Part shown: piece after piece, positions 1-64,000 of the stretch
Numbering within the stretch: position 1 is the stretch's first letter
How the letters are laid out: each line of letters opens with the position of its first letter
From: Desulfobacteraceae bacterium Eth-SRB2
GTDB taxonomy: Bacteria; Desulfobacterota; Desulfobacteria; Desulfobacterales; UBA11574
Reading direction: 5' to 3'
NCBI GenBank assembly: GCA_004193595.1
Contig: RPGQ01000001.1
Location: 124,001-188,000, forward strand
Length of the DNA: 64,000 nt
Program-made: the position numbers and the translations under genes
Notes under the pieces: model-generated
Seen by the model: the letters and a program-made list of their open reading frames with translations, nothing else
What the model was told of the DNA's origin: nothing
The model's database searches: none

Positions 1-3
1 ATT

Positions 4-120
4 TTAGATCATTTTAGGCATTTTAGGCATTTCGTCTTTAGGCATTTCGTCTTTAGGCATTTCGTCTTTAGGCATTTCATCTTTAGGCATTTCATCTTTA
101 GGCATTTCATCTTTGGACAT
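4..120 (-). CDS. Possible 38-aa peptide made of DEMPK repeats
   Basis: On the minus strand the tandem repeat reads from an ATG as a 38-residue peptide that is almost entirely six DEMPK pentapeptides, followed by two MPK units and a stop. A stop codon lies directly before the ATG, so this is not the tail of a longer frame. I see no Shine-Dalgarno sequence. It could be a real repeat peptide or simply a minisatellite that happens to be open; the latter is at least as likely. Confidence 0.25.
   Translation of the reverse strand: MSKDEMPKDEMPKDEMPKDEMPKDEMPKDEMPKMPKMI
16..120. repeat. 15-bp tandem repeat, about six to seven units
   Basis: A 15-base unit (TTTAGGCATTTCGTC and a C-to-T variant) repeats head to tail, with shortened units at the left edge. 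Because 15 is a multiple of 3, a frame on each strand stays open through the whole array. It lies just upstream of cheR. Confidence 0.9.
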
Positions 121-146
121 TTATTTTATATTTGAAAAAATGAAAT

Positions 147-905
147 ATGAAACAATTAACCAAAAGACAATTTAAGAGATACTGCGATATCGTTTACAAT
201 GAATCCGGTATTAAGCTGAACGAAGACAAATGGCAATTGTTGAACGCCAGAATTGGGAAACGGATCAGAAAACTCGGCGTTCAAGCTGATAAATATCTTT
301 CGATAATTGAGAAAGATCATGATGAATTGAATCTTTTTCTTGATGCCATCTCCACCAACCACACCTACTTTTTCAGAGAATCAAAAAGTTTTGAGTTTTT
401 AGATACAAGCTGTCGTAACATCTGGTGTGCGGCGTCTTCCAGCGGAGAAGAACCGTATTCTTTAGCTACATATTGTTTAGAGTTGGGATTCGAGCCGTCG
501 ATACTGGCAACAGATATTTCAGATTCCTGTTTAGATAAAGGCAGAAGGGCCATATATCCCAAAAAGTGTTTATCAAATATACCCAAGCATATGATAAGAC
601 GTTATTTTCAAAAAGGGACGGGCAAATGGGAAGATCATGTGAGAGTAAAACAAAATATAAGGAGAATAGTAAAATTCGAAAAGTTCAATCTCCTGAAAGA
701 TTCTCCTCCTTCAAAAATATTTGATATCATATTTTGTAGGAATGTAATGATCTATTTTGATATTCCTACCAAAGAAGCTGTCATACGTAAATTGTTCAAG
801 GTTTTAAAACAGGACGGTTATTTTATAATAGGCGGAGCCGAGAGCTTAAGCGGCTTAAATCATTCCTTGAAATATATAGAACCAAGCATCTACAGGAAGA
901 TCTAA
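147..905 (+). CDS. cheR: CheR-type chemoreceptor glutamate methyltransferase
   Basis: This protein should transfer methyl groups from S-adenosylmethionine to glutamates of chemoreceptors in the cytoplasm. Residues 1-75 form the helical CheR N-domain, which ends in the typical NHTYFFRE segment. The SAM-binding loop follows as SSSGEEPYS, then the ATDIS strand and FCRNVMIYFD near residue 200. At 252 residues it is slightly short: the linker before the SAM loop is compressed. No convincing Shine-Dalgarno precedes the ATG. It opens a chemotaxis cluster with cheW, an MCP and cheD; cheA and cheB are not in the window. The family call is secure, its target receptor is inferred. Confidence 0.9.
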   Translation: MKQLTKRQFKRYCDIVYNESGIKLNEDKWQLLNARIGKRIRKLGVQADKYLSIIEKDHDELNLFLDAISTNHTYFFRESKSFEFLDTSCRNIWCAASSSGEEPYSLATYCLELGFEPSILATDISDSCLDKGRRAIYPKKCLSNIPKHMIRRYFQKGTGKWEDHVRVKQNIRRIVKFEKFNLLKDSPPSKIFDIIFCRNVMIYFDIPTKEAVIRKLFKVLKQDGYFIIGGAESLSGLNHSLKYIEPSIYRKI

Positions 906-975
906 AATATAGGAAATGGATGAGAAGAGTGTCGTGACTAATATTTTCTTAACATAAAATTGGAGGAAAAATCTT

Positions 976-1146
976 ATGAAAGAGCGACTGTTATCTGTAA
1001 ATGACATTTGTGAGTACTTTGGCATTGGAAGGGATACGATCTACAAATGGATCGATATAAAAGGGTTGCCGGCCTATCGTCTCGGCCGTCAATGGAAGTT
1101 TAAAAAAGAAGAGGTGGATAGATGGCTAAAGAAAAGCTATCATTAA
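976..1146 (+). CDS. Small helix-turn-helix (excisionase/MerR-like) DNA-binding protein
   Basis: A 56-residue protein starts at ATG 976, 10 bases after a strong GGAGG. It has the compact winged helix-turn-helix layout of the HTH_17/excisionase family: a LLSVNDICEYFGI helix pair, then TIYKWI, then a wing reading YRLGRQWKF and a final helix EEVDRWLKK. Such proteins bind DNA as small regulators or recombination directionality factors; no recombinase is near, so a regulatory role for the chemotaxis genes is a guess. It is too short for many gene finders. Confidence 0.8.
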   Translation: MKERLLSVNDICEYFGIGRDTIYKWIDIKGLPAYRLGRQWKFKKEEVDRWLKKSYH

Positions 1147-1222
1147 TAGATACAGGTAGATCTTAAGCTTCCCAAAAGTTAATATTATCAATTACAATAA
1201 TAAAACAAAAGATGATAAATAT

Positions 1223-1342
1223 GTAAGGAAGATAAATTTTTTAAACACGAATACGAATGAGATTACAGTGGTTAAAGTAAATAAACTCCGACAAAAGGAC
1301 TGGCATCCTTATGAAAATGGCCAGTATTCTTATCATAGATGA
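1223..1342 (+). pseudogene. Remnant of the 3' end of a second cheD
   Basis: The frame ending at TGA 1340-1342 reads TNEITVVKVNKLRQKDWHPY and then ENGQYS. This matches the C-terminus of the intact CheD at 4362-4889 (DEIAVVKVNKLRKEDWYPY then ENGRHS), and the nucleotides are also similar. Upstream the similarity fades into AT-rich sequence with no catalytic cysteine region. It overlaps the start of the receiver gene that follows. It is therefore the decayed tail of a duplicated cheD. Confidence 0.8.
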
Positions 1343-1682
1343 TGACGTCCAAATATTGAGCATGCTTCGCCAAACCTTAGAGCGTGGGGGGTACGACGTG
1401 TTGGAGGCTTCTAACGGTAAGCAGGGCATGAAACTCTATCTGGAAAACCCCGCCGACCTGGTCATCACGGATATAATCATGCCTGAAAAGGAAGGTATTG
1501 AAATAATCATTGAACTTAAGCGAGACTATCCCGATGTGAAAATAATTGCAATTTCAGGAGGCGGCAGAATCAACCCCGAGGATTATTTGGATATTGCCAA
1601 AAAATTAGGGGCACAGCGAACATTTACCAAACCATTTGAACGGAAACAGCTTTTGAATGCGGTTCGGGACCTTTTACAATAA
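1311..1682 (+). CDS. Single-domain response regulator (CheY-like receiver)
   Basis: A stand-alone receiver of 123 residues that should accept a phosphoryl group from a histidine kinase. It shows the acidic pocket at D11/D12, the phosphorylatable D54 in TDIIMP, a serine (S82) in place of the common switch threonine, and K107 in FTKPF. The start could be ATG 1311 or ATG 1317; neither has a clear ribosome-binding site, and the first overlaps the cheD remnant. A truncated paralogue lies after the intact cheD (4919-5047). Output and kinase are unknown. Confidence 0.88.
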   Translation: MKMASILIIDDDVQILSMLRQTLERGGYDVLEASNGKQGMKLYLENPADLVITDIIMPEKEGIEIIIELKRDYPDVKIIAISGGGRINPEDYLDIAKKLGAQRTFTKPFERKQLLNAVRDLLQ

Positions 1683-2137
1683 CCATAAGCAATTGCATGC
1701 CTACAGACATAAATTCATCTCAATTACCTTTCATTAAACCGTTCATATAGCTTTAATCCTTCAAAGATATGGGTCTGAGAACAGGTGTGACATATTTTTA
1801 CTACTCCTCCCGGCTTAATAGTATCCTGTCATATTTTTGACATATTTTTAAGTTCCTTCAACGTAATTTTGTCAAAGCATTTATTTAAAAAAAGCGGGAA
1901 GTAAGCATAACCCTCTGTGCCTATTGACAGTTTGTTGCTTTTAAGATTTTTGGCACAAAATATGCAAAAGTTTGCAAAAAATAGTTAAAAACATCAAGAA
2001 AGGGGAAAAGACAGCTAAAAAACTCTCTTTAATAAATCCAAATAGACCTTAAGCATTCAAAAACATAATACTAAAGTTAAGCGATGTTTTGGGAAGAGAT
2101 GTACTGTGATCTTGATGCATAAAGGAGGTAAAAAGAA
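1683..2137 (+). promoter_or_regulatory. Intergenic leader of cheW with a sigma-54-type promoter at 1951-1966
   Basis: The gap is AT-rich. TGGCACAAAATATGCA at 1951-1966 fits the sigma-54 consensus, with GG and GC exactly 10 bases apart, about 170 bases before cheW. The 13-mer TGACATATTTTTA occurs at 1788-1800 and again at 1838-1850, and a related TGTCATATTTTT occurs at 1827-1838. These could be activator sites, but no activator gene is adjacent. Confidence 0.5.
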
Positions 2138-2650
2138 ATGGCGGAACTTGCTGAAAAAATGGATCAGGCCGTAAAGGTAATGGCAAACAGGGAGGGAAAA
2201 TATCTGACCTTCACGTTAGCTGATGAGGAATACGGCATCGGTATTTTGAAGATCAAGGAGATTATCGGAATGTTGCCGGTCACCACGATTCCGCAGACGC
2301 CTGATTTTGTAAAAGGGGTCATTAACCTGCGGGACAAGGTAATACCGGTAATCGATTTGAGGCTCCGGTTTGGAATAGAGTCAATCGATTACACGGATCG
2401 TACCTGCATCATCGTAGTTGAAATCCAAGGGACTATCCAAACGGTTCAAATCGGGATTGTTGTGGATTCGGTCTCTGAAGTGTTGAACATTAAAGGGGAA
2501 GAGGTTGAAGATACACCCACATTCGGCGCAAGACTGAACACGGACTACATCTTAGGCATGGCCAAGATGGAAGGAGGTGTTAAGATTTTACTCGATATCG
2601 ATCGGGTCTTAAAGGCAGAGGAAGTAGAACTGCTTGAAAAAGCCGCATAA
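2138..2650 (+). CDS. cheW: Chemotaxis coupling protein CheW
   Basis: CheW links chemoreceptors to the kinase CheA at the membrane arrays. The 170-residue protein is one full CheW domain: YLTFTLADEEYGIGILKIKE at the start of the fold, then IPQTPDFVKGVINLRDKVIP and VVDSVSEV, all diagnostic. A near-perfect AAAGGAGG sits 10 bases before the ATG. It is followed after 46 bases by the MCP gene, and both probably belong to one transcript driven by the sigma-54-like site upstream. No CheA is visible in the window, so its kinase partner must lie elsewhere. Confidence 0.95.
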   Translation: MAELAEKMDQAVKVMANREGKYLTFTLADEEYGIGILKIKEIIGMLPVTTIPQTPDFVKGVINLRDKVIPVIDLRLRFGIESIDYTDRTCIIVVEIQGTIQTVQIGIVVDSVSEVLNIKGEEVEDTPTFGARLNTDYILGMAKMEGGVKILLDIDRVLKAEEVELLEKAA

Positions 2651-2696
2651 ATTAAGAAATAAAATTAAAAACCATACGCTTTAAAAGGAGAATCGA

Positions 2697-4289
2697 ATGT
2701 TACACAAATTTAAACTTTCAACCAGGATACTCTCACTGGGTATTGTCATTATCGTATGTTTTTCATTGGTTTTTGCGTGGATCTATCCGAAATTAAAAAA
2801 TAAAATGTATGAAGCCAAGTATTTAAAAACACAACATTTGGTAGAGTCTGCGTATGGTGTTATAGACTATTATGCCAAGCAGACTAACTCCAATGCTATG
2901 TCTTTGGACCAAGCACAAGCCAAAGCCATAGAAGTCATAAAAAATATGCGTTATGCGCAAAAAGAATATTTCTGGATCAACGATATGACGCCAAAAATGA
3001 TAATGCATCCAATAAAACCGGCATTGGACGGAAAGGATTTAACACAAAATCAGGACCCCAATGGAAAGCGGTTGTTTGTTGAAATGGTTGAGGTATGCAA
3101 AAGAAATGGCGCAGGATTTGTCAATTATCACTGGCCTAAGCCCGGTGAAGCCAAACCCGTACCCAAGACTTCTCATGTAAAACTTTTCTCTGAATGGGGA
3201 TGGATCATCGGTTCAGGGATCTATATCGATGATGTTGAAAAGGAATTGGCAAAAATATTTTATATTATTTTTGGTGTGATAATTTTTATCGCCGTTGGTG
3301 GTCTGGTTTTATCATATTTAATGGCACGCTCAATTGCCCGACCCATCGATCGAATCAGCATGGGTCTTTACGAAGGCGCCGACCATGTAGCCTCGGCATC
3401 CGGGCAAGTATCTTCGGCCAGTCAATTACTGGCTGAAGGGTCATCAGAACAGGCGGCTTCCATTGAAGAAACTTCTTCGTCTCTGGAAGAGATGTCTTCC
3501 ATGACCAAACAGAATGCCGATAACGCCAACCAGGCGGATAACCTTATGAAAGAGGCCAACCAGGTCATTGACAAGGCCAACGATTCCATGACCGAACTTA
3601 CCGGATCCATGCAGGAAATTTCAAAGGCAAGCCAAGAGACACAAAAAATCGTCAAGACAATCGATGAAGTTGCGTTTCAGACCAACTTGCTGGCCCTCAA
3701 TGCTGCGGTTGAGGCTGCCCGGGCCGGTGAAGCCGGTGCAGGTTTTGCGGTTGTGGCGGACGAGGTCAGAAACCTTGCCATAAGAGCGGCGGACGCGGCT
3801 AAAAATACCGCAGATCTTATCGAAGGTACCGTGAAAAGGGTAAAAGAGGGATCGGAAATAGTGACCAAAACAAACCAGGAATTTAGCAAAGTTGCTGAAA
3901 GCTCTTCAAAGGTCAATGAGCTGGTAAGTGAGATTGCAGCGGCCTCCAATGAGCAGTCCCAGGGGATTGGACAGGTCAATACGGCGGTATATGAACTCGA
4001 AAAGGTTGTACAGCAGAATGCGGCCAATGCCGAAGAATCTGCTTCCGCCTCTGAAGAGATGAACGCCCAGGCTGAACAGATGAAGGGTTTTGTTAATGAA
4101 CTTGTCGCTCTTGTGGGAGGTAAAGCAAAAAACGGCAGGAATGTTCTTCGTTCTCGATATAACGCCCCAAAAGCAGGGCCAGGCAAAACACTTGCAGTTC
4201 CTGTTAAAAAAGAAGTCGTGGTTCACAATGCAAGAGAGGTTAATCCTAAGCAAATTATTCCTTTGGATGATGATTTCAAGAATTTCTAA
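2697..4289 (+). CDS. Methyl-accepting chemotaxis protein with a single Cache sensor domain
   Basis: A membrane chemoreceptor of 530 residues. Transmembrane helix 1 is about residues 10-29. The extracytoplasmic part to about 183 has the hallmarks of a single Cache (sCache_2) domain, including YFWINDM near 91, DGKDLT and GWIIGSGIY near 168. Transmembrane helix 2 is about 187-210, followed by a short HAMP-like stretch. The signalling helices carry a likely methylation segment [10 protein letters not shown] near 257-266 and the hairpin tip EAARAGEAG at 339-347. A good ribosome-binding site (AAGGAG) precedes the ATG. Ligand unknown; Cache domains of this type commonly sense small organic acids. 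Confidence 0.95.
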
Positions 4290-4307
4290 ATAGCATTAAT
4301 TCCTATC

Positions 4308-4343
4308 TGAGCCTGCCTGTGCGTATCCGCACAGGCAGGCTCA
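4308..4343. repeat. Perfect 16-bp inverted repeat after the MCP gene
   Basis: Two perfectly complementary 16-base arms (4308-4323 and 4328-4343, starting TGAGCCTGCC) flank a 4-base loop. There is no T-run after it, so it is not a classical intrinsic terminator, though it could slow or end transcription between the MCP and cheD. A related GAGCCTGCC sequence lies near 62252. Confidence 0.8.
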
Positions 4344-4361
4344 GGGTATTAAGACAAGGAT

Positions 4362-4889
4362 ATGACCAAGGAATCAAATCGCCCTGTTCCGGGCAACTAT
4401 TTTCTGCATCCCGGATTCATATATGTATCCACCAGACCGACCGTAATATCAACGGTGGTCGGGTCGTGTGTGGCGGTCTACATATATTATCAGCGCAGGC
4501 GGACCAGCGGTGTAAATCATTTCCAGTATCCCTTTATTCATGAAAAGGATCAGGCTACCGCCCGCTATGGAAATGTTGCCATACCGACCCTTATCCATAT
4601 GATGATAAATGACGGATCAAAATTAAAATATCTTGAAGCCCAAATTTTTGGGGGGGCTTACCATCCCAAGCTTTCCACCAAAGACATTGGCATAGACAAC
4701 ATAAAAATCGCAAGACAAACCCTTGCCCAAAAAAAAATCCGCATTGTTTCCGAGGATGTGGGCGGAAAAAAGGGAAGAAAAATTGTTTTTAACACCAGCG
4801 CCGATGAAATAGCAGTGGTTAAAGTAAATAAGCTTCGAAAAGAGGACTGGTATCCTTATGAAAATGGCCGACATTCAGACTTTTCGTAA
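4362..4889 (+). CDS. cheD: Chemoreceptor glutamine deamidase CheD
   Basis: CheD hydrolyses specific receptor glutamines to glutamate, tuning receptor signalling, and often interacts with CheC. The 175-residue protein has the catalytic cysteine in VVGSCVAVY (C36) and the partner histidine in GVNHFQYP (H53). Later come YGNVAIPTLI and the C-terminal IVFNTSADEIAVVKVNK. It follows the MCP, which is the likely substrate. Its last third has a decayed copy at 1223-1342. No CheC is seen nearby. Confidence 0.93.
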   Translation: MTKESNRPVPGNYFLHPGFIYVSTRPTVISTVVGSCVAVYIYYQRRRTSGVNHFQYPFIHEKDQATARYGNVAIPTLIHMMINDGSKLKYLEAQIFGGAYHPKLSTKDIGIDNIKIARQTLAQKKIRIVSEDVGGKKGRKIVFNTSADEIAVVKVNKLRKEDWYPYENGRHSDFS

Positions 4890-4918
4890 GCAATGAGTGA
4901 AAAGCACAGGCGTTGATA

Positions 4919-5047
4919 ATGAAAAAACTCATGGCCCGTATTCTTATTAAAGATGATAACGCCCGAATATTGAAAATGCTCCGCCAGATCTTAGAACGTG
5001 AATGGGTTGATGTAATGAAAGCTTCTTCTGTTTTTATTATTTACTGA
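4919..5047 (+). pseudogene. Truncated receiver-domain gene (paralogue of 1311-1682)
   Basis: The ATG frame gives 42 residues, including MARILIKDDNARILKMLRQI and then LEREWVDVMKAS, clearly homologous to the start of the intact receiver at 1311. It stops before the phospho-acceptor strand, after about a third of the domain, where unrelated sequence follows. The first acidic-pocket region has also changed (IIDDD to IKDDN). It cannot be a working receiver. Confidence 0.8.
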
Positions 5048-5060
5048 CGGCTTCTTGTTT

Positions 5061-8000
5061 TTATGGAGGGGAAGAGGTTTCCTTTGGAATCGAAACAGCA
5101 GGAACAGGAATTTTGGGTTGCTGATCTTCTTTATTATCAACCGCAGACGCTTTTTTCTTTTTAGCAGGCTTGGTTATTTTATTAAAAACAATAATTGCCC
5201 TGTCTTTGTATTTCTTTAAACCGTTAAGAGCCCTCTGTGCTTGGGCTTTGCTTTTGAAAGAACCCGTCCTTATTTTGTACCATTTGCTTTTTCCGGGAGA
5301 CATTACCGTAACATAATATGCCGAATATCCTTCATTTTTAAGTTCTGTAATTATTTTGTCGACAAACTTTTTATTCTTAAGGGATTCCACCTGAATTGCC
5401 CAACTTCCACTTGAACCGGACTTTTTGTCCAAAACAGCTGCGCTGCTTTTTGGAGGTGACTTTGTTTTCCGAGTCTTGTCCCTTTCCTTTTTTATGAAAG
5501 TGTAAGTTCCGGTCGCCGTTGGGCTTGGGGCCTGGCCGGACTTGAAAGCCTTTGACTTAATCGTTGTTGTTTTTTCCATAAGAACGGGTGATGAAACAAC
5601 CGGTACAGGCAGGGACGGCGCATAAGTAATTTTTATGGAATCACTCGCCAGTTTTCCGTTCTGATCCTCTGCAGCAATGGTAATCGTATTCACCCCTTTA
5701 GTTAAGGATACTTTGAATGTCCATTCTTCTGATGTGCCCGTATTCTCAGCCCCTGTGTTGCATGTCACATTTTTTAGCCCAACGTCTTTTGAATGGATCA
5801 CCTGCCCTGAAACAATGATCCAGGATTGGGATGTCGTGGATTCCGCTACCGTTGCAGGACGTTGTATTATTACAACCGGCTTCGTACTATCCTTGACTTG
5901 GTATGCATAAGCACCGGTTTCGCTCCCATATCCGAGAACATCACGCGCCGTAACTTTGTAATAAACAGTTCCGGTTTTCTGCGGCGGAATTGTTACTCTA
6001 TAATCAAGACCGGTGGAATACATGGGGATTAATTTCCATGAATTTCCTGCATTTATTGAATAAAGCAAAAAAGCAGACTGAACACCCGATGTGTCCCTAA
6101 TATACACATTTGCCGTAACCGGATCACTTGAAAAGGGTTTTGTTGTCGACAAATACGGTTCTGTTATTACAGGTCTGTCATATACAAATAGGGTAACCCC
6201 GTTAACAAGGTCAGATGAATTGCCTGTCTTATCAAAGGCATAAAAATCCACGGAATGTAATCCTTCCCCGGCTTTGGATGAATCCCACGAGTTTCCAAAC
6301 ACCCCGTCCCCGGGCTTTTTATCCGAGTGTTCGCCATCATCATAGAGCTGAACCGTTGCCAACGTATTGCCGGCCGGGAGCCGAATTATAGCCGTCACTT
6401 TTGACGTGTCGATACCTGAATCTCCATCATAAGTACAGACAGAAAATTTGATTTTTGTCCCTTTTAAACCCATGCCTGCATCAACATAGGGCTGTATTAG
6501 AACCGGCGGTATGGAATCGGCTAATCGTGTAACGGACATCCTATAAGATGACTTATTTTTTATTCGGTTTCGTGCCTGGATTAAAATTTGGTTCCGTCCC
6601 TCGGCCAGAGAAACCGTTCGGGTAAAAAAACCTTGGGGCGAAAGGGACAATGATGCCGGCACACCATCATTGACGAAAACAGAAGCTGACCGGATACCGT
6701 GAGGATCTGAAATTTTTCCGGCGATTTTAACGGAAGAAGATATATAGGAACTGCCGCTTTGAGGAGTGGAAATCTGAATTTTCGGACCGTTGACATTAAA
6801 ATCATCAAAGACGTATATCTGTCCTCCGGCCGCCAGCATAGAGCCGTCAGGGCTCCAACGAACATGGTGCACCGGATCTTTGTTATAATATTCGATTCCA
6901 TACGTATCTGTATTACACACAATCAGGCCATTATCGTGCCCCACAGCCAGCCGGGAAGAATCCCTGTTGTAATCTAAAGAATTGACGTTTCCAAGTTTAG
7001 GAAGATCAAAACCGCTTTTGCTCCAGTTGGAAGTGTCAAAGGTATAAATCATACCCGTATCGCCGGAACCGGATCCTACTGAAAGATATTCTCCATCATT
7101 GCTCCATGCAAGGCACTTGAGTTTTCCCGTAGGAATTGACTCAACTTTCATCGTTTTTATGGGAGAAGTCCTCTCTGTATCCCATATCCTCAACTCTCCA
7201 TACTTGTCCACTGCGGCAAATTGAGATTTGTTAACCGGGTTAAACCTGAGTTCCTGAATTTCAGCCTTATGACTGAAAGTCATCTTAAGTTTGCCTGACG
7301 TCGACCATTTTTTTATCATGTTGTCGTCCCGGATTGAATAAATGGAGTTGTCCTGCCAGCCCAAAGATTTATCCGCTGTTTTTGCCTCGCCATCCGTAGC
7401 AATATCCCATACCTTATCCAGTTTTCCGCCGGGAACTTTTAAAACGGCAATTTTATCTTTACCTTTAAAAACGCCGGTTGCCAGTTTTCCGCCGTCCGGG
7501 GAAAAGAGAAACGAATAATATTTGCCTGAACGTCTTTTTTTAGACCAAACTTTTGTCCAGCCAGATATTCGGTATATGGACAATCCGGAACCGTTTCTGT
7601 GCCTGAACGCAAAATATCCGTTTGAAGACCATTCACACCATTCGGTAGCTCTCCCCAACTTTTTCCACGGAAGAAATTGGGTTCCGTCATATCCTCCGAG
7701 CACAAAAGTTCCGGTTCCCGAAACGCCCGTCGGGGTATGGGTTACCGTAACACTCACTTCTTGTGATTCTGATGACTCCACGGTAAAAACGCCACCGGCC
7801 TTACCTCTATTGTTTGTCTTGCGATCGGGTCCTTTTGTCCAGGTACACTGGGCAGACGGCTTTAAACGCCACTTAACTGCCTGGTTCGATGCAGGTTTTT
7901 TATCAGTAAAATTTTTTACATAAGATTTTACCTTAAAAGAATTATTGCCGGCCGGGTGGAATTCAAAGGTTATACTTACGGCCGGTGAAGTGCAGGTTAA

Positions 8001-9674
8001 GGGAATTGAAGCACCAGGGCCGTAAGGCGAGATAGCCGTAATAATAGCATTGCCGCTGGAATCAGGGGTAAAACTAATCTTTGCCTGACCCATAGCATCG
8101 GTAACCGCTTCGCCATTTGGCGGTGTAAAAAATCCCGGAAATCCGGTACGAAATAAAATTGTTTGGCCGGGTAGCGGTCTTCCGTTATTATCTTTTAACC
8201 AGGCAGCAATTGTCGCAGAGTTGTTCTGTCCGATAGCAAGGGTTTTGGGTTTAGCTTCTGCAGTCAATTGAATGATGGAAGCTCTATCCACCCGAAAGGA
8301 GCCGTTCAGGGCCTGCTGCCATTTTCCTTTCTCATCAGCCGCCTTAAATTCATAATAGTGTGCCCCAACATCCAAGTTCGTAAGGCCGTAGTAGGAGAAA
8401 ATCTTTACCGCTTTTGGATCGGCCGACGGCACGAAAAATTTGTGAAGTTGTGTGCCGTCAATGAAAAGGTTTACCGAGGCATATGGTTTGCTGTCAATTC
8501 CTGAAAATATCGCCACGAGATTGTATATATCATCAGGAGCCCCGGATGATGGGGTTACGCGGCTTACTGCCGGTACTGATAGAGAATTTTTTGAAAAATG
8601 AAAGTCTTTTATTATGATATCCGGTGCTTCTTGGGTTATGACAATCACTTCGTTAATGTTCTGGTCGCTTTTAGGATTATGTGCAGTGATGTTATAAATA
8701 CCCGGCTGAGTTCGCCATAGGGAATAGACTCCGTTAATATCGGTGGTAACCGAAAAACTTCCATCCATTGTAGCAACAACAGCATCGGAAACCGGGGTGC
8801 CGTCAGTACCTTTTATCATGCCATACAGTGTTTTTGTGCCCGGGAAAAATTTTTGGACAATTCTCTTTTTATCGAATAAGGTTAGATCCCGAACACCCGG
8901 GTTGGCAATATCATCCATCCCCCCCAGCAAAACCTTTCCATTTTTATTTTCCTGAAAACAGCGCACCTGGTTTTTGCACATCATTGAAGCATTGTTTTTG
9001 CCGCATTCAGGCGATTGCACCCACCCCTGTGCGTCTTCGTCAGGATACCCGCAAAAACCGAGGGCGTGGCCGATCTCCTGCGCGGCGACTCTGATCAAAT
9101 CTCTTTGAGCCTGGCTGAAATCAACCTTGTCTTTATCCAATACAAAAAACCATGGCTCTGTTTTGCCCTGCTCATCCTTTATATGAAAAAAGATTCTCGC
9201 TCTGTAATCCTTATCCGCATCAGCCGCTTCACTTATTGCAGGATACTTACAGCGTGTATTGCAATTTTCAAATAAGGTATAACTATATGCTTCCGGAAGA
9301 TATTCGGAGAATAGACCGATATCACCGTGTTCGTCCAGACACAGCCTATCGCCATGTCTTACGACCCGGGGACCTTGTTTGGACCATCCTTCAAAAATGA
9401 TATCCGCTTCTTTTGGGTTGCTTGCAGGGGCAAATACCATATTCCCACCGCTGGCATTTTCCCATATCTTACAGGCCATATCCATGGCTTCTTTTGCTGT
9501 TACCAAATCAGGATCTTTATCTACACCCAAGGGATTCTCTCCATGATAAAAGCCGTCTGAAAAAAAATACTTAAATTCAACACCCTTGTTTGCCATAGTA
9601 GAACCGGCATCAAAAAAAATAAGTGTCAAAACGATCAATAACACATGGGTTGTTTTTGACATGGGTATCTTCAT
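5061..9674 (-). CDS. Giant secreted protein: degenerate matrixin-like, Ig-like, WD40-like and SPOR domains
   Basis: About 1,537 residues from the preferred ATG at 9674, which opens a signal peptide (MKIPMSKTTH, then LLIVLTLIFF). A longer frame starts at 9722; neither start has a clear ribosome-binding site. The order is: a metzincin/matrixin-like region carrying QEIGHALGF where active enzymes have HExxH, so the first zinc histidine is a glutamine and the third is absent; a carboxypeptidase-regulatory-like domain (LYGMIKGTDGTPVSDAVV); two invasin-type Ig-like domains; WD40-like repeats (roughly 670-980); more Ig-like modules; and a C-terminal SPOR domain (WAIQVESLKN, WYKIRTGSF). SPOR domains bind denuded peptidoglycan. 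Likely a periplasmic or envelope scaffold rather than a protease. It lies 55 bp after the MerR-like gene, probably one transcript. Confidence 0.8.
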   Translation of the reverse strand: MKIPMSKTTHVLLIVLTLIFFDAGSTMANKGVEFKYFFSDGFYHGENPLGVDKDPDLVTAKEAMDMACKIWENASGGNMVFAPASNPKEADIIFEGWSKQGPRVVRHGDRLCLDEHGDIGLFSEYLPEAYSYTLFENCNTRCKYPAISEAADADKDYRARIFFHIKDEQGKTEPWFFVLDKDKVDFSQAQRDLIRVAAQEIGHALGFCGYPDEDAQGWVQSPECGKNNASMMCKNQVRCFQENKNGKVLLGGMDDIANPGVRDLTLFDKKRIVQKFFPGTKTLYGMIKGTDGTPVSDAVVATMDGSFSVTTDINGVYSLWRTQPGIYNITAHNPKSDQNINEVIVITQEAPDIIIKDFHFSKNSLSVPAVSRVTPSSGAPDDIYNLVAIFSGIDSKPYASVNLFIDGTQLHKFFVPSADPKAVKIFSYYGLTNLDVGAHYYEFKAADEKGKWQQALNGSFRVDRASIIQLTAEAKPKTLAIGQNNSATIAAWLKDNNGRPLPGQTILFRTGFPGFFTPPNGEAVTDAMGQAKISFTPDSSGNAIITAISPYGPGASIPLTCTSPAVSITFEFHPAGNNSFKVKSYVKNFTDKKPASNQAVKWRLKPSAQCTWTKGPDRKTNNRGKAGGVFTVESSESQEVSVTVTHTPTGVSGTGTFVLGGYDGTQFLPWKKLGRATEWCEWSSNGYFAFRHRNGSGLSIYRISGWTKVWSKKRRSGKYYSFLFSPDGGKLATGVFKGKDKIAVLKVPGGKLDKVWDIATDGEAKTADKSLGWQDNSIYSIRDDNMIKKWSTSGKLKMTFSHKAEIQELRFNPVNKSQFAAVDKYGELRIWDTERTSPIKTMKVESIPTGKLKCLAWSNDGEYLSVGSGSGDTGMIYTFDTSNWSKSGFDLPKLGNVNSLDYNRDSSRLAVGHDNGLIVCNTDTYGIEYYNKDPVHHVRWSPDGSMLAAGGQIYVFDDFNVNGPKIQISTPQSGSSYISSSVKIAGKISDPHGIRSASVFVNDGVPASLSLSPQGFFTRTVSLAEGRNQILIQARNRIKNKSSYRMSVTRLADSIPPVLIQPYVDAGMGLKGTKIKFSVCTYDGDSGIDTSKVTAIIRLPAGNTLATVQLYDDGEHSDKKPGDGVFGNSWDSSKAGEGLHSVDFYAFDKTGNSSDLVNGVTLFVYDRPVITEPYLSTTKPFSSDPVTANVYIRDTSGVQSAFLLYSINAGNSWKLIPMYSTGLDYRVTIPPQKTGTVYYKVTARDVLGYGSETGAYAYQVKDSTKPVVIIQRPATVAESTTSQSWIIVSGQVIHSKDVGLKNVTCNTGAENTGTSEEWTFKVSLTKGVNTITIAAEDQNGKLASDSIKITYAPSLPVPVVSSPVLMEKTTTIKSKAFKSGQAPSPTATGTYTFIKKERDKTRKTKSPPKSSAAVLDKKSGSSGSWAIQVESLKNKKFVDKIITELKNEGYSAYYVTVMSPGKSKWYKIRTGSFKSKAQAQRALNGLKKYKDRAIIVFNKITKPAKKKKASAVDNKEDQQPKIPVPAVSIPKETSSPP

Positions 9675-9776
9675 ATAAAAACAGTTACGCAACATATTTG
9701 AATTCGGCGGGATAAAAACCAAAGGGGAAAGTACGAGCGTTGCGGATGAGGGTATTTTGGCTTTGAAATATCCGTG

Positions 9777-11789
9777 CTATTGACCATAGTTAAGCCGCTT
9801 TACCAGGTATGAATCACCGCTTGTAATAAGCTCCATGGAGATACTGCCGCTGGTTTCCTCCCATGTCCCTTGATCCAAAAGAAAGCGGGTGAAATATTTT
9901 CCGTTTATTCTAATGTTTCCCGTATCATTCTGAAAAGAATAATCAACCAGTTCAATCCGGTAGTTATAGGATTTGATGTTTTCCATGTTTTTTTGATAGT
10001 TCGGCAGCATGTCCTGAAAAGGAGTGTTGTTTTCAGTGGCATCAGGAGTAAAAAGGCCGGCAAATTTGTCAAGATCTTTACTTTCATATGCCCGACAATA
10101 GATACGCAAAAAGGATTCCAAACGATCTTTCCGGTCTTGTTGAGAAATAGTTTTTTCTTTGGAGGCCAACATCTCTTTATCTTTTTCCGGTTTAGATGGT
10201 TTACTCTCCTCAACAACGCCGGGACGTTCTGCTTTAGGCTCTTCTATCATTGAATTATCTATTTCAGCGGTAACTAAAGGCTCTTTAATATCCGATTCCG
10301 CTACCGTGACTTCCTTTACTTCAACTTCCGAAGCCTGCAAGTTCGACAGGCTGACGGTTTCCTGTTTTTCAGGGGTAGGAGGTGTCTTAGGAAGAATCGG
10401 AGCAACCGTGGCAACAGACGTCGCATGCACATCTTTTTTAATTTCAACCGAGTTAACTTCACCTACAGCCACTTCTTGCTTCTCGACTTTAGGCTTTGCA
10501 ACGGATGACGTTACGGCTTTTTCGGCAGCGGCCTTCTCAGCGGCGGCCTTCTCGGCAGCAGCTTTCTCGGCGGCAGCCTTCTCAGCGGCGGCCTTCTCAG
10601 CAGCGGCCTTTTCGGCAGTAGCCTTTTCAGCAGCGGCCTTCTCGGCAGCAGCCTTTTCAGCAGCAGCCTTCTCGGCGGTAGTCTTTTCAGCAGCGGCCTT
10701 CTCAACGGCAGCCTTTTCGGCAGAAGTCTTATCAGCGGCGGCCTTTTCGGCGGTAGTCTTTTCAGCAGCGGCTTTTTCGGCACCAGGTTTCTCAACAATA
10801 AATGTTTTCGGTAGGGTCTTTTTCTCTTCTTTAACTTCTAAAGGTTGTTTTTCCGGCGGGCTGACAATTTCCTGTTTTATAGGGGTAGGAGATATCTTAG
10901 CGGGAACCGGAGAAATTTTAGAAGTGGTCTCCGAGACTAATTTGTTCGATAAAACAGCCGATTCAGCTTGATCTTTGGGAAGCTTCCGGCCGACCGATTC
11001 CCTTGATTCCTCTGTTAACTCCTGCTGTGAAACTAGAGTTGATGCAGACGGCTCGGGGGGGATAGGGGTCAGACCTTTGGGGTCGCCGGTATTGTCTATG
11101 GGTACACGATCATGATACACGGGCTGTGTTTCTGTTTCGCTCCGATCCTTTTGGACCAAATATGTGGTTTCAGTAGATGTGGTTTCAGTCTTTTTTTTAC
11201 TGGCCTGAAAATAAAAAAAGCCCCCGATGATGAGAACTATCGCCAATCCGGCAGTATATATGGGTATCATCCGGACCGGTTGCCGCCCGGGTCTTCTCTC
11301 AACCTCGGGTTTTATTTTTTCAACCGGTTTGCGCACTTTATCTTGTATAAGGGGTTTTGCTGCAGATTCATCTGAAGTTTCAAACGTTATGTCTTTAATC
11401 TCTTTTATATATTCACGCAGCAGTTTAATCTCATTTATGATGCTGGTTCTTTGATGAAAACTCATCTCATTTCGGCGCTTATCGAGTTTCTCGATCATTC
11501 CCTCCGCGTATTCCAAGCCTTTTTTGATCTGGTCCATTTCGTTCAGACCCGCATCAGGTATACCGATCAATTCGACAATTTGATCCTGAGAGTAACCGAT
11601 GAGCACATAATGAAAAATTATTTTTAACCGTGCACGATCATACCTACTGTAAATGCGACGGTTCAATTTAGTTATCTGGGGCGATATGAGCCCTTTTTCC
11701 TCGCAAAAACGGATATGACGTTTACTGATGTCAAACTCTTTGGCAAGTTCAGATATTGCAAAATGTTTTTTTGCATTTTTCATTTTCAT
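9777..11789 (-). CDS. Membrane-anchored MerR-type protein with EKAAA repeats and NTF2-like end
   Basis: About 670 residues from ATG 11789 (a GTG one codon upstream is less likely). The N-terminus is a MerR-like winged helix ([20 protein letters not shown]), followed by a coiled-coil stretch. A transmembrane helix follows near 175-195 ([16 protein letters not shown]). Then comes a long charged region with about 15 EKAAA-type repeats resembling the TolA stalk, and a C-terminal NTF2/SnoaL-like domain ([20 protein letters not shown]). The layout suggests a cytoplasmic DNA-binding head and a periplasmic stalk and sensor or binding end, in one polypeptide. It precedes the SPOR protein gene in the same direction, so joint action at the envelope is plausible. 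Function unproven. Confidence 0.8.
10515..10790 (-). repeat. 15-bp-periodic repeat encoding EKAAA units
   Basis: Imperfect 15-base units (reverse complement of GCGGCCTTCTCGGCA and variants) encode the alanine-rich stalk of the MerR-like protein. The open frames on the other strand here are by-products of this repeat. Confidence 0.9.
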
Positions 11790-12126
11790 CACCAGTATTT
11801 TGAATTTGTATTAACCGGAAATCTTTAAGTGCACGGAATTTGATTTGGATGTATCCGGATAGCAAAGAAATAAAACAAATTCGTAATAAATTGAATTCAT
11901 CACGTTTTAAGTTTTAAGATTTAGGGTTTATATAACCAAAAATTATTGTTTTAATAGATAGTTAACATTCTATTAAAAAGGTCGCTTTCCTGACTTTTTA
12001 TGAGACCATGAAATGAAATCTATTATAAAACAAATAAGTTTGCATGTCAAAATAAAATGAGCTATACAATCTCCCATTCCAAAACCGTCAATATGGGTGT
12101 CCTGTACAACTTAAAATTTTATCCTT
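11790..12126. other. AT-rich divergent intergenic region
   Basis: This 337-base gap separates the minus-strand MerR-like gene from the plus-strand lipoprotein gene and must hold both promoters. It is very AT-rich with runs such as TTTTAAGTTTTAAG, but I cannot pick a convincing promoter or operator by eye. Confidence 0.4.
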
Positions 12127-14031
12127 ATGAAGTCGGGCTATATAATTTTAATAGTGTTTATCTCTTTTTTTTTATGGGCCTGCGGACCTATACGGATTCC
12201 CCTTCCCGAACCTGTAGAATTTCATCCGGGAGACGAACTTTTTTCAAGGGCTGAAAAAATGTTTCAACAAAAAGACTATGGTAATGCCCTAAAATTTTAT
12301 GATAAATATCTTGCACGTTTTCCTGATGGGTACCTGGCCGCCGAAGCTTTAATGAAAAAAGGGTTGATCCATACCGCATTAGGAAAAAATGATGAATCAC
12401 ACGCCATCTATAACCGCCTGATCGCTGAATATCCTTCCAGCCCTGTTGCTTTAAACGCCAGAGTTGAAATTCTTGTAACCTTCTTTAACCAAGGGAATTA
12501 CAACCAGGTAATTCGCCGTGCGGCCGACGTCAAGGAAGAGACTTTTTTCAAGGTTCACATTCTTAAAACCTACAGCCTTGTCGGTGATTCATATATGGCC
12601 ATAGGTTTTCCGGCCAAGGCCTTAAATTATTATCTTATGGCATATACAAAAACTGAGAAACAGGAAAAAGAAGAGATTACTTTAAAGATAGAATCTGCGG
12701 CCCAGGCGGTTGATCCGGCAATTATAATTTCTCTTTTAACCCGTTTTAAAAATGAGTTGCCTGTAGAATATTTCATTTACCGGATGGGACTTAGCAAAGC
12801 AGAGTGGAAAAAATACGAGGATGCTGTCGGCCTGTTGTCAGAGTTTATCAAAAGATTCCCGGGAAACGAAAATGTGCCGCCGGCAAAAAAATTGATCCAG
12901 GATATCAATGAAAAATTTACCTTTAAACATAATACGTTAGGATGTTTACTCCCGCTAAGCGGCCCTTACACCATTTATGGCAACAAGATATTAAAGTGTA
13001 TTGAAATGGCCCTGGCTCAGTTTAATTCCCAAAACAACCGGTCTACAATAAAATTGATTGTAAAAGATACAGAATCTGATCCTGAAAAAGCTGTCCAGGC
13101 TGTATATGAATTGTCCGAAGAACGGGTCGGGGCTATTATCGGGCCTGTAACCACTCATGAGGTTGCGGCTTTGGGAGCCCAGGAAAAAAGGATCCCGATA
13201 ATTACTCTGGGTCAGAAGGAAAATATTGCAAAGATGGGAGACTATGTTTTCAGGAATTTCATTACTCCCAAAATGCAGGTTGAGGCAATAGTATCTTATG
13301 CAATCGAAGTTCTTGGAATAAGTCGTTTCGCTATTCTTTATCCTGATGACAAATATGGTACGACCTTTATGGGTCTGTTCCGGGATGAAGTTGAGGCTTA
13401 TCAAGGAGAGGTTGTCAGCGCTGAACCCTATACCCCTGATCAAACAGATTTTGCCGAACCCATAAAAAAACTTAGGCAAGCCCAAATCGAGCTTTCTGAA
13501 CATCCCCAAGGAAAAATTGAAAATTCAGATCATAAACCGGCTGAAGCTGCTGTTGATTTTGAGGCCGTCTTTATTCCTGACGGCCCAACCACATCAGGAC
13601 TCATAATACCCCAGCTTGCTTTTTACGATGTCGTGGGCGTGCATCTTTTCGGAACCAACCTGTGGCATTCCGACCGGCTAATCCAAATGGCCAAACCATT
13701 TGTTCAGGGCGCCATAATGGCCGATGGTTTTTTCGCCGGAAGCCATTCAAAAAAGGTAAAAGATTTTGTTGAAATGTTTGAGAAAACTTTCCATGATAAA
13801 CCCGAATTCCTTGAAGCGGTGGCTTATGATACAGCAATAATGTTGTTTAACCTGGTCAGCAGAAATGATATTCAATCCAGAAGTGAAATAAAAAATAAAA
13901 TAATGAACCTTCAAGACTTTCAAGGGGTAACAGGGATAACTTCCTTTGATAATAGTGGAAATGCCCATAAAGAACTTTATCTATTACAAATACAAGGTAA
14001 TAAATTTATAGAGCTGGAGAACAATTCATGA
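12127..14031 (+). CDS. TPR and periplasmic-binding-protein-like lipoprotein (LpoA/LppC-like layout)
   Basis: The 634-residue product starts with a lipoprotein signal (hydrophobic run, lipobox LWAC at about residue 19). Residues about 30-240 are TPR-like (AEKMFQQKDYGNALKFYDKY). From about 270 to the end is a type I periplasmic-binding fold of the Leu/Ile/Val-binding kind (GCLLPLSGPY, VGAIIGPVTTHE, GVTGITSFD). This resembles LpoA, the outer-membrane activator of penicillin-binding protein 1A, and a PBP1A is encoded in the window at 54376. The link is only by architecture; it could instead bind an unknown ligand. Its stop overlaps the next gene by 4 bases (ATGA). Confidence 0.85.
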   Translation: MKSGYIILIVFISFFLWACGPIRIPLPEPVEFHPGDELFSRAEKMFQQKDYGNALKFYDKYLARFPDGYLAAEALMKKGLIHTALGKNDESHAIYNRLIAEYPSSPVALNARVEILVTFFNQGNYNQVIRRAADVKEETFFKVHILKTYSLVGDSYMAIGFPAKALNYYLMAYTKTEKQEKEEITLKIESAAQAVDPAIIISLLTRFKNELPVEYFIYRMGLSKAEWKKYEDAVGLLSEFIKRFPGNENVPPAKKLIQDINEKFTFKHNTLGCLLPLSGPYTIYGNKILKCIEMALAQFNSQNNRSTIKLIVKDTESDPEKAVQAVYELSEERVGAIIGPVTTHEVAALGAQEKRIPIITLGQKENIAKMGDYVFRNFITPKMQVEAIVSYAIEVLGISRFAILYPDDKYGTTFMGLFRDEVEAYQGEVVSAEPYTPDQTDFAEPIKKLRQAQIELSEHPQGKIENSDHKPAEAAVDFEAVFIPDGPTTSGLIIPQLAFYDVVGVHLFGTNLWHSDRLIQMAKPFVQGAIMADGFFAGSHSKKVKDFVEMFEKTFHDKPEFLEAVAYDTAIMLFNLVSRNDIQSRSEIKNKIMNLQDFQGVTGITSFDNSGNAHKELYLLQIQGNKFIELENNS

Positions 14032-14282
14032 AAGATAAAAGAGGCCTTTATTATTATCCTTTTCCTCAGAACAAACGAGTTCGTATGTATGTGCGAGAAC
14101 AAGCCGATATCATTGAATTTCGGTTATGGAATCAAGATGATCCCAAGCTTTGGAAGGAACACGGATGGGTACCCTACGATGCCATAATGCAAGCCACGGA
14201 AATACATAAAGCAGAGGATTTTAAACCCAAGCAGGCCTATGACATCGAAATTGCGAAAGCCTTGATAAAGGATCAGTCGTGA
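14028..14282 (+). CDS. Small conserved-looking hypothetical protein
   Basis: An 84-residue soluble protein rich in aromatic and charged residues (YYYPFPQNKRVRMYV, LWNQDDPKLWKEHGW). I recognise no domain. The ATG overlaps the stop of the lipoprotein gene by four bases, which argues for translational coupling and a true gene. Immediately downstream lies a MITE-like element, then the convergent pepA gene. Confidence 0.7.
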   Translation: MKDKRGLYYYPFPQNKRVRMYVREQADIIEFRLWNQDDPKLWKEHGWVPYDAIMQATEIHKAEDFKPKQAYDIEIAKALIKDQS

Positions 14283-14317
14283 TATTAACCCGAATTTAGA
14301 GTTTATCTTAATGTTGA

Positions 14318-14494
14318 TGAACTCGTAAAAAGTCCGATTTAGACGGTTTCGTAAAAAGTTCAAACTCCCCCGCCAAACATAGGCGGGGTAAAAAGGCGTG
14401 CAAATTTTGTAATCATGAGGCGTACTTTTCGTACGTTGAATGATTGCGAAATGCAGCACAACGCAGAAGTTGGACTTTTTACGAGACCGTTAAT
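14318..14494. repeat. 177-bp MITE-like palindromic element, copy 1
   Basis: The element has imperfect terminal inverted repeats: GACGGTTTCGTAAAAAGT near the left and ACTTTTTACGAGACCGT at the right, with a GTAAAAAGTCC duplication outside the left arm. A copy of the same length lies in opposite orientation at 60574-60750. No open frame is present, so it is probably non-autonomous or a transcription-modulating repeat between convergent genes. Confidence 0.9.
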
Positions 14495-14503
14495 GTTGCG
14501 TCA

Positions 14504-15973
14504 TCACAACTTATCCAACACATCACAAAGCAACCGGACGCCAAAGCCGGTGCCGCCGGCGCCGCAGTATGCAGATTCCTTTTTGGCGTAAGCCGGACCT
14601 GCAATATCGATATGGGCCCAGCGGGTATCTTTAACAAATTCCGAGAGGAACAGCGCAGCGGTGATGGCGCCGCCATAACGGTTGCTGCTCATATTATTCA
14701 GATCGGCAAAATCGCTTTTCAAAAGTTCTTTATACTCTTCAGGCATGGGCAACCGCCAACAGCGTTCATGGGTTTTTTGGCCGGATAAAATAATATCTTC
14801 TGCCAATTTATCATCAAAAGAAAAAGTACCGGCAATCTTTTCGCCCAGAGCCACAACACACGCTCCGGTCAGCGTGGCCATGTCAATGAGCGTCCGGGGT
14901 TTATATTCCTTAATTCCATAAGAGATGGCATCTATCAATATCAGTCTGCCTTCGGCATCGGTATTCCCTATTTCCACGGTTTTTCCGTCATAGCTTTTGA
15001 TAATGTCTCCCGGACGGGAAGCATTTCCCGAAACCATATTTTCAACAATCGGAAGAATGCCGATAACTCTAAGCTCGGATTTAAGCTTTGCTGCGGTGAT
15101 CAGTGTTGCGGCAACCGCGGCCGCACCGGACATATCCAGTTTCATTTCGTTCAGACCTGCCGAAGACTTCAGGTTGATACCGCCCGAGTCGAACGTTACG
15201 CCTTTTCCCACCAGTACAACCGCTCTTTTAGACCCCTTTGGATTGTGTTCCAAGATTACCATTCTAGGCTTGCTTTCACTACCGGCAGCAACGGCCATTA
15301 TTGCACCGAATTTTTTCTGTTTCAGCTCTTTTTCACCCAACACGGTGACCTTGAGATTCTCTTTTCTGGCCAGCGAAACAATAGACCGGGTGAAATGTTC
15401 GGGTCTTTTATCGTTAGACGGCGTACTGACCCATTCTCTTGCAAGAATAGTCCCCTGGCAAATAGTATTAATTCGTGATGATAATCGGCTGTATTTTCCG
15501 GTTTCATCAGGTTTTACAAGAAAATTGATCTTTTTCACCGGGATATGCTTTTTTTCTTTTTTATATTTATCAAAAATATGATTCCCCAAATAGGCGCCTT
15601 CCAGCATTGCCTCAAGCAGTGGCGTCATTTCCATATTGATTTTTTTGGCCGGAGGAACGGCTATCAAAACATTTGAAAGTTTTTTCTTGATCAATTCCTT
15701 TACTGCTCTGCCGGTCGCGGCGCGCAATGTCTCTATATCGATCTTTTCAAATTTTCCAAGCCCTATAAAAATTACTCTCTCAGCTTTAACCTCGGGCAGA
15801 TTATAAAAGATAATGTCATCATCTTTTCCACCCTTGAACTCTGTAATTTTTTTCGCTTTTCTTATAAGAGAAATTATAATTTTGTTTTCAAATACATTTT
15901 TATCCTCACAAACAGGAATAACCAGTGATTCCACTTTTTCTTTTTTAAGATCAACCGATTTCAAATATATCAT
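14504..15973 (-). CDS. pepA: Leucyl aminopeptidase (M17 family)
   Basis: A cytoplasmic di-metal aminopeptidase that removes N-terminal residues, and in some bacteria also binds DNA. At 489 residues it has normal family length. The C-terminal catalytic domain shows GKGVTFDSGGINLK (K257, D262) and NTDAEGRL (D339, E341, R343), the metal and bicarbonate ligands of M17 enzymes. The N-terminal macro-like domain is diverged, as is usual. It has its own upstream gap and points toward the small hypothetical gene. Confidence 0.95.
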   Translation of the reverse strand: MIYLKSVDLKKEKVESLVIPVCEDKNVFENKIIISLIRKAKKITEFKGGKDDDIIFYNLPEVKAERVIFIGLGKFEKIDIETLRAATGRAVKELIKKKLSNVLIAVPPAKKINMEMTPLLEAMLEGAYLGNHIFDKYKKEKKHIPVKKINFLVKPDETGKYSRLSSRINTICQGTILAREWVSTPSNDKRPEHFTRSIVSLARKENLKVTVLGEKELKQKKFGAIMAVAAGSESKPRMVILEHNPKGSKRAVVLVGKGVTFDSGGINLKSSAGLNEMKLDMSGAAAVAATLITAAKLKSELRVIGILPIVENMVSGNASRPGDIIKSYDGKTVEIGNTDAEGRLILIDAISYGIKEYKPRTLIDMATLTGACVVALGEKIAGTFSFDDKLAEDIILSGQKTHERCWRLPMPEEYKELLKSDFADLNNMSSNRYGGAITAALFLSEFVKDTRWAHIDIAGPAYAKKESAYCGAGGTGFGVRLLCDVLDKL

Positions 15974-16154
15974 CCGTGCTTCTCCTTTCAGACAGATCCG
16001 GATTTTTAACTGTAAATTTTCTGGTCTGATATTATATAGTTAAAGATTACTGTCAATGATAATATTTATTTGGAAAGAGATACACGCCGTCGCGGAGCAT
16101 TCTCACTGTATTGGAATTCAAATGCGTTTACCCGGTTTCCTTCAGCGGATTATC

Positions 16155-16183
16155 TTGACATTATAACGGGTTGTTTATATCTA
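16155..16183 (+). promoter_or_regulatory. Sigma-70-like promoter for ssb
   Basis: TTGACA at 16155-16160 and TATCTA at 16178-16183 are separated by 17 bases, about 60 bases before the ssb start. The -35 is a perfect consensus and the -10 is close. Confidence 0.55.
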
Positions 16184-16241
16184 TAAAAAAGATTTTTTTA
16201 TAGCAGCTGAATCAAAGATCTCAAAAGAATGGAGGTACAAC

Positions 16242-16670
16242 ATGGCGGGCATCAATAAAGTAATCCTGATCGGCCGTTTGGGGAATGACCCTGAAGTTCG
16301 TTATACACCGGACGGAACTGCCGTTGCCAATTTCAGCATAGCAACGTCTGACGAATGGACGGATAAAGCGACGAATGAAAAAAGAGAGCGCACCGAATGG
16401 CATCGCATCGTCGCCTGGCGAAAACTGGGTGAGATATGCGGTGAATACCTTTCAAAGGGGAGGCAGGTTTACATAGAAGGCAAGCTACAGACCCGGTCTT
16501 GGGAAAAAGATGGTGTTACCCGATACAGCACTGAAATTGTTGCATCTGATGTACAGTTTCTCGGGTCCAGGGATTCCGCCGACACATACAGATCGCCCGG
16601 ACCCTCACAAACTCAGGAATCCTCGGCACCGCCATCTCCGGACAAACAGGATGATGATATCCCTTTTTAG
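16242..16670 (+). CDS. ssb: Single-stranded DNA-binding protein
   Basis: A 142-residue SSB: the OB fold spans about residues 1-105 ([20 protein letters not shown], then [16 protein letters not shown]), followed by a flexible proline/serine tail that ends in the protein-docking tip DDDIPF. It coats ssDNA during replication and repair and recruits partners through the tip. GGAGG sits 7 bases before the ATG, and a clean promoter lies upstream. Monocistronic. Confidence 0.97.
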
Positions 16671-16696
16671 GGCCTTGGAAAATACTAAATAGTGTC

Positions 16697-16828
16697 CATC
16701 CATAAACGGCATCTTTCGGCCCCCGGCGGCGTTCTCGCTCGTTTTCAATCCTCGAAATAGCTCGCTATGCCTGCGGTTGAAAACTCGCTCGGGCCTTGCC
16801 GGAAACCAAAATCTACCATTTATGGATG
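16697..16828. repeat. Palindromic repeat with CATCCATAAACGG ends
   Basis: The arms CATCCATAAACGG (16697-16709) and CCATTTATGGATG (16816-16828) are inverted copies with one mismatch. The GC-rich centre contains further inverted stretches. Half-copies of the arm (CATCCATAAA) occur elsewhere, for example near 52719. It sits just after ssb. Confidence 0.75.
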
Positions 16829-16868
16829 AAGAAACGGATGGAATAGCCGATTTCAAGAAAACAAAAGG

Positions 16869-17783
16869 CTAGAAATCCTGACACTGAGAAAGTAAGGCTC
16901 CAATGTAGTGTTTTTTGGTTTCCGATATGGGCAAATCTGCAAATACCTCAGCCATCCGGCGTCTGCACCCCAGGCAGTCTCTTTTCGAATGATCGTGTTC
17001 ATAGTAAACTTCCATAAGTTCATCCGCGCTTTTTCCATAAATATCGGTCAGGCATTCATTCTTGCGAAATGCATCCATACAACCATAAACCGTGCCGTCT
17101 CTTGCCGAAATAATGAGCGAAGCCGGACATGGGGCGGACATAAATACGGTTTTGGATGCCAGCTTGGCCAATGAATCATCAATCAGATCTTGATAAAACA
17201 TATTGCATGCAATTTCATCAGGCTCTCTTGAATCGCCACTGCCAAAATAAGTCTTTTCCGTGTAAGTTAGAAGATCTTCATCTTGTGCCAGAAAAAAGGT
17301 GCTCTGGTCCAGGTAAAGACAGGGTAACATAAAAACACTTTTAAGCGCATTAAGAAGCCCGATTAAAGAAGCGGACTCAACTCGGTTGTCCGGAGCAATA
17401 ACCGGCAGCAATATAAGTCTCGGCACTTCCTGATGTATGAAGCCTTCCCTGTCAAATTCGCCGGATGCTCTCTTCAAGGACTGGTAATAATAACGCAAAT
17501 AATAATCTATTTCCTTGGCGGTTGTCAGGGGTGCCGAATGAACAAAATGAAGATAAAGCCGGGCAAATAGGTTGGTCTTGAGGAATTTGCCCACGTCTTT
17601 CTGAATCCGTTCAATCCGGGGCATACTTTCGGGCAGACCCTCGCCAATAAGATAAAGATTAGATGTCAGGTTTACATATGAAAACAGGCCCGACAATAAC
17701 CGACAAAGCCACTGGAAATCGGCCTTTTCCTGTTGTTTGGCCAGGATTACGTATATTTTTTGTATGGCGGGTTTGATCATCAT
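16869..17783 (-). CDS. SPASM-like cysteine protein paired with a radical SAM enzyme
   Basis: About 304 residues (ATG 17783). The first 200 residues match nothing I recognise and no CxxxCxxC radical SAM loop exists. The last 100 residues have spaced cysteines in a SPASM-like arrangement: CPASLIISARDGTVYGC, then NECLTDIYGKS, then CLGCRRR. SPASM domains hold auxiliary iron-sulfur clusters in peptide-modifying radical SAM enzymes. The gene starts 15 bases after the stop of the B12/radical SAM gene, so the two likely form an operon. An orphan cluster-binding partner for that enzyme is my inference. Confidence 0.65.
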   Translation of the reverse strand: MMIKPAIQKIYVILAKQQEKADFQWLCRLLSGLFSYVNLTSNLYLIGEGLPESMPRIERIQKDVGKFLKTNLFARLYLHFVHSAPLTTAKEIDYYLRYYYQSLKRASGEFDREGFIHQEVPRLILLPVIAPDNRVESASLIGLLNALKSVFMLPCLYLDQSTFFLAQDEDLLTYTEKTYFGSGDSREPDEIACNMFYQDLIDDSLAKLASKTVFMSAPCPASLIISARDGTVYGCMDAFRKNECLTDIYGKSADELMEVYYEHDHSKRDCLGCRRRMAEVFADLPISETKKHYIGALLSQCQDF

Positions 17784-17801
17784 CACTTGTTTGTTATTTT
17801 A

Positions 17802-19085
17802 TCACGATACGATGCGTTTTCCTCCGTCAAGAGAATTAGCTCGCCACATATTTTGGATCTTCTGAAGTTCATTGCTCCCAAACCCTTGGGTTTCGTACTG
17901 AGATCCAATGGACAAATATGCCGGACGGCTGTTATGCAACGGTCGTATATCGTAATCCTTGTAATGTGTGGCCAGGGGGGTTCCAAAATAGATCTGCATC
18001 TGCTGTGAATTGCTGTTCCCCATAATCTTGACTTTGTTTTTTTTCACAAACTCAAGAGTTTTCACCGCATCCTCAAAAGTTTCGTAAGGCAAACCAAACA
18101 AGGTAAAAAGTTCTACTTCTATGCCCTGATCCTGGGCCAGCCGGATCGCCCGGGCCACCTGTTCCGTGGTTATCTTCTTGCCAAGCTTTGTTAATAAACG
18201 GTCAGAAGCCGACTCGAGTCCGAAGGCAATAACACCTACCCCGGCTTGTTTCATCTTCTTCATCAACTCGGGAGTTACAAGGTCCACCCGGGTCTGAACC
18301 CACATCTTCACCTCAATGCCATGCGTCAAGATTCTGTCAAAAATTTCTATAAGCCGTTCGGAGTTACATGAGATATTCGGATCGGCAAACCAAAGTCTTT
18401 TTACCCCTTTTTTTGTTACCCATTTAATTTCCTCAAGCACCCGGTCAACGGAATGAAAGGTTATTTTGTGTTTAAAAGCATGGGGCGTGTAACAGTAGAT
18501 ACAGCGATAAGGACATCCGCGAGAGGTCAGCATGACGGCCTCATTCATACAAGAATAGTCAAAAATATCATTCAGATATGGTGAAGGATAATGATCTAAC
18601 TCCGTAAAGCCCTCAATCTCCGGGGTATCAAAGACAACGCCTTGGGCGTCCTTGTAACTTACACCGGCAAGGTCTGAAAAAGGCGTCCGGTTTTTGATGG
18701 CCTGGGCCACCCTCAGCAACGTTACTTCGCCCGAAGATCGACAGATATAATCAATATCCGAAAGCTCTTTAAAGGCGTCAGAGGGCATGAAGGTCGCCTG
18801 TGGACCCCCAATGGCGACCTTTATATTATTGTCCATGGACTTTATAAGGTTGGCGAAGCCTCTGACATAAAGCATGGTTCTCTGGTAAGCCGTCAAACCC
18901 ACCAGGGCCGGTTGAAAGCCGGTGATAAGCTCGTGAAAACCGGAACGGGACAAAGACGTATCCTGCCCTACGATCAATATTTTGGTCTTAAACCCCTTTG
19001 ATTCAAGAAAGGCGGCAATGTAGCCCAATGAAATCGGCGTCATTGTCGGCGCAAACGGATTAATTTCAATCAGTAAAATGTTCAT
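17802..19085 (-). CDS. B12-binding-domain radical SAM protein
   Basis: A 427-residue enzyme with an N-terminal B12-binding-like Rossmann region (residues 1-130, PISLGYIAAFLESKGFKT) and a radical SAM core. The iron-sulfur loop is SRGCPYRCIYCYTP (C191, C195, C198). The B12 domain lacks a DxHxxG motif, as in most of this family. Relatives methylate or ring-modify unactivated carbons in cofactors, lipids or natural products; the substrate here is unknown. Its only clear neighbour is the SPASM-like gene 15 bases downstream. Confidence 0.92.
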   Translation of the reverse strand: MNILLIEINPFAPTMTPISLGYIAAFLESKGFKTKILIVGQDTSLSRSGFHELITGFQPALVGLTAYQRTMLYVRGFANLIKSMDNNIKVAIGGPQATFMPSDAFKELSDIDYICRSSGEVTLLRVAQAIKNRTPFSDLAGVSYKDAQGVVFDTPEIEGFTELDHYPSPYLNDIFDYSCMNEAVMLTSRGCPYRCIYCYTPHAFKHKITFHSVDRVLEEIKWVTKKGVKRLWFADPNISCNSERLIEIFDRILTHGIEVKMWVQTRVDLVTPELMKKMKQAGVGVIAFGLESASDRLLTKLGKKITTEQVARAIRLAQDQGIEVELFTLFGLPYETFEDAVKTLEFVKKNKVKIMGNSNSQQMQIYFGTPLATHYKDYDIRPLHNSRPAYLSIGSQYETQGFGSNELQKIQNMWRANSLDGGKRIVS

Positions 19086-19413
19086 AATGGTATAGGCTCA
19101 ACCTACCCCGAAATCTTTCTTTTTCAATTTATCAAAAATTTTCACCTTTCGGGTCTGTATGATGGACGCTTTTATTATCAGGTGCCCTTGCTAACATGAA
19201 CACAATCAAACGTCAACCAACACATTTTACCTTATCCTCGAAAAACTTACGTTCGATATCGGGTATAATAATTTAAAGATAGCATTAACACATTTGAATA
19301 CCAATACGGGGAGAACACTCCACCACGGCGTAAATCTTTTTCCAAGAGAAACATGCCGTGGGAGGCTACAGCGAAATCCAATGCGTTTACCCTGAGCTCT
19401 TATCAAATTATTA

Positions 19414-19442
19414 TTGACAAACAAAACCATCTTTGGCATATA
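19414..19442 (+). promoter_or_regulatory. Sigma-70-like promoter upstream of the CHAT module
   Basis: TTGACA (19414-19419) and CATATA (19437-19442) lie 17 bases apart, 64 bases before the ATG at 19506. The rest of the 19086-19505 gap holds no gene I can support; it contains a half-site ATGAGTCTGTTGATT (19476-19490) of the repeat family seen at 56848. Confidence 0.5.
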
Positions 19443-19505
19443 TTTTCTATAAAAAGTAAACTCTTATCTATATCTATGAGTCTGTTGATTAACATAAGGT
19501 ATGCC

Positions 19506-19853
19506 ATGATCACAATCAGGTCCGATCAGATGCTTCTTTTCAGCAAACACGCTCGGAAACGGTTTGAAGACCAGATGGTAGCACATATGCAAATAAGGTA
19601 TAGACAAGGCGGCAGTTTACCTGAGGCACAACTCCGCGAGCGGGTGATCGCCTTGATTGCATCTGCCGAGAGTCATCAGATCGATTACGAGGATGATGTG
19701 CAGCATTACATCGAACTCTTTTTCGACCGATCATCGGATATTTTTCAAGACCCTGAAGTCAAGGCCATCCTGAAAGCAAGCGACATTTCACCTTCCACAA
19801 AAATTGCTTTCCTAAACGACACCTTGAGTTCAAAGGGAAGCCCTGATGTGTAA
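19506..19853 (+). CDS. Small protein like those encoded next to secreted effectors
   Basis: The preferred ATG at 19506 gives 115 residues starting MITIRSDQML. A longer frame from 19353 overlaps the promoter and has low-complexity upstream codons, so I reject it. The body (FSKHARKRFEDQMVAHMQIR, then a C-terminal helix near DDVQHYIELFF) resembles short proteins I recall beside type VI secretion and similar effector genes. It overlaps the next gene by 8 bases. An adaptor or chaperone role for the CHAT protein is inference. Confidence 0.7.
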   Translation: MITIRSDQMLLFSKHARKRFEDQMVAHMQIRYRQGGSLPEAQLRERVIALIASAESHQIDYEDDVQHYIELFFDRSSDIFQDPEVKAILKASDISPSTKIAFLNDTLSSKGSPDV

Positions 19854-21414
19854 TAAAGTTGGAAGTCCGGTTGAGTCCTGTCCCACCGGGACCCCTCGGG
19901 TCGACGATCCCAAGCACAAAAACTGCGCCATTAAAATTCTGTCTATTAAGGAACCCGGGGGGTACGAAGAATACAAGGATAGTAAAATTAGCATCCATGT
20001 AAAATCATTGGACAAACCTTTACACATCAAATATGAGGTTAAGGTTTGCACCATGAAAGTAACCCTCTGGATTGAATACGATCCCGCAAACAAGGTCCAT
20101 TCCGCCTTCTATAAGTCATACCAAGGTAAGGGCGTGACGGGAAAGCGAGTGGTGGTCGTCTTGCAGGGCGAAACCAAGGCCCCCGGCACCTACGAGGTTG
20201 TTTGGGATGGCCGCGACAAAACCCGGGATCATCGAATCCTGCTCGACGGCACCTATACGGTTCGCATTCAGGGCCTGCACGAAGTGACCCGGAATGACAA
20301 GACAACCATTAAGTTCCAGCCCCCATTTTCCTGTAATTACGGCATGCACTATCATAAAAGCAATTACCTACATTCGTCTAAAAAAGAGGTGGAGCACGCA
20401 AGGGACAAACAGAAGCGACTCAAGGACGGCACCGCCTTTGATTCTGATTCAAGTGTCAGCACCCCGGCTTCACTTGCTTGGGAAGAAATGCAAATTTGCG
20501 CTGTGATCGTGGAGGAGCTCCACAGCAACCCATTCCTGATGGCTTTCCATTCAGAAGAAAGCACATCCGGCAAACGGGCCTACTACAAGAAAAGCAAAAA
20601 ATCCGTGATTACGACTTATGCTCCGGCGAAAGGGAAAGGGAAAGGCATAGACATTGACAATTCTGTTTTCCTGTCCAAGCAGCCGGCCGACGCACTGCGC
20701 GATGTATTTCTGATGGTTATGTCGGGTTGCCGGACAGGAAATGAAACATTAGCCGTACAGAGAAGGCTAAAGTCTTTATCAAAAAAATTCGATCCGCGCT
20801 GGGTGGATGGGAAGCATGGACCCAAAACAACGGCCGCCTTGAAGGAGTTGCAGAAATGGGAAGGTATTCAGCCCGATAACGGCACTAAAAACCCGGCCAC
20901 CCTTGCCGCCTTGAAAATTGATCCAACCCTGGATGAGAAGAAACAAACGCGGGAAGTGCAAAAAAAGCTAAAGTCCTTCTCAAAGCGTTACAATCCCGGA
21001 AAGAGAGACGGTATTTGGGGGGATAAGACCGAAACCGCACTCACCCATTACCAAGAAGACCATACCCCCGAACTCGACGTCAATTCATTGCCGGACAAAA
21101 AAACCATGAAACATCTTAAAATAGACGGCTCGGAGGGGGCGTTGGAACGCAGCCTGGTGGAGGCCTTTATAAAGCGTGGCTGCAACATCGTTTTCGGCTT
21201 TAAAAGAAAGGTCACCTTTGATGGGGCTGAGAAGTGGCTCATCAATTTCTGGAATCAGGTTGCGGGAGGTTCGGGGATCGATGATGCCGCGACCGAAGCC
21301 AAAACAATGTGCGGCAGAAAATACGCCAAGGAGTTGGCGTACAACCTTAAAACCCGTACCGGGGTGGACAAGAACACCACTCTCCATCCGGCCCGCCATG
21401 GAAGGGATATCTAA
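19846..21414 (+). CDS. CHAT (caspase-like) protein with embedded peptidoglycan-binding domains
   Basis: A 522-residue protein. Residues about 113-143 look like a FlgD-type Ig segment (VVWDGRDKTRD, LLDGTYTVRIQG). Residues 215-297 contain histidines H226 and H235 and then VMSGCRTG, with C295 as candidate nucleophile, which resembles the cysteine box of CHAT/caspase-like proteases. Two peptidoglycan-binding_1 domains follow directly (about 300-358, VDGKHGPKTTAALKELQ; and 368-426, DGIWGDKTETALTHYQ). Then SLVEAFIKRGCNIVFGF and a helix ending near 486 look like the C-terminal part of the CHAT fold. The wall-binding pair would thus be an insertion inside the protease. No signal peptide is seen, so export would need a dedicated system. 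Confidence 0.7.
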   Translation: MCNKVGSPVESCPTGTPRVDDPKHKNCAIKILSIKEPGGYEEYKDSKISIHVKSLDKPLHIKYEVKVCTMKVTLWIEYDPANKVHSAFYKSYQGKGVTGKRVVVVLQGETKAPGTYEVVWDGRDKTRDHRILLDGTYTVRIQGLHEVTRNDKTTIKFQPPFSCNYGMHYHKSNYLHSSKKEVEHARDKQKRLKDGTAFDSDSSVSTPASLAWEEMQICAVIVEELHSNPFLMAFHSEESTSGKRAYYKKSKKSVITTYAPAKGKGKGIDIDNSVFLSKQPADALRDVFLMVMSGCRTGNETLAVQRRLKSLSKKFDPRWVDGKHGPKTTAALKELQKWEGIQPDNGTKNPATLAALKIDPTLDEKKQTREVQKKLKSFSKRYNPGKRDGIWGDKTETALTHYQEDHTPELDVNSLPDKKTMKHLKIDGSEGALERSLVEAFIKRGCNIVFGFKRKVTFDGAEKWLINFWNQVAGGSGIDDAATEAKTMCGRKYAKELAYNLKTRTGVDKNTTLHPARHGRDI

Positions 21415-21424
21415 GGATGCTCAT

Positions 21425-22213
21425 ATGTCGATTTATAGAACCCGATACCGGCTTTTCGCAGCAGTTTTTTTACTTATCATTGGGAAAATAGAAATGACCA
21501 ACGGCAATCAACATATGTTAAATTCTGAAAAAACAGCCAAGGCAATCCAATCATTCTTCGCTCAAGCGGAAGAGACCGTCACACCGCAACAGATTGCCGA
21601 ACAGATGAGTAGTCCATCGTCAATGCAACATCCGGACCTGGGTCCGCTTCTGAACTTTCGCGGCAAACTCGGAACTCTATGGGTGAGTTCTCGAAACAAT
21701 GTGGTCTATTACTCCGGAAAGGCGATAACCGGAAAAAACAAACCGGTCACTGTTAATGAAGGTTACGATATGGCGAACCATTTCGCGAAGCGGCAGGTCC
21801 CTGAATTCGCGCAACGTAACTATGAAGCAGATCCCCTGGAAGCTGATGTTGAGAGCTTAACCTTGCGCTGGACCGAGGTCCCCAGACCCGATTCTGAAAC
21901 CTCTATTTTCCCAAACTGGGTTGAGGTTGTTGTCGATCTCACTCAAGGTCGCGTGAAACGCTTCAGCGCCTCTGACTTACGCCTGGTACGGACGACACCT
22001 CCCAAATTTAACAAGGAACAGGCGGAGGCCAGAATCAAGGCAGAATTCGAGAAGGCGGCGATTGAGGATATCGAACTGATGGAACAGCCCATTTGGGACG
22101 AACCCAAGGTGATCACCGTCTGGAGTGCATTGGTGTTGACCTTGGAGCCTGAAGGCCCGGTGACCGTCCGAGTGACCATCAATGCCGATACCGGAGAAAT
22201 AATTCCAGAATAA
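21425..22213 (+). CDS. Exported protein with PepSY-like C-terminus
   Basis: Starting at ATG 21425 (AAGGA 8 bases upstream), the 262-residue protein begins with a probable signal peptide or anchor (YRLFAAVFLLIIG). The rest is soluble; its last third (NKEQAEARIKAEFE, then VTVRVTINADTGEII) resembles PepSY-like domains, which often inhibit or chaperone proteases. It lies 10 bases after the CHAT gene in the same operon, so an immunity or inhibitor role is attractive but unproven. Confidence 0.65.
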   Translation: MSIYRTRYRLFAAVFLLIIGKIEMTNGNQHMLNSEKTAKAIQSFFAQAEETVTPQQIAEQMSSPSSMQHPDLGPLLNFRGKLGTLWVSSRNNVVYYSGKAITGKNKPVTVNEGYDMANHFAKRQVPEFAQRNYEADPLEADVESLTLRWTEVPRPDSETSIFPNWVEVVVDLTQGRVKRFSASDLRLVRTTPPKFNKEQAEARIKAEFEKAAIEDIELMEQPIWDEPKVITVWSALVLTLEPEGPVTVRVTINADTGEIIPE

Positions 22214-22232
22214 TACCTGGATAAGGTTAAAA

Positions 22233-22273
22233 ATTGTATCTGGAGTTTTGCGCAGCAAAATTTAAGATACAAT
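22233..22273 (+). terminator. Hairpin downstream of the CHAT operon
   Basis: ATTGTATCT (22233-22241) pairs with AGATACAAT (22265-22273), with a GC-containing inner stem near TTTTGCGCAGCAAAA. There is no strong T-run, so termination is only possible. The DNA from here to 22527 shows no gene. Confidence 0.4.
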
Positions 22274-22599
22274 CATATTGAACAGTTTAAATTTTTTCAA
22301 ATCGATACAACGTTAGGGTTCACTCAAAAATAACTTTACATTCTTGTTATCGGATTTAGGGTGTAATTCCACGTCGGAAACTTCGTATGAGGCTTAATTG
22401 AGAGAAAGTCCATTTCGCTATCTGACACTTTTTCTCCTGTTTTGTAATGTTTTCTAACAAAATGTGCTTTCACTTTCAGGCCTGTTGATGTCTTTGTAGT
22501 TCGTATCAACTTAAGTGCTTTCTCGTATGTCCTATTTCATTCGTAAAGATTCGAGGCACATCACGCTATATGTTTTTATAATATATTTTAAAAGTTTAC

Positions 22600-22996
22600 G
22601 TGACGAAAATCATCAACTTGGCGCTGCAACATACCGAAAAAAAGCTGAAATAATCAAGCGCAAAGATTTGGCGGTTCAAAAGATTTTTCAGTGCATGCAC
22701 TGTGTTGTTTTTTAAATCTGCGAAAATGGCTGGCGTTGGCTTTGAACCTTATGAGTCAACGGTAAAAATATCCGCTGATCTAAAGGTACTTCCACCGTTT
22801 TTGTAGAAAGCTGTTCGAAGAATATGGTGATTACATCGACCGGCTGCAAACCAAAGGGCAATCCAGATACTGGCACAATGACGACTGGCTCAAGTATGGC
22901 GGACATGGATCGATTATAAAGGTGTCATGAACGGCTTTTTAAGATCAAAAGAATTTAAAGAGCTTTTTGGACGAACTCAAGACCGCCCAATCGTGA
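22600..22996 (+). pseudogene. Frameshifted copy of the zinc-ribbon gene at 52229-52642
   Basis: The same GTG start context (GTGACGAAAATCATC) and segments such as AAAGATTTTTCAGTGCATGC are recognisable, but several indels break the frame. Nothing translatable beyond short pieces remains. Confidence 0.8.
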
Positions 22997-23097
22997 GGTC
23001 TGTTGATTAATGGTCTTTTCGCACAATCTCTACCGTTATGCTCAAAAATAATCCTCGGAATATTAAAAGAGATTGGGCCGATAAATAGGAGGAGTAT

Positions 23098-23272
23098 ATG
23101 TTTAGGTGGAATGCCGGAACTTATTATCATACTGGTTATTTATCCTGATTATTTTTTGGCGCGGGCGAAGCTTCGGAAATAGGGGCGAATGGGTGAAATA
23201 CATAAAAATTTCAAAGGCGCCACCTCAGGCCTGAAAAGAACCGGACAAGATTGAAGAGACAAAGAACCTTAA
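23098..23272 (+). pseudogene. Frameshifted copy of tatA
   Basis: It keeps the AGGAGGAGTAT ribosome-binding region and ATGTTT start and ends near the equivalent stop, yet indels after the first codons destroy the hydrophobic helix frame. The intact gene is at 51946-52128. Confidence 0.8.
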
Positions 23273-25140
23273 CAAAGAGCCTGCAGAACCGCATGGTCGA
23301 CAATCGAATTATTAGTAATAAGGGCTTTAGCCATGACGTTCCCTCATTTAGGGTTAAAGAAAGATTATCGAACCCTGCAGCTCTTGACTGGCCAATCCAC
23401 ATCCGGGGTGGAGTCAACTTTCAAAGATCGTTCTGTGCGGAATTTGGGGGCGAGATAAACGGTTTGTCTGTCTCTTTTCGTTTCCAAAACACGCAAGACT
23501 ATCCGGCCAAGATTTAATCGTTACCATTTTTCACATAAGGCCGGTTCGTTAAACACTTCTAAATGAATGTCACGGTCACCATCCATATGGTGTGCACAGA
23601 TAATTGTGCATGAGATGCACTTTTATGTTCATCATTGAAAGCAATATTCAAAAAAGACCTTCCATACCACCCTTCTTTTATGGTTATTAAAAATTTTATT
23701 CGATAAAAGATATTGCATATCAGCCAGTTAAAATGGTCATTGGAAATTAATTTCTTGATTATGATTTGGCATGAAAATTGACTATCTTTAGCGTCTGTAA
23801 GGCCACCTTATTATTTTATCAAGTCAATAAAACGATTGCTTGATGGAGAGAAAAATGATGCACAGAAACAATCGCACCAGACCAAGACTTTCCGTGGGGT
23901 TATCATTGTCTTAACTTTTGCAATCATTTTTTCATCAACTAACTCCTGTATCGCTGATGATGGAATCACTTACAGGTGACTGTAGAAAAGTGTCAGAATC
24001 CGATTGTTGGAACTCCAGTATATCTGTTCAACGAAAAGCGGATCATATCTGGGTCAAGTCAGACCACCGATTCCAGGAAGGAAAAGTGGAATTTAATCTC
24101 TCCGAAGAGGAACCTATAAAATCCGGGTGGATTACCTGGAATTTACAAATTCACCAAGCCCGGTGTATACGGTTCCGGCAACCTGTCGAGACTTTCCACC
24201 ATTTACAGGATGTGATCCTAACTGTTGGGGATTATCCATCGTCACAGGCCCATTTCAATATACCCGTGTATCGTTTTAACAGAAGCGGGTTCACATATTT
24301 GAGCCGGAACCAGACCACGGACTCCAACGGCCAGGTGGTGTTTTAATCTTCAGACGATGCTTTACAATGTGCGGGCCGATTTTCACCGTTAAGAAATTCT
24401 GGTCCGGATTCCTTTACCTGTAAAACGGCGGTGACCATGCACATAGCCCGGACGCGCAGAGATTACCGTCACCAGTTCCAGCGCCTGTGGAGGCGTGAAC
24501 GTATATGTATTTACAGCGTCAGGCTCCTATCTCTCAGCAGGTCACTACCAATGCAGGGGGCAAGGTGACTTTTCATGTTCCTGCCGGTGATTACAGAGTT
24601 CAGGGCCGATTATCAGAGCCAGTATTGGAGCGATTCCACAACACTCATTGCCGGTGAGTCAATCCGGTCAGTGTTTTGACCGGCGGCGGCAGTTTACATT
24701 TACACGGTTTTGAAGGTCCGGGGTGCCTATAGCTGATGTCAACTGTTAGTAATGTTCAAAGCGAATCGGGGTTACATTGGAATAAAGCGTGCCACGGACC
24801 CCGGTGGTCAAGAGTCTCTTTTTAATCCTGGCGGACAGCGCACAAGATCGGGTGGATTATCTGGGATACCAGTTCTGGAGCCCTGTGTATGCGGTGAGCG
24901 GCAACCTGTCCGGGGACCCTCACTTTATTGCCCTTACCAGGATGTGACCCTTACCGTCACAAAGGGGATTATCAACCTTAAATGTGAACCCATTGCAAAA
25001 CATACCGGTGTATCTGTTCCAGCAAGTAAGGTTCATGTTTGGGCCGAACGGACCACGAACAAGCGGTCAGGTGGTGTTCAATCTTCCAGACAGTCTTGCA
25101 AGGTTGCGGGCCAGTTATCTCAGGACGGCAATTCTACCAG

Positions 25141-25252
25141 TTAGAAGAAAGGGGTCAAGTCTACTTTTGACCCATAAGAATACCGTCTTGTATTTTCCCT
25201 ATCTTTTTTTAATTTTTCTGTTATATTTGTTAAGCTTCAAAACTATTTAGTG
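25141..25252. repeat. Insertion footprint ending in a GGTCAAGTCTACTTTTGACC hairpin
   Basis: About 110 clean bases with no counterpart in the other copy. It starts with a hairpin (GGGGTCAAGTCTACTTTTGA and its mirror) and then a stretch containing AATACCGTCTTGTATTTTCC that reappears, in reverse, around 36970-37021. This looks like one end of a REP/Y1-type element. Confidence 0.6.
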
Positions 25253-26203
25253 ATAAGGCCGCCGAAACCGGCTTATCTTGGAAAATGTGGAAACAACGGA
25301 TGAGATCGGGTAAAGCCGAGGTTTATCCTGCCGAACACTTCGTTTAAGTTCCGAGATTGATGAAGGCCGGGAATCGGTATTGTGGAGCCCGGTGAGGACT
25401 TCTATTCAGGCAGGTGTTGTAAACCTTGACGTGGAGAAGTCGATATTTCCCCTATTACTGTAAATATAAAGCGATCACAGAAAGCATTCAGTCCAGGGTT
25501 CTCAACCCTTACATGGAAGGAGCTCGACAGGGAGCCGATATATATTGATCGAACCGGATATCGGTACTGTGGATGTCAATGGATCCCATCCGAATTTATC
25601 ACCTGATGCATTAACCATACACAATCCACTGCTACCACCCAGGTTCTGGAGGCACTGCCACCAATTTCAGCGTCGTTGTGACGGTTAATGACATGGTTTT
25701 GCCCTGGTAGAAATAAGTGCCAATCCTTCGATTATTATACAAAGGTTTTCAATGCTCTACTTTAACGTGGACATCCATAAATGCGCAAAGCGCTTTTATC
25801 GATAATGAAGATGATGTTAGCACTGTGTTTGTGGTGGATCGACTGCAATTGTATCCCGACCATACCACCGTCCTATACCATCACGGTAACCGGTCAACGG
25901 GTTCAAATAGTGCACAAGCAGTTGTCACAGTGGTTGGTAGCCCTGAACCAAATTTTGCCCGAAGAGTCTTTCGGCAAAAGAGATATGAAGACCTGATTCA
26001 ACTTGATGCCACGGTGGATGAATACGATACCAAACGCTTTTCATTGATCACCGGCCTGGTTCGTTCCAGTCTTCCACGGTTCATTACATGATACCATGCT
26101 CCGGGATATTCTATCCTAAGTGGACGTGACATATTTTAACATATAACATTCTATTTTCCATGGGTCAATAGTAGACTTGACCCCATTTTTATGACCCCAT
26201 TTT

Positions 26204-27195
26204 TCCAAGCCCGGCGGAGTTCGTTTATTAGGAATTCCGACCGTGTTAGACAGGGTGATCCAACAAGCGGTGGCCCAGGTGCTTAACAGAATCTGGGATC
26301 ATATCTTCTCCGAGTATAGCTTGGGGTTCCGCCCGAAGCGCTCACAGCATGACGCTATTCGCAAATACCGTGAATATGTGGAATCCGGACTGCGGTATGT
26401 AATTGACATTGATTTGGCAAAATTTTTCGACCGAGTGAACCATGATAGGCTTATGGCTCGATTGGCTACGAAAATAACTGACAAGCGGGTGTTGAAACTC
26501 ATCCGCAGTTTCCTGAATTCCGGTGTCATGATTGCCGGCCTTGAGAAGGCGACAAAAGAAGGTACTCCCCAAGGTGGGCCACTTTCGCCGATTTTAAGTA
26601 ATATCGTTCTTGACGAACTTGATAAAGAGCTTGAAAAGCGTGGACTGTGCTTTGTCCGTTATGCAGACGACTGTGTCATCTTTGTCGGAAGCAAGCGGGC
26701 AGGGGACCGAGTAATGGAAAGTGTCAGCCGTTTTATCGAAAAGAAATTACGGCTGGAGGTAAACCGGGAAAAAAGCGCCGTAGGTCGCCCGTGGGAACGC
26801 AAGTACCTGGGATTTTGCCTGACGAATTCACGCAAGAATCCCAAGATCCGTATCCACTGGAAAACGATCAAACGGTTTAAACAGCGGGTACGTGAAATCA
26901 CGGCCCGCCGCCGTGGGCGAAGTCTTTCTCAGGTGATCAATGAACTAAATCAGTTCATGAGCGGATGGTGGAACTATTATGGATTGACCGAATCGTTCAA
27001 CCGCTTACGTCCATTGCCACATTGGATCAGGCGCCGTCTTCGGGCGTTGGTCTGGAAGCATTGGAAGAACCGCAAAACCCGTGTGGGTCAACTCCTGAAA
27101 AGAGGAGTGTCCCGAAACTATGCCGTGACCACAGGCTGTGCCCGTAAAGGCCCCTGGCGTATGAGCAAAGTAAAGTGGGTTAATAAGAACCAGAT
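26204..27195 (+). pseudogene. Internal fragment of a group II intron reverse transcriptase/maturase
   Basis: Homology starts at SKPGGVRLLGIPTVLDRVIQ, past the normal N-terminus, and the frame has an upstream stop and only a GTG (26243) as start. The RT palm is well kept: DIDLAKFFDRVNHD, GTPQGGPLSPILSN and the catalytic YADD in VRYADDCVIF. The maturase domain is present (FMSGWWNYYGL). It then leaves the family at KGPWRMSKVKW, before the usual end, and runs into unrelated codons and the RHS remnant (to 27682). No intron RNA domains V/VI were recognised. It is clean, unlike its scrambled flanks. Confidence 0.85.
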
Positions 27196-29661
27196 CCGCT
27201 TCCCAGTAGGCCGCAGAATTTTCGACCCCTTTGGCCGATCCTGCCTGAGGCTCGCCTTACGATTGGCTCCAGCCCTTTGGAGGGTCCCTCACGGTCAATG
27301 GCATTCGTTTAAGATATGGGGCCATTCGTTTAAGGAATTACAGGGGCAAAATTATTGGCGGTGTTGCCAAGGTCTCCTTTTTCTTCTTTTTTGTAGGACG
27401 CCATTTGGATTCGGGTTTCATGACCAAATGTCCGGCGACAATCTCCTTTTTGCGAAGGCTGGACTGTCTCGCCCCATCATTTTTCAGCCCAGGGATCCTT
27501 CCATCCTATATAAAGGAGATGGCACAATAGCAACAAACATCGCGCCTCTAATTACAAGTCCAATTACATGGATGTTTGTCAGCCTGGTTGAGTCCTTAGC
27601 GGAATACCCGGAACAGCGGTTATATGGGCGACGGCGGTCAGCCATCAGAAGCACAACAATTGTCAGGGAAAATGGCTGTTGACGCTGGCGGGAATCTCTA
27701 TATTGTGGATTCTGGGGAATCATTGCATTCGTAAGATTGGATACAGACGGGATCATCACTACCGTAGCGGCAATGGCATTGCGTATCTGGCAACGATATC
27801 TTGATCAAAGCAGTCAAATGCCATGCTGTACAATCTAATAAGCGTGACGGTGGATGCTGCCGGAAACCTATATATTGCAGACCTCTTCAATTATCACTCA
27901 GAAGGTGGAATGCGGAGGCACATAACTACCGTTGGGAAGCAGCGCATGGTTTTAGCGGTGATAGTAACGGACTGGCTACCGATTACCCAGTACTCCGCAG
28001 GGCCTATTGATGCCAGCTCTTGACGGCGAAGGCGAATTTATACATTATGGAATTACGATGGGGAGATGGGTTGGCGGACTACGCATGGTGGATCCCAAAG
28101 GGGTAATCACCACAGTTTTCCTTTGGATCATTTTATATCAGCATGGCCTTTGACGGTGTCGGGAATCTATATATCTCAGATTTCAATTGGCATACCATCT
28201 GGAAAATGGATACCAGTGGCAATATCGTTCCGGTAGCCCGGCAATTTCTAAAGCGGCTTTTATAGCGGCGATGGCGGTCTGCCGTCGAGGGCCCAGTTTA
28301 ACTATCGACGGAGCGCAACCGTTGATCGACCGGAAATCTTTATATCGTGGATAGCGGCAATAAATGCGAATTTCGCAGGTAAATACAAACGGTTTTATCA
28401 CACCACGGTGGCGGGCCAAGGGGCAAACGGCTATACAAGCGAAAGGCCTCGGCAGATAGATTTGTGATTGCAAGTCCAGCCGACGTTGCCATTGATGACG
28501 CCAGTGAGCTCAAATTTCCTATCAATGCAGCACATCAAGTCCAGTAAAATCGGCCCGCTGGTTCCATATGTTTATATGAAGAGCATGGGCGCAAGAGTGT
28601 TTACTGAGAAAACGGTTTGGGGAATTACGTTGTCAACGGAACATATCGGCCAGCATTTTAAAGACTGGATCTGGACTACCGGCGCCGTGCATTACGAATT
28701 CACCTATGATAATAATAAACTTGTTGGTATCACCGACCGGTTGGCAATCGGACCAGCATTGAAGGGATGCGGGAGGCGGACCATTGCCATTGTCTCAGAG
28801 GGGACTCCACCACCACGATTACCATAGACGCCGACAGCCGTCTTACCCGCGTTACCTATCCTGATGGAAGTTTCACCACAGCTTTAGGGTATACCCGGAC
28901 GGTTTTATGACCACAAAATCGAACCGGAGGAATCGTTTTGTGCATGTTTTGATACTTCGGGCGGATTAACGGATGCAACCGATCAGGAAGGCGGGCACTG
29001 GAGCTTCAACGGGGTCATGTACGCTAACGGCGATGTTCATGCCAGGTACTCACCGGAAGGCAACCTCACGAGAAATATCTTGATGGCTATACCGACTCCG
29101 CAGCACGGTTCAACCATCACCGATCAAAGCGAAATGCAAACAGTTTACCTTTGAATTCAATTTACAGCAAGGCAAATCTCTTCCACATTGGTATGGACTT
29201 TGAATTCAAATTACGACATCGATCCGGAATATGAAGTTTAAAATATGTAAAGGAAATGGCAGAACCACTCCCTCTGTGGCCTGGAGAAAATTACAATCAA
29301 AGAGATAAAACCTACCGGGATACGGATGCGGATGATGGCTTCGGATCGATGACCAGCTCGTGACGGTTAACGGTAAGGCCACCACCCTGGTAAACTCTGT
29401 CCGCAAACCCATGGGATTACCACCTCTCTCCAAATGGAAGGACCGTCGCATCGGACTATGATCCATCGCCTGCTGACGCAGCGCGTGAATTACGCCCGGT
29501 CTTTGACACCACTTATGAATATACCATGACGGGAGGCGGCCGACAGATATTAACACCAATATCAAACATACCAACTTTTGCATTATGACGCCCATGGGTT
29601 TCAAAACTGGTACCGATGCCGAAATCACCACCACGTACACCTACGATGCAGTGGGTCGCAA

Positions 29662-30118
29662 GTCAGCTAGCTTTCATCGGATTCTAACGTATCCGCATCT
29701 CGCCAGGAAGTCAAGCAAAAAGTCGCAAACAATTGCTCCTTTCACAAAAGGTTTATTAATTCAGAGAGTTACGCTGTTGATTCGATAGGATGGGTTCTTG
29801 ATAGAGAAAAAGCGAATGCCATTGACCGTGGGCCTCCCCAAAATCCGATATAATCAGAGGCTTTTTAGTTTTATTAGTTCTCTAAAAAGCAACCCGAGAG
29901 GTGCGCCCAAACTTGGCGATGGTTGGCCTGAAACTGCTGTAAAAAGCTTTATTTGAAATAAATTTGGGTATCCGGATGTCTTTTTTCGCTAATATGAACC
30001 AGATCTCAGGTCGACGAGAGTTGTAAACTTCGGAAATTTACAAATCCTGATACAAAATCATGCCTTTACAATCCCCATAGATATTGGTATAGCAACTTGG
30101 ACCCGCATAAGCGGCTCA
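29662..30118. other. Gap between the inverted copy and the cassette region
   Basis: A short open stretch ending at a TAA near 29850 (frame reading KQKVANNCSFHKRFINSES) may be the tail of a lost gene; I do not recognise it. Inverted pieces GGCTTTTTAG/CTAAAAAGC lie near 29860-29890. Nothing else is supportable. Confidence 0.4.
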
Positions 30119-30252
30119 GTCCAACATGGTTTTATCCTTCATCCCGCTGAAGGATGATCAAAAGCTCCCTGACCCACTATCTATCACTGCTAATCTTACA
30201 ACTTTGCTCAATCCAACATGCGGGACAAAGGATAAAACCCTATACGTTAGCT
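30119..30252. other. Possible integron attC site (long type)
   Basis: GTCCAAC (30119-30125) and GTTAGCT (30246-30252) bound a 134-base palindrome. The arms GGTTTTATCCTTCATCCCGC (30128-30147) and GCGGGACAAAGGATAAAACC (30220-30239) pair at 18 of 20 bases. Length and core boxes fit a long attC site (RYYYAAC ... GTTRRRY), with one mismatch in the right core. Confidence 0.5.
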
Positions 30253-30293
30253 TTTTATAACCGATCGTAAGCTGATTTTCGCAGGGGTGCCAT

Positions 30294-30953
30294 ATGGAAA
30301 ATATAAGCAAGTTAGCCACATCAATACAAAAATTAATCTCTCCCTTTACAGAGCCTATTTTTTCTGAATTTGGTAATTATATAGCAGAAAAAATCCGTTT
30401 TGTTCGTTTTCAAAACAGCCTTAAGGTACTTGCACGGGCAAAAGATATATTACAAGAAAAAGGCCTTGATACAAAGTCTGTTGATCTTAAGGTCTTAGTT
30501 CCAATTATAGAAGGAGCGGCTCTAGAAGAAGACGATGAAATGACTGAAATTTGGGCAAAATTACTCGCTTCAGCTTCTCATGATGATAACGTTATCACAC
30601 CTTTCCCAAGAATCCTATCTGAACTAAGCCCGAAGGAAGCAAAAATACTTTCATACCTATACGATCAATGGTCGGCGGTAATTCTTATTGGAGATGGACA
30701 AATTTCTGAACCAACATGTGAGCACTTACTGGATAATTTTGATTTCAAATCGGATAAATACGGAAGTGAATTTGAATTAATCATTAACAATCTAGTAAGG
30801 CTGAGACTTATTGGTCTTGGCGGAGTTCAAATTAAGGACATAGACTCACAAAATTACGCTATTCAAAATTACCAACAAATTGTATTAACTCAGTTCGGTT
30901 GGGCTTTCATTAGAGCTTGCCAAGGTCCTGAGGCGGATGAAAAATTCAAATAA
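30294..30953 (+). CDS. Abi-alpha / DUF4393 family protein (putative abortive infection)
   Basis: The 219-residue protein matches the Abi_alpha (DUF4393) layout as I know it: an N-terminal helix with a GNYIAEKIRFVRFQNSLKVL segment, VPIIEGAALEEDDEMTEIWA with the conserved acidic run near residue 75-90, and a C-terminal helical domain. Family members are linked to phage-triggered abortive infection, though the mechanism is not established. The gene starts about 45 bases inside a presumed gene cassette and its stop lies 6 bases before an attC-like site, the packing expected of an integron cassette. Confidence 0.75.
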   Translation: MENISKLATSIQKLISPFTEPIFSEFGNYIAEKIRFVRFQNSLKVLARAKDILQEKGLDTKSVDLKVLVPIIEGAALEEDDEMTEIWAKLLASASHDDNVITPFPRILSELSPKEAKILSYLYDQWSAVILIGDGQISEPTCEHLLDNFDFKSDKYGSEFELIINNLVRLRLIGLGGVQIKDIDSQNYAIQNYQQIVLTQFGWAFIRACQGPEADEKFK

Positions 30954-30958
30954 TCATT

Positions 30959-31016
30959 AGCTAACCATTCACTGGTGCCGACCCAAAAAGCCGGGCGGCA
31001 CAGTTCAACGTTCGGC
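30959..31016. other. Probable integron attC site (short type)
   Basis: AGCTAAC (30959-30965) and GTTCGGC (31010-31016) bound a 58-base imperfect palindrome in which ACTGGTGCCG (30971-30980) pairs with CGGCACAGT, leaving one extrahelical base, as attC sites do. The left core AGCTAAC is the exact complement of GTTAGCT at 30246-30252, which is what the two ends of a single excisable cassette must show. Confidence 0.65.
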
Positions 31017-31026
31017 ATAGGAAATA

Positions 31027-31142
31027 ATGGAAACGAATCTAAAAAAAATAGAAAGAACGTCCAAGTTAAAAAAAGATGAAAACTGGGAATTCCGTGCATT
31101 TTTAAAAGGCTACGATATTCCACTCGAAGAGTTAGATTCAAT
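31027..31142 (+). pseudogene. 5' fragment of a gene cut by the IS at 31143
   Basis: The frame from ATG 31027 reads METNLKKIERTSKLKKDEN and WEFRAFLKGYDIPLEELDS, then enters the IS left end and stops at 31218. The WEFRAFLKG...EELDSI pattern recalls the start of YkgJ-like cysteine-cluster proteins. After the IS (32752 onward) a short HRVRIYSQS frame could be its continuation before a stop. It would be the second cassette gene after the attC-like site. Confidence 0.5.
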
Positions 31143-32751
31143 TGGGAGCATTACCCGTTTCTCCGCGATAATTTATGAAATTAATAGAATAAAGAGACAA
31201 AATTGCAATAAACTTTAATAATCATAATTAAAAGTTGAATATCAAGCAGGACAATAATCGCCGCTTAATATATCTCATCATGGGTAATAGAGCTTGATTT
31301 CAAAAAAGGAAATTCCATGGTCCCCAAAGCTGCGGTTATCGTCTCCGAAGATTGGAAGTCGGGTTTTTTATCATTCGTCAGTGAACGCTTAGACCAAATA
31401 GAAAAGGATTACCAAATGGAATCAATGGATGATATATCCAGAAGCCTTTTCGCAAACCGTTCTGATATCATGGGACAAGCGGCTTTGGCGTTGATCGAGA
31501 AAAAGTTCGGCCACTTGCTTGATCAACAATATTGCCAATGCCCGCATTGTCTTCGCCGAATCAAAGCCAAAACTAAAAAGGTCAAACGTGAAATACAGAT
31601 TCTCGTTGGGACCGTAACGCTGTATCGTCCCTACTTTTATTGTAATAGCTGCCAGTTCGGTTTTTATCCTATAAACGAAGCGTTAGGGCTTTCTAACCGC
31701 AAAATACAACCGGATGTCCAAGAATTAGAAGCATGGCTGGCAGCTGAGATGCCCTATGAAACCTCCTGCGAAACGCTTCAACGATGTGCCGGTATACCAG
31801 TCAGCAACCACCATATCCACGATGTTTCCAATGAAATTGCGCAAGATCTTCAGATTTTAGATGTTTGCCCCGGAAAAGAAGAAATTAAGCGTCAAATTGA
31901 CACAATATGCGAAGGTAAATTCCGCAGGCCCATCTTAATGATCGGCCTTGACGGCGCTCATGCACCGACCCGTCCCGAGCCTTCATCCAGAAAAGGGCCA
32001 AGGGGTAAAGGTGAGTGGAAAGAGGTTAAAGGGTTTCGTCTGTATCTGCTTGATAGTGAGCGCATTATCCATTTAATCAGTTGGCATCAGATTAAAAACG
32101 ACAAAGAGCTATCGGCCGATCTGTTACGCATTAAACAAACTGCTCTGATTCCTGAAGAAAAAGTACGCATCTGCGTTATCGGTGATGGTGCCCCTTGGAT
32201 ATGGAATCGCATCCAGGAGCTTTTTCCTGATGCCAAGCTGGTATTGGACTATTATCATTGCAGCCAATATTTATACGATACAGCGCATGCCCAATACGGT
32301 AAATACAGCCAAAAGGCTCAAGAGTGGGTAGAGGCGACACTTACCCGGCTATTCTCAAACAATATTGAGCAAATAATCGCTGGGATCAAACGCATGAAGC
32401 CATCATCGAATTCTGCCAAGGAACAAATCGACAAAACTATTGGATATCTTTCCGAACGTACTGACAAACTCAAGTACGGTGCATTAAAGCGTGGTGGTTA
32501 TCACATTGGTAGTGGTGGTATTGAAAGCTCCAATAAGTTTATATCCAATGCTCGCTTGAAGCGATCCGGTGCCTGGTGGTATCCGACCAATGCCAACAAC
32601 ATCTTAAAACTCCGCTGTGCTAAATACAACGGAACTTTTGATAGAATAATGGCTGAAATCAAGAAAAAAAATAAGCCAAATTATTCTCAAAAAGAACTGG
32701 GTGAACTTCGTCTCGTGGTTAACAATTCTTGAGAAACAGGTAATGCTCCCA
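31143..32751 (+). mobile_element. Intact ISKra4-type insertion sequence
   Basis: Inverted repeats of 21 bases (31143-31163 starting TGGGAGCATTACC, and 32731-32751) match at 20 positions and frame one full-length transposase gene. The element is about 1.61 kb. I see no clear target-site duplication. It interrupts the frame that starts at 31027. Confidence 0.85.
31317..32732 (+). CDS. ISKra4-family transposase
   Basis: A 471-residue transposase. The N-terminal part has zinc-finger-like pairs (CQCPHCLRRIKAK, YFYCNSCQFGFYP), followed by the family segment LSNRKIQPDVQELEAWLAAE. The catalytic core includes MIGLDGAHAPTRPEP and VCVIGDGAPWIWNRI-like sequence, then GGIESSNKFISNARLKRSG. ATG or GTG alternatives near the start are possible; the ATG at 31317 follows AAGGAAATT. 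Frame intact and end overlaps the right inverted repeat by two bases. A frameshifted relative lies at 42486-43843. Confidence 0.88.
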   Translation: MVPKAAVIVSEDWKSGFLSFVSERLDQIEKDYQMESMDDISRSLFANRSDIMGQAALALIEKKFGHLLDQQYCQCPHCLRRIKAKTKKVKREIQILVGTVTLYRPYFYCNSCQFGFYPINEALGLSNRKIQPDVQELEAWLAAEMPYETSCETLQRCAGIPVSNHHIHDVSNEIAQDLQILDVCPGKEEIKRQIDTICEGKFRRPILMIGLDGAHAPTRPEPSSRKGPRGKGEWKEVKGFRLYLLDSERIIHLISWHQIKNDKELSADLLRIKQTALIPEEKVRICVIGDGAPWIWNRIQELFPDAKLVLDYYHCSQYLYDTAHAQYGKYSQKAQEWVEATLTRLFSNNIEQIIAGIKRMKPSSNSAKEQIDKTIGYLSERTDKLKYGALKRGGYHIGSGGIESSNKFISNARLKRSGAWWYPTNANNILKLRCAKYNGTFDRIMAEIKKKNKPNYSQKELGELRLVVNNS

Positions 32752-33137
32752 GCATAGAGTAAGGATTTATTCGCAGTCTTTTTCTTAACGGTCTGTTAAA
32801 AGATCATTTGATACTTGGCAAGTAAATACAGTTTCGATATGCCCTATGGTATTGGTATGATACCAGCACTTTCTCAATATTTTGGCTAACCACAACATGT
32901 GGGTGTGCTTTGGATTAGCATTCGTTTCAGGAAAATGTTTCATCTCAACAGTCGCTAAAATCGAATGATAGCGTGGATCGAAAAGTGGCTATCGCAAATA
33001 TATAAAGGAACTAATTATATTTTTAAAATATAACATATTACTGATATTGTGTTGCTTTTTTTTATGTTATATTATAAAAATTTAGTAACAATCTTCATAA
33101 AGATAATTTCCTGCCAAATTAAACAAGGAGAAGAGCG
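32752..33137. other. AT-rich gap before the GH114-like gene
   Basis: No gene is visible. A promoter-like TTGTGT ... TATATT arrangement lies near 33047-33075, and the final bases AACAAGGAGAAGAGCG supply a good ribosome-binding site for the next gene. Confidence 0.35.
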
Positions 33138-36100
33138 ATGAAAACCTTGAGGCTCTCATTCCTATTTTTATTGCAATTATCATTTTGTTACCTGATCATG
33201 ATTATTTTATTCCCTGGGTCCCTATTGGCAAAAAAAACAATCTATTTCCCGCATGTTGCCAGCGATAACACCTGGGAAACAGAAATCTGCTTAATAAATA
33301 CCAATAGCGGAAGCAGCCTCAGCGGCGAACTATATGCTTATAATAATGAGGGCCAGAAAATCCATTCGGAAAATATTATGTTAGAATCACGGGCTCGAAG
33401 AGAGATTATTATCGGCAACGAGTTGCCCTCTCCGAAAAATGTTGGCTACATTATTTTTGAGTCTGATTTAGAAACGATCTGCGGATATACAAAATTTTAT
33501 ATAGACGGGAAATATCGTGTCGCCATTCCCGCATCTTCTGAGGTCAATGCCAGCAGTATTTACGTTTCTCATATTGCATCAACCTCAACCTGGTGGACCG
33601 GCATTAGTCTTCTAAACACCAATTCAACTGCAAAAACGCTAACCATCGAGTTCGATAACGGCACCACAATAACAAAAACGATCCAAGCCGGAGAACACCA
33701 GGCGTTCACCATTAAAAGCCTATTTCAGGGTAACGCACAACCAGACTTCACCTCAGCTATCATAAAGAATGGCGCTGGGATTGTCGGTCTTGAATTGTTT
33801 GGTGGTTATGACAGTAGTGGCAATAATTATCTAAGCGGCATCCTCTTAAGGGATGATACGGCAACCGACATCTATTATCCTCATATTGCAAGCGATTCAA
33901 CCTGGTGGACGGGGGTGGTTGCCTATAATCCTTTTACTACCCCCTGTACCCTCACGATTACTCCTTATAAAACGGATGGGACGGCGTTATCTTCTCAAAC
34001 AATTTCACTGGCTGGTAACGAAAAGTATATCGGTACTATCAACAACTTAAACTTCCCATCGGGAACGGTCTGGTTCAGCATCAAATCAACGGGCCCTATA
34101 ACCGGGTTTGAATTGTTCGGTACAAACGATGGAAACCAGTTAGGAGGATATACGGGGGTTGGTATTAGCGCTACAGAGGGCATATTTGCCAAAGTAGAAA
34201 AAGGGGGTGGTTGGACCGGTATTGCCTTTGTGAACATTAAGGATTCTTCAGCGACCGTCACAATGACGGCCTATAACGACAACGGCAATGTGATCGAAAT
34301 GGAGACCTTAACTGTTGGCGCATATGCAAAAATTGTCGGTGTGGCGCCAAGCCTGTTTTCACAAAATATCAATAATGCCACTTATATTGGTTATTCATCG
34401 AATAAAGAAGTTGTTGGATTTCAGCTCAACGGATCATCGGACGGCATGCTGCTGGACGGATTGCCGGGGATCAGAAGCGGCGGTCCAAATGAAAAGCTAA
34501 AGGCTGTTCAAACATGGATGTACCAGATTCAGGACTTGGATGTGGACGGCGCTTTGGCGGCTCTTGCAGCATCGGATTACCCACTTCTGGTGATCGAACC
34601 CGGACACAATTTCAACGAATGGGCCTATGATACGGCAACTATTGTCAACACCCTTCGAACCCCTGTAAAGGGCAGTGACCGCCGGTTGGTTGTGGCGTAT
34701 ATCGATATCGGTCAGGCTGAAGACTACCGCGATTACTGGGGCGCGGACTGGGTTGCGCCGACCGCCACAAAGGCAGGGTCTCCGGATTTCCTCGTCACCA
34801 TCGATCCGGATGGCTGGTCTGGCAACTATCCAGTGGCCTATTGGAAACAGGAATGGAAAGATATCTGGATTGGGGATTCGGGCATTATCGATCAATTGGC
34901 TAACTATGGCTTTGACGGAATCTACCTCGATTGGGTAGAAGCTTACGACGATGAAAAGGTCATTGCTGCCGCTGCAAAAGATAATGTCGATCCGGCACTA
35001 GAGATGATAAAATTCATTGAAGAGCTCGGCCAGGCCGGGCGGGCGGTTTCTGGGGATTTCATCGTGATCCCCCAAAATGCCCCCTACCTCATCGATGCTG
35101 CTCCTGCCCGGTACTCACGAGCCATTGATGCGCTTGCTGTGGAGGACACCTGGTTTCACGGCGCAGGCGATGCAGACTGGGATGATCCTGATGCAGGTGA
35201 TCTCCATGAACGACATGACGGGGAATGGTCTACGGAAAACCGTTTGAAACAGTACAAGAAATATCAGGATCGCGGGTTGCCAGTTTTTTCCGTGGATTAT
35301 TGCATTTCAACCGAAAATGCTAACTATGTTTACACAGAAGCGGCAAAAGCCGGTCTGGTGCCCCTGGTTACCCGGGTGTCATTGTCGCGTATGACGGAAA
35401 CGCCTTTAATCTATCCACCAGCAGGGTCTCTATTCCGTGATTTTACATTTTCTCTTCCTATTTTTTCATCGGCCAGTCCATGGAATCAAAAAGTTAACAA
35501 CTCGACAGTAGTGCCTCAAAATGATCAACAAATTCTTACCTTATACCGAGTACTTCGCGGCGACACAACGGGATTTCAGCCGCCAACCACAACACCTGTT
35601 ACAACCTGGCCATTCATTGACATCAATTATGATGCTTATTCCGTTCCAATTTTTGCAATGGGAAGCGGTGTGCAGAATGTGACCGTAAAGGATTATAACG
35701 GTAATGTCAGCGGTAATAATTCCAAACTGCCTACAGGGCAGGACGGCAAAATCCAGGTGCCAACTCTCGCCGGCAATATTCGCCCAGCCGGCCCCCAGGA
35801 TACGGATGCAGATGGCCACATGGTGCTCTTCAATACCCAGACGGGTATAGTTTATGATTTTTGGCAGGTAACAACGTCCCAGGACGCTTCAGGAAACAGC
35901 CTCGGCGGCGGACAAACCGGAACCAACATCCTGGCCATGGGTGCCGTGGATTATTTTGACACGAGTGCAACCGGCATCAATGCGGACAGCATTTCCAGTG
36001 CTCGGGCAACAGGCGTGCCGCTACTGGCGGGTCTGATATTACCTGAGGACATTGAAAGTGGAAGCATCGATCATGCCCTGTGTTTCGCGATTCCTTTTCC

Positions 36101-36617
36101 CAGGAATCTAAACACCGCAAACCCTTTTGAGCCTTTTTCCACCGATTATTTTTCGCCCGCCTCCACCACAGAAACTGATTATTACAGTACCAACGCTAAT
36201 GCACTAGCAGCAGGGCAAACAATTCGCCTCAAACAAATCCTTGTGGATGAAGATGGGCTGACTATCGATGAAACAGGGTTATCACCAATTACGCTCATGT
36301 TTCTAAAGGCACTACGAACCTATGGCGGTATTGTTGTTGATAACGCCGGCGGTTTTTCCTTTTATGCCGAAGATATTCATACTGGAAATCTTAGGCTCAC
36401 GGAAGATCAAGTCAACCAACTGATCGGTAGCCCCATCGGTACACAGATACCGTCCGGAAAAACCAAATGGCAATTGGTCCTTGAGACGCTGTCACTGGAA
36501 CTTGAACAAATTCCTATGGCATATGGTCCCTGGACATCTGGTCAAAATCCATCATCTGCAACCATCACAACATCCAACTATGAAATTGTTTCCCGGGTCT
36601 CGTCCTCTAACGATTAA
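33138..36617 (+). CDS. Large secreted protein with a GH114-like glycosidase domain
   Basis: A 1,159-residue protein with a signal peptide ending near GSLLA (residue 32). Residues about 35-450 hold repeated beta-rich units that begin YFPHVASDNTWETEI, YVSHIASTSTWWTGI and YYPHIASDSTWWTGV. A TIM-barrel domain like GH114 (endo-alpha-1,4-polygalactosaminidase family) covers about 455-755: VVAYIDIGQAEDYRDYW, then GFDGIYLDWVEAYDD with likely catalytic acids, then GDFIVIPQNA. The last 400 residues (SSASPWNQKV ... IDHALCFAIPF) form another secreted module I know only as uncharacterised. It may cut or modify galactosaminoglycan-type exopolysaccharide. Confidence 0.82.
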   Translation: MKTLRLSFLFLLQLSFCYLIMIILFPGSLLAKKTIYFPHVASDNTWETEICLINTNSGSSLSGELYAYNNEGQKIHSENIMLESRARREIIIGNELPSPKNVGYIIFESDLETICGYTKFYIDGKYRVAIPASSEVNASSIYVSHIASTSTWWTGISLLNTNSTAKTLTIEFDNGTTITKTIQAGEHQAFTIKSLFQGNAQPDFTSAIIKNGAGIVGLELFGGYDSSGNNYLSGILLRDDTATDIYYPHIASDSTWWTGVVAYNPFTTPCTLTITPYKTDGTALSSQTISLAGNEKYIGTINNLNFPSGTVWFSIKSTGPITGFELFGTNDGNQLGGYTGVGISATEGIFAKVEKGGGWTGIAFVNIKDSSATVTMTAYNDNGNVIEMETLTVGAYAKIVGVAPSLFSQNINNATYIGYSSNKEVVGFQLNGSSDGMLLDGLPGIRSGGPNEKLKAVQTWMYQIQDLDVDGALAALAASDYPLLVIEPGHNFNEWAYDTATIVNTLRTPVKGSDRRLVVAYIDIGQAEDYRDYWGADWVAPTATKAGSPDFLVTIDPDGWSGNYPVAYWKQEWKDIWIGDSGIIDQLANYGFDGIYLDWVEAYDDEKVIAAAAKDNVDPALEMIKFIEELGQAGRAVSGDFIVIPQNAPYLIDAAPARYSRAIDALAVEDTWFHGAGDADWDDPDAGDLHERHDGEWSTENRLKQYKKYQDRGLPVFSVDYCISTENANYVYTEAAKAGLVPLVTRVSLSRMTETPLIYPPAGSLFRDFTFSLPIFSSASPWNQKVNNSTVVPQNDQQILTLYRVLRGDTTGFQPPTTTPVTTWPFIDINYDAYSVPIFAMGSGVQNVTVKDYNGNVSGNNSKLPTGQDGKIQVPTLAGNIRPAGPQDTDADGHMVLFNTQTGIVYDFWQVTTSQDASGNSLGGGQTGTNILAMGAVDYFDTSATGINADSISSARATGVPLLAGLILPEDIESGSIDHALCFAIPFPRNLNTANPFEPFSTDYFSPASTTETDYYSTNANALAAGQTIRLKQILVDEDGLTIDETGLSPITLMFLKALRTYGGIVVDNAGGFSFYAEDIHTGNLRLTEDQVNQLIGSPIGTQIPSGKTKWQLVLETLSLELEQIPMAYGPWTSGQNPSSATITTSNYEIVSRVSSSND

Positions 36618-36780
36618 TACGCGCATTGCTGCGTTGAAAGCAGCAAACAAGACTGTGAGATCAATGCTGCCAAGCGGATACTGGCAAACCCTTTTCCCAT
36701 CATTGACATTTACATATTAATAGGGGATGTTCGTGCAGAAAGTGCTTGGGGTTTAATATTCAATATGAAAGTTACAGGTT

Positions 36781-36894
36781 ATGCCAAAGTTGGAGAGATT
36801 AGATGCCCCTGGAGTGTTGCACCATGTCATGGGTCGGGGTATTGAGTGGGAAATGGTGTCAAATCTATGTTTGACCCTTGGGGATAAACGATAA
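36781..36894 (+). pseudogene. 5' fragment of a Y1 (REP-associated) transposase
   Basis: The frame reads MPKLERLDAPGVLHHVMGRG, the typical start of Y1_Tnp/RAYT proteins, and after about 22 codons runs into a repeat element that ends it. The catalytic HUH and tyrosine parts are missing. Confidence 0.75.
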
Positions 36895-37021
36895 GAGTAG
36901 AATGTCGAAATGATCTTATTATCAAGGAGTTTCGATGCTTAAAAAATGTGACAAAAAAATAATAAACGGATAAGAAAAATACAAGACAGTGTTAATAAGG
37001 GTCAAAGGCAGACTCGACCCC
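36855..37021. repeat. Short element with GTCAA...TTGACC hairpins at both ends
   Basis: The left end (GGTGTCAAATCTATGTTTGACC) and the right end (GGGTCAAAGGCAGACTCGAC) are imperfect palindromes. The inner GAAAAATACAAGACAG segment matches, in reverse, the footprint at 25141. It is probably a non-autonomous REP-type element. The rest of the 36618-37279 gap carries the cold-shock gene leader. Confidence 0.55.
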
Positions 37022-37279
37022 ATTTCTTACATGAGAGAAAATAGTTTTAAGATAGATGTTTTAGTTCCAAATAATCATACTTTTTCCCAACTTTTTTTAT
37101 TAAAAGCCAATGAGATAAATATTTAGCTTGCTATTGCATATAAGGTGCTTATCATAGGGAATCAATTAAATCTCGCCGGTAATTGGCGGGAGGGTTTATT
37201 TCTGTGGGAATATCCGTTTATTAAACGCTATCATCCTTCAGTTTGTAACGTTGAAATTATTTGAAAGGAGGATGATATT

Positions 37280-37480
37280 ATGACGAATGGAACAGTTAAG
37301 TGGTTCAATGACAGTAAAGGTTATGGATTCATCGAGCAGGAAGACGGACCGGATGTATTTGTGCATCACAACGCAATCAATGCGGACGGCTTCAAGTCTC
37401 TCAATGAAGGTGACAGCGTCACGTTTGAGATTGAGCAAGGGGCAAAAGGCCCGTCTGCTGCCAATGTGACCGTAGCCTAA
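37280..37480 (+). CDS. Cold-shock domain protein (CspA family)
   Basis: A 66-residue cold-shock OB fold that binds single-stranded RNA/DNA. RNP1 is seen as GYGFIEQ and RNP2 as [16 protein letters not shown] precedes the ATG. The AT-rich leader of more than 100 bases before the start is typical of cold-shock mRNAs. A strong terminator follows, so it is monocistronic. Confidence 0.96.
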
Positions 37481-37501
37481 CCTGCTTTTTTATGGCAACT
37501 G

Positions 37502-37537
37502 AAGGCATCTCCTGTGAAACGGGGGATGCCTTTTTTA
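37502..37537 (+). terminator. Rho-independent terminator of the cold-shock gene
   Basis: AAGGCATCTCC pairs with GGGGATGCCTT across a short loop and is followed by a run of six T. Confidence 0.9.
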
Positions 37538-37633
37538 ATGATCGCTTGCACGGAAACACCAAAGTTGGTTGAGATCCTTTTTCCCGTTGTCGGTCATCTT
37601 ATGGATCCGGCAACCCACCCGAAAGGAAACATA

Positions 37634-38098
37634 ATGGCAATAATTGAACATAAAAAAAGCCGGGCGGAAAAAAACAAGGTGGGTTTCCATGAGGGTCAGA
37701 AAGTGACGTTGCTCATCTCCCATCGAACGGAGATGGGATTCGTCGCCGTCATCAACGGCAGCCACAAGGGCATCCTGTATGAAAACGGAGTATTTCAGCC
37801 GCTGAAAATCGGCCAGGAAATTGACGGCTATATCAAGAAAGTGCGTGACGATGAAAAAATAGACCTTTGTCTGCAAAAGCCCGGCTACAAAGCCATTGAT
37901 GCCCTATCCCGAAAAATTATGGACAAATTACGGCAACAGGGCGGATTTATGGCCATCACCGATAAAAGTCGGCCCGGTGCAATCGCCGACATTTTTGGCG
38001 TCAGCAAAAAAGCATTCAAGAAGGCCATCGGCAACCTGTACAAAAAAAGGCTGATTACCCTTGAAAAAAACGGCATCCGGCTGCGGGACAAAAATTAA
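37634..38098 (+). CDS. S1-type and winged-helix protein (C-terminal CvfB-like)
   Basis: ATG 37634 follows GAAAGGAAACATA and yields 154 residues; a longer frame from 37514 runs through the terminator, so the shorter start is preferred. Residues 15-80 form an S1/OB-like domain (VGFHEGQKVTLLISHRTEMG) and the rest is a winged helix (KSRPGAIADIFGVSKKAFKK). This equals the C-terminal half of CvfB/YitL RNA-binding regulators; their N-terminal S1 domains are absent. It may be a shortened family member. Confidence 0.75.
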   Translation: MAIIEHKKSRAEKNKVGFHEGQKVTLLISHRTEMGFVAVINGSHKGILYENGVFQPLKIGQEIDGYIKKVRDDEKIDLCLQKPGYKAIDALSRKIMDKLRQQGGFMAITDKSRPGAIADIFGVSKKAFKKAIGNLYKKRLITLEKNGIRLRDKN

Positions 38099-38267
38099 AA
38101 AATCAATGTTTGGAGCGCGTGCGTGAGCACCTGTTTTCCCGAGGAATTACCTATATTATTTCTCACCGGATCGGTAGAACCTATCCGGGTCCTCCAACCA
38201 GAGGTGGAGGGCTAGGATCAAAACTAAAGCCGCAACTCTGAACTTTGAACCCGGAACCTTATTAACG

Positions 38268-39038
38268 ATGCGCAAATTGGCTTTTGGATACTCAACGAAA
38301 TGCAATATCCGCTGTGAGTACTGCGTGGCCACGGAAGATCTGCCGGCCGATAAAAAGATGGATTCTGATCGGGCCAGAGAAATCATTGTCGAAATGGCTC
38401 AGGCGGGTGTTGGCGGCATCAGTTTTTCCGCAGGGGAACCGTTTTTATATTTCAACGAAATTGTAGCGCTTGTGAAACTGTGCCAACGCATCGGAATATA
38501 TACGCGAATGGTCACCAACAGTTTTTGGGCAAAAACCGCAGCGTCTTCCGACCGCCGGGTTTCAGAGCTGAAAAAAAATGGGCTTTGCCAATTGAGATTA
38601 AGCTTTTCAAGGTGGCACCAGAAGCATGTAAACAAAGACAATGTGTTGAATGCCGGCCGTGCGGTGTCTTTCAAACGCAGGCAGATTTTGACCGATTACC
38701 AAGCCAGCTGCTGCGACATGAACCCTTGTCTGACGCCGGATCTTGATATGTACGCCTGTTGCGATGCGGGCAGCCATTTTCCGGAAACAGACTTTTTTTA
38801 CCTGGGGAACCTGAAAGACAATACGATAAAACAACTTTTCGCTAAAACGGAAACAGACCGCTTGCACAACCTCATTCGAACCATGGGGATAGCCCACATC
38901 GCATCCTATACCGGTATGCGGGCCCGCGAGATCATCACCTATAGTAAATGCGAACTGTGTCGCAAGCTGTTCAACTCCCCTGAAACCGTAACCCGGCTGA
39001 AAGCTGAAATCCCGCAACTGACAGCCTGGTGCCGATAG
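38268..39038 (+). CDS. Shortened radical SAM/SPASM protein
   Basis: Residues 1-110 are a radical SAM N-half with the cluster loop KCNIRCEYC, followed by GISFSAGEPFLYF. After residue about 125 (WHQKHVNKDNVLNAG) the protein jumps directly to a SPASM-like end, CCDMNPCLTPDLDMYACCDA and CELCRKLF. At 256 residues it lacks roughly 80-100 residues of barrel core seen in relatives, so an in-frame deletion seems likely and activity is doubtful. Gene order gives no substrate hint. Confidence 0.7.
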   Translation: MRKLAFGYSTKCNIRCEYCVATEDLPADKKMDSDRAREIIVEMAQAGVGGISFSAGEPFLYFNEIVALVKLCQRIGIYTRMVTNSFWAKTAASSDRRVSELKKNGLCQLRLSFSRWHQKHVNKDNVLNAGRAVSFKRRQILTDYQASCCDMNPCLTPDLDMYACCDAGSHFPETDFFYLGNLKDNTIKQLFAKTETDRLHNLIRTMGIAHIASYTGMRAREIITYSKCELCRKLFNSPETVTRLKAEIPQLTAWCR

Positions 39039-39074
39039 TAATTCAAGTTGCCAGGATATACGGAAGGTGTTGAA

Positions 39075-39803
39075 ATGACCTCAAAGAAATATTATGCCGT
39101 CGCATCCGGCCGCAAGCCCGGAATTTATGATAACTGGCCGGCAGCACAGGCCCAGGTGACAGGCTACCCGGGCGCGAAATTCAAAGGGTTCCCAACTCGA
39201 AAAGCGGCCGAGGCGTGGCTAAAAAAGCCCACAACCTGTCAACCCAGCGTCAACCCCCCGCGCAAGACCGGGCCGTCAAATTCAGACACCACCCCCAAAG
39301 CCGGCGAGGTAACGATATACACCGATGGCAGCGCCCGCTATAACCCGGGCCCCGGCGGTTACGGAATCGTCCAGATCTATAATGGTGAGCAAAAAGAACG
39401 CTCCGGCGGCTATAAACTGACCACCAACAACCGCATGGAACTCATGGGCTGCATTGTGGCGCTTCGTGAACTCGAGCACCGCGACAAACCGGTGACGCTC
39501 TGTTCCGATTCCAGCTATATGGTAAACGGCATCGTTAAGGGGTGGGCGAAAAACTGGCGCAAAAAAGGCTGGATCAAATCCGACAAAAAGCCCGCCGTCA
39601 ACCCCGACCTATGGGCTCAGCTGCTGGATCTCATTGAGGATCTGAACGTCACTTTCAAATGGGTCAAGGGCCATGCCGGCAATCCCTTCAATGAGCGTTG
39701 CGATCAATTGGCCGTGGCTTGTGCCCGGCAGGAGGGCTTGCCGCCGGATGCCGGGTATAATGCCCCAGGGGTCAAGGGGCCGAGGATTCCAGAATTCGAG
39801 TGA
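39075..39803 (+). CDS. rnhA: Ribonuclease HI with N-terminal hybrid-binding domain
   Basis: RNase HI cuts RNA in RNA-DNA hybrids. ATG 39075 (GAAGGTG upstream) gives 242 residues. Residues 1-50 form the viroplasmin-like hybrid-binding domain (YYAVASGRKPGIYDNW). After a linker, the catalytic domain shows TDGSARYNPGPGGYG, NRMELMG, SDSSYMVNG and the final NERCDQLA, supplying the D-E-D-D carboxylates. Standard domain order and length. The TTG at 39048 is a less likely start. Confidence 0.93.
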   Translation: MTSKKYYAVASGRKPGIYDNWPAAQAQVTGYPGAKFKGFPTRKAAEAWLKKPTTCQPSVNPPRKTGPSNSDTTPKAGEVTIYTDGSARYNPGPGGYGIVQIYNGEQKERSGGYKLTTNNRMELMGCIVALRELEHRDKPVTLCSDSSYMVNGIVKGWAKNWRKKGWIKSDKKPAVNPDLWAQLLDLIEDLNVTFKWVKGHAGNPFNERCDQLAVACARQEGLPPDAGYNAPGVKGPRIPEFE

Positions 39804-39863
39804 AAGAATTTATAGTTACCCCCCCTTGCGATTTTGTTTGTACCCGATGGGCCTTGTTGGTGT

Positions 39864-40382
39864 TCATTTTAAAAAACGGTTTGGGCGGGCGGGTCGACCG
39901 GCGGGCCCCGTTTTTCTCGATCCGCCGGCTTTCGGGCCGGATGGTTTTTGAGCGATATAAACCGCATGGCTGCGTCCGCCCCGACCGGCGCGTTGCAGGC
40001 TTACAGAGAATCGGGCCGCTTTCAACCGTTTTTCAAAGGTCTTGTTCGGATCTTCGGACCAAACCGCAAACACCCCGCCCGCCTTCAATGCCAAATGGCT
40101 TAACGCCAGTGCCCTATCGCCGTACAGATACGATCTTCTGCCCGTCCCCCCCCTACGCGGACCTTCGTAAAGGTCCAGAATGATGGCATCAAAACGATTT
40201 TCCATATCCTTTTTTGCTACACAGCGGATGCGCGCGGCCACGTCATCAATTACCACCGTAACCCGCGGGTCGTCAACGGCCCCGCCGGTTAAATGGGCCA
40301 ACGGTCCCCGACACCATTTGACGATGACCGGGTTCAACTCAGCCACCTCGACCTGAGCGTCAACGGAAAGCGTATCAACGCC
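39864..40382 (-). pseudogene. 3' part of a spermidine-synthase-like gene, cut by a Y1 element
   Basis: The minus frame reads VEVAELNPVIVKWCRGPLA and later AIILDLYEGPRR and FAVWSEDPN, which resemble the C-terminal two thirds of spermidine-synthase-family methyltransferase folds. The reading frame continues upstream to the edge of the transposon at 40383, and no 5' half is found beyond it. Its end is GC-rich with repeated RPAR-type residues. The GTG at 40346 could act as a start, but the missing N-terminal half makes function unlikely. Confidence 0.75.
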
Positions 40383-41336
40383 TGGGGTCGGACCGAGATA
40401 ATATGCTATAAATACACATAAAAGAATGTTTTTGAGGGGTCATTAAGGGCTTAGAGTGACGATTTTCATGCTAAAAAGACAGTTTTAAGGTCAATCGCAT
40501 ACGTTTTGATGCTTATGGCAAGGGCAAACATATACTACATACCGGGTTTGATTTGGCATATAACCCATCGGTGTCACAAGAAGGAATTTTTGCTGAAATT
40601 CGCAAAGGACCGCAGAAGTTGGTTGAAATGGCTGTTTGAGTCAAAGAAGCGCTTCGGTACTAGGATATTAAACTACACCGTCACATCAAATCATGTTCAT
40701 CTGCTTGTTCAAGACGACGGGGGTCGTGATGTGCTGCCCAATTCCATTCAATTAACCGCAGGCCGCACTGCTCAGGAATACAACCAAAGGAAGAAACGAA
40801 AGGGCGCGTTTTGGGAGGATCGGTATCATGCGACCGCCGTACAGAATGATGATCATCTTGTCCGTTGTTTGGTTTATATCGACCTAAATATGGTCAGAGC
40901 CGGCGTTGTTAATCACCCATCGGAATGGCCTTTTGGCGGCTATAATGAAATACAGACACCTCCCCGGAAATATTCTTTAATCGACCGGGGACGGCTAATG
41001 ACCCTGCTTGGGTTTGACGATAGTGATAGATTCAGCAAGACCTACCAGGACTGGGTGGAATATATACTCTGCACCAACGGCCACCGCCGCGAGGCGAAAT
41101 GGACGCAGAGTATCGCCGTTGGCAGCAAAGTTTTTGTGGAAGATATAAAGGATAAGCTTGGATACAGGGCTATCGGTAGAAAGGTTGTCGGCACGGGAGA
41201 TGGGTATGAACTCAAAGAGAACGTTGCTTCTTACAGCGCTGATTTTGGTGCCAAAATGAGCACTTTAAGACCAGAAAACAACTTTAAATGGCGCGTTTAT
41301 GAAATGAATTCAACATAGTATCTCGGTCCGACCCCA
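40383..41336 (+). mobile_element. Intact REP-associated Y1 transposon
   Basis: Perfect 18-base inverted ends (TGGGGTCGGACCGAGATA at 40383-40400 and its complement at 41319-41336) frame a single transposase gene. It truncates the spermidine-synthase-like gene on its left. Confidence 0.85.
40515..41318 (+). CDS. REP-associated tyrosine transposase (Y1/HUH)
   Basis: ATG 40515 gives MARANIYYIPGLIWHITHRC, the normal start of this family; ATG 40509 is also possible. The HUH motif is NHVHLLV near residue 65, and the catalytic tyrosine probably lies in TAQEYNQRKKRKG. GAFWEDRYHAT and LVYIDLNMVRAGVVNHP are further family signatures. Full length at about 267 residues. It nicks single-stranded DNA at palindromic ends, consistent with the flanking inverted repeats. 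Confidence 0.9.
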   Translation: MARANIYYIPGLIWHITHRCHKKEFLLKFAKDRRSWLKWLFESKKRFGTRILNYTVTSNHVHLLVQDDGGRDVLPNSIQLTAGRTAQEYNQRKKRKGAFWEDRYHATAVQNDDHLVRCLVYIDLNMVRAGVVNHPSEWPFGGYNEIQTPPRKYSLIDRGRLMTLLGFDDSDRFSKTYQDWVEYILCTNGHRREAKWTQSIAVGSKVFVEDIKDKLGYRAIGRKVVGTGDGYELKENVASYSADFGAKMSTLRPENNFKWRVYEMNST

Positions 41337-41381
41337 ATTGGCAAAGGTATGGGGATTTCATAAATCATTAAAGAAGACGGT

Positions 41382-41606
41382 ATGCTGATTCGAAACATTA
41401 AAAAAGTGTTACTTCTAATAGGATTTTTGTTTTTCTTTTCTCTCTCAATTCCCAGTACGATGGCAGGAGACATAGAACACAACTCCAGGTGTGGGCAAAG
41501 ATACGCTCGATGTTTAGAAAAATGCAATTTTATAACCGAAATTAACGATAACCTCCGATGCAGAAGTGGTTGCTGGGAAGAATACCAGTGGTGTTTGAAG
41601 GAATGA
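41382..41606 (+). CDS. Small secreted cysteine-rich protein
   Basis: A 74-residue precursor with a clear signal peptide (VLLLIGFLFFFSLS) and probable cleavage after TMA. The mature part has six cysteines in three CxxxC-type pairs (CGQRYARCLEKC, CRSGCWEEYQWC) in predicted helices, suggesting disulfides or metal binding, like helical CxxxC-CxxxC hairpin proteins. AAGAAG lies before the ATG. No neighbour explains it. Confidence 0.7.
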   Translation: MLIRNIKKVLLLIGFLFFFSLSIPSTMAGDIEHNSRCGQRYARCLEKCNFITEINDNLRCRSGCWEEYQWCLKE

Positions 41607-41869
41607 AACTAATTACTGTGTGATTAGCAAAAATAATTAAATTAATCAGATATGAAAATTTCAGAGGAAAGCGAAATAAAATGAGGCTTGATCGACCAAT
41701 GGATCAGAACTTATTGACTTTTATATAAATATTTTGGTTTAGATGCCGATAATAATTTAAATATTTTTCAGGAAGTATCGAGCCGAAAATATGGGCCTTT
41801 TAGACTATATCCTGCAATACTTGATCAGAAATAATATTTAAGGGTGTAAGTAAAAAAACTGGGGAATTT

Positions 41870-42031
41870 ATGGAGAATGTTTGCAGGTCATCGACAATTA
41901 TATCGAAAGGAATAGGCGAGGTAATTGATGAAGCAAATAAGACGGGTATAGTCATATTGAAAGAAGAATGGGGAAAGGCTTCTAAAGGGTATACAAAAAT
42001 CGAACAACCCGTTTTTAAAGAAAATATTTAA
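41870..42031 (+). CDS. Possible 53-aa hypothetical protein
   Basis: A frame with an ATG preceded by weak GGGGAAT gives 53 residues rich in lysine and isoleucine. The region (41607-42270) is AT-rich and looks eroded; the frame may be a relic. I recognise no domain. Confidence 0.3.
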   Translation: MENVCRSSTIISKGIGEVIDEANKTGIVILKEEWGKASKGYTKIEQPVFKENI

Positions 42032-42270
42032 ATTACACCAAAAATCAAGAAATTGTATCAGGAAGAATATAGCAAATATAAAAATGAAATTTTACTAAAA
42101 CATACTATCTAAGCTTTAACATCCCATTTTTCCTTCAGATTATTTTCGTTTAAATCCAATAAATTACTAAACTTTTACGTAACGCCTACCGATATATTAA
42201 AAGAATCCGTTTTTTTATATATCTTTATCAATATGTTGTGGAACCATTTAAAAGATAGAAGGTGGCGGTG

Positions 42271-42480
42271 ATGTGTAACAAATTAATGGCAATTAAAGAT
42301 CTAATATCCAAAGACAATCAAATTGAAGTCTCAGCAAATCATTTGAATAAAGTTATTCAAATGGATCAAATGTATTATAAAAAACTGAGTGAAATTGGTG
42401 TCGAGAACCTAAATATAGAAATTGAACCTAATGTAATGATTAGGGTGCAGTTTTTCCCCTCTCCCACTTTGTTTGACTGA
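42271..42480 (+). CDS. Hypothetical protein of 69 residues, probably 3'-truncated
   Basis: ATG 42271 lies a few bases after GAAGGTGG. The product (MCNKLMAIKDLISKDNQIEV) is helical with no recognised family. It ends in sequence that abuts the ISKra4 remnant, so its true C-terminus may be lost. Confidence 0.45.
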   Translation: MCNKLMAIKDLISKDNQIEVSANHLNKVIQMDQMYYKKLSEIGVENLNIEIEPNVMIRVQFFPSPTLFD

Positions 42481-42485
42481 TATCA

Positions 42486-43843
42486 TTAATTAAGTCCATA
42501 TGTTGGAAGCTCCATTGCTTCTTTGCTTTTTAAGAAAAAGTTTTCATTCAAACGTTGCGCTTGCCGACTTGTTTTATCATGCACAAAGTCGATAAATGCA
42601 TCCCAGTCATCGTTTACCTCTATGCATCGTAACTGGAGCAACGCTTCTGCCCGTTCTTTGATCCATCTCATGCCACCGCTATCAAACCTTTTGGCAATGA
42701 CATAATTTACAGCGCCCTCAACAGCTCCGGAAGAAATCTCTAAATCCCTCTCCTGTAAAGTTTTATAATCCATCTTATCAATGCGTTTATTAAGATAGTT
42801 TCTTATCTTTTCCAAGCGTTCCCGGCGGCTTTTATTACCAGGACCTCGCCGGGGAAGTAATCCAAGACGTTTATCAAGTTCATCGACAATTGCTGAAGCA
42901 CGTCCATCATAAAGAAAATCCTTTTGGGCCTCGACCCATTCAATAAGTTCATCACTCCCTTCTTTATAAAGACAAGCACCTGCTTTCCAGAGATATTCCA
43001 AAATACGGAAAATATCTTATTGGTATGGATGGCTTCAGAGAAAAATCCTCCACATGGCAAACCACAAATCGTTATCCCCATCTGTAACAATCTGACCACT
43101 TCCGCTTTTGTGGTAAAACCATCGCTTATCAGCTTCGCAACGGCGATGGCAACAGCACACGTTTTGGGGCATGGCATAGACCTTCTTTGTTGGATAGGCC
43201 TTCCAATAAACCGTCATCCGTGTTTCTTTAGCGTATACATGACCACTATTGTGGACATCTTTGCATTTTTGATTTATCCTCCTCTTCTTGCGCTTTGATC
43301 CTCGACGCTTACATGAGCAGCTTTGCCCCGGTGCCGCTGTGATCCCGGATGTAGATTCTTGACTCTTTTACCACGTCTCTTTTTTAACTCCTCTTCCGTG
43401 GCTGTAGGGGTGCCTTTACTGTCTATCTGAATGATAAGAATATCCCTTATCATTTTGCATTTGTTTCGATTCAAAACCACTGACAGTATGTTTGCCCAAG
43501 CCCAAGACCATCTTCAATGGTTTCTGGCATGGGGATCATTGATGTCGTGCTCAATACCAGAACGGTCTGGTGCATAGCTTCATTTTGTTGCAAGCCTGAC
43601 CGCATAACTGCGTACCAGCATGCTGAAACCATCCCAAGGTAAGCCCAGTTCAATATCTAACGGATAGTATCCACCACCAAATTTACCCCGATAAATGTAA
43701 GTACGCCAATACCGAACCTTGCCAAATACCGTGCCAATAAGACGATCCTTTAAACCTTGACGCTTACATCCACTCTCTGTATGTGTGAGCTTACAATGAT
43801 CCTCACGCATACATAAAAACAAGGAAATAAACAGCCTGCCCAA
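42486..43843 (-). pseudogene. Frameshifted ISKra4-family transposase
   Basis: Minus-strand frames in sequence read an N-terminal part (FGKVRYWRTYIYRGKFGGGY), a middle part (IIQIDSKGTPTATEEELKKR), and a C-terminal part intact from about 43001 (EISSGAVEGAVNYVIAKRF). Three or more frameshifts separate them. It is a different ISKra4 member from the one at 31317. Terminal repeats were not found by eye. Confidence 0.8.
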
Positions 43844-43916
43844 TTCATAAACTTTGGAAACTAACTACCCCCAAAAGTAGATGGACTTGCACGTCAATAC
43901 CCAGACGACTACATCT

Positions 43917-44021
43917 TCAATTTGTTGATTCGGTCTCTTTTATCTCTTGGATAGATTCTGAAACCGTTATGTCCGGTGCTGGATTCTGTAACATGACAAG
44001 CACTGTAATGTTTTTAACCAT
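43917..44021 (-). CDS. Possible 34-aa peptide with a ribosome-binding site
   Basis: GGAG lies 9 bases before an ATG that opens MVKNITVLVMLQNPAPDITV and stops after 34 residues. It may be the 5' end of a gene cut by the neighbouring IS remnant. The remaining sequence of 43844-44166 shows nothing else. Confidence 0.35.
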   Translation of the reverse strand: MVKNITVLVMLQNPAPDITVSESIQEIKETESTN

Positions 44022-44166
44022 ATGATATCACTCCATATAAATAGTTGTTCATGCGGGTTTTCCATAACGCAGAGTTTTTGCATAATAACATACACAATTT
44101 AGATAACTTTGTCCCGAAAAAAATGAATTTAGCCAGTTTTTTTGGAAAAACCGTCATATAATTCCA

Positions 44167-44628
44167 TTATCGTCTTCTTGGGCTACCACAATGTTCACAA
44201 GGAAGTGTTACTCCATAAGTGCATTTATTACATTCTTTACAGTGCCACTCCCTCCAATCTCTGCATGTTCCACAAATTTTACAATGCCATGTACAACTAT
44301 CTTGTACTACTTCATCCCAACAAAAAGAATACCAGTATACTTCACCACATTTTGAACAACTGTAATCCCCCATGAGCTTTTTTAATGGCACTTCTTCACA
44401 ACCACAGGGAAGTTCATATTTCTCTTCCAGTTCATCTTTCGACAACTCTGTGTATTCTTCAATATTTTGCAGAGCGCAAATTGAAAGATCTTCTATGTCC
44501 ACTCCATTGAACGGATTATTACAATCAGTACATCCGCAGTTCTCATCACAAGGTTCATTATTTCTAAAACAAATACAGCGCCGATTACGACAACCTGTTT
44601 TGCATCTGCAATGTACGGCCTTTTCCAT
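44167..44628 (-). CDS. CXC (tesmin/TSO1-like) cysteine-rich protein with zinc ribbons
   Basis: A 153-residue protein with 28 or so cysteines. The N-terminus is a single CXC/CRC half-motif: [15 protein letters not shown] followed by [14 protein letters not shown], giving C7, C9, C13, C18, C20, C27, C31, C33, C36. In eukaryotic tesmin/TSO1/LIN54 proteins this pattern binds zinc and DNA. The C-terminal half contains several CxxC knuckles ([31 protein letters not shown]) of zinc-ribbon type. The gene stands alone between an IS remnant and the RHS gene. DNA or metal binding is inferred. Confidence 0.75.
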
Positions 44629-44661
44629 TAATTATCTGCCTATTACTTTAAAACGTATCTC

Positions 44662-47600
44662 TTAAAATAAAAATTGAACTATGGGAGATGAGAGTATCTG
44701 CGCCCCCGTCAAAAGATGATCTTCATCGGAATACGTAAAACTTCTTCCCGAAATATCCCTTAACGCATTCATCTCATAACTGCGGGTGCCGTTTGTATCA
44801 TATTGATACTCTTCAACCAGGGTGCTGTCTTTGGTTACAGTCAGAAGTCGTCCCATGGGATCGTAGGAATAAACGTAATTGGAGGTGGTGCCGTCTATTG
44901 TTTCTGTTTTGTTTGTAATTCGACCATTATTGTCACGGGCAAGATTCCATGACGTAATACCCTGCCCGCTAACGCTATAGACTTCATCCGATACCACTCC
45001 ATAGCCGTTAAACGTCCGGCTCAAGTTCAGTGATCCACCTGTCACCGCGTCCGGCAGGCCGTTTCCAGCATTACGGGTGATAGTGAAACTCCCTGCGTTG
45101 GTCAACAGATCGTCATTATCGTAGGTGTAGGCTTCGGTCGCTCCGGCATAGGCCAGCGAGGTTATATTAAAATCATCGTTATAAGTATAGCCAAGAGACT
45201 GGTTCAACGTACCGCTCAAGGTCTCGGAAGTGACGAGTTTTCCATCATATTCATACGTAATCGATTCTGTTCCCTTTGTGATCGAACCCACATTTGTGCC
45301 ACAAAGATAGGTATAATCAATATTCCCCTCCGGCGTCTGGATCTGCTCGAGTCTGCCGTTGGCATAGATGTTGTTGATCTGGTTGCCGGAAGGAAAGTTG
45401 GTCTGTTTCAGTCTCCGGTCCTTGTCATATACGTAACTGTAACTTCCGCTCAACGGGGTCTGGTAGGAACTTTTCAGATTCACCTTGTTGTACCCAAAAC
45501 CGTGATTGATGGCGGCTGGATTAGTCAGCACGGTCATGTTGCCGTTTTTGTCATAAGTAAATCCAACAAAACTTCCATCCGGTCTGCTGATGCCGACTCT
45601 GCGACCCACTGCATCGTAGGTGTACGTGGTGGTGTGATTTTCAGCATCGGTAACAGTTTTAAGAAACCCATGGGCGTCATACGTAAAAGCAGTATGTCTG
45701 ATATTGGTGTTAATATCTGTCGGCCGCCCCCTGGCGTCATATTCATAAGTGGTGTCAAAAAGACCGGGCGTACTCACGCGCTGCGTCAGCAGGGCGACGG
45801 GATCATAGTCCGATGCGACGGTCCTTCCATTTGGAGAGGTGGTAATCCTATGGGTTTGCGTGACAGAGTTTACCAGGGTGGTGGCCTTACCGTTAACCGT
45901 CACGGTTTCGGTCATCAGATCCGGAATATCATCCGCATCCGTATCCTGGTAGGTTTTATCTTTGATTGTAATTTTCTCCAGGCCAGAGGGAGTGGTTTCC
46001 GTCATTTCCTTTACATATTTAAACTTATATTCCGGATCGATGTCGTATTTGAATTCAAAGTCCATACCACAGGGAAGAGATTTGTTTGCTGTAAATTGGA
46101 ATTCGCTGTAAACTGTTTGCATTTCGGTTGGATCGGTGATGGTTGAACTGTAAGCGCCGGTGGAGTCGGTATAGTCAAGATATTTCGTGAGGTTGCCTTC
46201 TCCGGTGAGTACCTGGTTACGAACATCGCCGTTAGCGTACATGACCCTGCTGAAGCTCCAGTGCCCGCCTTCCTGATCGGTTGCATCCGTTAATCTGCCC
46301 GAAGTATCAAAAACATGCACAAAACGATTCCCCTCCGGTTCGATTTTTGTGGTCATAAAACCGTCCGGGGTATACTCAAAGCTGTAGAAACTTCCATCAG
46401 GATAGGTAACGCGGGTAAGACGGCTGTCGGCGTCTATGGTAATCGTGGTGGTGAGTCCCTCTGGAGAGACAATGGCAATGGGTCTGCCTCCCGCATCCCT
46501 TTCAATGTTGGTCTGATTGCCAAATCGGTCGGTGATACCAACAAGTTTATTATTATCGTCATAGGTGAATTCGTAATGCACGGCGCCGGTATCCAGATCC
46601 ACAGTCTTTAAATGCTGGCCGATATGTTCGTTGACAACGTACCCCAAACCGTTTTCCTCAGTAAACACTCTTGCGCCCATGCTCTTCATATAAACATATG
46701 GAACCAGCGGGCCGATTTTACTGACTTGATGTGCCGATTGATAGGAAATCTTGAGCCTACTGGCGTCATCAATGGCAACGTCGGTTGGACTTGCAATCAC
46801 AAATTCATCTGCCGGGAGGCCTTCGCTTGTATAGCCGTTTGCCCCTTGGCCCGCCACCGTGGTGATAAAACCGTTTGTATTTACCTTGCGAATGCATTTA
46901 TTGCCGCTATCCACGATATAAAGATTTCCGGTCGGATCAACGGTTATGCCTGTCGGATAGTTAAACTGGGCCTCGACGGCAGGACCGCCATCGCCGCTAA
47001 AGCCGCTTGTGAAATTGCCGGCTACCGGAACGATATTGCCACTGGTATCCATTTTCCAGATGGTATGCCAATTGAAATCTGAGATATATAGATTCCCGAC
47101 ACCGTCAAAGGTTATGCTTGGGATATAAAAATGATCCAAAGGAAAAACTGTGGTGATTACCCCTTGGGGATCCACCATGCGTAGTCCGCCAAACTCCATC
47201 TCCCCATCGTAATCTACAATGTATAAATTGCCTTCGCCGTCAAGAGCTATATCAATAGGCCCTGTGAGCATTGCATCGGTAGCCAGTCCGTTATCACCGC
47301 TAAAACCATGCGTGCCGTTTCCCGCAACGGTAGTTATAATGCCTTCCGTATTCACCTTTCTGATGCGATAATTGAAGAGGTCTGCAATATATAGGTTTCC
47401 GGCAGCATCCACCGTCACGCTATTGGGATTGTACAGCATGGCATTGACTGCCGGACCGCCATCGCCGCCGTAGCCGGCAATGCCATTGCCGGCTACGGTA
47501 GTGATGATCCCGTCTGTATCCACCTTACGAATGCAATGATTCCCAGAATCCACAATATAGAGATTCCCGCCAGCGTCAACAGCTATTTTCCCCGGACAAT

Positions 47601-50600
47601 TAAGCTGTGCTTCGATGGCCGGACCGCCGTCGCCCATATAACCGCTGGTTCCGGTTCCGGCCAAGGACTCAACCAGGCTGACAACATCCATGTAATTGGA
47701 CTTGTAATTAGAGGCGATGTTTGTTGCTATTGTGCCATCTCCTTTATATAGGATGGAAGGATCCCTCGGGCTGAAAAAATGATGGGGCGAGACAGTCCAG
47801 CCTTCTGCAAAAGGAGATTGTCGCCGGACATTTGGTCGAAAAATATTCAGTTTTTTTACATTCCAAGAAATAATCTCCTGCCTTGCCGGAATATCGTCAA
47901 CGTCATTTCCTACTTTGGCAAATGCCTTAAAATATTCCCCTGGAGTATAATAGACCGCATCATAGACAAATCCGATACTTACAAAAATTTGGTTATAGGG
48001 ATCCGAAACGATCCGCCCATAAACATCTCGTCCATCCCAATAAAATTCTGCGCTCTGATTGGGAAGTGGATCTAGGTTCTGTACCAGATTACGACCAGCT
48101 ACCTGCACTCTAACTATAATTCGTTTTAAACTGGCAGGAATTGTTTCACCGCTAGCCGGCACAGTTATGAGCGTTCCATAACCTGAAACACGATTACTGG
48201 AATAATGAAGGTTCATTTCCGTGCCTGGAATGGGAATATCTTCATGGAATACCCGGCTTCTTTCTTCAACAAAAGAACCGGTATGAGATCGACAGCATTT
48301 TTGTTCTTCGATTTGCTCGTCTACAGTTGGTATTGTTTCCGGGTTTGGGAGTATGGCATCTGAAGGCGGGCCATAGGGCCAGTTGCAGTCCAAGGGCGTA
48401 AAATGGACAACAGCCACTTTCCAGAAAGTGGAACCCGGCTGGTATTTTTCAGGATCATTTAAGCCCTTCACCTCATCGCTGAATAATCCATCTCCGTCAA
48501 GATCATTCGGCTGATTATCCCCGTTGGCATCCAAGGCATCCACAATGCCATCGGAATTCGTATCGAGAAGTTTTACCACCACGCCGTTATCCGAGGGCAC
48601 CCAGACACCTCTATCTCGATCGTAATAACCCACAGGGACAACCATTCCCACGTCGAACTCAAGGAAATTATCCACCCAAAGGATCACGGGTTTTTCAAAC
48701 CGAACCCTTTGTGCGCCATCCACACCAAGTTCCGCGCAATAAGTGTAAGCGGAAGTAGGCGGCAAAACAGCCGGCATAGACTCGAGCGTGGTATACTCGG
48801 TGGCTCGGGTGGTAATGGTGATCAGTTCATGAACATCATTACCGTTTTCATCCACCAGATAGGCATGATTGTCTCCGGTAAAAACCAAGGTTGCAGACCG
48901 ACTGCCGAATTCGTCGGTAACTTGTGTGCTCTGGTGTGTCACCAACGTGTCCGGATTCCCGTCAAAAATGATGGTTGTGGCCGCCGGGTCTTCGAAAATC
49001 ATCTGGATGGTCTCGGCAATGGGAATGTCGTTCCAAGGCACATAGACTTTCCGGTGAGCGCTGATAAACCCTTCTTTGTTATAAGCGAGGGTCAGAGTCG
49101 TTCCACCCTCAACCGGAAGGGAGAATCGACCTTCTGCATCGGTCGAGACCGTGCCGTATTCCGGATGATCGTGAAGAGTCACCGAAACATCAGAAATAGG
49201 AGAATCGTCAATGGAACGAACCAGGCCGGTGATCAATGAAAAGCGTTTGGTATCGTATTCATCCACCGTGGCATCGGTTGGAATCAGGTCTTCATATTCT
49301 TTGCCGAAAGACCCTTCGGGCAACGGTTCAGGGCTACCAACCACTGTGACAACTGCTTGTGCACTATTTGAACCCGTTGGACCGGTTACCGTGATGGTAT
49401 AGACGGTGGTATGGTCGGGATACACCGTAGTCGATCCACCCACAAACACAGTGCCAACACCATTATCGATAAAAGCGCTTTGCGCATTTATGGATGTCCA
49501 CGTTAAAGTAGAGCATTGTCCTTGTATAATAATCGAAGGATTGGCACTTATTTCTACCAGGGGCAAAACCATGTCATTAACCGTCACAACGACGCTGTTG
49601 GTGGCAGTGCCTCCAGAACCTGTAGCAGTGATTGTGTAAGTGGTTGTCGCATCAGGTGATACCTGGATGGATCCATTGACATCCACAGTACCGATATCCG
49701 GTTCGATCACACAGGTATCGGCTCCTGTCGAGCTCCATGTAAGGGTTGAGAACTCCCCTGACTGAATGTTTTCAGGATCGGCGCTTATATTTACAGTAAC
49801 AGGGGAAATATCGACCTCCACGTCGTTTACAACACCTGCCTGAATAGAAACTACCGGGCTCCAATACTGATTCCCGCCTTCATCAATTCGGAATTTAAAC
49901 GAAGTGTTCGGCAGGATAAACTCGGCTTTACCCGATTCATCCGTTGTTTCATATTTTCCAAGATAAGCGCCGGTTTCGCTGAACAGATAGAGTTTTGCAC
50001 CGGCCACATCACTCCCTGATTGAACCACATGGATAGCGGCCATGCCCTGATTTATTGTGGCTGAAGTATTCTGCCAGGTAAAGGGAGCCGACCAGAATTG
50101 CTGTCCCAGATAATCGGCCCGCACCTTGTAAGACTGCTCCGGAAGATTGAACACCACCTGACCGTTTGTGTTCGTGGTCTGTTTCCGGCTCAAATACGAA
50201 CCTGCTTCGTTGAACAGATACACCGGTATGTTTGCAATGGGTTCGATGGTTGGATAATCCCCTTGCACGGTAAGGGTCACATCCTGGTGGGCAATAGTGA
50301 GGGTCTCGGACAGGTTGCCGCTCACCGTATACACAGGGCTCCAGAACTGGTATCCCAGATAATCCACCCGGATCTTGTAAGTGCCGTCTGCCAGATTAAA
50401 AGAGACTTGACCACCGGGGTCCGTGGCATCGCTTATTCCAATGTAACTCCCGGATTCGCTGAACACATAACAGTTGACATCAGCTATAGGCACTCCCGGA
50501 CCTTTCAAAACCGTAAATGTAAAACCGCCGCCGCCGGTCAAAACACTGACCGGATTGACCTGACCGGCAATGAGTGTTGTGGAATCGCTCCAATACTGGC

Positions 50601-51363
50601 TCCCTTGATAATCGGCCCTGAACTTGTAATCACCGGCAGGAACATGAAAAGTCACCTTGCCCTCTGCATTGGTAGCACCGTTTAGGGAGAGATAGGAGCC
50701 TGACGCTGTAAATACATATACGTTCACGCCCTCCACAGGCGCGCCGGAACTGGTGACGGTAACTTCCGCGTCCGCCATGTGCATGGTCACCGTCGTGTTT
50801 TGCCAGGTAAAGGGATCCGACCAGAATTTCTGACCCAGAAAATCGGCCCGCACATTGTAAGACTGCTCCGGAAGATTAAACACCACCTGGCCGTTGGAGT
50901 CCGTGGTCTGGTTCCGGCTCAAATATGAACCCGCTTCGTTAAACAGATACACCGGTATATTGGAAATGGGCTCAGACGATGGATAATCCCCCTCAACAGT
51001 TAGGATCACATCCTGGTGGGCAATGGTGAAAGTCTCGGACAGGTTGCCGGAAACCGTATACACCGGGCTTCAGAATTTGTACCCCAGGTAATCCACCCGG
51101 ATTTTATAGGTTCCTTCGGAGAGATTAAATTCCACTTTTCCTTCTGAATCGGTGGTCTGACTTTGACCCAGATATGATCCGCTTTCGTTGAACAGATATA
51201 CCGGAGTTCCAACAATCGGATTCTGGACACTTTTCTCTACAGTCACCTGCAAGATTCCATCATCAGCGATACATATGGCTGTTGATGAAAAAATGATTGC
51301 AAAAGTTAAGACAATGATAACTCCCATGGAAAGTCTTGGTCTGGTGATTGTTTTGTGCATCAT
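44662..51363 (-). pseudogene. Giant secreted RHS/NHL-repeat protein gene broken by one TGA codon
   Basis: From ATG 51363 (GGAG 5 bases upstream) the frame encodes a signal peptide and the first FNESGSYLG repeat, then meets TGA at 51070-51072. The same frame continues from a GTG at 51063 for 2,133 residues. Homologous repeats have tryptophan (YLGYQFWSPVYTV) where this one has the stop, so TGG changed to TGA. Six such repeats are followed by two Ig-like domains, a carboxypeptidase-like domain, an RHS-like entry (WDGRD), five NHL repeats (GNLYIVDSGNHCIRKV) and YD repeats (YTYDAVGRR). The C-terminus stops at LLTGAQIL then unrelated residues, without the RHS core or toxin tip. A surface or toxin-shell protein, likely inactive. 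Confidence 0.9.
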
Positions 51364-51945
51364 TTTTTCTCCATCGCTAACGTTTTATTGACTTGATAAA
51401 AATAATAAGGTGGCCCATACAGACGCCAAAGACAGTCAATTTTCATGCCAAATCATAATCAAGAAATTAATTTCCAATGACCATTTCTTTTAACTGGCCG
51501 ATATGGCAATATCTTTTATCGAATAAAATTTTTAATAACCATAAAAGAAGGGTGAAACAGGAAGGTCTTTTTTGAATATTGCTTTCAATGATGAACATAA
51601 AAAAGTGCATTCATGCACAATTATCTGTGCACACCATATGGGATGGTGACCGTGACATTCATTTAGGAAGTGTTTAACGAACCGGCCTTTATGTGAAAAT
51701 GGTAACGATTAAATCTGGCCGGATAGTTCATGTGTTTTGGAAACGAAAAGAGACAGACAAACCGTTTATCTCTGCCTAAATTCCGGCACAGAACGACTTT
51801 GGAAAGTTGACCTACCCCGGATGTGGGATTGGCCGTCAAGAGCTGCAGGGGTTCGGATAATCTTTAACCCTAAATGAGGGAACGTCATGGCTGTGTTCTA
51901 CACACACTCCGATTGTCGACCATGCGGTTCTGCAAGGGGGTTTTG
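51364..51945 (-). promoter_or_regulatory. Leader of the RHS gene with a sigma-54-like site at 51435-51450
   Basis: On the minus strand TGGCATGAAAATTGAC lies about 72 bases before the RHS start and fits sigma-54 sites except that the GC element is GA. The rest of the gap has a palindrome TGCACAATTATCTGTGCA near 51612 and no gene. The whole leader recurs, with errors, at 23280-23854. Confidence 0.35.
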
Positions 51946-52128
51946 TTAAGGTTCTTTGTCTTCTTCAATCTTGTCCGGCTCTTTTTTTTCAGGCTCTGAG
52001 GTGGCGCCTTTGAAATTTCTTATGGCTTTACCCATGCCCGCCCCTATTTCCGGAAGCTTGCCTGCGCCAAAAATAATCAGGATAATAACCAGTATGATAA
52101 TAAGTTCCGGCATTCCAATTCCAAACAT
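51946..52128 (-). CDS. tatA: Twin-arginine translocase subunit TatA
   Basis: A 60-residue TatA/E protein: transmembrane helix at residues 7-20 ([14 protein letters not shown]), hinge, amphipathic helix [18 protein letters not shown], and an acidic/basic tail. It forms the pore part of the Tat export machinery. AGGAGGAG sits before the ATG. tatC is not adjacent. Its broken copy is at 23098. Confidence 0.95.
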
Positions 52129-52162
52129 ATACTCCTCCTATTTATCGGCCTCGTCTCTTTTA

Positions 52163-52233
52163 ATATTCCGAGGATTATTTTTTGAGCATAACGCAGAGAT
52201 TGTGCGAAAAGACCATTAATCAACAGACTCATT
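52163..52233. repeat. Half copy of the ATGAGTCTGTTGATT palindrome family
   Basis: These 71 bases (ATATTCCGAGGATT ... AATCAACAGACTCATT) are identical to 56924-56994. They overlap the last bases of the zinc-ribbon gene and the tatA upstream region; a third, damaged copy lies at 22998-23070. Confidence 0.85.
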
Positions 52234-52642
52234 TATTGGGCATGGTCTCTTTGAGTTCGTCCAAAAGCTTCTTAAATTCTTTTGATCTTAAAAAGCCGTC
52301 TATGACACCTTTATAATCGATCCATGTCCGCCATACTTTGAGCCAGTCGTCATTGTGCCAGTAATATTCGGGATTGCCCTTGCCTTGCAGCCGGTCGATG
52401 TAATCAACATATTCTTCGGAACAGCTTTCACAAAAACGGTAGGGTACCTTGGGATCAGCGGATATTTTTACCGCGGACTCATGTTCAAAGCCAATTTGAG
52501 TGCCACATTTTTCGCATTTAAAAACACAGTGCATGCACTGAAAAATCTTTTGAACCGCCAAAATCTTGCGCTTTCTGATTATTTCAGCTTTTTTTTCTTT
52601 GGTATGTTGCAGTTTTTCGCCAAGTTGGATGATTTTCGTCAC
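52229..52642 (-). CDS. Zinc-ribbon hypothetical protein
   Basis: A 137-residue protein with a GTG start (52642). It has cysteine pairs CMHCVFKCEKCG and CESC that should bind zinc, then a helical tail (WLKVWRTWIDYKGVIDGF). Not a family with a known function to me. It precedes tatA in the same direction by about 100 bases. Its last codon falls in the dispersed repeat at 52163. The 22600 copy is destroyed. Confidence 0.75.
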   Translation of the reverse strand: MTKIIQLGEKLQHTKEKKAEIIRKRKILAVQKIFQCMHCVFKCEKCGTQIGFEHESAVKISADPKVPYRFCESCSEEYVDYIDRLQGKGNPEYYWHNDDWLKVWRTWIDYKGVIDGFLRSKEFKKLLDELKETMPNK

Positions 52643-53249
52643 GGTAACCCTTTTAAAAATATATTATAAAACATATAGCGTGATGTGCTCGAATTTTTAC
52701 GAATGAAATAGTTAGTGCTCATCCATAAATTTATATTGGGCCCAAATTCAGTTGCCAATGCAGAAATAAGCAATTTTTCGCAAGGTCAAGGAAATCAAGG
52801 AACACCGCGTTCCGCCCCGAGGCGGAAACAAGTAATTCCGCAGATTGACGCAGAGATTGCGGAAAAGGGCCATTTCTGAATGGAAACTATTTGATAATAA
52901 CACCGGTGTATTTACCTGTCAATCTATTCCAAAAACCAACTTTACTCTTTTATTCGCCTTCGCCTGAATACCCTGCAGCTTGTCGTAGCGGAGCGGAGAT
53001 CCCGCCCAGCGGTGCTGCAGGGATGAAAGGCGAGGTGAACCGCGCCGAAGCTCATCAGAGCGAAGGCGGGTTAATTCCGCTATATCATTTCAACGTTGTA
53101 ATGGCTACGGCGCAATTCCGCTTTGATACCTCGCAGCTTGCTGCAGGATGCTTCATTTTTTTCTATTGCTTGTAAAATGATAACACTCGTGATAATCATT
53201 TTTTCGGTCAAGCGAATTAAATTTGTAATAGGTGAAAGGAGCCCAATTT
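52643..53249. other. Repeat-rich gap before the UROD/MetE-like gene
   Basis: It holds a CATCCATAAA half-site near 52719 and a GC-rich inverted stretch CCCTGCAGC ... GCTGCAGGG near 52973-53024 with a further TCGCAGCTTGCTGCAGG at 53132. No open frame is convincing. GAAAGGAG at 53233-53240 is the ribosome-binding site of the next gene. Confidence 0.4.
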
Positions 53250-54326
53250 ATGTCAACGAACTTTCGTGCCCATTGTCTTCCGCTTTTGATCGGAAGCCTT
53301 CCTGTGCATGATCACGCGGAAGGGGTAAGGCTGGTTTTCAAGAATACCCCTGAAATTCCTCTATGGGTTCAACTTCCTGCGTATAAGGAAGAAGGAATGA
53401 TCGCCCAGTTTCAGCCGGGTTTCCCGGGCCTTAAAATAGAAAAGGACAAATCCTTTATTGATACCTTCCATCCCTCTTTTGATGACGATCTTTTGGAGTT
53501 TTACGAAGATTATATGGCGGTAAAGGAGGGAAATACAGCTCTTGAAGATTCGAGATTTGCCCTGACAAAAGATACTGCCAAAGGTTTTTTTTCTTTTGTA
53601 GATCAGCTCCGGGCGCTTTCCCATCCCCCGGTAGCGGTTAAAGGCCAGATAACCGGACCCATAACCTTTGGGCTGGGGTTAACCGACCAAAACGGAAAGG
53701 CAGTATTTTATAACGAGCAATTAAGGGATGCCGCGGTCAAGCTTTTGGCTCAAAAAGCCCGGTGGCAGGTCAGAAATCTTTCAAAATTCGGATGCCCGGT
53801 CATCGTTTTTTTCGATGAACCTGCCCTGGCCGGATTCGGCTCATCCGCATTTATAACCATATCCCGTGAGGAAGTGGTCACTTGCTTTGAGGAAGTTATT
53901 GAGGCGGTCCATGAGGAAGGGGGTCTTGCCGGAATCCATGTCTGCGCCAATGCCGACTGGTCCCTGCTTTTGGAGTCTGCCACAGATATCATCAGCTTTG
54001 ATGCCTATTCCTATTTTGATAAGCTGATTCTCTATCCGGATCTTGTCAAGCGCTTTGTCCAATCCGGCGGCATCCTGGCCTGGGGAATCGTTCCCACGCT
54101 AAACAGCGACGACATTGAAAAAGAGACCACCGATTCATTGGTTGCCAAGTGGGAGGAACAGGCCCGGGCCATTCAGGCCATGGGTATTGATAAGTCAGTC
54201 ATACGGGCCCACACCTTAATAACGCCAAGCTGCGGAACCGGTTCTCTTAGCCTTGATCATGCAAAAAAGGTGCTCGTTTTAACCAGACAGGTTTCGGATA
54301 TCATCAGAAAAAAATTCTTACCCTAA
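53250..54326 (+). CDS. UROD/MetE-like (cobalamin-independent methyltransferase fold) protein
   Basis: ATG 53250 (GAAAGGAG upstream) gives 358 residues with a TIM-barrel related to uroporphyrinogen decarboxylase and the MetE C-domain. Zinc-type ligands are visible as GIHVCANADW and the later TPSCGTGSLS. VKGQITGPITFGLGL is also typical. Such proteins transfer methyl groups between corrinoids or thiols and other acceptors; the partner is unknown and no corrinoid protein is adjacent. Confidence 0.8.
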   Translation: MSTNFRAHCLPLLIGSLPVHDHAEGVRLVFKNTPEIPLWVQLPAYKEEGMIAQFQPGFPGLKIEKDKSFIDTFHPSFDDDLLEFYEDYMAVKEGNTALEDSRFALTKDTAKGFFSFVDQLRALSHPPVAVKGQITGPITFGLGLTDQNGKAVFYNEQLRDAAVKLLAQKARWQVRNLSKFGCPVIVFFDEPALAGFGSSAFITISREEVVTCFEEVIEAVHEEGGLAGIHVCANADWSLLLESATDIISFDAYSYFDKLILYPDLVKRFVQSGGILAWGIVPTLNSDDIEKETTDSLVAKWEEQARAIQAMGIDKSVIRAHTLITPSCGTGSLSLDHAKKVLVLTRQVSDIIRKKFLP

Positions 54327-54375
54327 TTGAGCGCAAACAGGTACCTATTGGCCGGCGTCCGAGTTTCCGAACCCC

Positions 54376-56781
54376 TCACATATCGGATTTAAAAAACTGC
54401 TCCGGTTCTGTCATGGAACTGGCTTCCTGGGTATATTCGGTGGGCACGGTTCCTTCTTTGAAGCATTCAAAAATAGTCTTTTTGGATTCGGGAATGGGTA
54501 ACAGACCGGTTTCAGCATCGATTTTAGAAAAGACCACGCCTTCGGGAACCTGAAATACTCTAACGGGTTTGCCTTCCAGTACTTTCCGGACAAAACCGAG
54601 CCATATGGGACTTGCAGCCTTGGAACCGGTTTCGGTCTTTCCAAGGGAGTCCTCTTCATCAAAACCCACCCATACTCCGGTGGTATACCGTGGCGTGTAT
54701 CCTACAAACCAGGCATCATGAAGATTGTTTGTTGTACCGGTTTTGCCTGCCACGGGCCGGTTCAATGCTTTGAGCCTGTGTCCGGTTCCGTGCTTGACCA
54801 CACCCTCAAGAAGATTGGTCACGATATAGGCTGTATTTTTTTCGATGACCTTTTCTCTGACAGGACTCGATTCCTCGATCACATTGCCGTCTCTGTCCAC
54901 AATCTTCGTTATAAAGACAGGACTTACAAGATAGCCGTTATTGTTAAAAACCGAATACGCCTTGACCAGCTCCAGCAAAGATACACCTGAAGATCCCAAA
55001 GCTATTGAAAGATCCCTGTTCAATTTTGATTCGATTCCAAGTTTTTTGGCATAATCTATAGCATAATCAATACCGATATCTCTTAAAATTTTTATGGTGA
55101 CCACATTGCGTGATTTTGCAAGGGCATTGCGAAAAAGTGTGGGACCATAAAATTTTTCCTTGTAGTTTCTGGGTTTCCACGTAAAGTCATGTTCCGTATC
55201 CTGATACACAATCGGTGAATCGATGATCATGGTTGCAGGGGTATATCCCTTGTCAAGCGCTGCTGCATATATTATGGGTTTAAACGCCGAACCCGGCTGC
55301 CGCCTGGACTGGACGGCCCTGTTGAACTGACTCTCTCTGAAATCCCTTCCACCGACCATTACTTTTACATAACCGGTTTCCGAATCGATACTCAGCAGGG
55401 CGGCTTGAGCCTTTGGGACCTGTTCCAGGGCAAGCCACCATCGGTTGGTATTAAAAATTTTATTTTTAACCTTAACATGTATAACATCACCCACGGACAA
55501 AACCTCTCCTGGATGTTGAACTCTGGATTCGAAATAGGCAATTTTCGGGTCTGGTTTTCTTGCCCAGCGCATATCCTCAATTCTTATTATTCCCAAAGTA
55601 TTGCCGATTCGAACCACTACCGTATCATTCTTGTTATTTACCTCTATCACAACGCCTTCTGTGATCTTTCCCTCTTCAAGGGGTGCTTTTTCCAGCTCAG
55701 TCTGAAGGTTTTTTGAAAACGATTCGATCTCTTCCGGCTGTAAATGCTTTATGGGACCCCGATACCCCTGGCGTTTATCCAGAGCATTGAGTCCCTTTTC
55801 TATTTCTCCACGGGCAATCTTTTGCATTTCAATATTCACCGCAGCATAAATTTTGAGCCCTTCTCTGTACAAGATGTCGTCACCGTATTTTTTTGCGATT
55901 TCACGCCTGATGTGCTCGGTATAAACGGGGACTTCTTCTATGTACCAGTTTTTCCTGGGTTTAATATCAAGCTCTTTATTGATGGCTTCCGTGGCTTGAA
56001 TATTGGTTATAACACCTTCCTCAACCATCCGGTTTAAAACATATATCTGACGCTGCTTTGCCCTTTCCGGAAATCTGAAGGGAGAGTATCTGCTGGGCGC
56101 CTGGGGCAGGCCGGCTAAGATCGCACATTCTGCCAGGTTCAATTCCTGGGCAGATTTTCCGAAATAATTTTCAGAAGCAGCTTCCACCCCATATGCGCCA
56201 TGCCCCAGATAAATCTGGTTTAAATACAAAAAAAGAATTTCGTTCTTCGCAAATTTCTTATCAATGCGATAGGCAAGAATCGCCTCTTTTATTTTGCGGG
56301 AATAACTTCTTTCCGGTGTCAAGAAAAACGATTTTGTAACCTGCTGGGTAATGGTGCTGCCGCCCTGAACGATGGCTCCGGCTTCAATGTTCTTAAAAAA
56401 TGCCCTGACAATACTCAAAAGATCTATTCCTTTGTGTTTATAAAATCTTGCATCCTCCGCAGCAATAAAAGCTTTCTTAAGCATTTCAGGCATTTGAGAT
56501 AGAGGGATCACAATTCTCCGTTCTTTAAAAAATTCAGCGATCTTTCGGGTGTCGTCTGAATACACCTTTGTGATTATAGAAGGCCGGTAATCGCTTAGCG
56601 AAGATATTTTGGGAAGATTTTTGCCCAGATAGAGATAAACCCCGACAACTCCACAACCACCTAATATCAAAATTATAACAAAGACATAAATAAAAAAACG
56701 GACAATATTTGAAAAAATGCCCCTCCGGTCTCGCCGGGATCGTTTCTTGAGTATCTGAGAAGTTTTTTTGTGTTTTGGCAT
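54376..56781 (-). CDS. Penicillin-binding protein 1A
   Basis: A bifunctional peptidoglycan synthase in the inner membrane. Transmembrane helix near 28-50. The GT51 transglycosylase has AAEDARFYKHKG (E109), GGSTITQQVTK, and LNQIYLGHGAYGVE. The transpeptidase has QPGSAFKP with S498 as nucleophile, the SRN motif near 557, and GKTGTTNN near 690. Length 801 is normal. Intergenic distance to the convergent UROD-like gene is 49 bases. The LpoA-like lipoprotein at 12127 could be an activator, on architecture only. Confidence 0.95.
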   Translation of the reverse strand: MPKHKKTSQILKKRSRRDRRGIFSNIVRFFIYVFVIILILGGCGVVGVYLYLGKNLPKISSLSDYRPSIITKVYSDDTRKIAEFFKERRIVIPLSQMPEMLKKAFIAAEDARFYKHKGIDLLSIVRAFFKNIEAGAIVQGGSTITQQVTKSFFLTPERSYSRKIKEAILAYRIDKKFAKNEILFLYLNQIYLGHGAYGVEAASENYFGKSAQELNLAECAILAGLPQAPSRYSPFRFPERAKQRQIYVLNRMVEEGVITNIQATEAINKELDIKPRKNWYIEEVPVYTEHIRREIAKKYGDDILYREGLKIYAAVNIEMQKIARGEIEKGLNALDKRQGYRGPIKHLQPEEIESFSKNLQTELEKAPLEEGKITEGVVIEVNNKNDTVVVRIGNTLGIIRIEDMRWARKPDPKIAYFESRVQHPGEVLSVGDVIHVKVKNKIFNTNRWWLALEQVPKAQAALLSIDSETGYVKVMVGGRDFRESQFNRAVQSRRQPGSAFKPIIYAAALDKGYTPATMIIDSPIVYQDTEHDFTWKPRNYKEKFYGPTLFRNALAKSRNVVTIKILRDIGIDYAIDYAKKLGIESKLNRDLSIALGSSGVSLLELVKAYSVFNNNGYLVSPVFITKIVDRDGNVIEESSPVREKVIEKNTAYIVTNLLEGVVKHGTGHRLKALNRPVAGKTGTTNNLHDAWFVGYTPRYTTGVWVGFDEEDSLGKTETGSKAASPIWLGFVRKVLEGKPVRVFQVPEGVVFSKIDAETGLLPIPESKKTIFECFKEGTVPTEYTQEASSMTEPEQFFKSDM

Positions 56782-56847
56782 AATTTATAGACCGTTAACG
56801 GATCAAACTTGTATTTATAACCTTTTTGTTTAAAAACTTAGTGTTTT

Positions 56848-56994
56848 GATGAGTCTGTTGATTTATGAGGATTTTCGTTCAAGATCAAGGCATGCGAAAA
56901 AAATAACCACAGGCATATATTTGATATTCCGAGGATTATTTTTTGAGCATAACGCAGAGATTGTGCGAAAAGACCATTAATCAACAGACTCATT
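56848..56994. repeat. 147-bp palindromic element with ATGAGTCTGTTGATT ends
   Basis: Inverted 16-base ends (GATGAGTCTGTTGATT and AATCAACAGACTCATT) enclose an AT-rich core. Half-copies are at 52163-52233 and 19476-19490. The rest of the 56782-57373 gap shows no gene; AAAGGAGG at 57362-57369 serves the next one. Confidence 0.85.
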
Positions 56995-57373
56995 GATAAA
57001 TATCAAATATCGATCTCTTAAGCAAGGTGCTTGTTATGGGTTGGGGTATCCGGCATCAAAAATGTCCGGTTTTCGTGCAACCTGCTTTTATTGATCATTT
57101 ATAACCCGTTCTCGTAAACAAATTACCTTATCTGGGATTCAACAAATCTCTTTACATGGCTGCTTATTTGCAATACATGGTAACAATCGAACTTGACCGG
57201 ATTTAAATTTAACAACAATATCCGAATATCTGTTAACGAAAGCAAGTTTAACTCTATTCAGGTAATTTGTATATTGAAAATTAAATAAAAAACATAACAC
57301 CTTATCCGGCATTGTTCCGCCGAGATTCCGCAGCGGGACCCCATGATGTCGCTTAACGCCTAAAGGAGGAAAA

Positions 57374-58339
57374 GTGATGAATACTGATTTGCCCGTTTCC
57401 TTAAAAGCCGTGGACCGTGTTGAGATTCAAACCCTTATAGACAATTATATTGATCTTTTGCTGCCGCCCTCGGAAATTATCTCCCGTCCCCCGCTGGCAA
57501 AGGACGGCAACATTTTAGATGACACCCTTCTGGCAGAACATGGGCTGTCCCTTCTGATCACAGTCACTCAAGGAGAAATCAAACACACCATCCTGTTCGA
57601 CACCGGTTACACCAAGGTGGGCGTACTCCACAATATGGAACGACTGGGAGTAAATATCAAGGAGATAGAATCGATTGTCATCAGCCACGGCCACATGGAC
57701 CACACCGGTTCCCTTTACGGCATCCTCGACAAAATACCCGGGACCATTCCCCTGGTGGTTCATCCCGGCGTATTTGAACATCCTCGCTATACCCGTACAC
57801 CGGATGGAAGCAAGCGCCTTTTTCCCCGAACTTTGATAAAAGATGAGCTTGAACAAAAAAATATTGAACTCGTGGAAAGCAAATCACCGACCCTGATCGC
57901 CGATGATATGATCATGGTAACCGGTCAGGTAGAACGTACAACGGAATTTGAAAAGGGAATGCCCAATGCCCTCAAAGAAAAAGACGGAGAATTAGTGTTT
58001 GATCCCTTTGACGACGATCAGTCCATTGTCGTTAACCTCAACGGAAAGGGCCTGGTGGTGATTTCCGGATGTGCCCATGCAGGTATTATTAATACGGTTA
58101 GATTTGCACAGAAAACAACCGGGGAAAACAACATTAAAGCAGTAATGGGAGGATTCCATCTTTCCGGACCATTTTTTGAGAAAATTCATGACAAGACCAT
58201 TGCGGAATTTAAAAAGTTGGACCCCGAAGTGTTAATACCCATGCATTGTACCGGCTGGAAAGCCATCCAGCGATTTCAAAAAGAGTTTCCGTCAAGTTTT
58301 GCGCTCAACAGTGTGGGGTCTAAGGTGACGCTTTCGTAA
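57374..58339 (+). CDS. Metallo-beta-lactamase-fold hydrolase
   Basis: A 321-residue cytoplasmic MBL-fold protein. The metal motif is SHGHMDHTG, with later ligands in GCAHAG and GGFHLSG. The arrangement resembles the family named after ribofuranosylaminobenzene 5'-phosphate synthase / dihydropteridine-type MBL proteins. AAAGGAGG precedes the ATG. Substrate not deducible. Confidence 0.88.
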   Translation: MMNTDLPVSLKAVDRVEIQTLIDNYIDLLLPPSEIISRPPLAKDGNILDDTLLAEHGLSLLITVTQGEIKHTILFDTGYTKVGVLHNMERLGVNIKEIESIVISHGHMDHTGSLYGILDKIPGTIPLVVHPGVFEHPRYTRTPDGSKRLFPRTLIKDELEQKNIELVESKSPTLIADDMIMVTGQVERTTEFEKGMPNALKEKDGELVFDPFDDDQSIVVNLNGKGLVVISGCAHAGIINTVRFAQKTTGENNIKAVMGGFHLSGPFFEKIHDKTIAEFKKLDPEVLIPMHCTGWKAIQRFQKEFPSSFALNSVGSKVTLS

Positions 58340-58455
58340 TGCAGGTTTTAGGTAATATGCAATTTTCAGGTCGTTGTATGTTGAATAATTTGCCATAACC
58401 ATTTACTTTGAAACCTTGGCAGATCCACGTTAAAACAGTGTTCGAAATTTTTACC

Positions 58456-59691
58456 ATGAAAAAATTGTCGAAAAGCCACCGAAACTTTTTTTTATCGTTT
58501 ATCAGATGCTTTTGCATCATTTTTTGCTTATCGATACTTGCCTTCCGGAGCAACACGAGTTCCGCCGCGACCATTAAAATCGGCGCGATCAACCCTCTTT
58601 CCGGCGGGCTGGCAAAAAATGGTATCGAGATCCATCAGGGGATCGAGGTTGCCGTGGCCGAGGCCAATGAGGCCGGGGGTATCGGCGGCAATCAGCTTCA
58701 GCTGATCTCACGCGATGATCAGAGCCGGCCGGATGTGGCCATCTCCAGGGCTGAAGAATTGTGCTCCTGGGAAAAGGTGGCCGCGCTCACCGGTGGTTAT
58801 GTGGATTCCCTGGTCGGGCCTATCGCTGCAGTGGCTAAAAAATACCGGATTCCTTATGTCGCCAGTGCCAGTTTGCAAAAGGAGCTGGCACAGTGTAAAA
58901 ATCCATTCTTTTTCAGAGTTTCCCGGCTTCAGGACTTTGTTGAACCCCTCTGTGGCATCTTGACTCAACGTTTTAAGCCCCAACATCTGGCCATTTTGCA
59001 CGCCGCCACCCCTGGATCTTCAGAACTGGCCCGTGACCTTGAACGGTGTCTTAAGACCCATGGCCTTAATGTAAAACTGATCGAAAAATTCCGTCCGGGT
59101 ACACCTAATTTCACACCGCTTATAGCCAAAATGGCCGGTATGAACATCGACGTGATCGTTTCAGGCGGCTTTACACCGGATCATATCCTTCTTGTGCGCC
59201 AGCTCAAAGAAAACAGAATATCACCCAAGGCATTTATTGGCCCATTCGGCATTGCATATGAAAGTTTTATAAAAACAATGGGTAAAGATGCCGACTACCT
59301 TTACAGCACGTGTGCCTGGAATCCGGGAATTACCGAGCCCGGTACGGAAGCGGCCTCTATAGCCTTTATTCAAAGATTTGTCCGAATGTTTAAACAGCAG
59401 CCCAACACCACCAACATGCACGGTTACACCTCTGCCCGAGCTCTGATTGCGGCCATGCAGGCAGTGTTGCATAACGGCCTGCCCCTTACCGGTGATAATA
59501 TTCGCATGGCATTGACAAAACTTGACCTGGTTCTGCCCATGGAGCATCTTGCTTTTGACAAAACCGGAGACCCCCTCCATTACAAACATATGGTTGTCCA
59601 GATTCAAAAAGAAAAACTCGTGGTTGTCTATCCATCTGATCGAGCCTCCGGACAGCCGGTTTATCCAATGCCCCCATGGGATCAAAGATAG
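58456..59691 (+). CDS. ABC transporter substrate-binding protein (LIV/amide family)
   Basis: ATG 58456 opens a signal peptide (FLSFIRCFCIIFCLSILAF) of a 411-residue periplasmic binding protein. The type I binding fold shows IKIGAINPLSGGLAKNG and the later VIVSGGFTPDHIL. It delivers a branched-chain amino acid, amide, urea or similar ligand. The permease gene starts 3 bases after its stop, forming an operon. A longer frame (58408) has no support. Confidence 0.9.
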   Translation: MKKLSKSHRNFFLSFIRCFCIIFCLSILAFRSNTSSAATIKIGAINPLSGGLAKNGIEIHQGIEVAVAEANEAGGIGGNQLQLISRDDQSRPDVAISRAEELCSWEKVAALTGGYVDSLVGPIAAVAKKYRIPYVASASLQKELAQCKNPFFFRVSRLQDFVEPLCGILTQRFKPQHLAILHAATPGSSELARDLERCLKTHGLNVKLIEKFRPGTPNFTPLIAKMAGMNIDVIVSGGFTPDHILLVRQLKENRISPKAFIGPFGIAYESFIKTMGKDADYLYSTCAWNPGITEPGTEAASIAFIQRFVRMFKQQPNTTNMHGYTSARALIAAMQAVLHNGLPLTGDNIRMALTKLDLVLPMEHLAFDKTGDPLHYKHMVVQIQKEKLVVVYPSDRASGQPVYPMPPWDQR

Positions 59692-59694
59692 CTT

Positions 59695-60552
59695 ATGTGG
59701 ACTACGGTTCTGGTTTCGGGCATATCCATGGGCTCCTTTTATATCCTGATTGCACTTGGATTTGCACTGATCTTTGGAGTCACTCGCTATTTTAATCTGG
59801 CCCATGGCGAGCTGGTGGTATTGGCCGGCTATGTGGCCTATTGGCTCTGGGACGTTTATGCGCTTTCCTTTGTGTTAACATTTCCGGTCGCCATTCTGGT
59901 GTTATTTTTGATATGCCTGGGTCTCAAACGCCTATTTGCCCGGCTCAGTGAACCTCTGGAGTTAAATTCCATCGTTCTGAGTTTCGGAATTGCCATTGTC
60001 ATCCAAAACAGTATGCTTATCCTTTTTTCCGGTAATTATCGGTTGATTCGCATTCCATCCCTGAACAAGAATTTCCACTTCCATGAGGTTTATATGAGTT
60101 ATGGTCAACTCACTCTGCTTCTATTGTCCCTGATTGTGATTTTCCTGCTTTATATACTTATGTACCGAACGTATCTGGGAAAGGCGTTGAGGGCCACGAT
60201 CCAGGATAAGGAGGCGGCCGCTCTGGCAGGAATTAACGTGACCATCATGGGAACATTTGCTTTCTGCCTCGGTGCTGTGCTTATCGGTCTGGCAGGACCG
60301 CTTTACGGCTGCACACACTATCTTTATCCGTCAACCGGACATGAAATCACTTTGCTGGCTATTACCATCACAATTTTTGCCGGTGTGGGCCGCCTGGGCG
60401 GAATTATCCTGGCAGGCTGGATTCTGGGACTGGCTGAATCTTTTACCGTAATACTCTGCGGATCCAGCTGGCGTGAGATGGTTACGTCCCTTTTGTTACT
60501 CATCCTGCTGGCGTTCAAGCCTTACGGCATTCTTGGAAATAGAGAATCATGA
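59695..60552 (+). CDS. livH: LIV-type ABC permease, LivH family
   Basis: A 285-residue inner-membrane permease with about eight hydrophobic helices. It carries GVTRYFNLAHGELVVLAGYV near the N-terminus and AAALAGINVTIMGTFAF, the family coupling region. It follows the binding protein by 3 bases. LivM is next after a 177-bp repeat element, and no ATP-binding subunits are present in the window. Confidence 0.92.
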   Translation: MWTTVLVSGISMGSFYILIALGFALIFGVTRYFNLAHGELVVLAGYVAYWLWDVYALSFVLTFPVAILVLFLICLGLKRLFARLSEPLELNSIVLSFGIAIVIQNSMLILFSGNYRLIRIPSLNKNFHFHEVYMSYGQLTLLLLSLIVIFLLYILMYRTYLGKALRATIQDKEAAALAGINVTIMGTFAFCLGAVLIGLAGPLYGCTHYLYPSTGHEITLLAITITIFAGVGRLGGIILAGWILGLAESFTVILCGSSWREMVTSLLLLILLAFKPYGILGNRES

Positions 60553-60573
60553 TCTATTATCGAACATATAATG

Positions 60574-60750
60574 ATTGACGGTTTCGTAAAAAGTCCAACT
60601 TCTGCGTTGTGCTGCATTTCGCAATCATTCAACGTACGAAAAGTACGCCTCATGATTACAAAATTTGCACGCCTTTTTATCCCGCCTATGTTTGGCGGGG
60701 GAATTTGAACTTTTTACGAAACCGTCTAAATCGGACTTTTTACGAGTTCA
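60574..60750. repeat. 177-bp MITE-like element, copy 2
   Basis: An inverted copy of 14318-14494 with the same ends. It fills the gap between livH and livM and stops 3 bases before the livM ATG, so it supplies all upstream sequence of livM. Confidence 0.9.
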
Positions 60751-60753
60751 TTA

Positions 60754-61752
60754 ATGATTAATATAAAAACAAAAAATTCTCGATACGGCTTCAATAAGGG
60801 GTTAACCCCGGATAAAATCAGTCTTTTGATGGGTCTATTCCTTTTGTTGCTGCTTCCGCTTCTGGTTCGGCAAAATGACTATATTCTGCAGGTCTTTACC
60901 CATGCCCTGCTACTGGCTACCCTGGCACTTGCCTGGAACATTCTGGGTTTAAGCGGTTCGATTTCCCTTGGACACGCCGCTTTTTTCGGTTCCGGCGCCT
61001 ATGCTTCGGCCCTTTTAAGTCTTGATTTGGGTCTGTCTCTCTGGATCACCATTCCTTTAGCCGGGTTTATAGCCGCGGGACTCGGTTTTATTATGGGTCT
61101 GATCTGCATGCGCCTGAGAGGTGCTTATTTTGCCCTGGCTACCCTGGCCTTTATAGAAATCCCCAGAGTTATAACCGATAACTGGGACCAAGTGACCCGC
61201 GGTTCTTTAGGACTGGTAGGTCTGCCGGGATTTCCCTCTTTGAACCTGGGGACATGGCATATCGATTTTTATTCCAGTTTCACGGCCTCTTATTATCTTG
61301 TGTTTATTTATTTTCTTTTATTGCTGGGCCTGGTGGGATTTATATTTCGTTCCAATCTGGGTCTGGCACTTCAGGCCATCCGTGAAGAGGAAATCGCTTC
61401 CCAAGCCGTGGGCATTGATGCGGACAGATTGCGATTGTTCTCCATGCTGCTCAGTGCCTTTTTCACGGGAGTCACCGGTGCCTGTTATGCACATCTGGTC
61501 CGATATATCAACCCGGGACTGGTCTTTGGACTTCATTTCTCCGCCATACCCATGATCTTTGCTATTTGCGGGGGCCGGTTCACCATTATAGGACCTGCTC
61601 TGGCAGCACTGATTATTTATCCCTTGGATCAATTCGTTTTTCACCCCCTGATTCCCACAGGACATGAGTTTTTATATGGGGCGGTGCTCATCTTTGCTGT
61701 TCTATTCATGCCGGCAGGGTTCTGGGGAAGTATACAAAGAACAACGAATTGA
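60754..61752 (+). CDS. livM: LIV-type ABC permease, LivM family
   Basis: A 332-residue permease with about eight to ten helices and ALAWNILGLSGSISLGHAAF plus REEEIASQAVGIDADRLRLF, both LivM hallmarks. The ATG is preceded only by the repeat element and has no Shine-Dalgarno, so expression may depend on read-through from livH. LivG/LivF-type ATPases are not downstream, where a repeat-filled gap follows. Confidence 0.92.
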   Translation: MINIKTKNSRYGFNKGLTPDKISLLMGLFLLLLLPLLVRQNDYILQVFTHALLLATLALAWNILGLSGSISLGHAAFFGSGAYASALLSLDLGLSLWITIPLAGFIAAGLGFIMGLICMRLRGAYFALATLAFIEIPRVITDNWDQVTRGSLGLVGLPGFPSLNLGTWHIDFYSSFTASYYLVFIYFLLLLGLVGFIFRSNLGLALQAIREEEIASQAVGIDADRLRLFSMLLSAFFTGVTGACYAHLVRYINPGLVFGLHFSAIPMIFAICGGRFTIIGPALAALIIYPLDQFVFHPLIPTGHEFLYGAVLIFAVLFMPAGFWGSIQRTTN

Positions 61753-61814
61753 ACCCTCCGTGGGGTGTAAATCAAGACTGTTGTTTGCTAAGATTGCTAT
61801 GGCTATTTGGTTTC

Positions 61815-62025
61815 AGGTGTCAGGTGTCAGGAAACATGTTCAGTAGTAATGAGCCAGCCCTGAGGGAACGATTCATTTTTTACACCATACACTGCCGTTT
61901 CCTCAGCTAACTGCCAGCGGCGTTCTTGCTCTGGGACTTTCCGTTCCAATGTTTTCTCTAATCCATTCAACATACGTTGGTCACCTCGTTTCCCCCTTAA
62001 TCCTTAACCCTGACACCTGACACCT
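61815..62025. repeat. 211-bp element with perfect 17-bp GGTGTCAGG-type inverted ends
   Basis: AGGTGTCAGGTGTCAGG (61815-61831) and its perfect complement (62009-62025) bound the element. A related hairpin is at 63794-63860. Confidence 0.75.
61827..61973 (-). CDS. Possible 48-aa protein inside the GGTGTCAGG element
   Basis: On the minus strand GAGGTG precedes ATG 61973 by about 8 bases, and the frame (MLNGLEKTLERKVPEQERRW) ends within the element's left arm. I recognise no family. It may be a passenger fragment. Confidence 0.35.
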   Translation of the reverse strand: MLNGLEKTLERKVPEQERRWQLAEETAVYGVKNESFPQGWLITTEHVS

Positions 62026-62146
62026 AAAAAAAGCTTCGGAGCCACGGTTTGTCAATAGAAAGGCATCAGCGTTTACCAACGGTCTTGATTTCCACCCGTG
62101 CGAAATAACAAGTCTCTTAATGGCAACCTGTTTATGCCATCAGAAT

Positions 62147-62245
62147 GGAATAATGGAATGTTGGGATAAGAGCGGAAATAAACCATTTTAATTGTAAAAA
62201 ACTCCTCAAACCCATCATTCCATTACTCCATCATTCCATTATTCC
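62147..62245. repeat. Inverted repeat GGAATAATGGAATG
   Basis: GGAATAATGGAATG (62147-62160) is complementary to CATTCCATTATTCC (62232-62245), with extra CCATCATTCCATTACT copies next to the right arm. No gene is inside. Confidence 0.7.
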
Positions 62246-62301
62246 AATTGAGCCTGCCCGCTCGTGCCTTGCAATGGCAGGCGGGGCCAAGCCCCTATGT
62301 T

Positions 62302-63678
62302 CTATTTACTGTCCAGATAGTCCCTTACCCATGCCAGAGCCTCGGACCTGCTTTTTATTTTATTTGTTAATTTTTCTTCTTGCACAAGGTTTAGAATTCT
62401 TTTGAATAACGGTGAAGGAATAAGCCTGAATTCATGAATAAGGTCATGGCCTGTAATCAGCGGCGGTTCCTTGATTTTGGGTTTAAAACTATAAAAAAAA
62501 TTATGAATCATCTCTTTTACAAACCTTATGAAGGCCTTGTGTGTTTGATTGGGCTTGTCTCGTTTTGCCATGATATCCGCAATGGAATGCAACAGCAGGG
62601 CAGGTGTGTTGTCTCCGCATTTTTTAAAGAAACGGGTGGTCCCCTTATGTGTTAACGTTTTTTTCTGCATGGCCGTGAAAAGAAAAAGCGGATTTAAATG
62701 GTTACGGATAATAAAATCCACGAACCGCTTTTCACGATTGGAAAGTCTCAACTTTTGGTTGACTTTTTGAGCCAGATCCACACTTTTCCGGGAATGGCCG
62801 TAAAAATGGATTTTCCCCCTGGTATCTATGGTTTTAGCCCAGGGCTTGCCCATGTCATGCAGCAAAATTGCATATTTAAGGAGAACGGTTTTTTCTTCAT
62901 CAAGATATTGCCGGATCTGGATGCAAGTATCCGGCAGAATCTTGTCCGGATCGTTGAGTAGGGTTTCAAGGTGGTGATACGCTTTCAGGGTATGTTCAAA
63001 CACGTCATAAAGATGATGGCTGTTTTGAAGGCATCCTTTTAAGCGGTCAAAATCCGGGAAGATGGCGGTTAAAAGACCGGCGTCAGCCATTTGGGAAAGA
63101 TAATGATATGATTTCGACGTGCCCAGTAATTTGAAAATTTCTTCCCGTATCCGCTCACCGGCTGAATTGTGTATGAGTTTTGCGTAAGCGCTTATACGGG
63201 AAGCCGTCTGTGGTTCGATTTCGAAATTCAAACATGCAGCAATTCTATAGGCCCGTATCAAACGGATCGGATCTTTTTTAAAAACATCTGCTGAAACCAT
63301 ACGAACTTTTTTATCGGCCAGATCCCCAAGACCCCCCAGGCAGTCGATAATTTCTCCTGAAGAAAGATCATATGCCATGGCATTGATGGTAAAATCCCTT
63401 TTTTTAAGGTCGTCTTCTATGAAAGAGCCGTTTAAAGAGGTGATATCAAAAATATTATCCTTGGATACCACCCGAATGATCATCTGCCCGGGTTTTCCCA
63501 TCTTAAATAGGTGGCCCGATATATTTTTGGCCATGTTTTCCGCAAATTTTTTGGGATTTTCCGTGACCGCAATGTCATAGTCGCTTGGAATTCGGTCAAG
63601 AAGAAGATCCCTGATCGAGCCGCCGATGATATATGCGCCTTTTGTTTGAGAAAACATATTTGAATTAAAATGAATCAT
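62302..63678 (-). CDS. tRNA nucleotidyltransferase / poly(A) polymerase family protein with HD domain
   Basis: A 458-residue enzyme. The head has GGSIRDLLLDRIPSDYDIAV, where the DxD acidic pair binds metal, then KRDFTINAMAYDL and RMVSADVFKKDPIRLIRAYR. An HD-type domain follows (LLHDMGKPWAKTID, then GHSRKSVDLA). This architecture fits CCA-adding or CC/A-adding enzymes and related poly(A) polymerases; I cannot separate them from sequence alone. Confidence 0.9.
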   Translation of the reverse strand: MIHFNSNMFSQTKGAYIIGGSIRDLLLDRIPSDYDIAVTENPKKFAENMAKNISGHLFKMGKPGQMIIRVVSKDNIFDITSLNGSFIEDDLKKRDFTINAMAYDLSSGEIIDCLGGLGDLADKKVRMVSADVFKKDPIRLIRAYRIAACLNFEIEPQTASRISAYAKLIHNSAGERIREEIFKLLGTSKSYHYLSQMADAGLLTAIFPDFDRLKGCLQNSHHLYDVFEHTLKAYHHLETLLNDPDKILPDTCIQIRQYLDEEKTVLLKYAILLHDMGKPWAKTIDTRGKIHFYGHSRKSVDLAQKVNQKLRLSNREKRFVDFIIRNHLNPLFLFTAMQKKTLTHKGTTRFFKKCGDNTPALLLHSIADIMAKRDKPNQTHKAFIRFVKEMIHNFFYSFKPKIKEPPLITGHDLIHEFRLIPSPLFKRILNLVQEEKLTNKIKSRSEALAWVRDYLDSK

Positions 63679-63793
63679 TGATTCTTTTACTTTTCTTGAC
63701 GTTACCTCTTTTTATAAGTATTCTAAAGTGTGTAATTCACTGATGTTGGTTAACAGCGGTCATTTATTACTTTCCATCGGAATTCGAAAGTCT

Positions 63794-63860
63794 GGTTTCA
63801 GGTGTCGGGTGTCAGGAGGACGAACGTAGAGCTGACACCTGAACACTGACACCTGAAACC
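63794..63860. repeat. GGTTTCAGGTGTC hairpin
   Basis: GGTTTCAGGTGTC (63794-63806) pairs with GACACCTGAAACC (63848-63860), with extra GTGTCAGG copies inside. It belongs to the same family as 61815-62025. Confidence 0.75.
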
Positions 63861-63958
63861 TGGATTGCTTGAGCTAAATCACCAACAATCTTGATTTACA
63901 CCCTATTCTAAACCGTACTTATATCACTATTTTAAGATTGTGTCTATCCGGACACCCT

Positions 63959-64000
63959 ATGGTCGAAACCATAAAAAAAGTCTTTAAAGTTGCGGTTACC
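63959..64000 (+). CDS. Possible start of a gene running off the window
   Basis: An ATG opens 14 codons (MVETIKKVFKVAVT) to the window edge. No clear Shine-Dalgarno. Too short to identify. Confidence 0.3.
   Translation, partial: MVETIKKVFKVAVT

Follow-up and report, generated by a model that had tools for sequence, protein, structure and literature searches.

A noisy inverted copy of a teneurin-like gene region in a Desulfobacterales-like draft genome is very probably a mirrored raw-read gap fill

The window, meaning the whole stretch of 64,000 nucleotides analysed here, belongs to a Desulfobacterales-like draft assembly of 83 contigs (91.9% completeness, 2.6% contamination). It contains an intact teneurin-like gene and, some 16 kb away, a noisy inverted copy of the region in which most of this gene lies. 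The copy occupies positions 22532-29667, to be read against 52711-45592, and is composed of three noisy blocks separated by two clean stretches. The features that enter the argument, in window coordinates, are the following.

22532..25135, plus strand: first noisy block, putative fill 1; inverted copy of 50094-52711 with 87.8% identity, 170 indel events and 82 substitutions; mirror axis near 37618
25136..25262, plus strand: dispersed repeat between fills 1 and 2, 127 bp, apparently a clean short contig
25263..26068, plus strand: second noisy block, putative fill 2; inverted copy of 49212-49978 with 88.9% identity, 41 indel events and 22 substitutions
26069..27421, plus strand: stretch of 1353 bp with a group II intron-type reverse transcriptase (RT), apparently a clean short contig
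26243..27682, plus strand: open frame of 479 codons, apparently chimeric, with RVT_1 and GIIM domains to about 27095
27422..29667, plus strand: third noisy block, putative fill 3; inverted copy of 45592-47837 with 89.6% identity, 128 indel events and 61 substitutions
29668..45591, no strand: clean, non-palindromic stretch between the arms, with the mirror axis at about 37620
44662..51063, minus strand: intact teneurin-like gene of 2133 codons with TTR, NHL and RHS/YD repeats
45592..52711, minus strand: clean source region that appears mirrored in the fills, containing most of the intact teneurin/RHS-like gene

Other elements of the window are an Abi_alpha-type (abortive infection) gene at 30294-30953, which adjoins the noisy region, and a tandem repeat with units of 15/45 bp at 10519-10794, within a long open frame. 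A 70-bp dispersed repeat is found at 22998-23067, 52159-52233 and 56920-56994, and it makes up most of the 40 places returned by a genome search with the first noisy block. Scans of the window with Rfam models and for tRNAs gave no match.

The teneurin-like gene is a member of a family of four intact genes in the host genome, of about 2050-2200 codons and with TTR, NHL and RHS/YD repeats; the three further paralogs lie on contigs C5, C26 and C7. Among six other genomes of the same genus, two have short matches to the family and four have none. The paralogs served as a control for the way in which true duplicates of this gene diverge. Six alignments of the clean gene and the paralogs on C5, C26 and C7 contain 2396 mismatches and 45 gap openings, which is about 50 mismatches per gap opening, whereas in the noisy copy indels are twice as frequent as substitutions. 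A pseudogene would be expected to carry far more substitutions than indels, as the paralogs do here, and the noisy copy has the opposite composition.

Pooled, the three noisy blocks give 5895 alignment columns, of which 5227 are identical (88.7%), with 165 substitutions vs 339 indel events (178 insertions and 161 deletions), about 70% of the latter being of a single base. The inverted, indel-rich copy of 7 kb that the first-pass annotation had described is thus confirmed. Coverage by open frames of at least 200 codons is 5% in the noisy blocks, compared with 71% in the partner sequences and 73% in the remaining window. The substitutions are strongly asymmetric, comprising 94 A<>G exchanges, 18 C<>T exchanges and 53 transversions spread over eight types, and the errors depend on homopolymers: in the window about 10% of single bases are touched, rising to 65-75% of runs of at least five and to 75% of runs of at least six, and over 11 noisy blocks the rise is from 9% of single bases to 79% of runs of at least six. 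Since the purine exchanges are one-stranded and run in both directions, they point to a single sequenced strand and not to double-stranded mutation over time.

These features resemble those of one raw long read, probably from a nanopore instrument, and the earlier reading of the copy as unpolished long-read sequence is supported by its indel richness, its one-stranded A<>G exchanges and its homopolymer dependence. According to the available text of Delahaye and Nicolas 2021 (PMC8486125), in nanopore reads kept in their sequenced orientation A-G exchanges exceed the transversion rate by a factor of three to five, and C-T exchanges are only slightly raised; the error rate near 10%, the A<>G excess and the homopolymer-dependent errors are shared with the noisy copy. 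The same text reports mostly deletions for recent nanopore reads, and here the copy differs, with insertions as common as deletions (178 vs 161). The annotation had also seen the errors cluster at GC runs such as CCGG and had suggested modified bases as a possible source. There is a weak enrichment, CCGG sites being touched in 40% of cases in the window, vs 30% for all 4-mers, and in 37% vs 28% over 11 noisy blocks, but modified-base errors at CCGG account for a minor share of the noise at most. CCGG methylation was rejected as the main cause of the errors; homopolymers count far more.

Noise of this type is not confined to the window. A sample of 1,167,518 of the 5,261,976 bases of the host genome (about 22%) was compared with itself, and repeat pairs of at least 290 bp and at least 80% identity were classed as noisy when they had more than 2 gap openings per 100 columns and more than 0.35 per mismatch. 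Of the 41 noisy pairs, 28 consist of inverted copies on one contig, separated by under 70 kb, compared with 5 of the 66 clean pairs that are inverted within one contig. Of the remaining noisy pairs, nine join different contigs and four are direct repeats within one contig (insertion-element copies and a C31 repeat). A few of the 28 arise from repeats located within the arms and do not represent separate fills (e.g., C26:115536/151969 and C31:19511/27004). Most noisy pairs cluster on C1, which holds the window, and on C7, C14, C26, C31 and C77. Further mirrored noisy fills are seen at C31 5671-30364, C77 21145-32024 and 33502-59969, C7 15960-29699, C26 138461-155218 and C14 96457-122617.

In eight clusters on six contigs the inverted pairs share one mirror axis per cluster, which for the window cluster lies at 161614-161640 on the contig; on C31 the axis is displaced by about 200 bp where a run of N intervenes. 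Most clusters also have a single sign of substitution asymmetry. C14 and C31 have an excess of C<>T in place of A<>G, which would require that both contigs were turned over once the fills were in. Between the noisy blocks, 16 pairs of mirrored blocks were examined, and one of them (on C31, touching the run of N) was set aside. In each of the 15 others the two blocks have almost the same length (log-length correlation 0.9994, median difference 9 bp); in 14 there is no similarity between the two, and the exception shares 231 bp at 91%. Unrelated blocks of equal length in mirrored positions are expected neither from a true duplicate with insertions nor from a palindromic read; they would follow if the contigs had been positioned correctly on a read whose mirrored coordinates supplied nothing but the intervening sequence.

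Both clean stretches within the noisy region of the window follow this pattern. The 127 bp of 25136-25262 are unrelated to the mirrored 115 bp, and their segment 25147-25260 is 100% identical to G000:C71:290245-290132, which makes this 114-bp repeat error-free within a noisy region. The RT stretch of 1353 bp (26069-27421) is unrelated to its mirrored partner of 1374 bp, and its final 196 bp (27223-27418) recur, identical, at C14:96261-96456, where another noisy fill begins at the base directly after 96456. As the RT stretch and the C14 copy end alike, fills appear to start where short-read contigs end in a shared repeat. In the best reading, the clean RT and repeat inserts are real short-read contigs that flank the fills. 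The RT frame (26243-27682) runs across such a junction, with its final 87 codons inside fill 3. Its RT domain is also cut at the N-terminus, the profile match beginning at position 18 of 205.

A case in which the true sequence is known is provided by an insertion-like element of 1674 bp, whose reference copy lies at C26:54859-56532. C26:115540-117207 is an inverted copy of this element in which both termini are clean and correctly ordered. Between them lie 755 bp, against an expected 759, of noisy sequence (84% identity) that corresponds to element positions 124-872 in direct orientation, instead of the reverse complement of 229-987. The mirror axis, derived by hand from the coordinates, is at about 116656 and the gap centre is at 116603; the fill was therefore not simply inverted in place, its mirror point lying elsewhere. 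Two other inverted copies (C26:141043-142714 and C77:42040-43715) lack the middle of the element in place, and for both the mirror position carries a complete noisy copy that is oppositely oriented. The putative fills predicted to contain true sequence lost from elsewhere (C26:141729-142486 and C77:42727-43487) have no partner within the sample of 1,167,518 bases, as predicted. With the known element and the equal-length unrelated blocks in hand, the earlier argument that clean RT and repeat segments indicate a real locus with its own history is no longer supported.

Taken as a whole, 22532-29667 is very probably an assembly artefact in which gaps were filled by coordinate with raw long-read sequence from the wrong strand, and the noisy inverted copy is probably false and not a real duplicated gene. 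The accurate short-read contigs would be the left flank, which ends at 22531, the 127-bp repeat, the RT stretch and the right flank, which begins at 29668, all ordered by one long read with a length of at least 30.2 kb in the window. The three gaps between them would then have received raw sequence of the ordering read, as read[i:j] where the reverse complement was meant, and each fill would reproduce, in reverse complement, the region that lies opposite it across the read midpoint (about 37,620 in the window). That opposite region would lie within the teneurin-like gene and its surroundings at 45.6-52.7 kb, a second copy of the gene would be needless, and the true content of the three gaps (about 2.6, 0.8 and 2.2 kb) would be absent from the assembly. 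The arrangement found is that expected of wrong-strand filling, namely mirrored reverse complements, one axis per read and preserved gap lengths; from it we infer that such a read existed, how it was oriented and that a program was at fault.

It is likely that such a strand-coordinate fault in a hybrid assembler or gap filler systematically writes mirrored raw-read sequence, creating false inverted duplications and deleting true repeats, and the same explanation can be expected to cover numerous sites in one public genome or more. A literature search, mainly of open-access papers, found foldback reads and false duplications and no description of this fault. In a context of its own, the available text on LazyB (PMC8168326) calls for the coordinates of match intervals to be replaced when a read is reversed, and leaving out a replacement of this kind would give the picture seen here. 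Both gapFinisher (PMC6733440) and LazyB were considered as the program responsible, but nothing in the accessible text of either source ties the host genome to it. Among six other genomes of the same genus, the right flank of the noisy region was found in none, and of the left flank short dispersed repeats alone recur; these relatives therefore cannot show the contents of the gaps. A search of genome contigs with the PG-binding protein returned no relative, and one with PBP returned 62 loci, mostly in Desulfobacterales or Deltaproteobacteria metagenome assemblies, with a best identity of 92%, which indicates the group of the host.

Inverted noisy copies sharing one axis would also arise if a foldback (palindromic) long read had been built into the assembly with one arm left unpolished, an artefact that has been described (Heinz et al. 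2026, PMC12870357, in the part available) and that shares the inverted noisy copy and the single axis with the window. A foldback read is, however, palindromic throughout, up to its turning point, and 15.9 kb between the arms of the window are clean and non-palindromic; 14 of the 15 mirrored block pairs inside arms are unrelated, and the C26:116226-116980 fill is mirrored on both sides of its axis, an outcome that turning at the axis could not produce. The three differences from the artefacts covered by that text, a clean non-palindromic loop, unrelated mirrored blocks and a reversal that extends to either side of the axis, make a foldback read very unlikely. A second alternative, a true inverted duplicate that escaped polishing, the short reads having mapped to its cleaner counterpart, would account for noise limited to the duplicated sequence and for clean unique inserts, yet it leaves unexplained the unrelated blocks of equal length, the one-axis geometry of eight clusters on six contigs and the misoriented middle of the known element, and is considered highly improbable. 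A genuine duplicate that decays unusually fast, perhaps by RT-linked error-prone copying, has the RT frame between the noisy blocks in its favour and can be given next to no credence against a ratio of indels to substitutions of two to one, errors that are one-stranded and homopolymer-dependent, like noise on C7, C14, C26, C31 and C77, and the error-free 114-bp repeat inside the region.

Mirrored filling from a raw read resembles the false duplications known from genome assemblies (PMC9516828, as far as its available text goes) in that the gain of a gene is confined to the assembly, and differs from them in that the false copy is inverted, mirrored and filled from raw read sequence. Assemblies affected in this way could be flagged by a recognizable signature, consisting of copies that are inverted and on the same contig, with indels as many as mismatches, one axis and unrelated blocks of equal length, and databases could apply this mirrored-fill signature. 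For the host genome, the reading is a warning that its other inverted, indel-rich repeats (28 pairs in about 22% of the sequence) may have been made alike, and it would remove from consideration a false gene duplication of 7 kb and a false chimeric RT gene.

Follow-up and report, generated by a model that had tools for sequence, protein, structure and literature searches.

The window, that is, the whole 64-kb stretch of DNA that was analysed, contains an Abi_alpha gene between the remnant of an IS91-family element and a short ORF belonging to a further gene cassette, which is itself followed by a transposase gene. The features of this locus are the following:

29857..30245, + strand: 3' end remnant of an IS91-family element, 389 bp, detected by blastn and ending ...CCCTATAC at 30245
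30119..30252, + strand: IS91 end imitating an attC, with GTCCAAC (R''-like), the hairpin TTTTATCC.TCATCCCGC/GCGGGAC.AAGGATAAAA and CTATAC, then GTTAGCT
30247..31010, + strand: predicted excisable cassette, 764 bp, between two G|TT crossover points (from complementary cores)
30294..30953, + strand: Abi_alpha (PF14337) ORF, 219 aa (Pfam and PADLOC profile matches)
30959..31016, + strand: canonical attC of the Abi_alpha cassette, R'' AGCTAAC and R' GTTCGGC (covariance model)
31027..31218, + strand: 63-aa ORF of the next cassette (start GTTCGGC, 31010), of no family, its own attC missing
31317..32732, + strand: UPF0236-type transposase gene (PF06782, E 2.1e-12)

The Abi_alpha ORF is intact, starts with ATG, and is preceded by a plausible ribosome-binding site (AGGGGTG). 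Its product is assigned to PF14337 (Pfam, E 2.7e-27, 96.5 bits against a gathering score of 29) and also matches PDC-S47 of PADLOC (E 1e-12), while its identity to relatives is only 19-27%. The AlphaFold model (mean pLDDT 79) has a mostly helical fold, and a search of PDB structures with this model gave no significant match. The same Pfam family (DUF4393/PF14337) includes the Abi-alpha protein of E. faecalis prophage 6, which causes abortive infection with early (premature) lysis; that protein is prophage-borne (PMC6356687), whereas the protein of the window is integron-borne and 219 aa long. We consider 30294-30953 a probable phage-defence gene.

The attC begins six bases 3' of the Abi_alpha stop codon. 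Its R'' box (AGCTAAC, 30959-30965) is the exact reverse complement of the core GTTAGCT that starts the cassette (30246-30252), its R' box (GTTCGGC) lies at 31010-31016, and between the two stands ATTCACTGGTGCCGACCC..GGGCGGCACAGTTCAAC; written out, AGCTAAC is followed by CATTCACTGGTGCCGACCCAAAAAGCCGGGCGGCACAGTTCAAC and then by the terminal GTTCGGC. The stem has one bulged A (CCG-A-CCC against GGGCGG) and resembles those of known attCs. Sites were scored with a covariance model (R1) whose training set comprised 26 attCs taken from other genomes, the central loop being shortened in some. The training candidates came from other genomes of the order, where they adjoined integron integrases, and most were retained only if their R' exactly complemented the R'' of the site that follows; sites of the window were excluded. 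The model comprises 13 pairs, with both-sided changes in seven of the 12 predicted pairs and strong covariation. Its sole match in the window is 30959-31016 (34.1 bits, E 2.5e-5), with none besides up to E 10, and the same site has an E of 0.002 in a search of the whole genome. A strict text-pattern scan for attCs had overlooked it because its R' is GTTCGGC, and an Rfam search at the gathering threshold gave zero matches. Another palindrome tried as an attC (5398-5524) lies within a 1553-aa ORF, is unmatched by the covariance model, and was put down to chance.

A preliminary description of this DNA had read the Abi_alpha gene as a single integron cassette at 30119-31016, and had named a covariance-model search as the way to check this. 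Its coordinates are exact, and its reading is borne out by the match at 30959-31016, by further attC sites elsewhere in the genome, and by the complementary cores. Judged by sequence, the Abi_alpha gene is carried by a genuine integron cassette (30247-31010), whose recombination is predicted.

The upstream site had likewise been described as attC-like. The palindrome at 30119-30252 is real (folding z-score -5.5; -23.9 kcal/mol for the bottom strand versus -20.8 for the top), but it is not an ordinary attC; it is the 3' end of an IS91-family element, which imitates attC. Against the covariance model it reaches a partial 7.3 bits, short of a canonical attC match. This genome has four copies of it, 95-100% identical, and the roughly 390 bp to its left are common to three copies (in the window and on contigs C19 and C9), the window remnant being 91-99% identical to the other two (blastn) up to 30246-30248, where similarity ends. 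One of the four IS91 ends in this genome is followed by GAAC, not GTT. Whereas the window remnant retains only the non-coding end of the element, the C19 copy has the C-terminus of an IS91 transposase upstream, in an adjoining transposase fragment. The covariance model and the repeat analysis together rule out a long canonical attC, and the IS91 transposase adjoining other copies rules out the end of a RIT element. Three adjacent tyrosine recombinase genes (RIT-like) adjoin the IS91 end of the C19 locus (L098 6880-13051), where a hipBA pair also lies between two IS91 ends of the same orientation.

Of 194 genomes of the order, 13 had related ends, and a pattern scan of GTDB contigs recovered 20, almost all of which come from MAGs of Desulfobacterales or Deltaproteobacteria. 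Their layout across genomes is GCGGCTCAGTYCAAC - TTTTATCCWTCATCCCGC - loop - GCGGGACRAYGGATAAAA - CYCTATAC, with GTT following in nearly every case. Several have an IS91-family transposase gene upstream and, farther upstream, a tyrosine recombinase gene. The transposase of full copies belongs to IS91 (NF033538, 437 bits; PF04986 and PF14319; Pfam and NCBIfam), and these copies show what defines the family, a Y2 transposase that has the IS91 zinc-binding domain and is encoded upstream of this 3' end. The best match of the recombinase is the integron integrase TIGR02249 (180.5 bits in two stretches, below the cut-off of 265). The element is about 2.68-2.71 kb long, and its left end is TTGRACTRARCCGCTNCGCGG. 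Members of the subfamily start with TTGRACT, and G|TTGRAC is complemented by the core at the opposite end, GTYCAAC; the base before the left end is G in nearly every copy and A in two views of one copy (G318). Counted over all genomes, there are 31 distinct ends. GTT follows 29 of them, and downstream of 12, including the one in the window, lies an exactly complementary R'' that has attC features. In 30 of the 31 ends, which are related and not independent, folding is better on the bottom strand, a preference expected of attC-like sites.

The clearest arrangement was found in a complete genome (G280), where each of the six full-length copies found comes directly after an attC, reading attC-G|TTGGACT on the left. 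Three of these left attCs were recognised by the model (L239, 43.7 bits; L244, 37.9 bits; L245, 51.4 bits) and three by eye (L238, L242 and L243). On the right, CTATAC|GTT is intact in four of the six copies in the fetched sequence, the L239 copy has a degraded end (L241), and the end of the L244 copy was not found in the fetched sequence; a complementary R'' follows in several copies. Four strong, intact IntI genes lie close to the IS91 copies of this genome. Since the copies follow attCs, have complementary cores, and are followed by GTT, the element sits in arrays as a cassette would: as a whole it has a start complementary to its own R'' and is placed at G|TT between an attC and the next cassette. 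Insertion inside an attC, splitting it, was rejected, as no attC half stands to the left of L147, L182, or L185, and the preceding attCs in G280 are intact. Full IS91 copies apparently behave like cassettes whose end hairpin imitates attC.

Three further observations concern these elements. A lone IS91 end lies within an array (L122, G118:C205, oriented 6889-10607), apparently in place of the attC of a cassette encoding a PhzF-like protein and a nitroreductase. At L182 (7135-7190), the IS91 end is tandemly duplicated (GGACAACGGATAAAACGCTATACGTT) ahead of the next cassette (GTTAGGT). Finally, in a sister IS91 subfamily (L194, L199, L213-L220), A and not G precedes the start TTGAACT, and two members (L194 and L199) also read CTATAC|A at the other end, suggesting that the crossover core of this subfamily is ATT, not GTT.

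We propose that a full IS91 copy acts as a cassette with the start G|TTGGACT and the end GTCCAAC-hairpin-CTATAC-G|TT. Recombination of the folded bottom strand at G|TT would be carried out by an integron integrase or, possibly, by the recombinase that the element itself encodes, and we infer that either enzyme would in this way bring in or remove the Abi_alpha cassette. The element might instead be a transposon that targets the R' box of attCs and was inserted at G|TT by its transposase, the Abi_alpha cassette being already present, in the manner of IS1111-attC elements or group IIC introns homing to attC. IS1111-attC elements and group IIC-attC introns are mobile elements tied to attC and insert inside it, whereas the IS91 element's own end replaces the attC. 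Targeting would agree with the preference of IS91 elements for GTTC/CTTG adjoining the origin end, with the location of sister subfamilies that have the same hairpin at sites other than GTTRRRY, and with the left flanks of L147, L182, and L185, which are without attC. However, complementarity between the TTGRACT start and the GTYCAAC end core is needed by cassettes and not by a targeted insertion sequence; moreover, the left-flank base is G in all checked copies of the subfamily except those of G318, the ends fold better on the bottom strand, and the element carries an IntI-like recombinase. We regard targeting as a serious possibility that probably does not hold.

Besides the window site, the covariance model finds at least 20 other attCs in this genome, for about 25 credible ones, with clusters on C16, C60, C1 (247-257 kb), C52, and C72. 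The preliminary description had also noted that no integrase is near. No integron integrase was indeed found inside the 64-kb window, but a full-length, broken one lies on the same contig, 106 kb from the Abi_alpha cassette (C1:260914-262101), with an in-frame stop after residue 123 and a second stop where the catalytic tyrosine is expected. The other integron integrase copies in this genome are fragments, and no intact one was found in this assembly. The attC array 3' of the broken intI (G000:C1:247675-262101) has the same orientation as the gene, the usual layout being divergent.

To the right of the Abi_alpha cassette, no GCCGAAC core matching the next cassette is present between 31016 and 55285. 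The transposase encoded at 31317-32732, which we take to be ISLre2-like, carries PF06782, and its gene probably truncated the array on this side. Because the second cassette has no GCCGAAC core and the transposase gene occupies the sequence from 31317, the locus is a remnant with one intact cassette. A cluster of attC sites lacking integrase (CALIN), as had been suggested, would have at least two attCs within a few kb and no intI. That suggestion is only loosely right: the window has one model-supported attC and an atypical IS91 end, and the next cassette is without a matching attC. With a single intact cassette among fragments, the locus does not qualify clearly as a CALIN.

The Abi_alpha gene could be cassette-borne but a silent, decaying passenger of what is left of a dead integron, and play no part in defence. 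In favour of this are the break in the one full-length integrase, the truncation of the array to the left and to the right, and the want of a demonstrated outward promoter. Against this stand the intact ORF with its plausible ribosome-binding site and the recurrence of the family as cassettes, and we think a silent passenger a real possibility, though less likely than not.

This recurrence is seen within the phylum. The Abi_alpha family was found in three of 116 genomes of the order and in 10 of 395 of the phylum, and six of the 11 other Abi_alpha loci have an attC context, which reinforces the cassette claim. This is far above chance, because attC clusters make up about 1% of this genome (as estimated from the covariance-model search). 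Two of these loci are Abi_alpha cassettes with exactly complementary cores (L027, GTTATGC..GCATAAC; L252, GTTAGCC..GGCTAAC), two have cores complementary at six of seven bases (L255 and L256), one lies behind chained attCs (L257), and one has its own attC (L029). No Abi_alpha relatives were found on plasmids. That the attC of the window arose by chance, as a palindrome that happens to follow an ordinary chromosomal Abi_alpha gene, is very improbable: although its R' (GTTCGGC) deviates from GTTRRRY at one position, its R''/R' pairing is poor beyond AAC/GTT, and its folding z-score taken alone is only -2.1, it is the sole match of the model in the window at E 2.5e-5, the other palindrome, at 5398-5524, is unmatched, the cores are exactly complementary, and both further attCs in the genome and other Abi_alpha cassettes exist.

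Abi_alpha is, on these data, a recurrent integron cargo in Desulfobacterota and one more family among integron-borne defences. The presence of defence genes in integrons is established (Science 2025 ads0768; Getz et al., Nat Microbiol 2025; Kieffer et al., cited in PMC12444791). The defence-gene cassettes of sedentary and mobile integrons likewise consist of a phage-defence gene as an attC cassette (PMC12444791); here, by comparison, the gene is Abi_alpha, the host belongs to the Desulfobacterales, the array is a decayed fragment without a working integrase, and the defence is predicted.

The best explanation of the locus, with a probability of about 0.85, is a real Abi_alpha cassette, the sole intact member of a small and decayed piece of an array, lying between an IS91 remnant and a truncated cassette, whose product would serve in abortive infection. 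It builds on what is directly seen, namely the anatomy, the family, the model match, and the fact that both arrangements recur elsewhere among the genomes. By analogy with E. faecalis, the Abi_alpha protein would act as an abortive-infection defence, for which we infer its expression and anti-phage activity. Points against this explanation are that neither an excised circle nor an empty site was seen, that the assembly yielded no intact integron integrase, that the IS91 end falls short of the canonical attC model, that GAAC follows one of the four copies of this end, and that the protein is distant from its relatives and its model has no significant PDB match.

A broader reading, on which we are evenly divided, is that the Desulfobacterales IS91 subfamily with the IntI-like recombinase is a self-mobile cassette that carries or traps defence cassettes such as that of Abi_alpha. 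Its end hairpin would be a second, independent kind of attC, and the element would therefore be movable both by transposition and by integrase. If true, this would link rolling-circle transposons directly with integrons and give IS91/ISCR elements a route into and out of cassette arrays. The only precedent for an IS91 element acting as a cassette is a hint from ISCR28, an IS91-like element near sul4, for which attC sites at or after its end were reported in passing, with data not displayed, and whose authors suggest passive shuffling as part of cassettes (PMC12772301). ISCR28 and the element studied here are alike in being IS91-like with an attC beside the end; no terminal-box logic was described for the former, whereas full copies of the latter have complementary cores at both ends, G|TT placement between cassettes, and an IntI-like recombinase gene. 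In the open-access literature searched, we found no account of an IS91 element whose two ends bear complementary cassette cores, and prior work may exist.

Two observations concern the sequence to the left of the locus. An ORF for a group II intron reverse transcriptase/maturase lies at 26243-27682, with roughly 2.2 kb separating it from the IS91 remnant downstream; a piece of 253 bp is 97% identical to the attC array region of C1 (L090 4501-4753), and the intron might be attC-associated. The segment 23918-29700 resembles a degenerate duplicate of portions of a 2133-aa YD-repeat/RHS-like protein encoded at 44662-51063, with which it shares peptide stretches.
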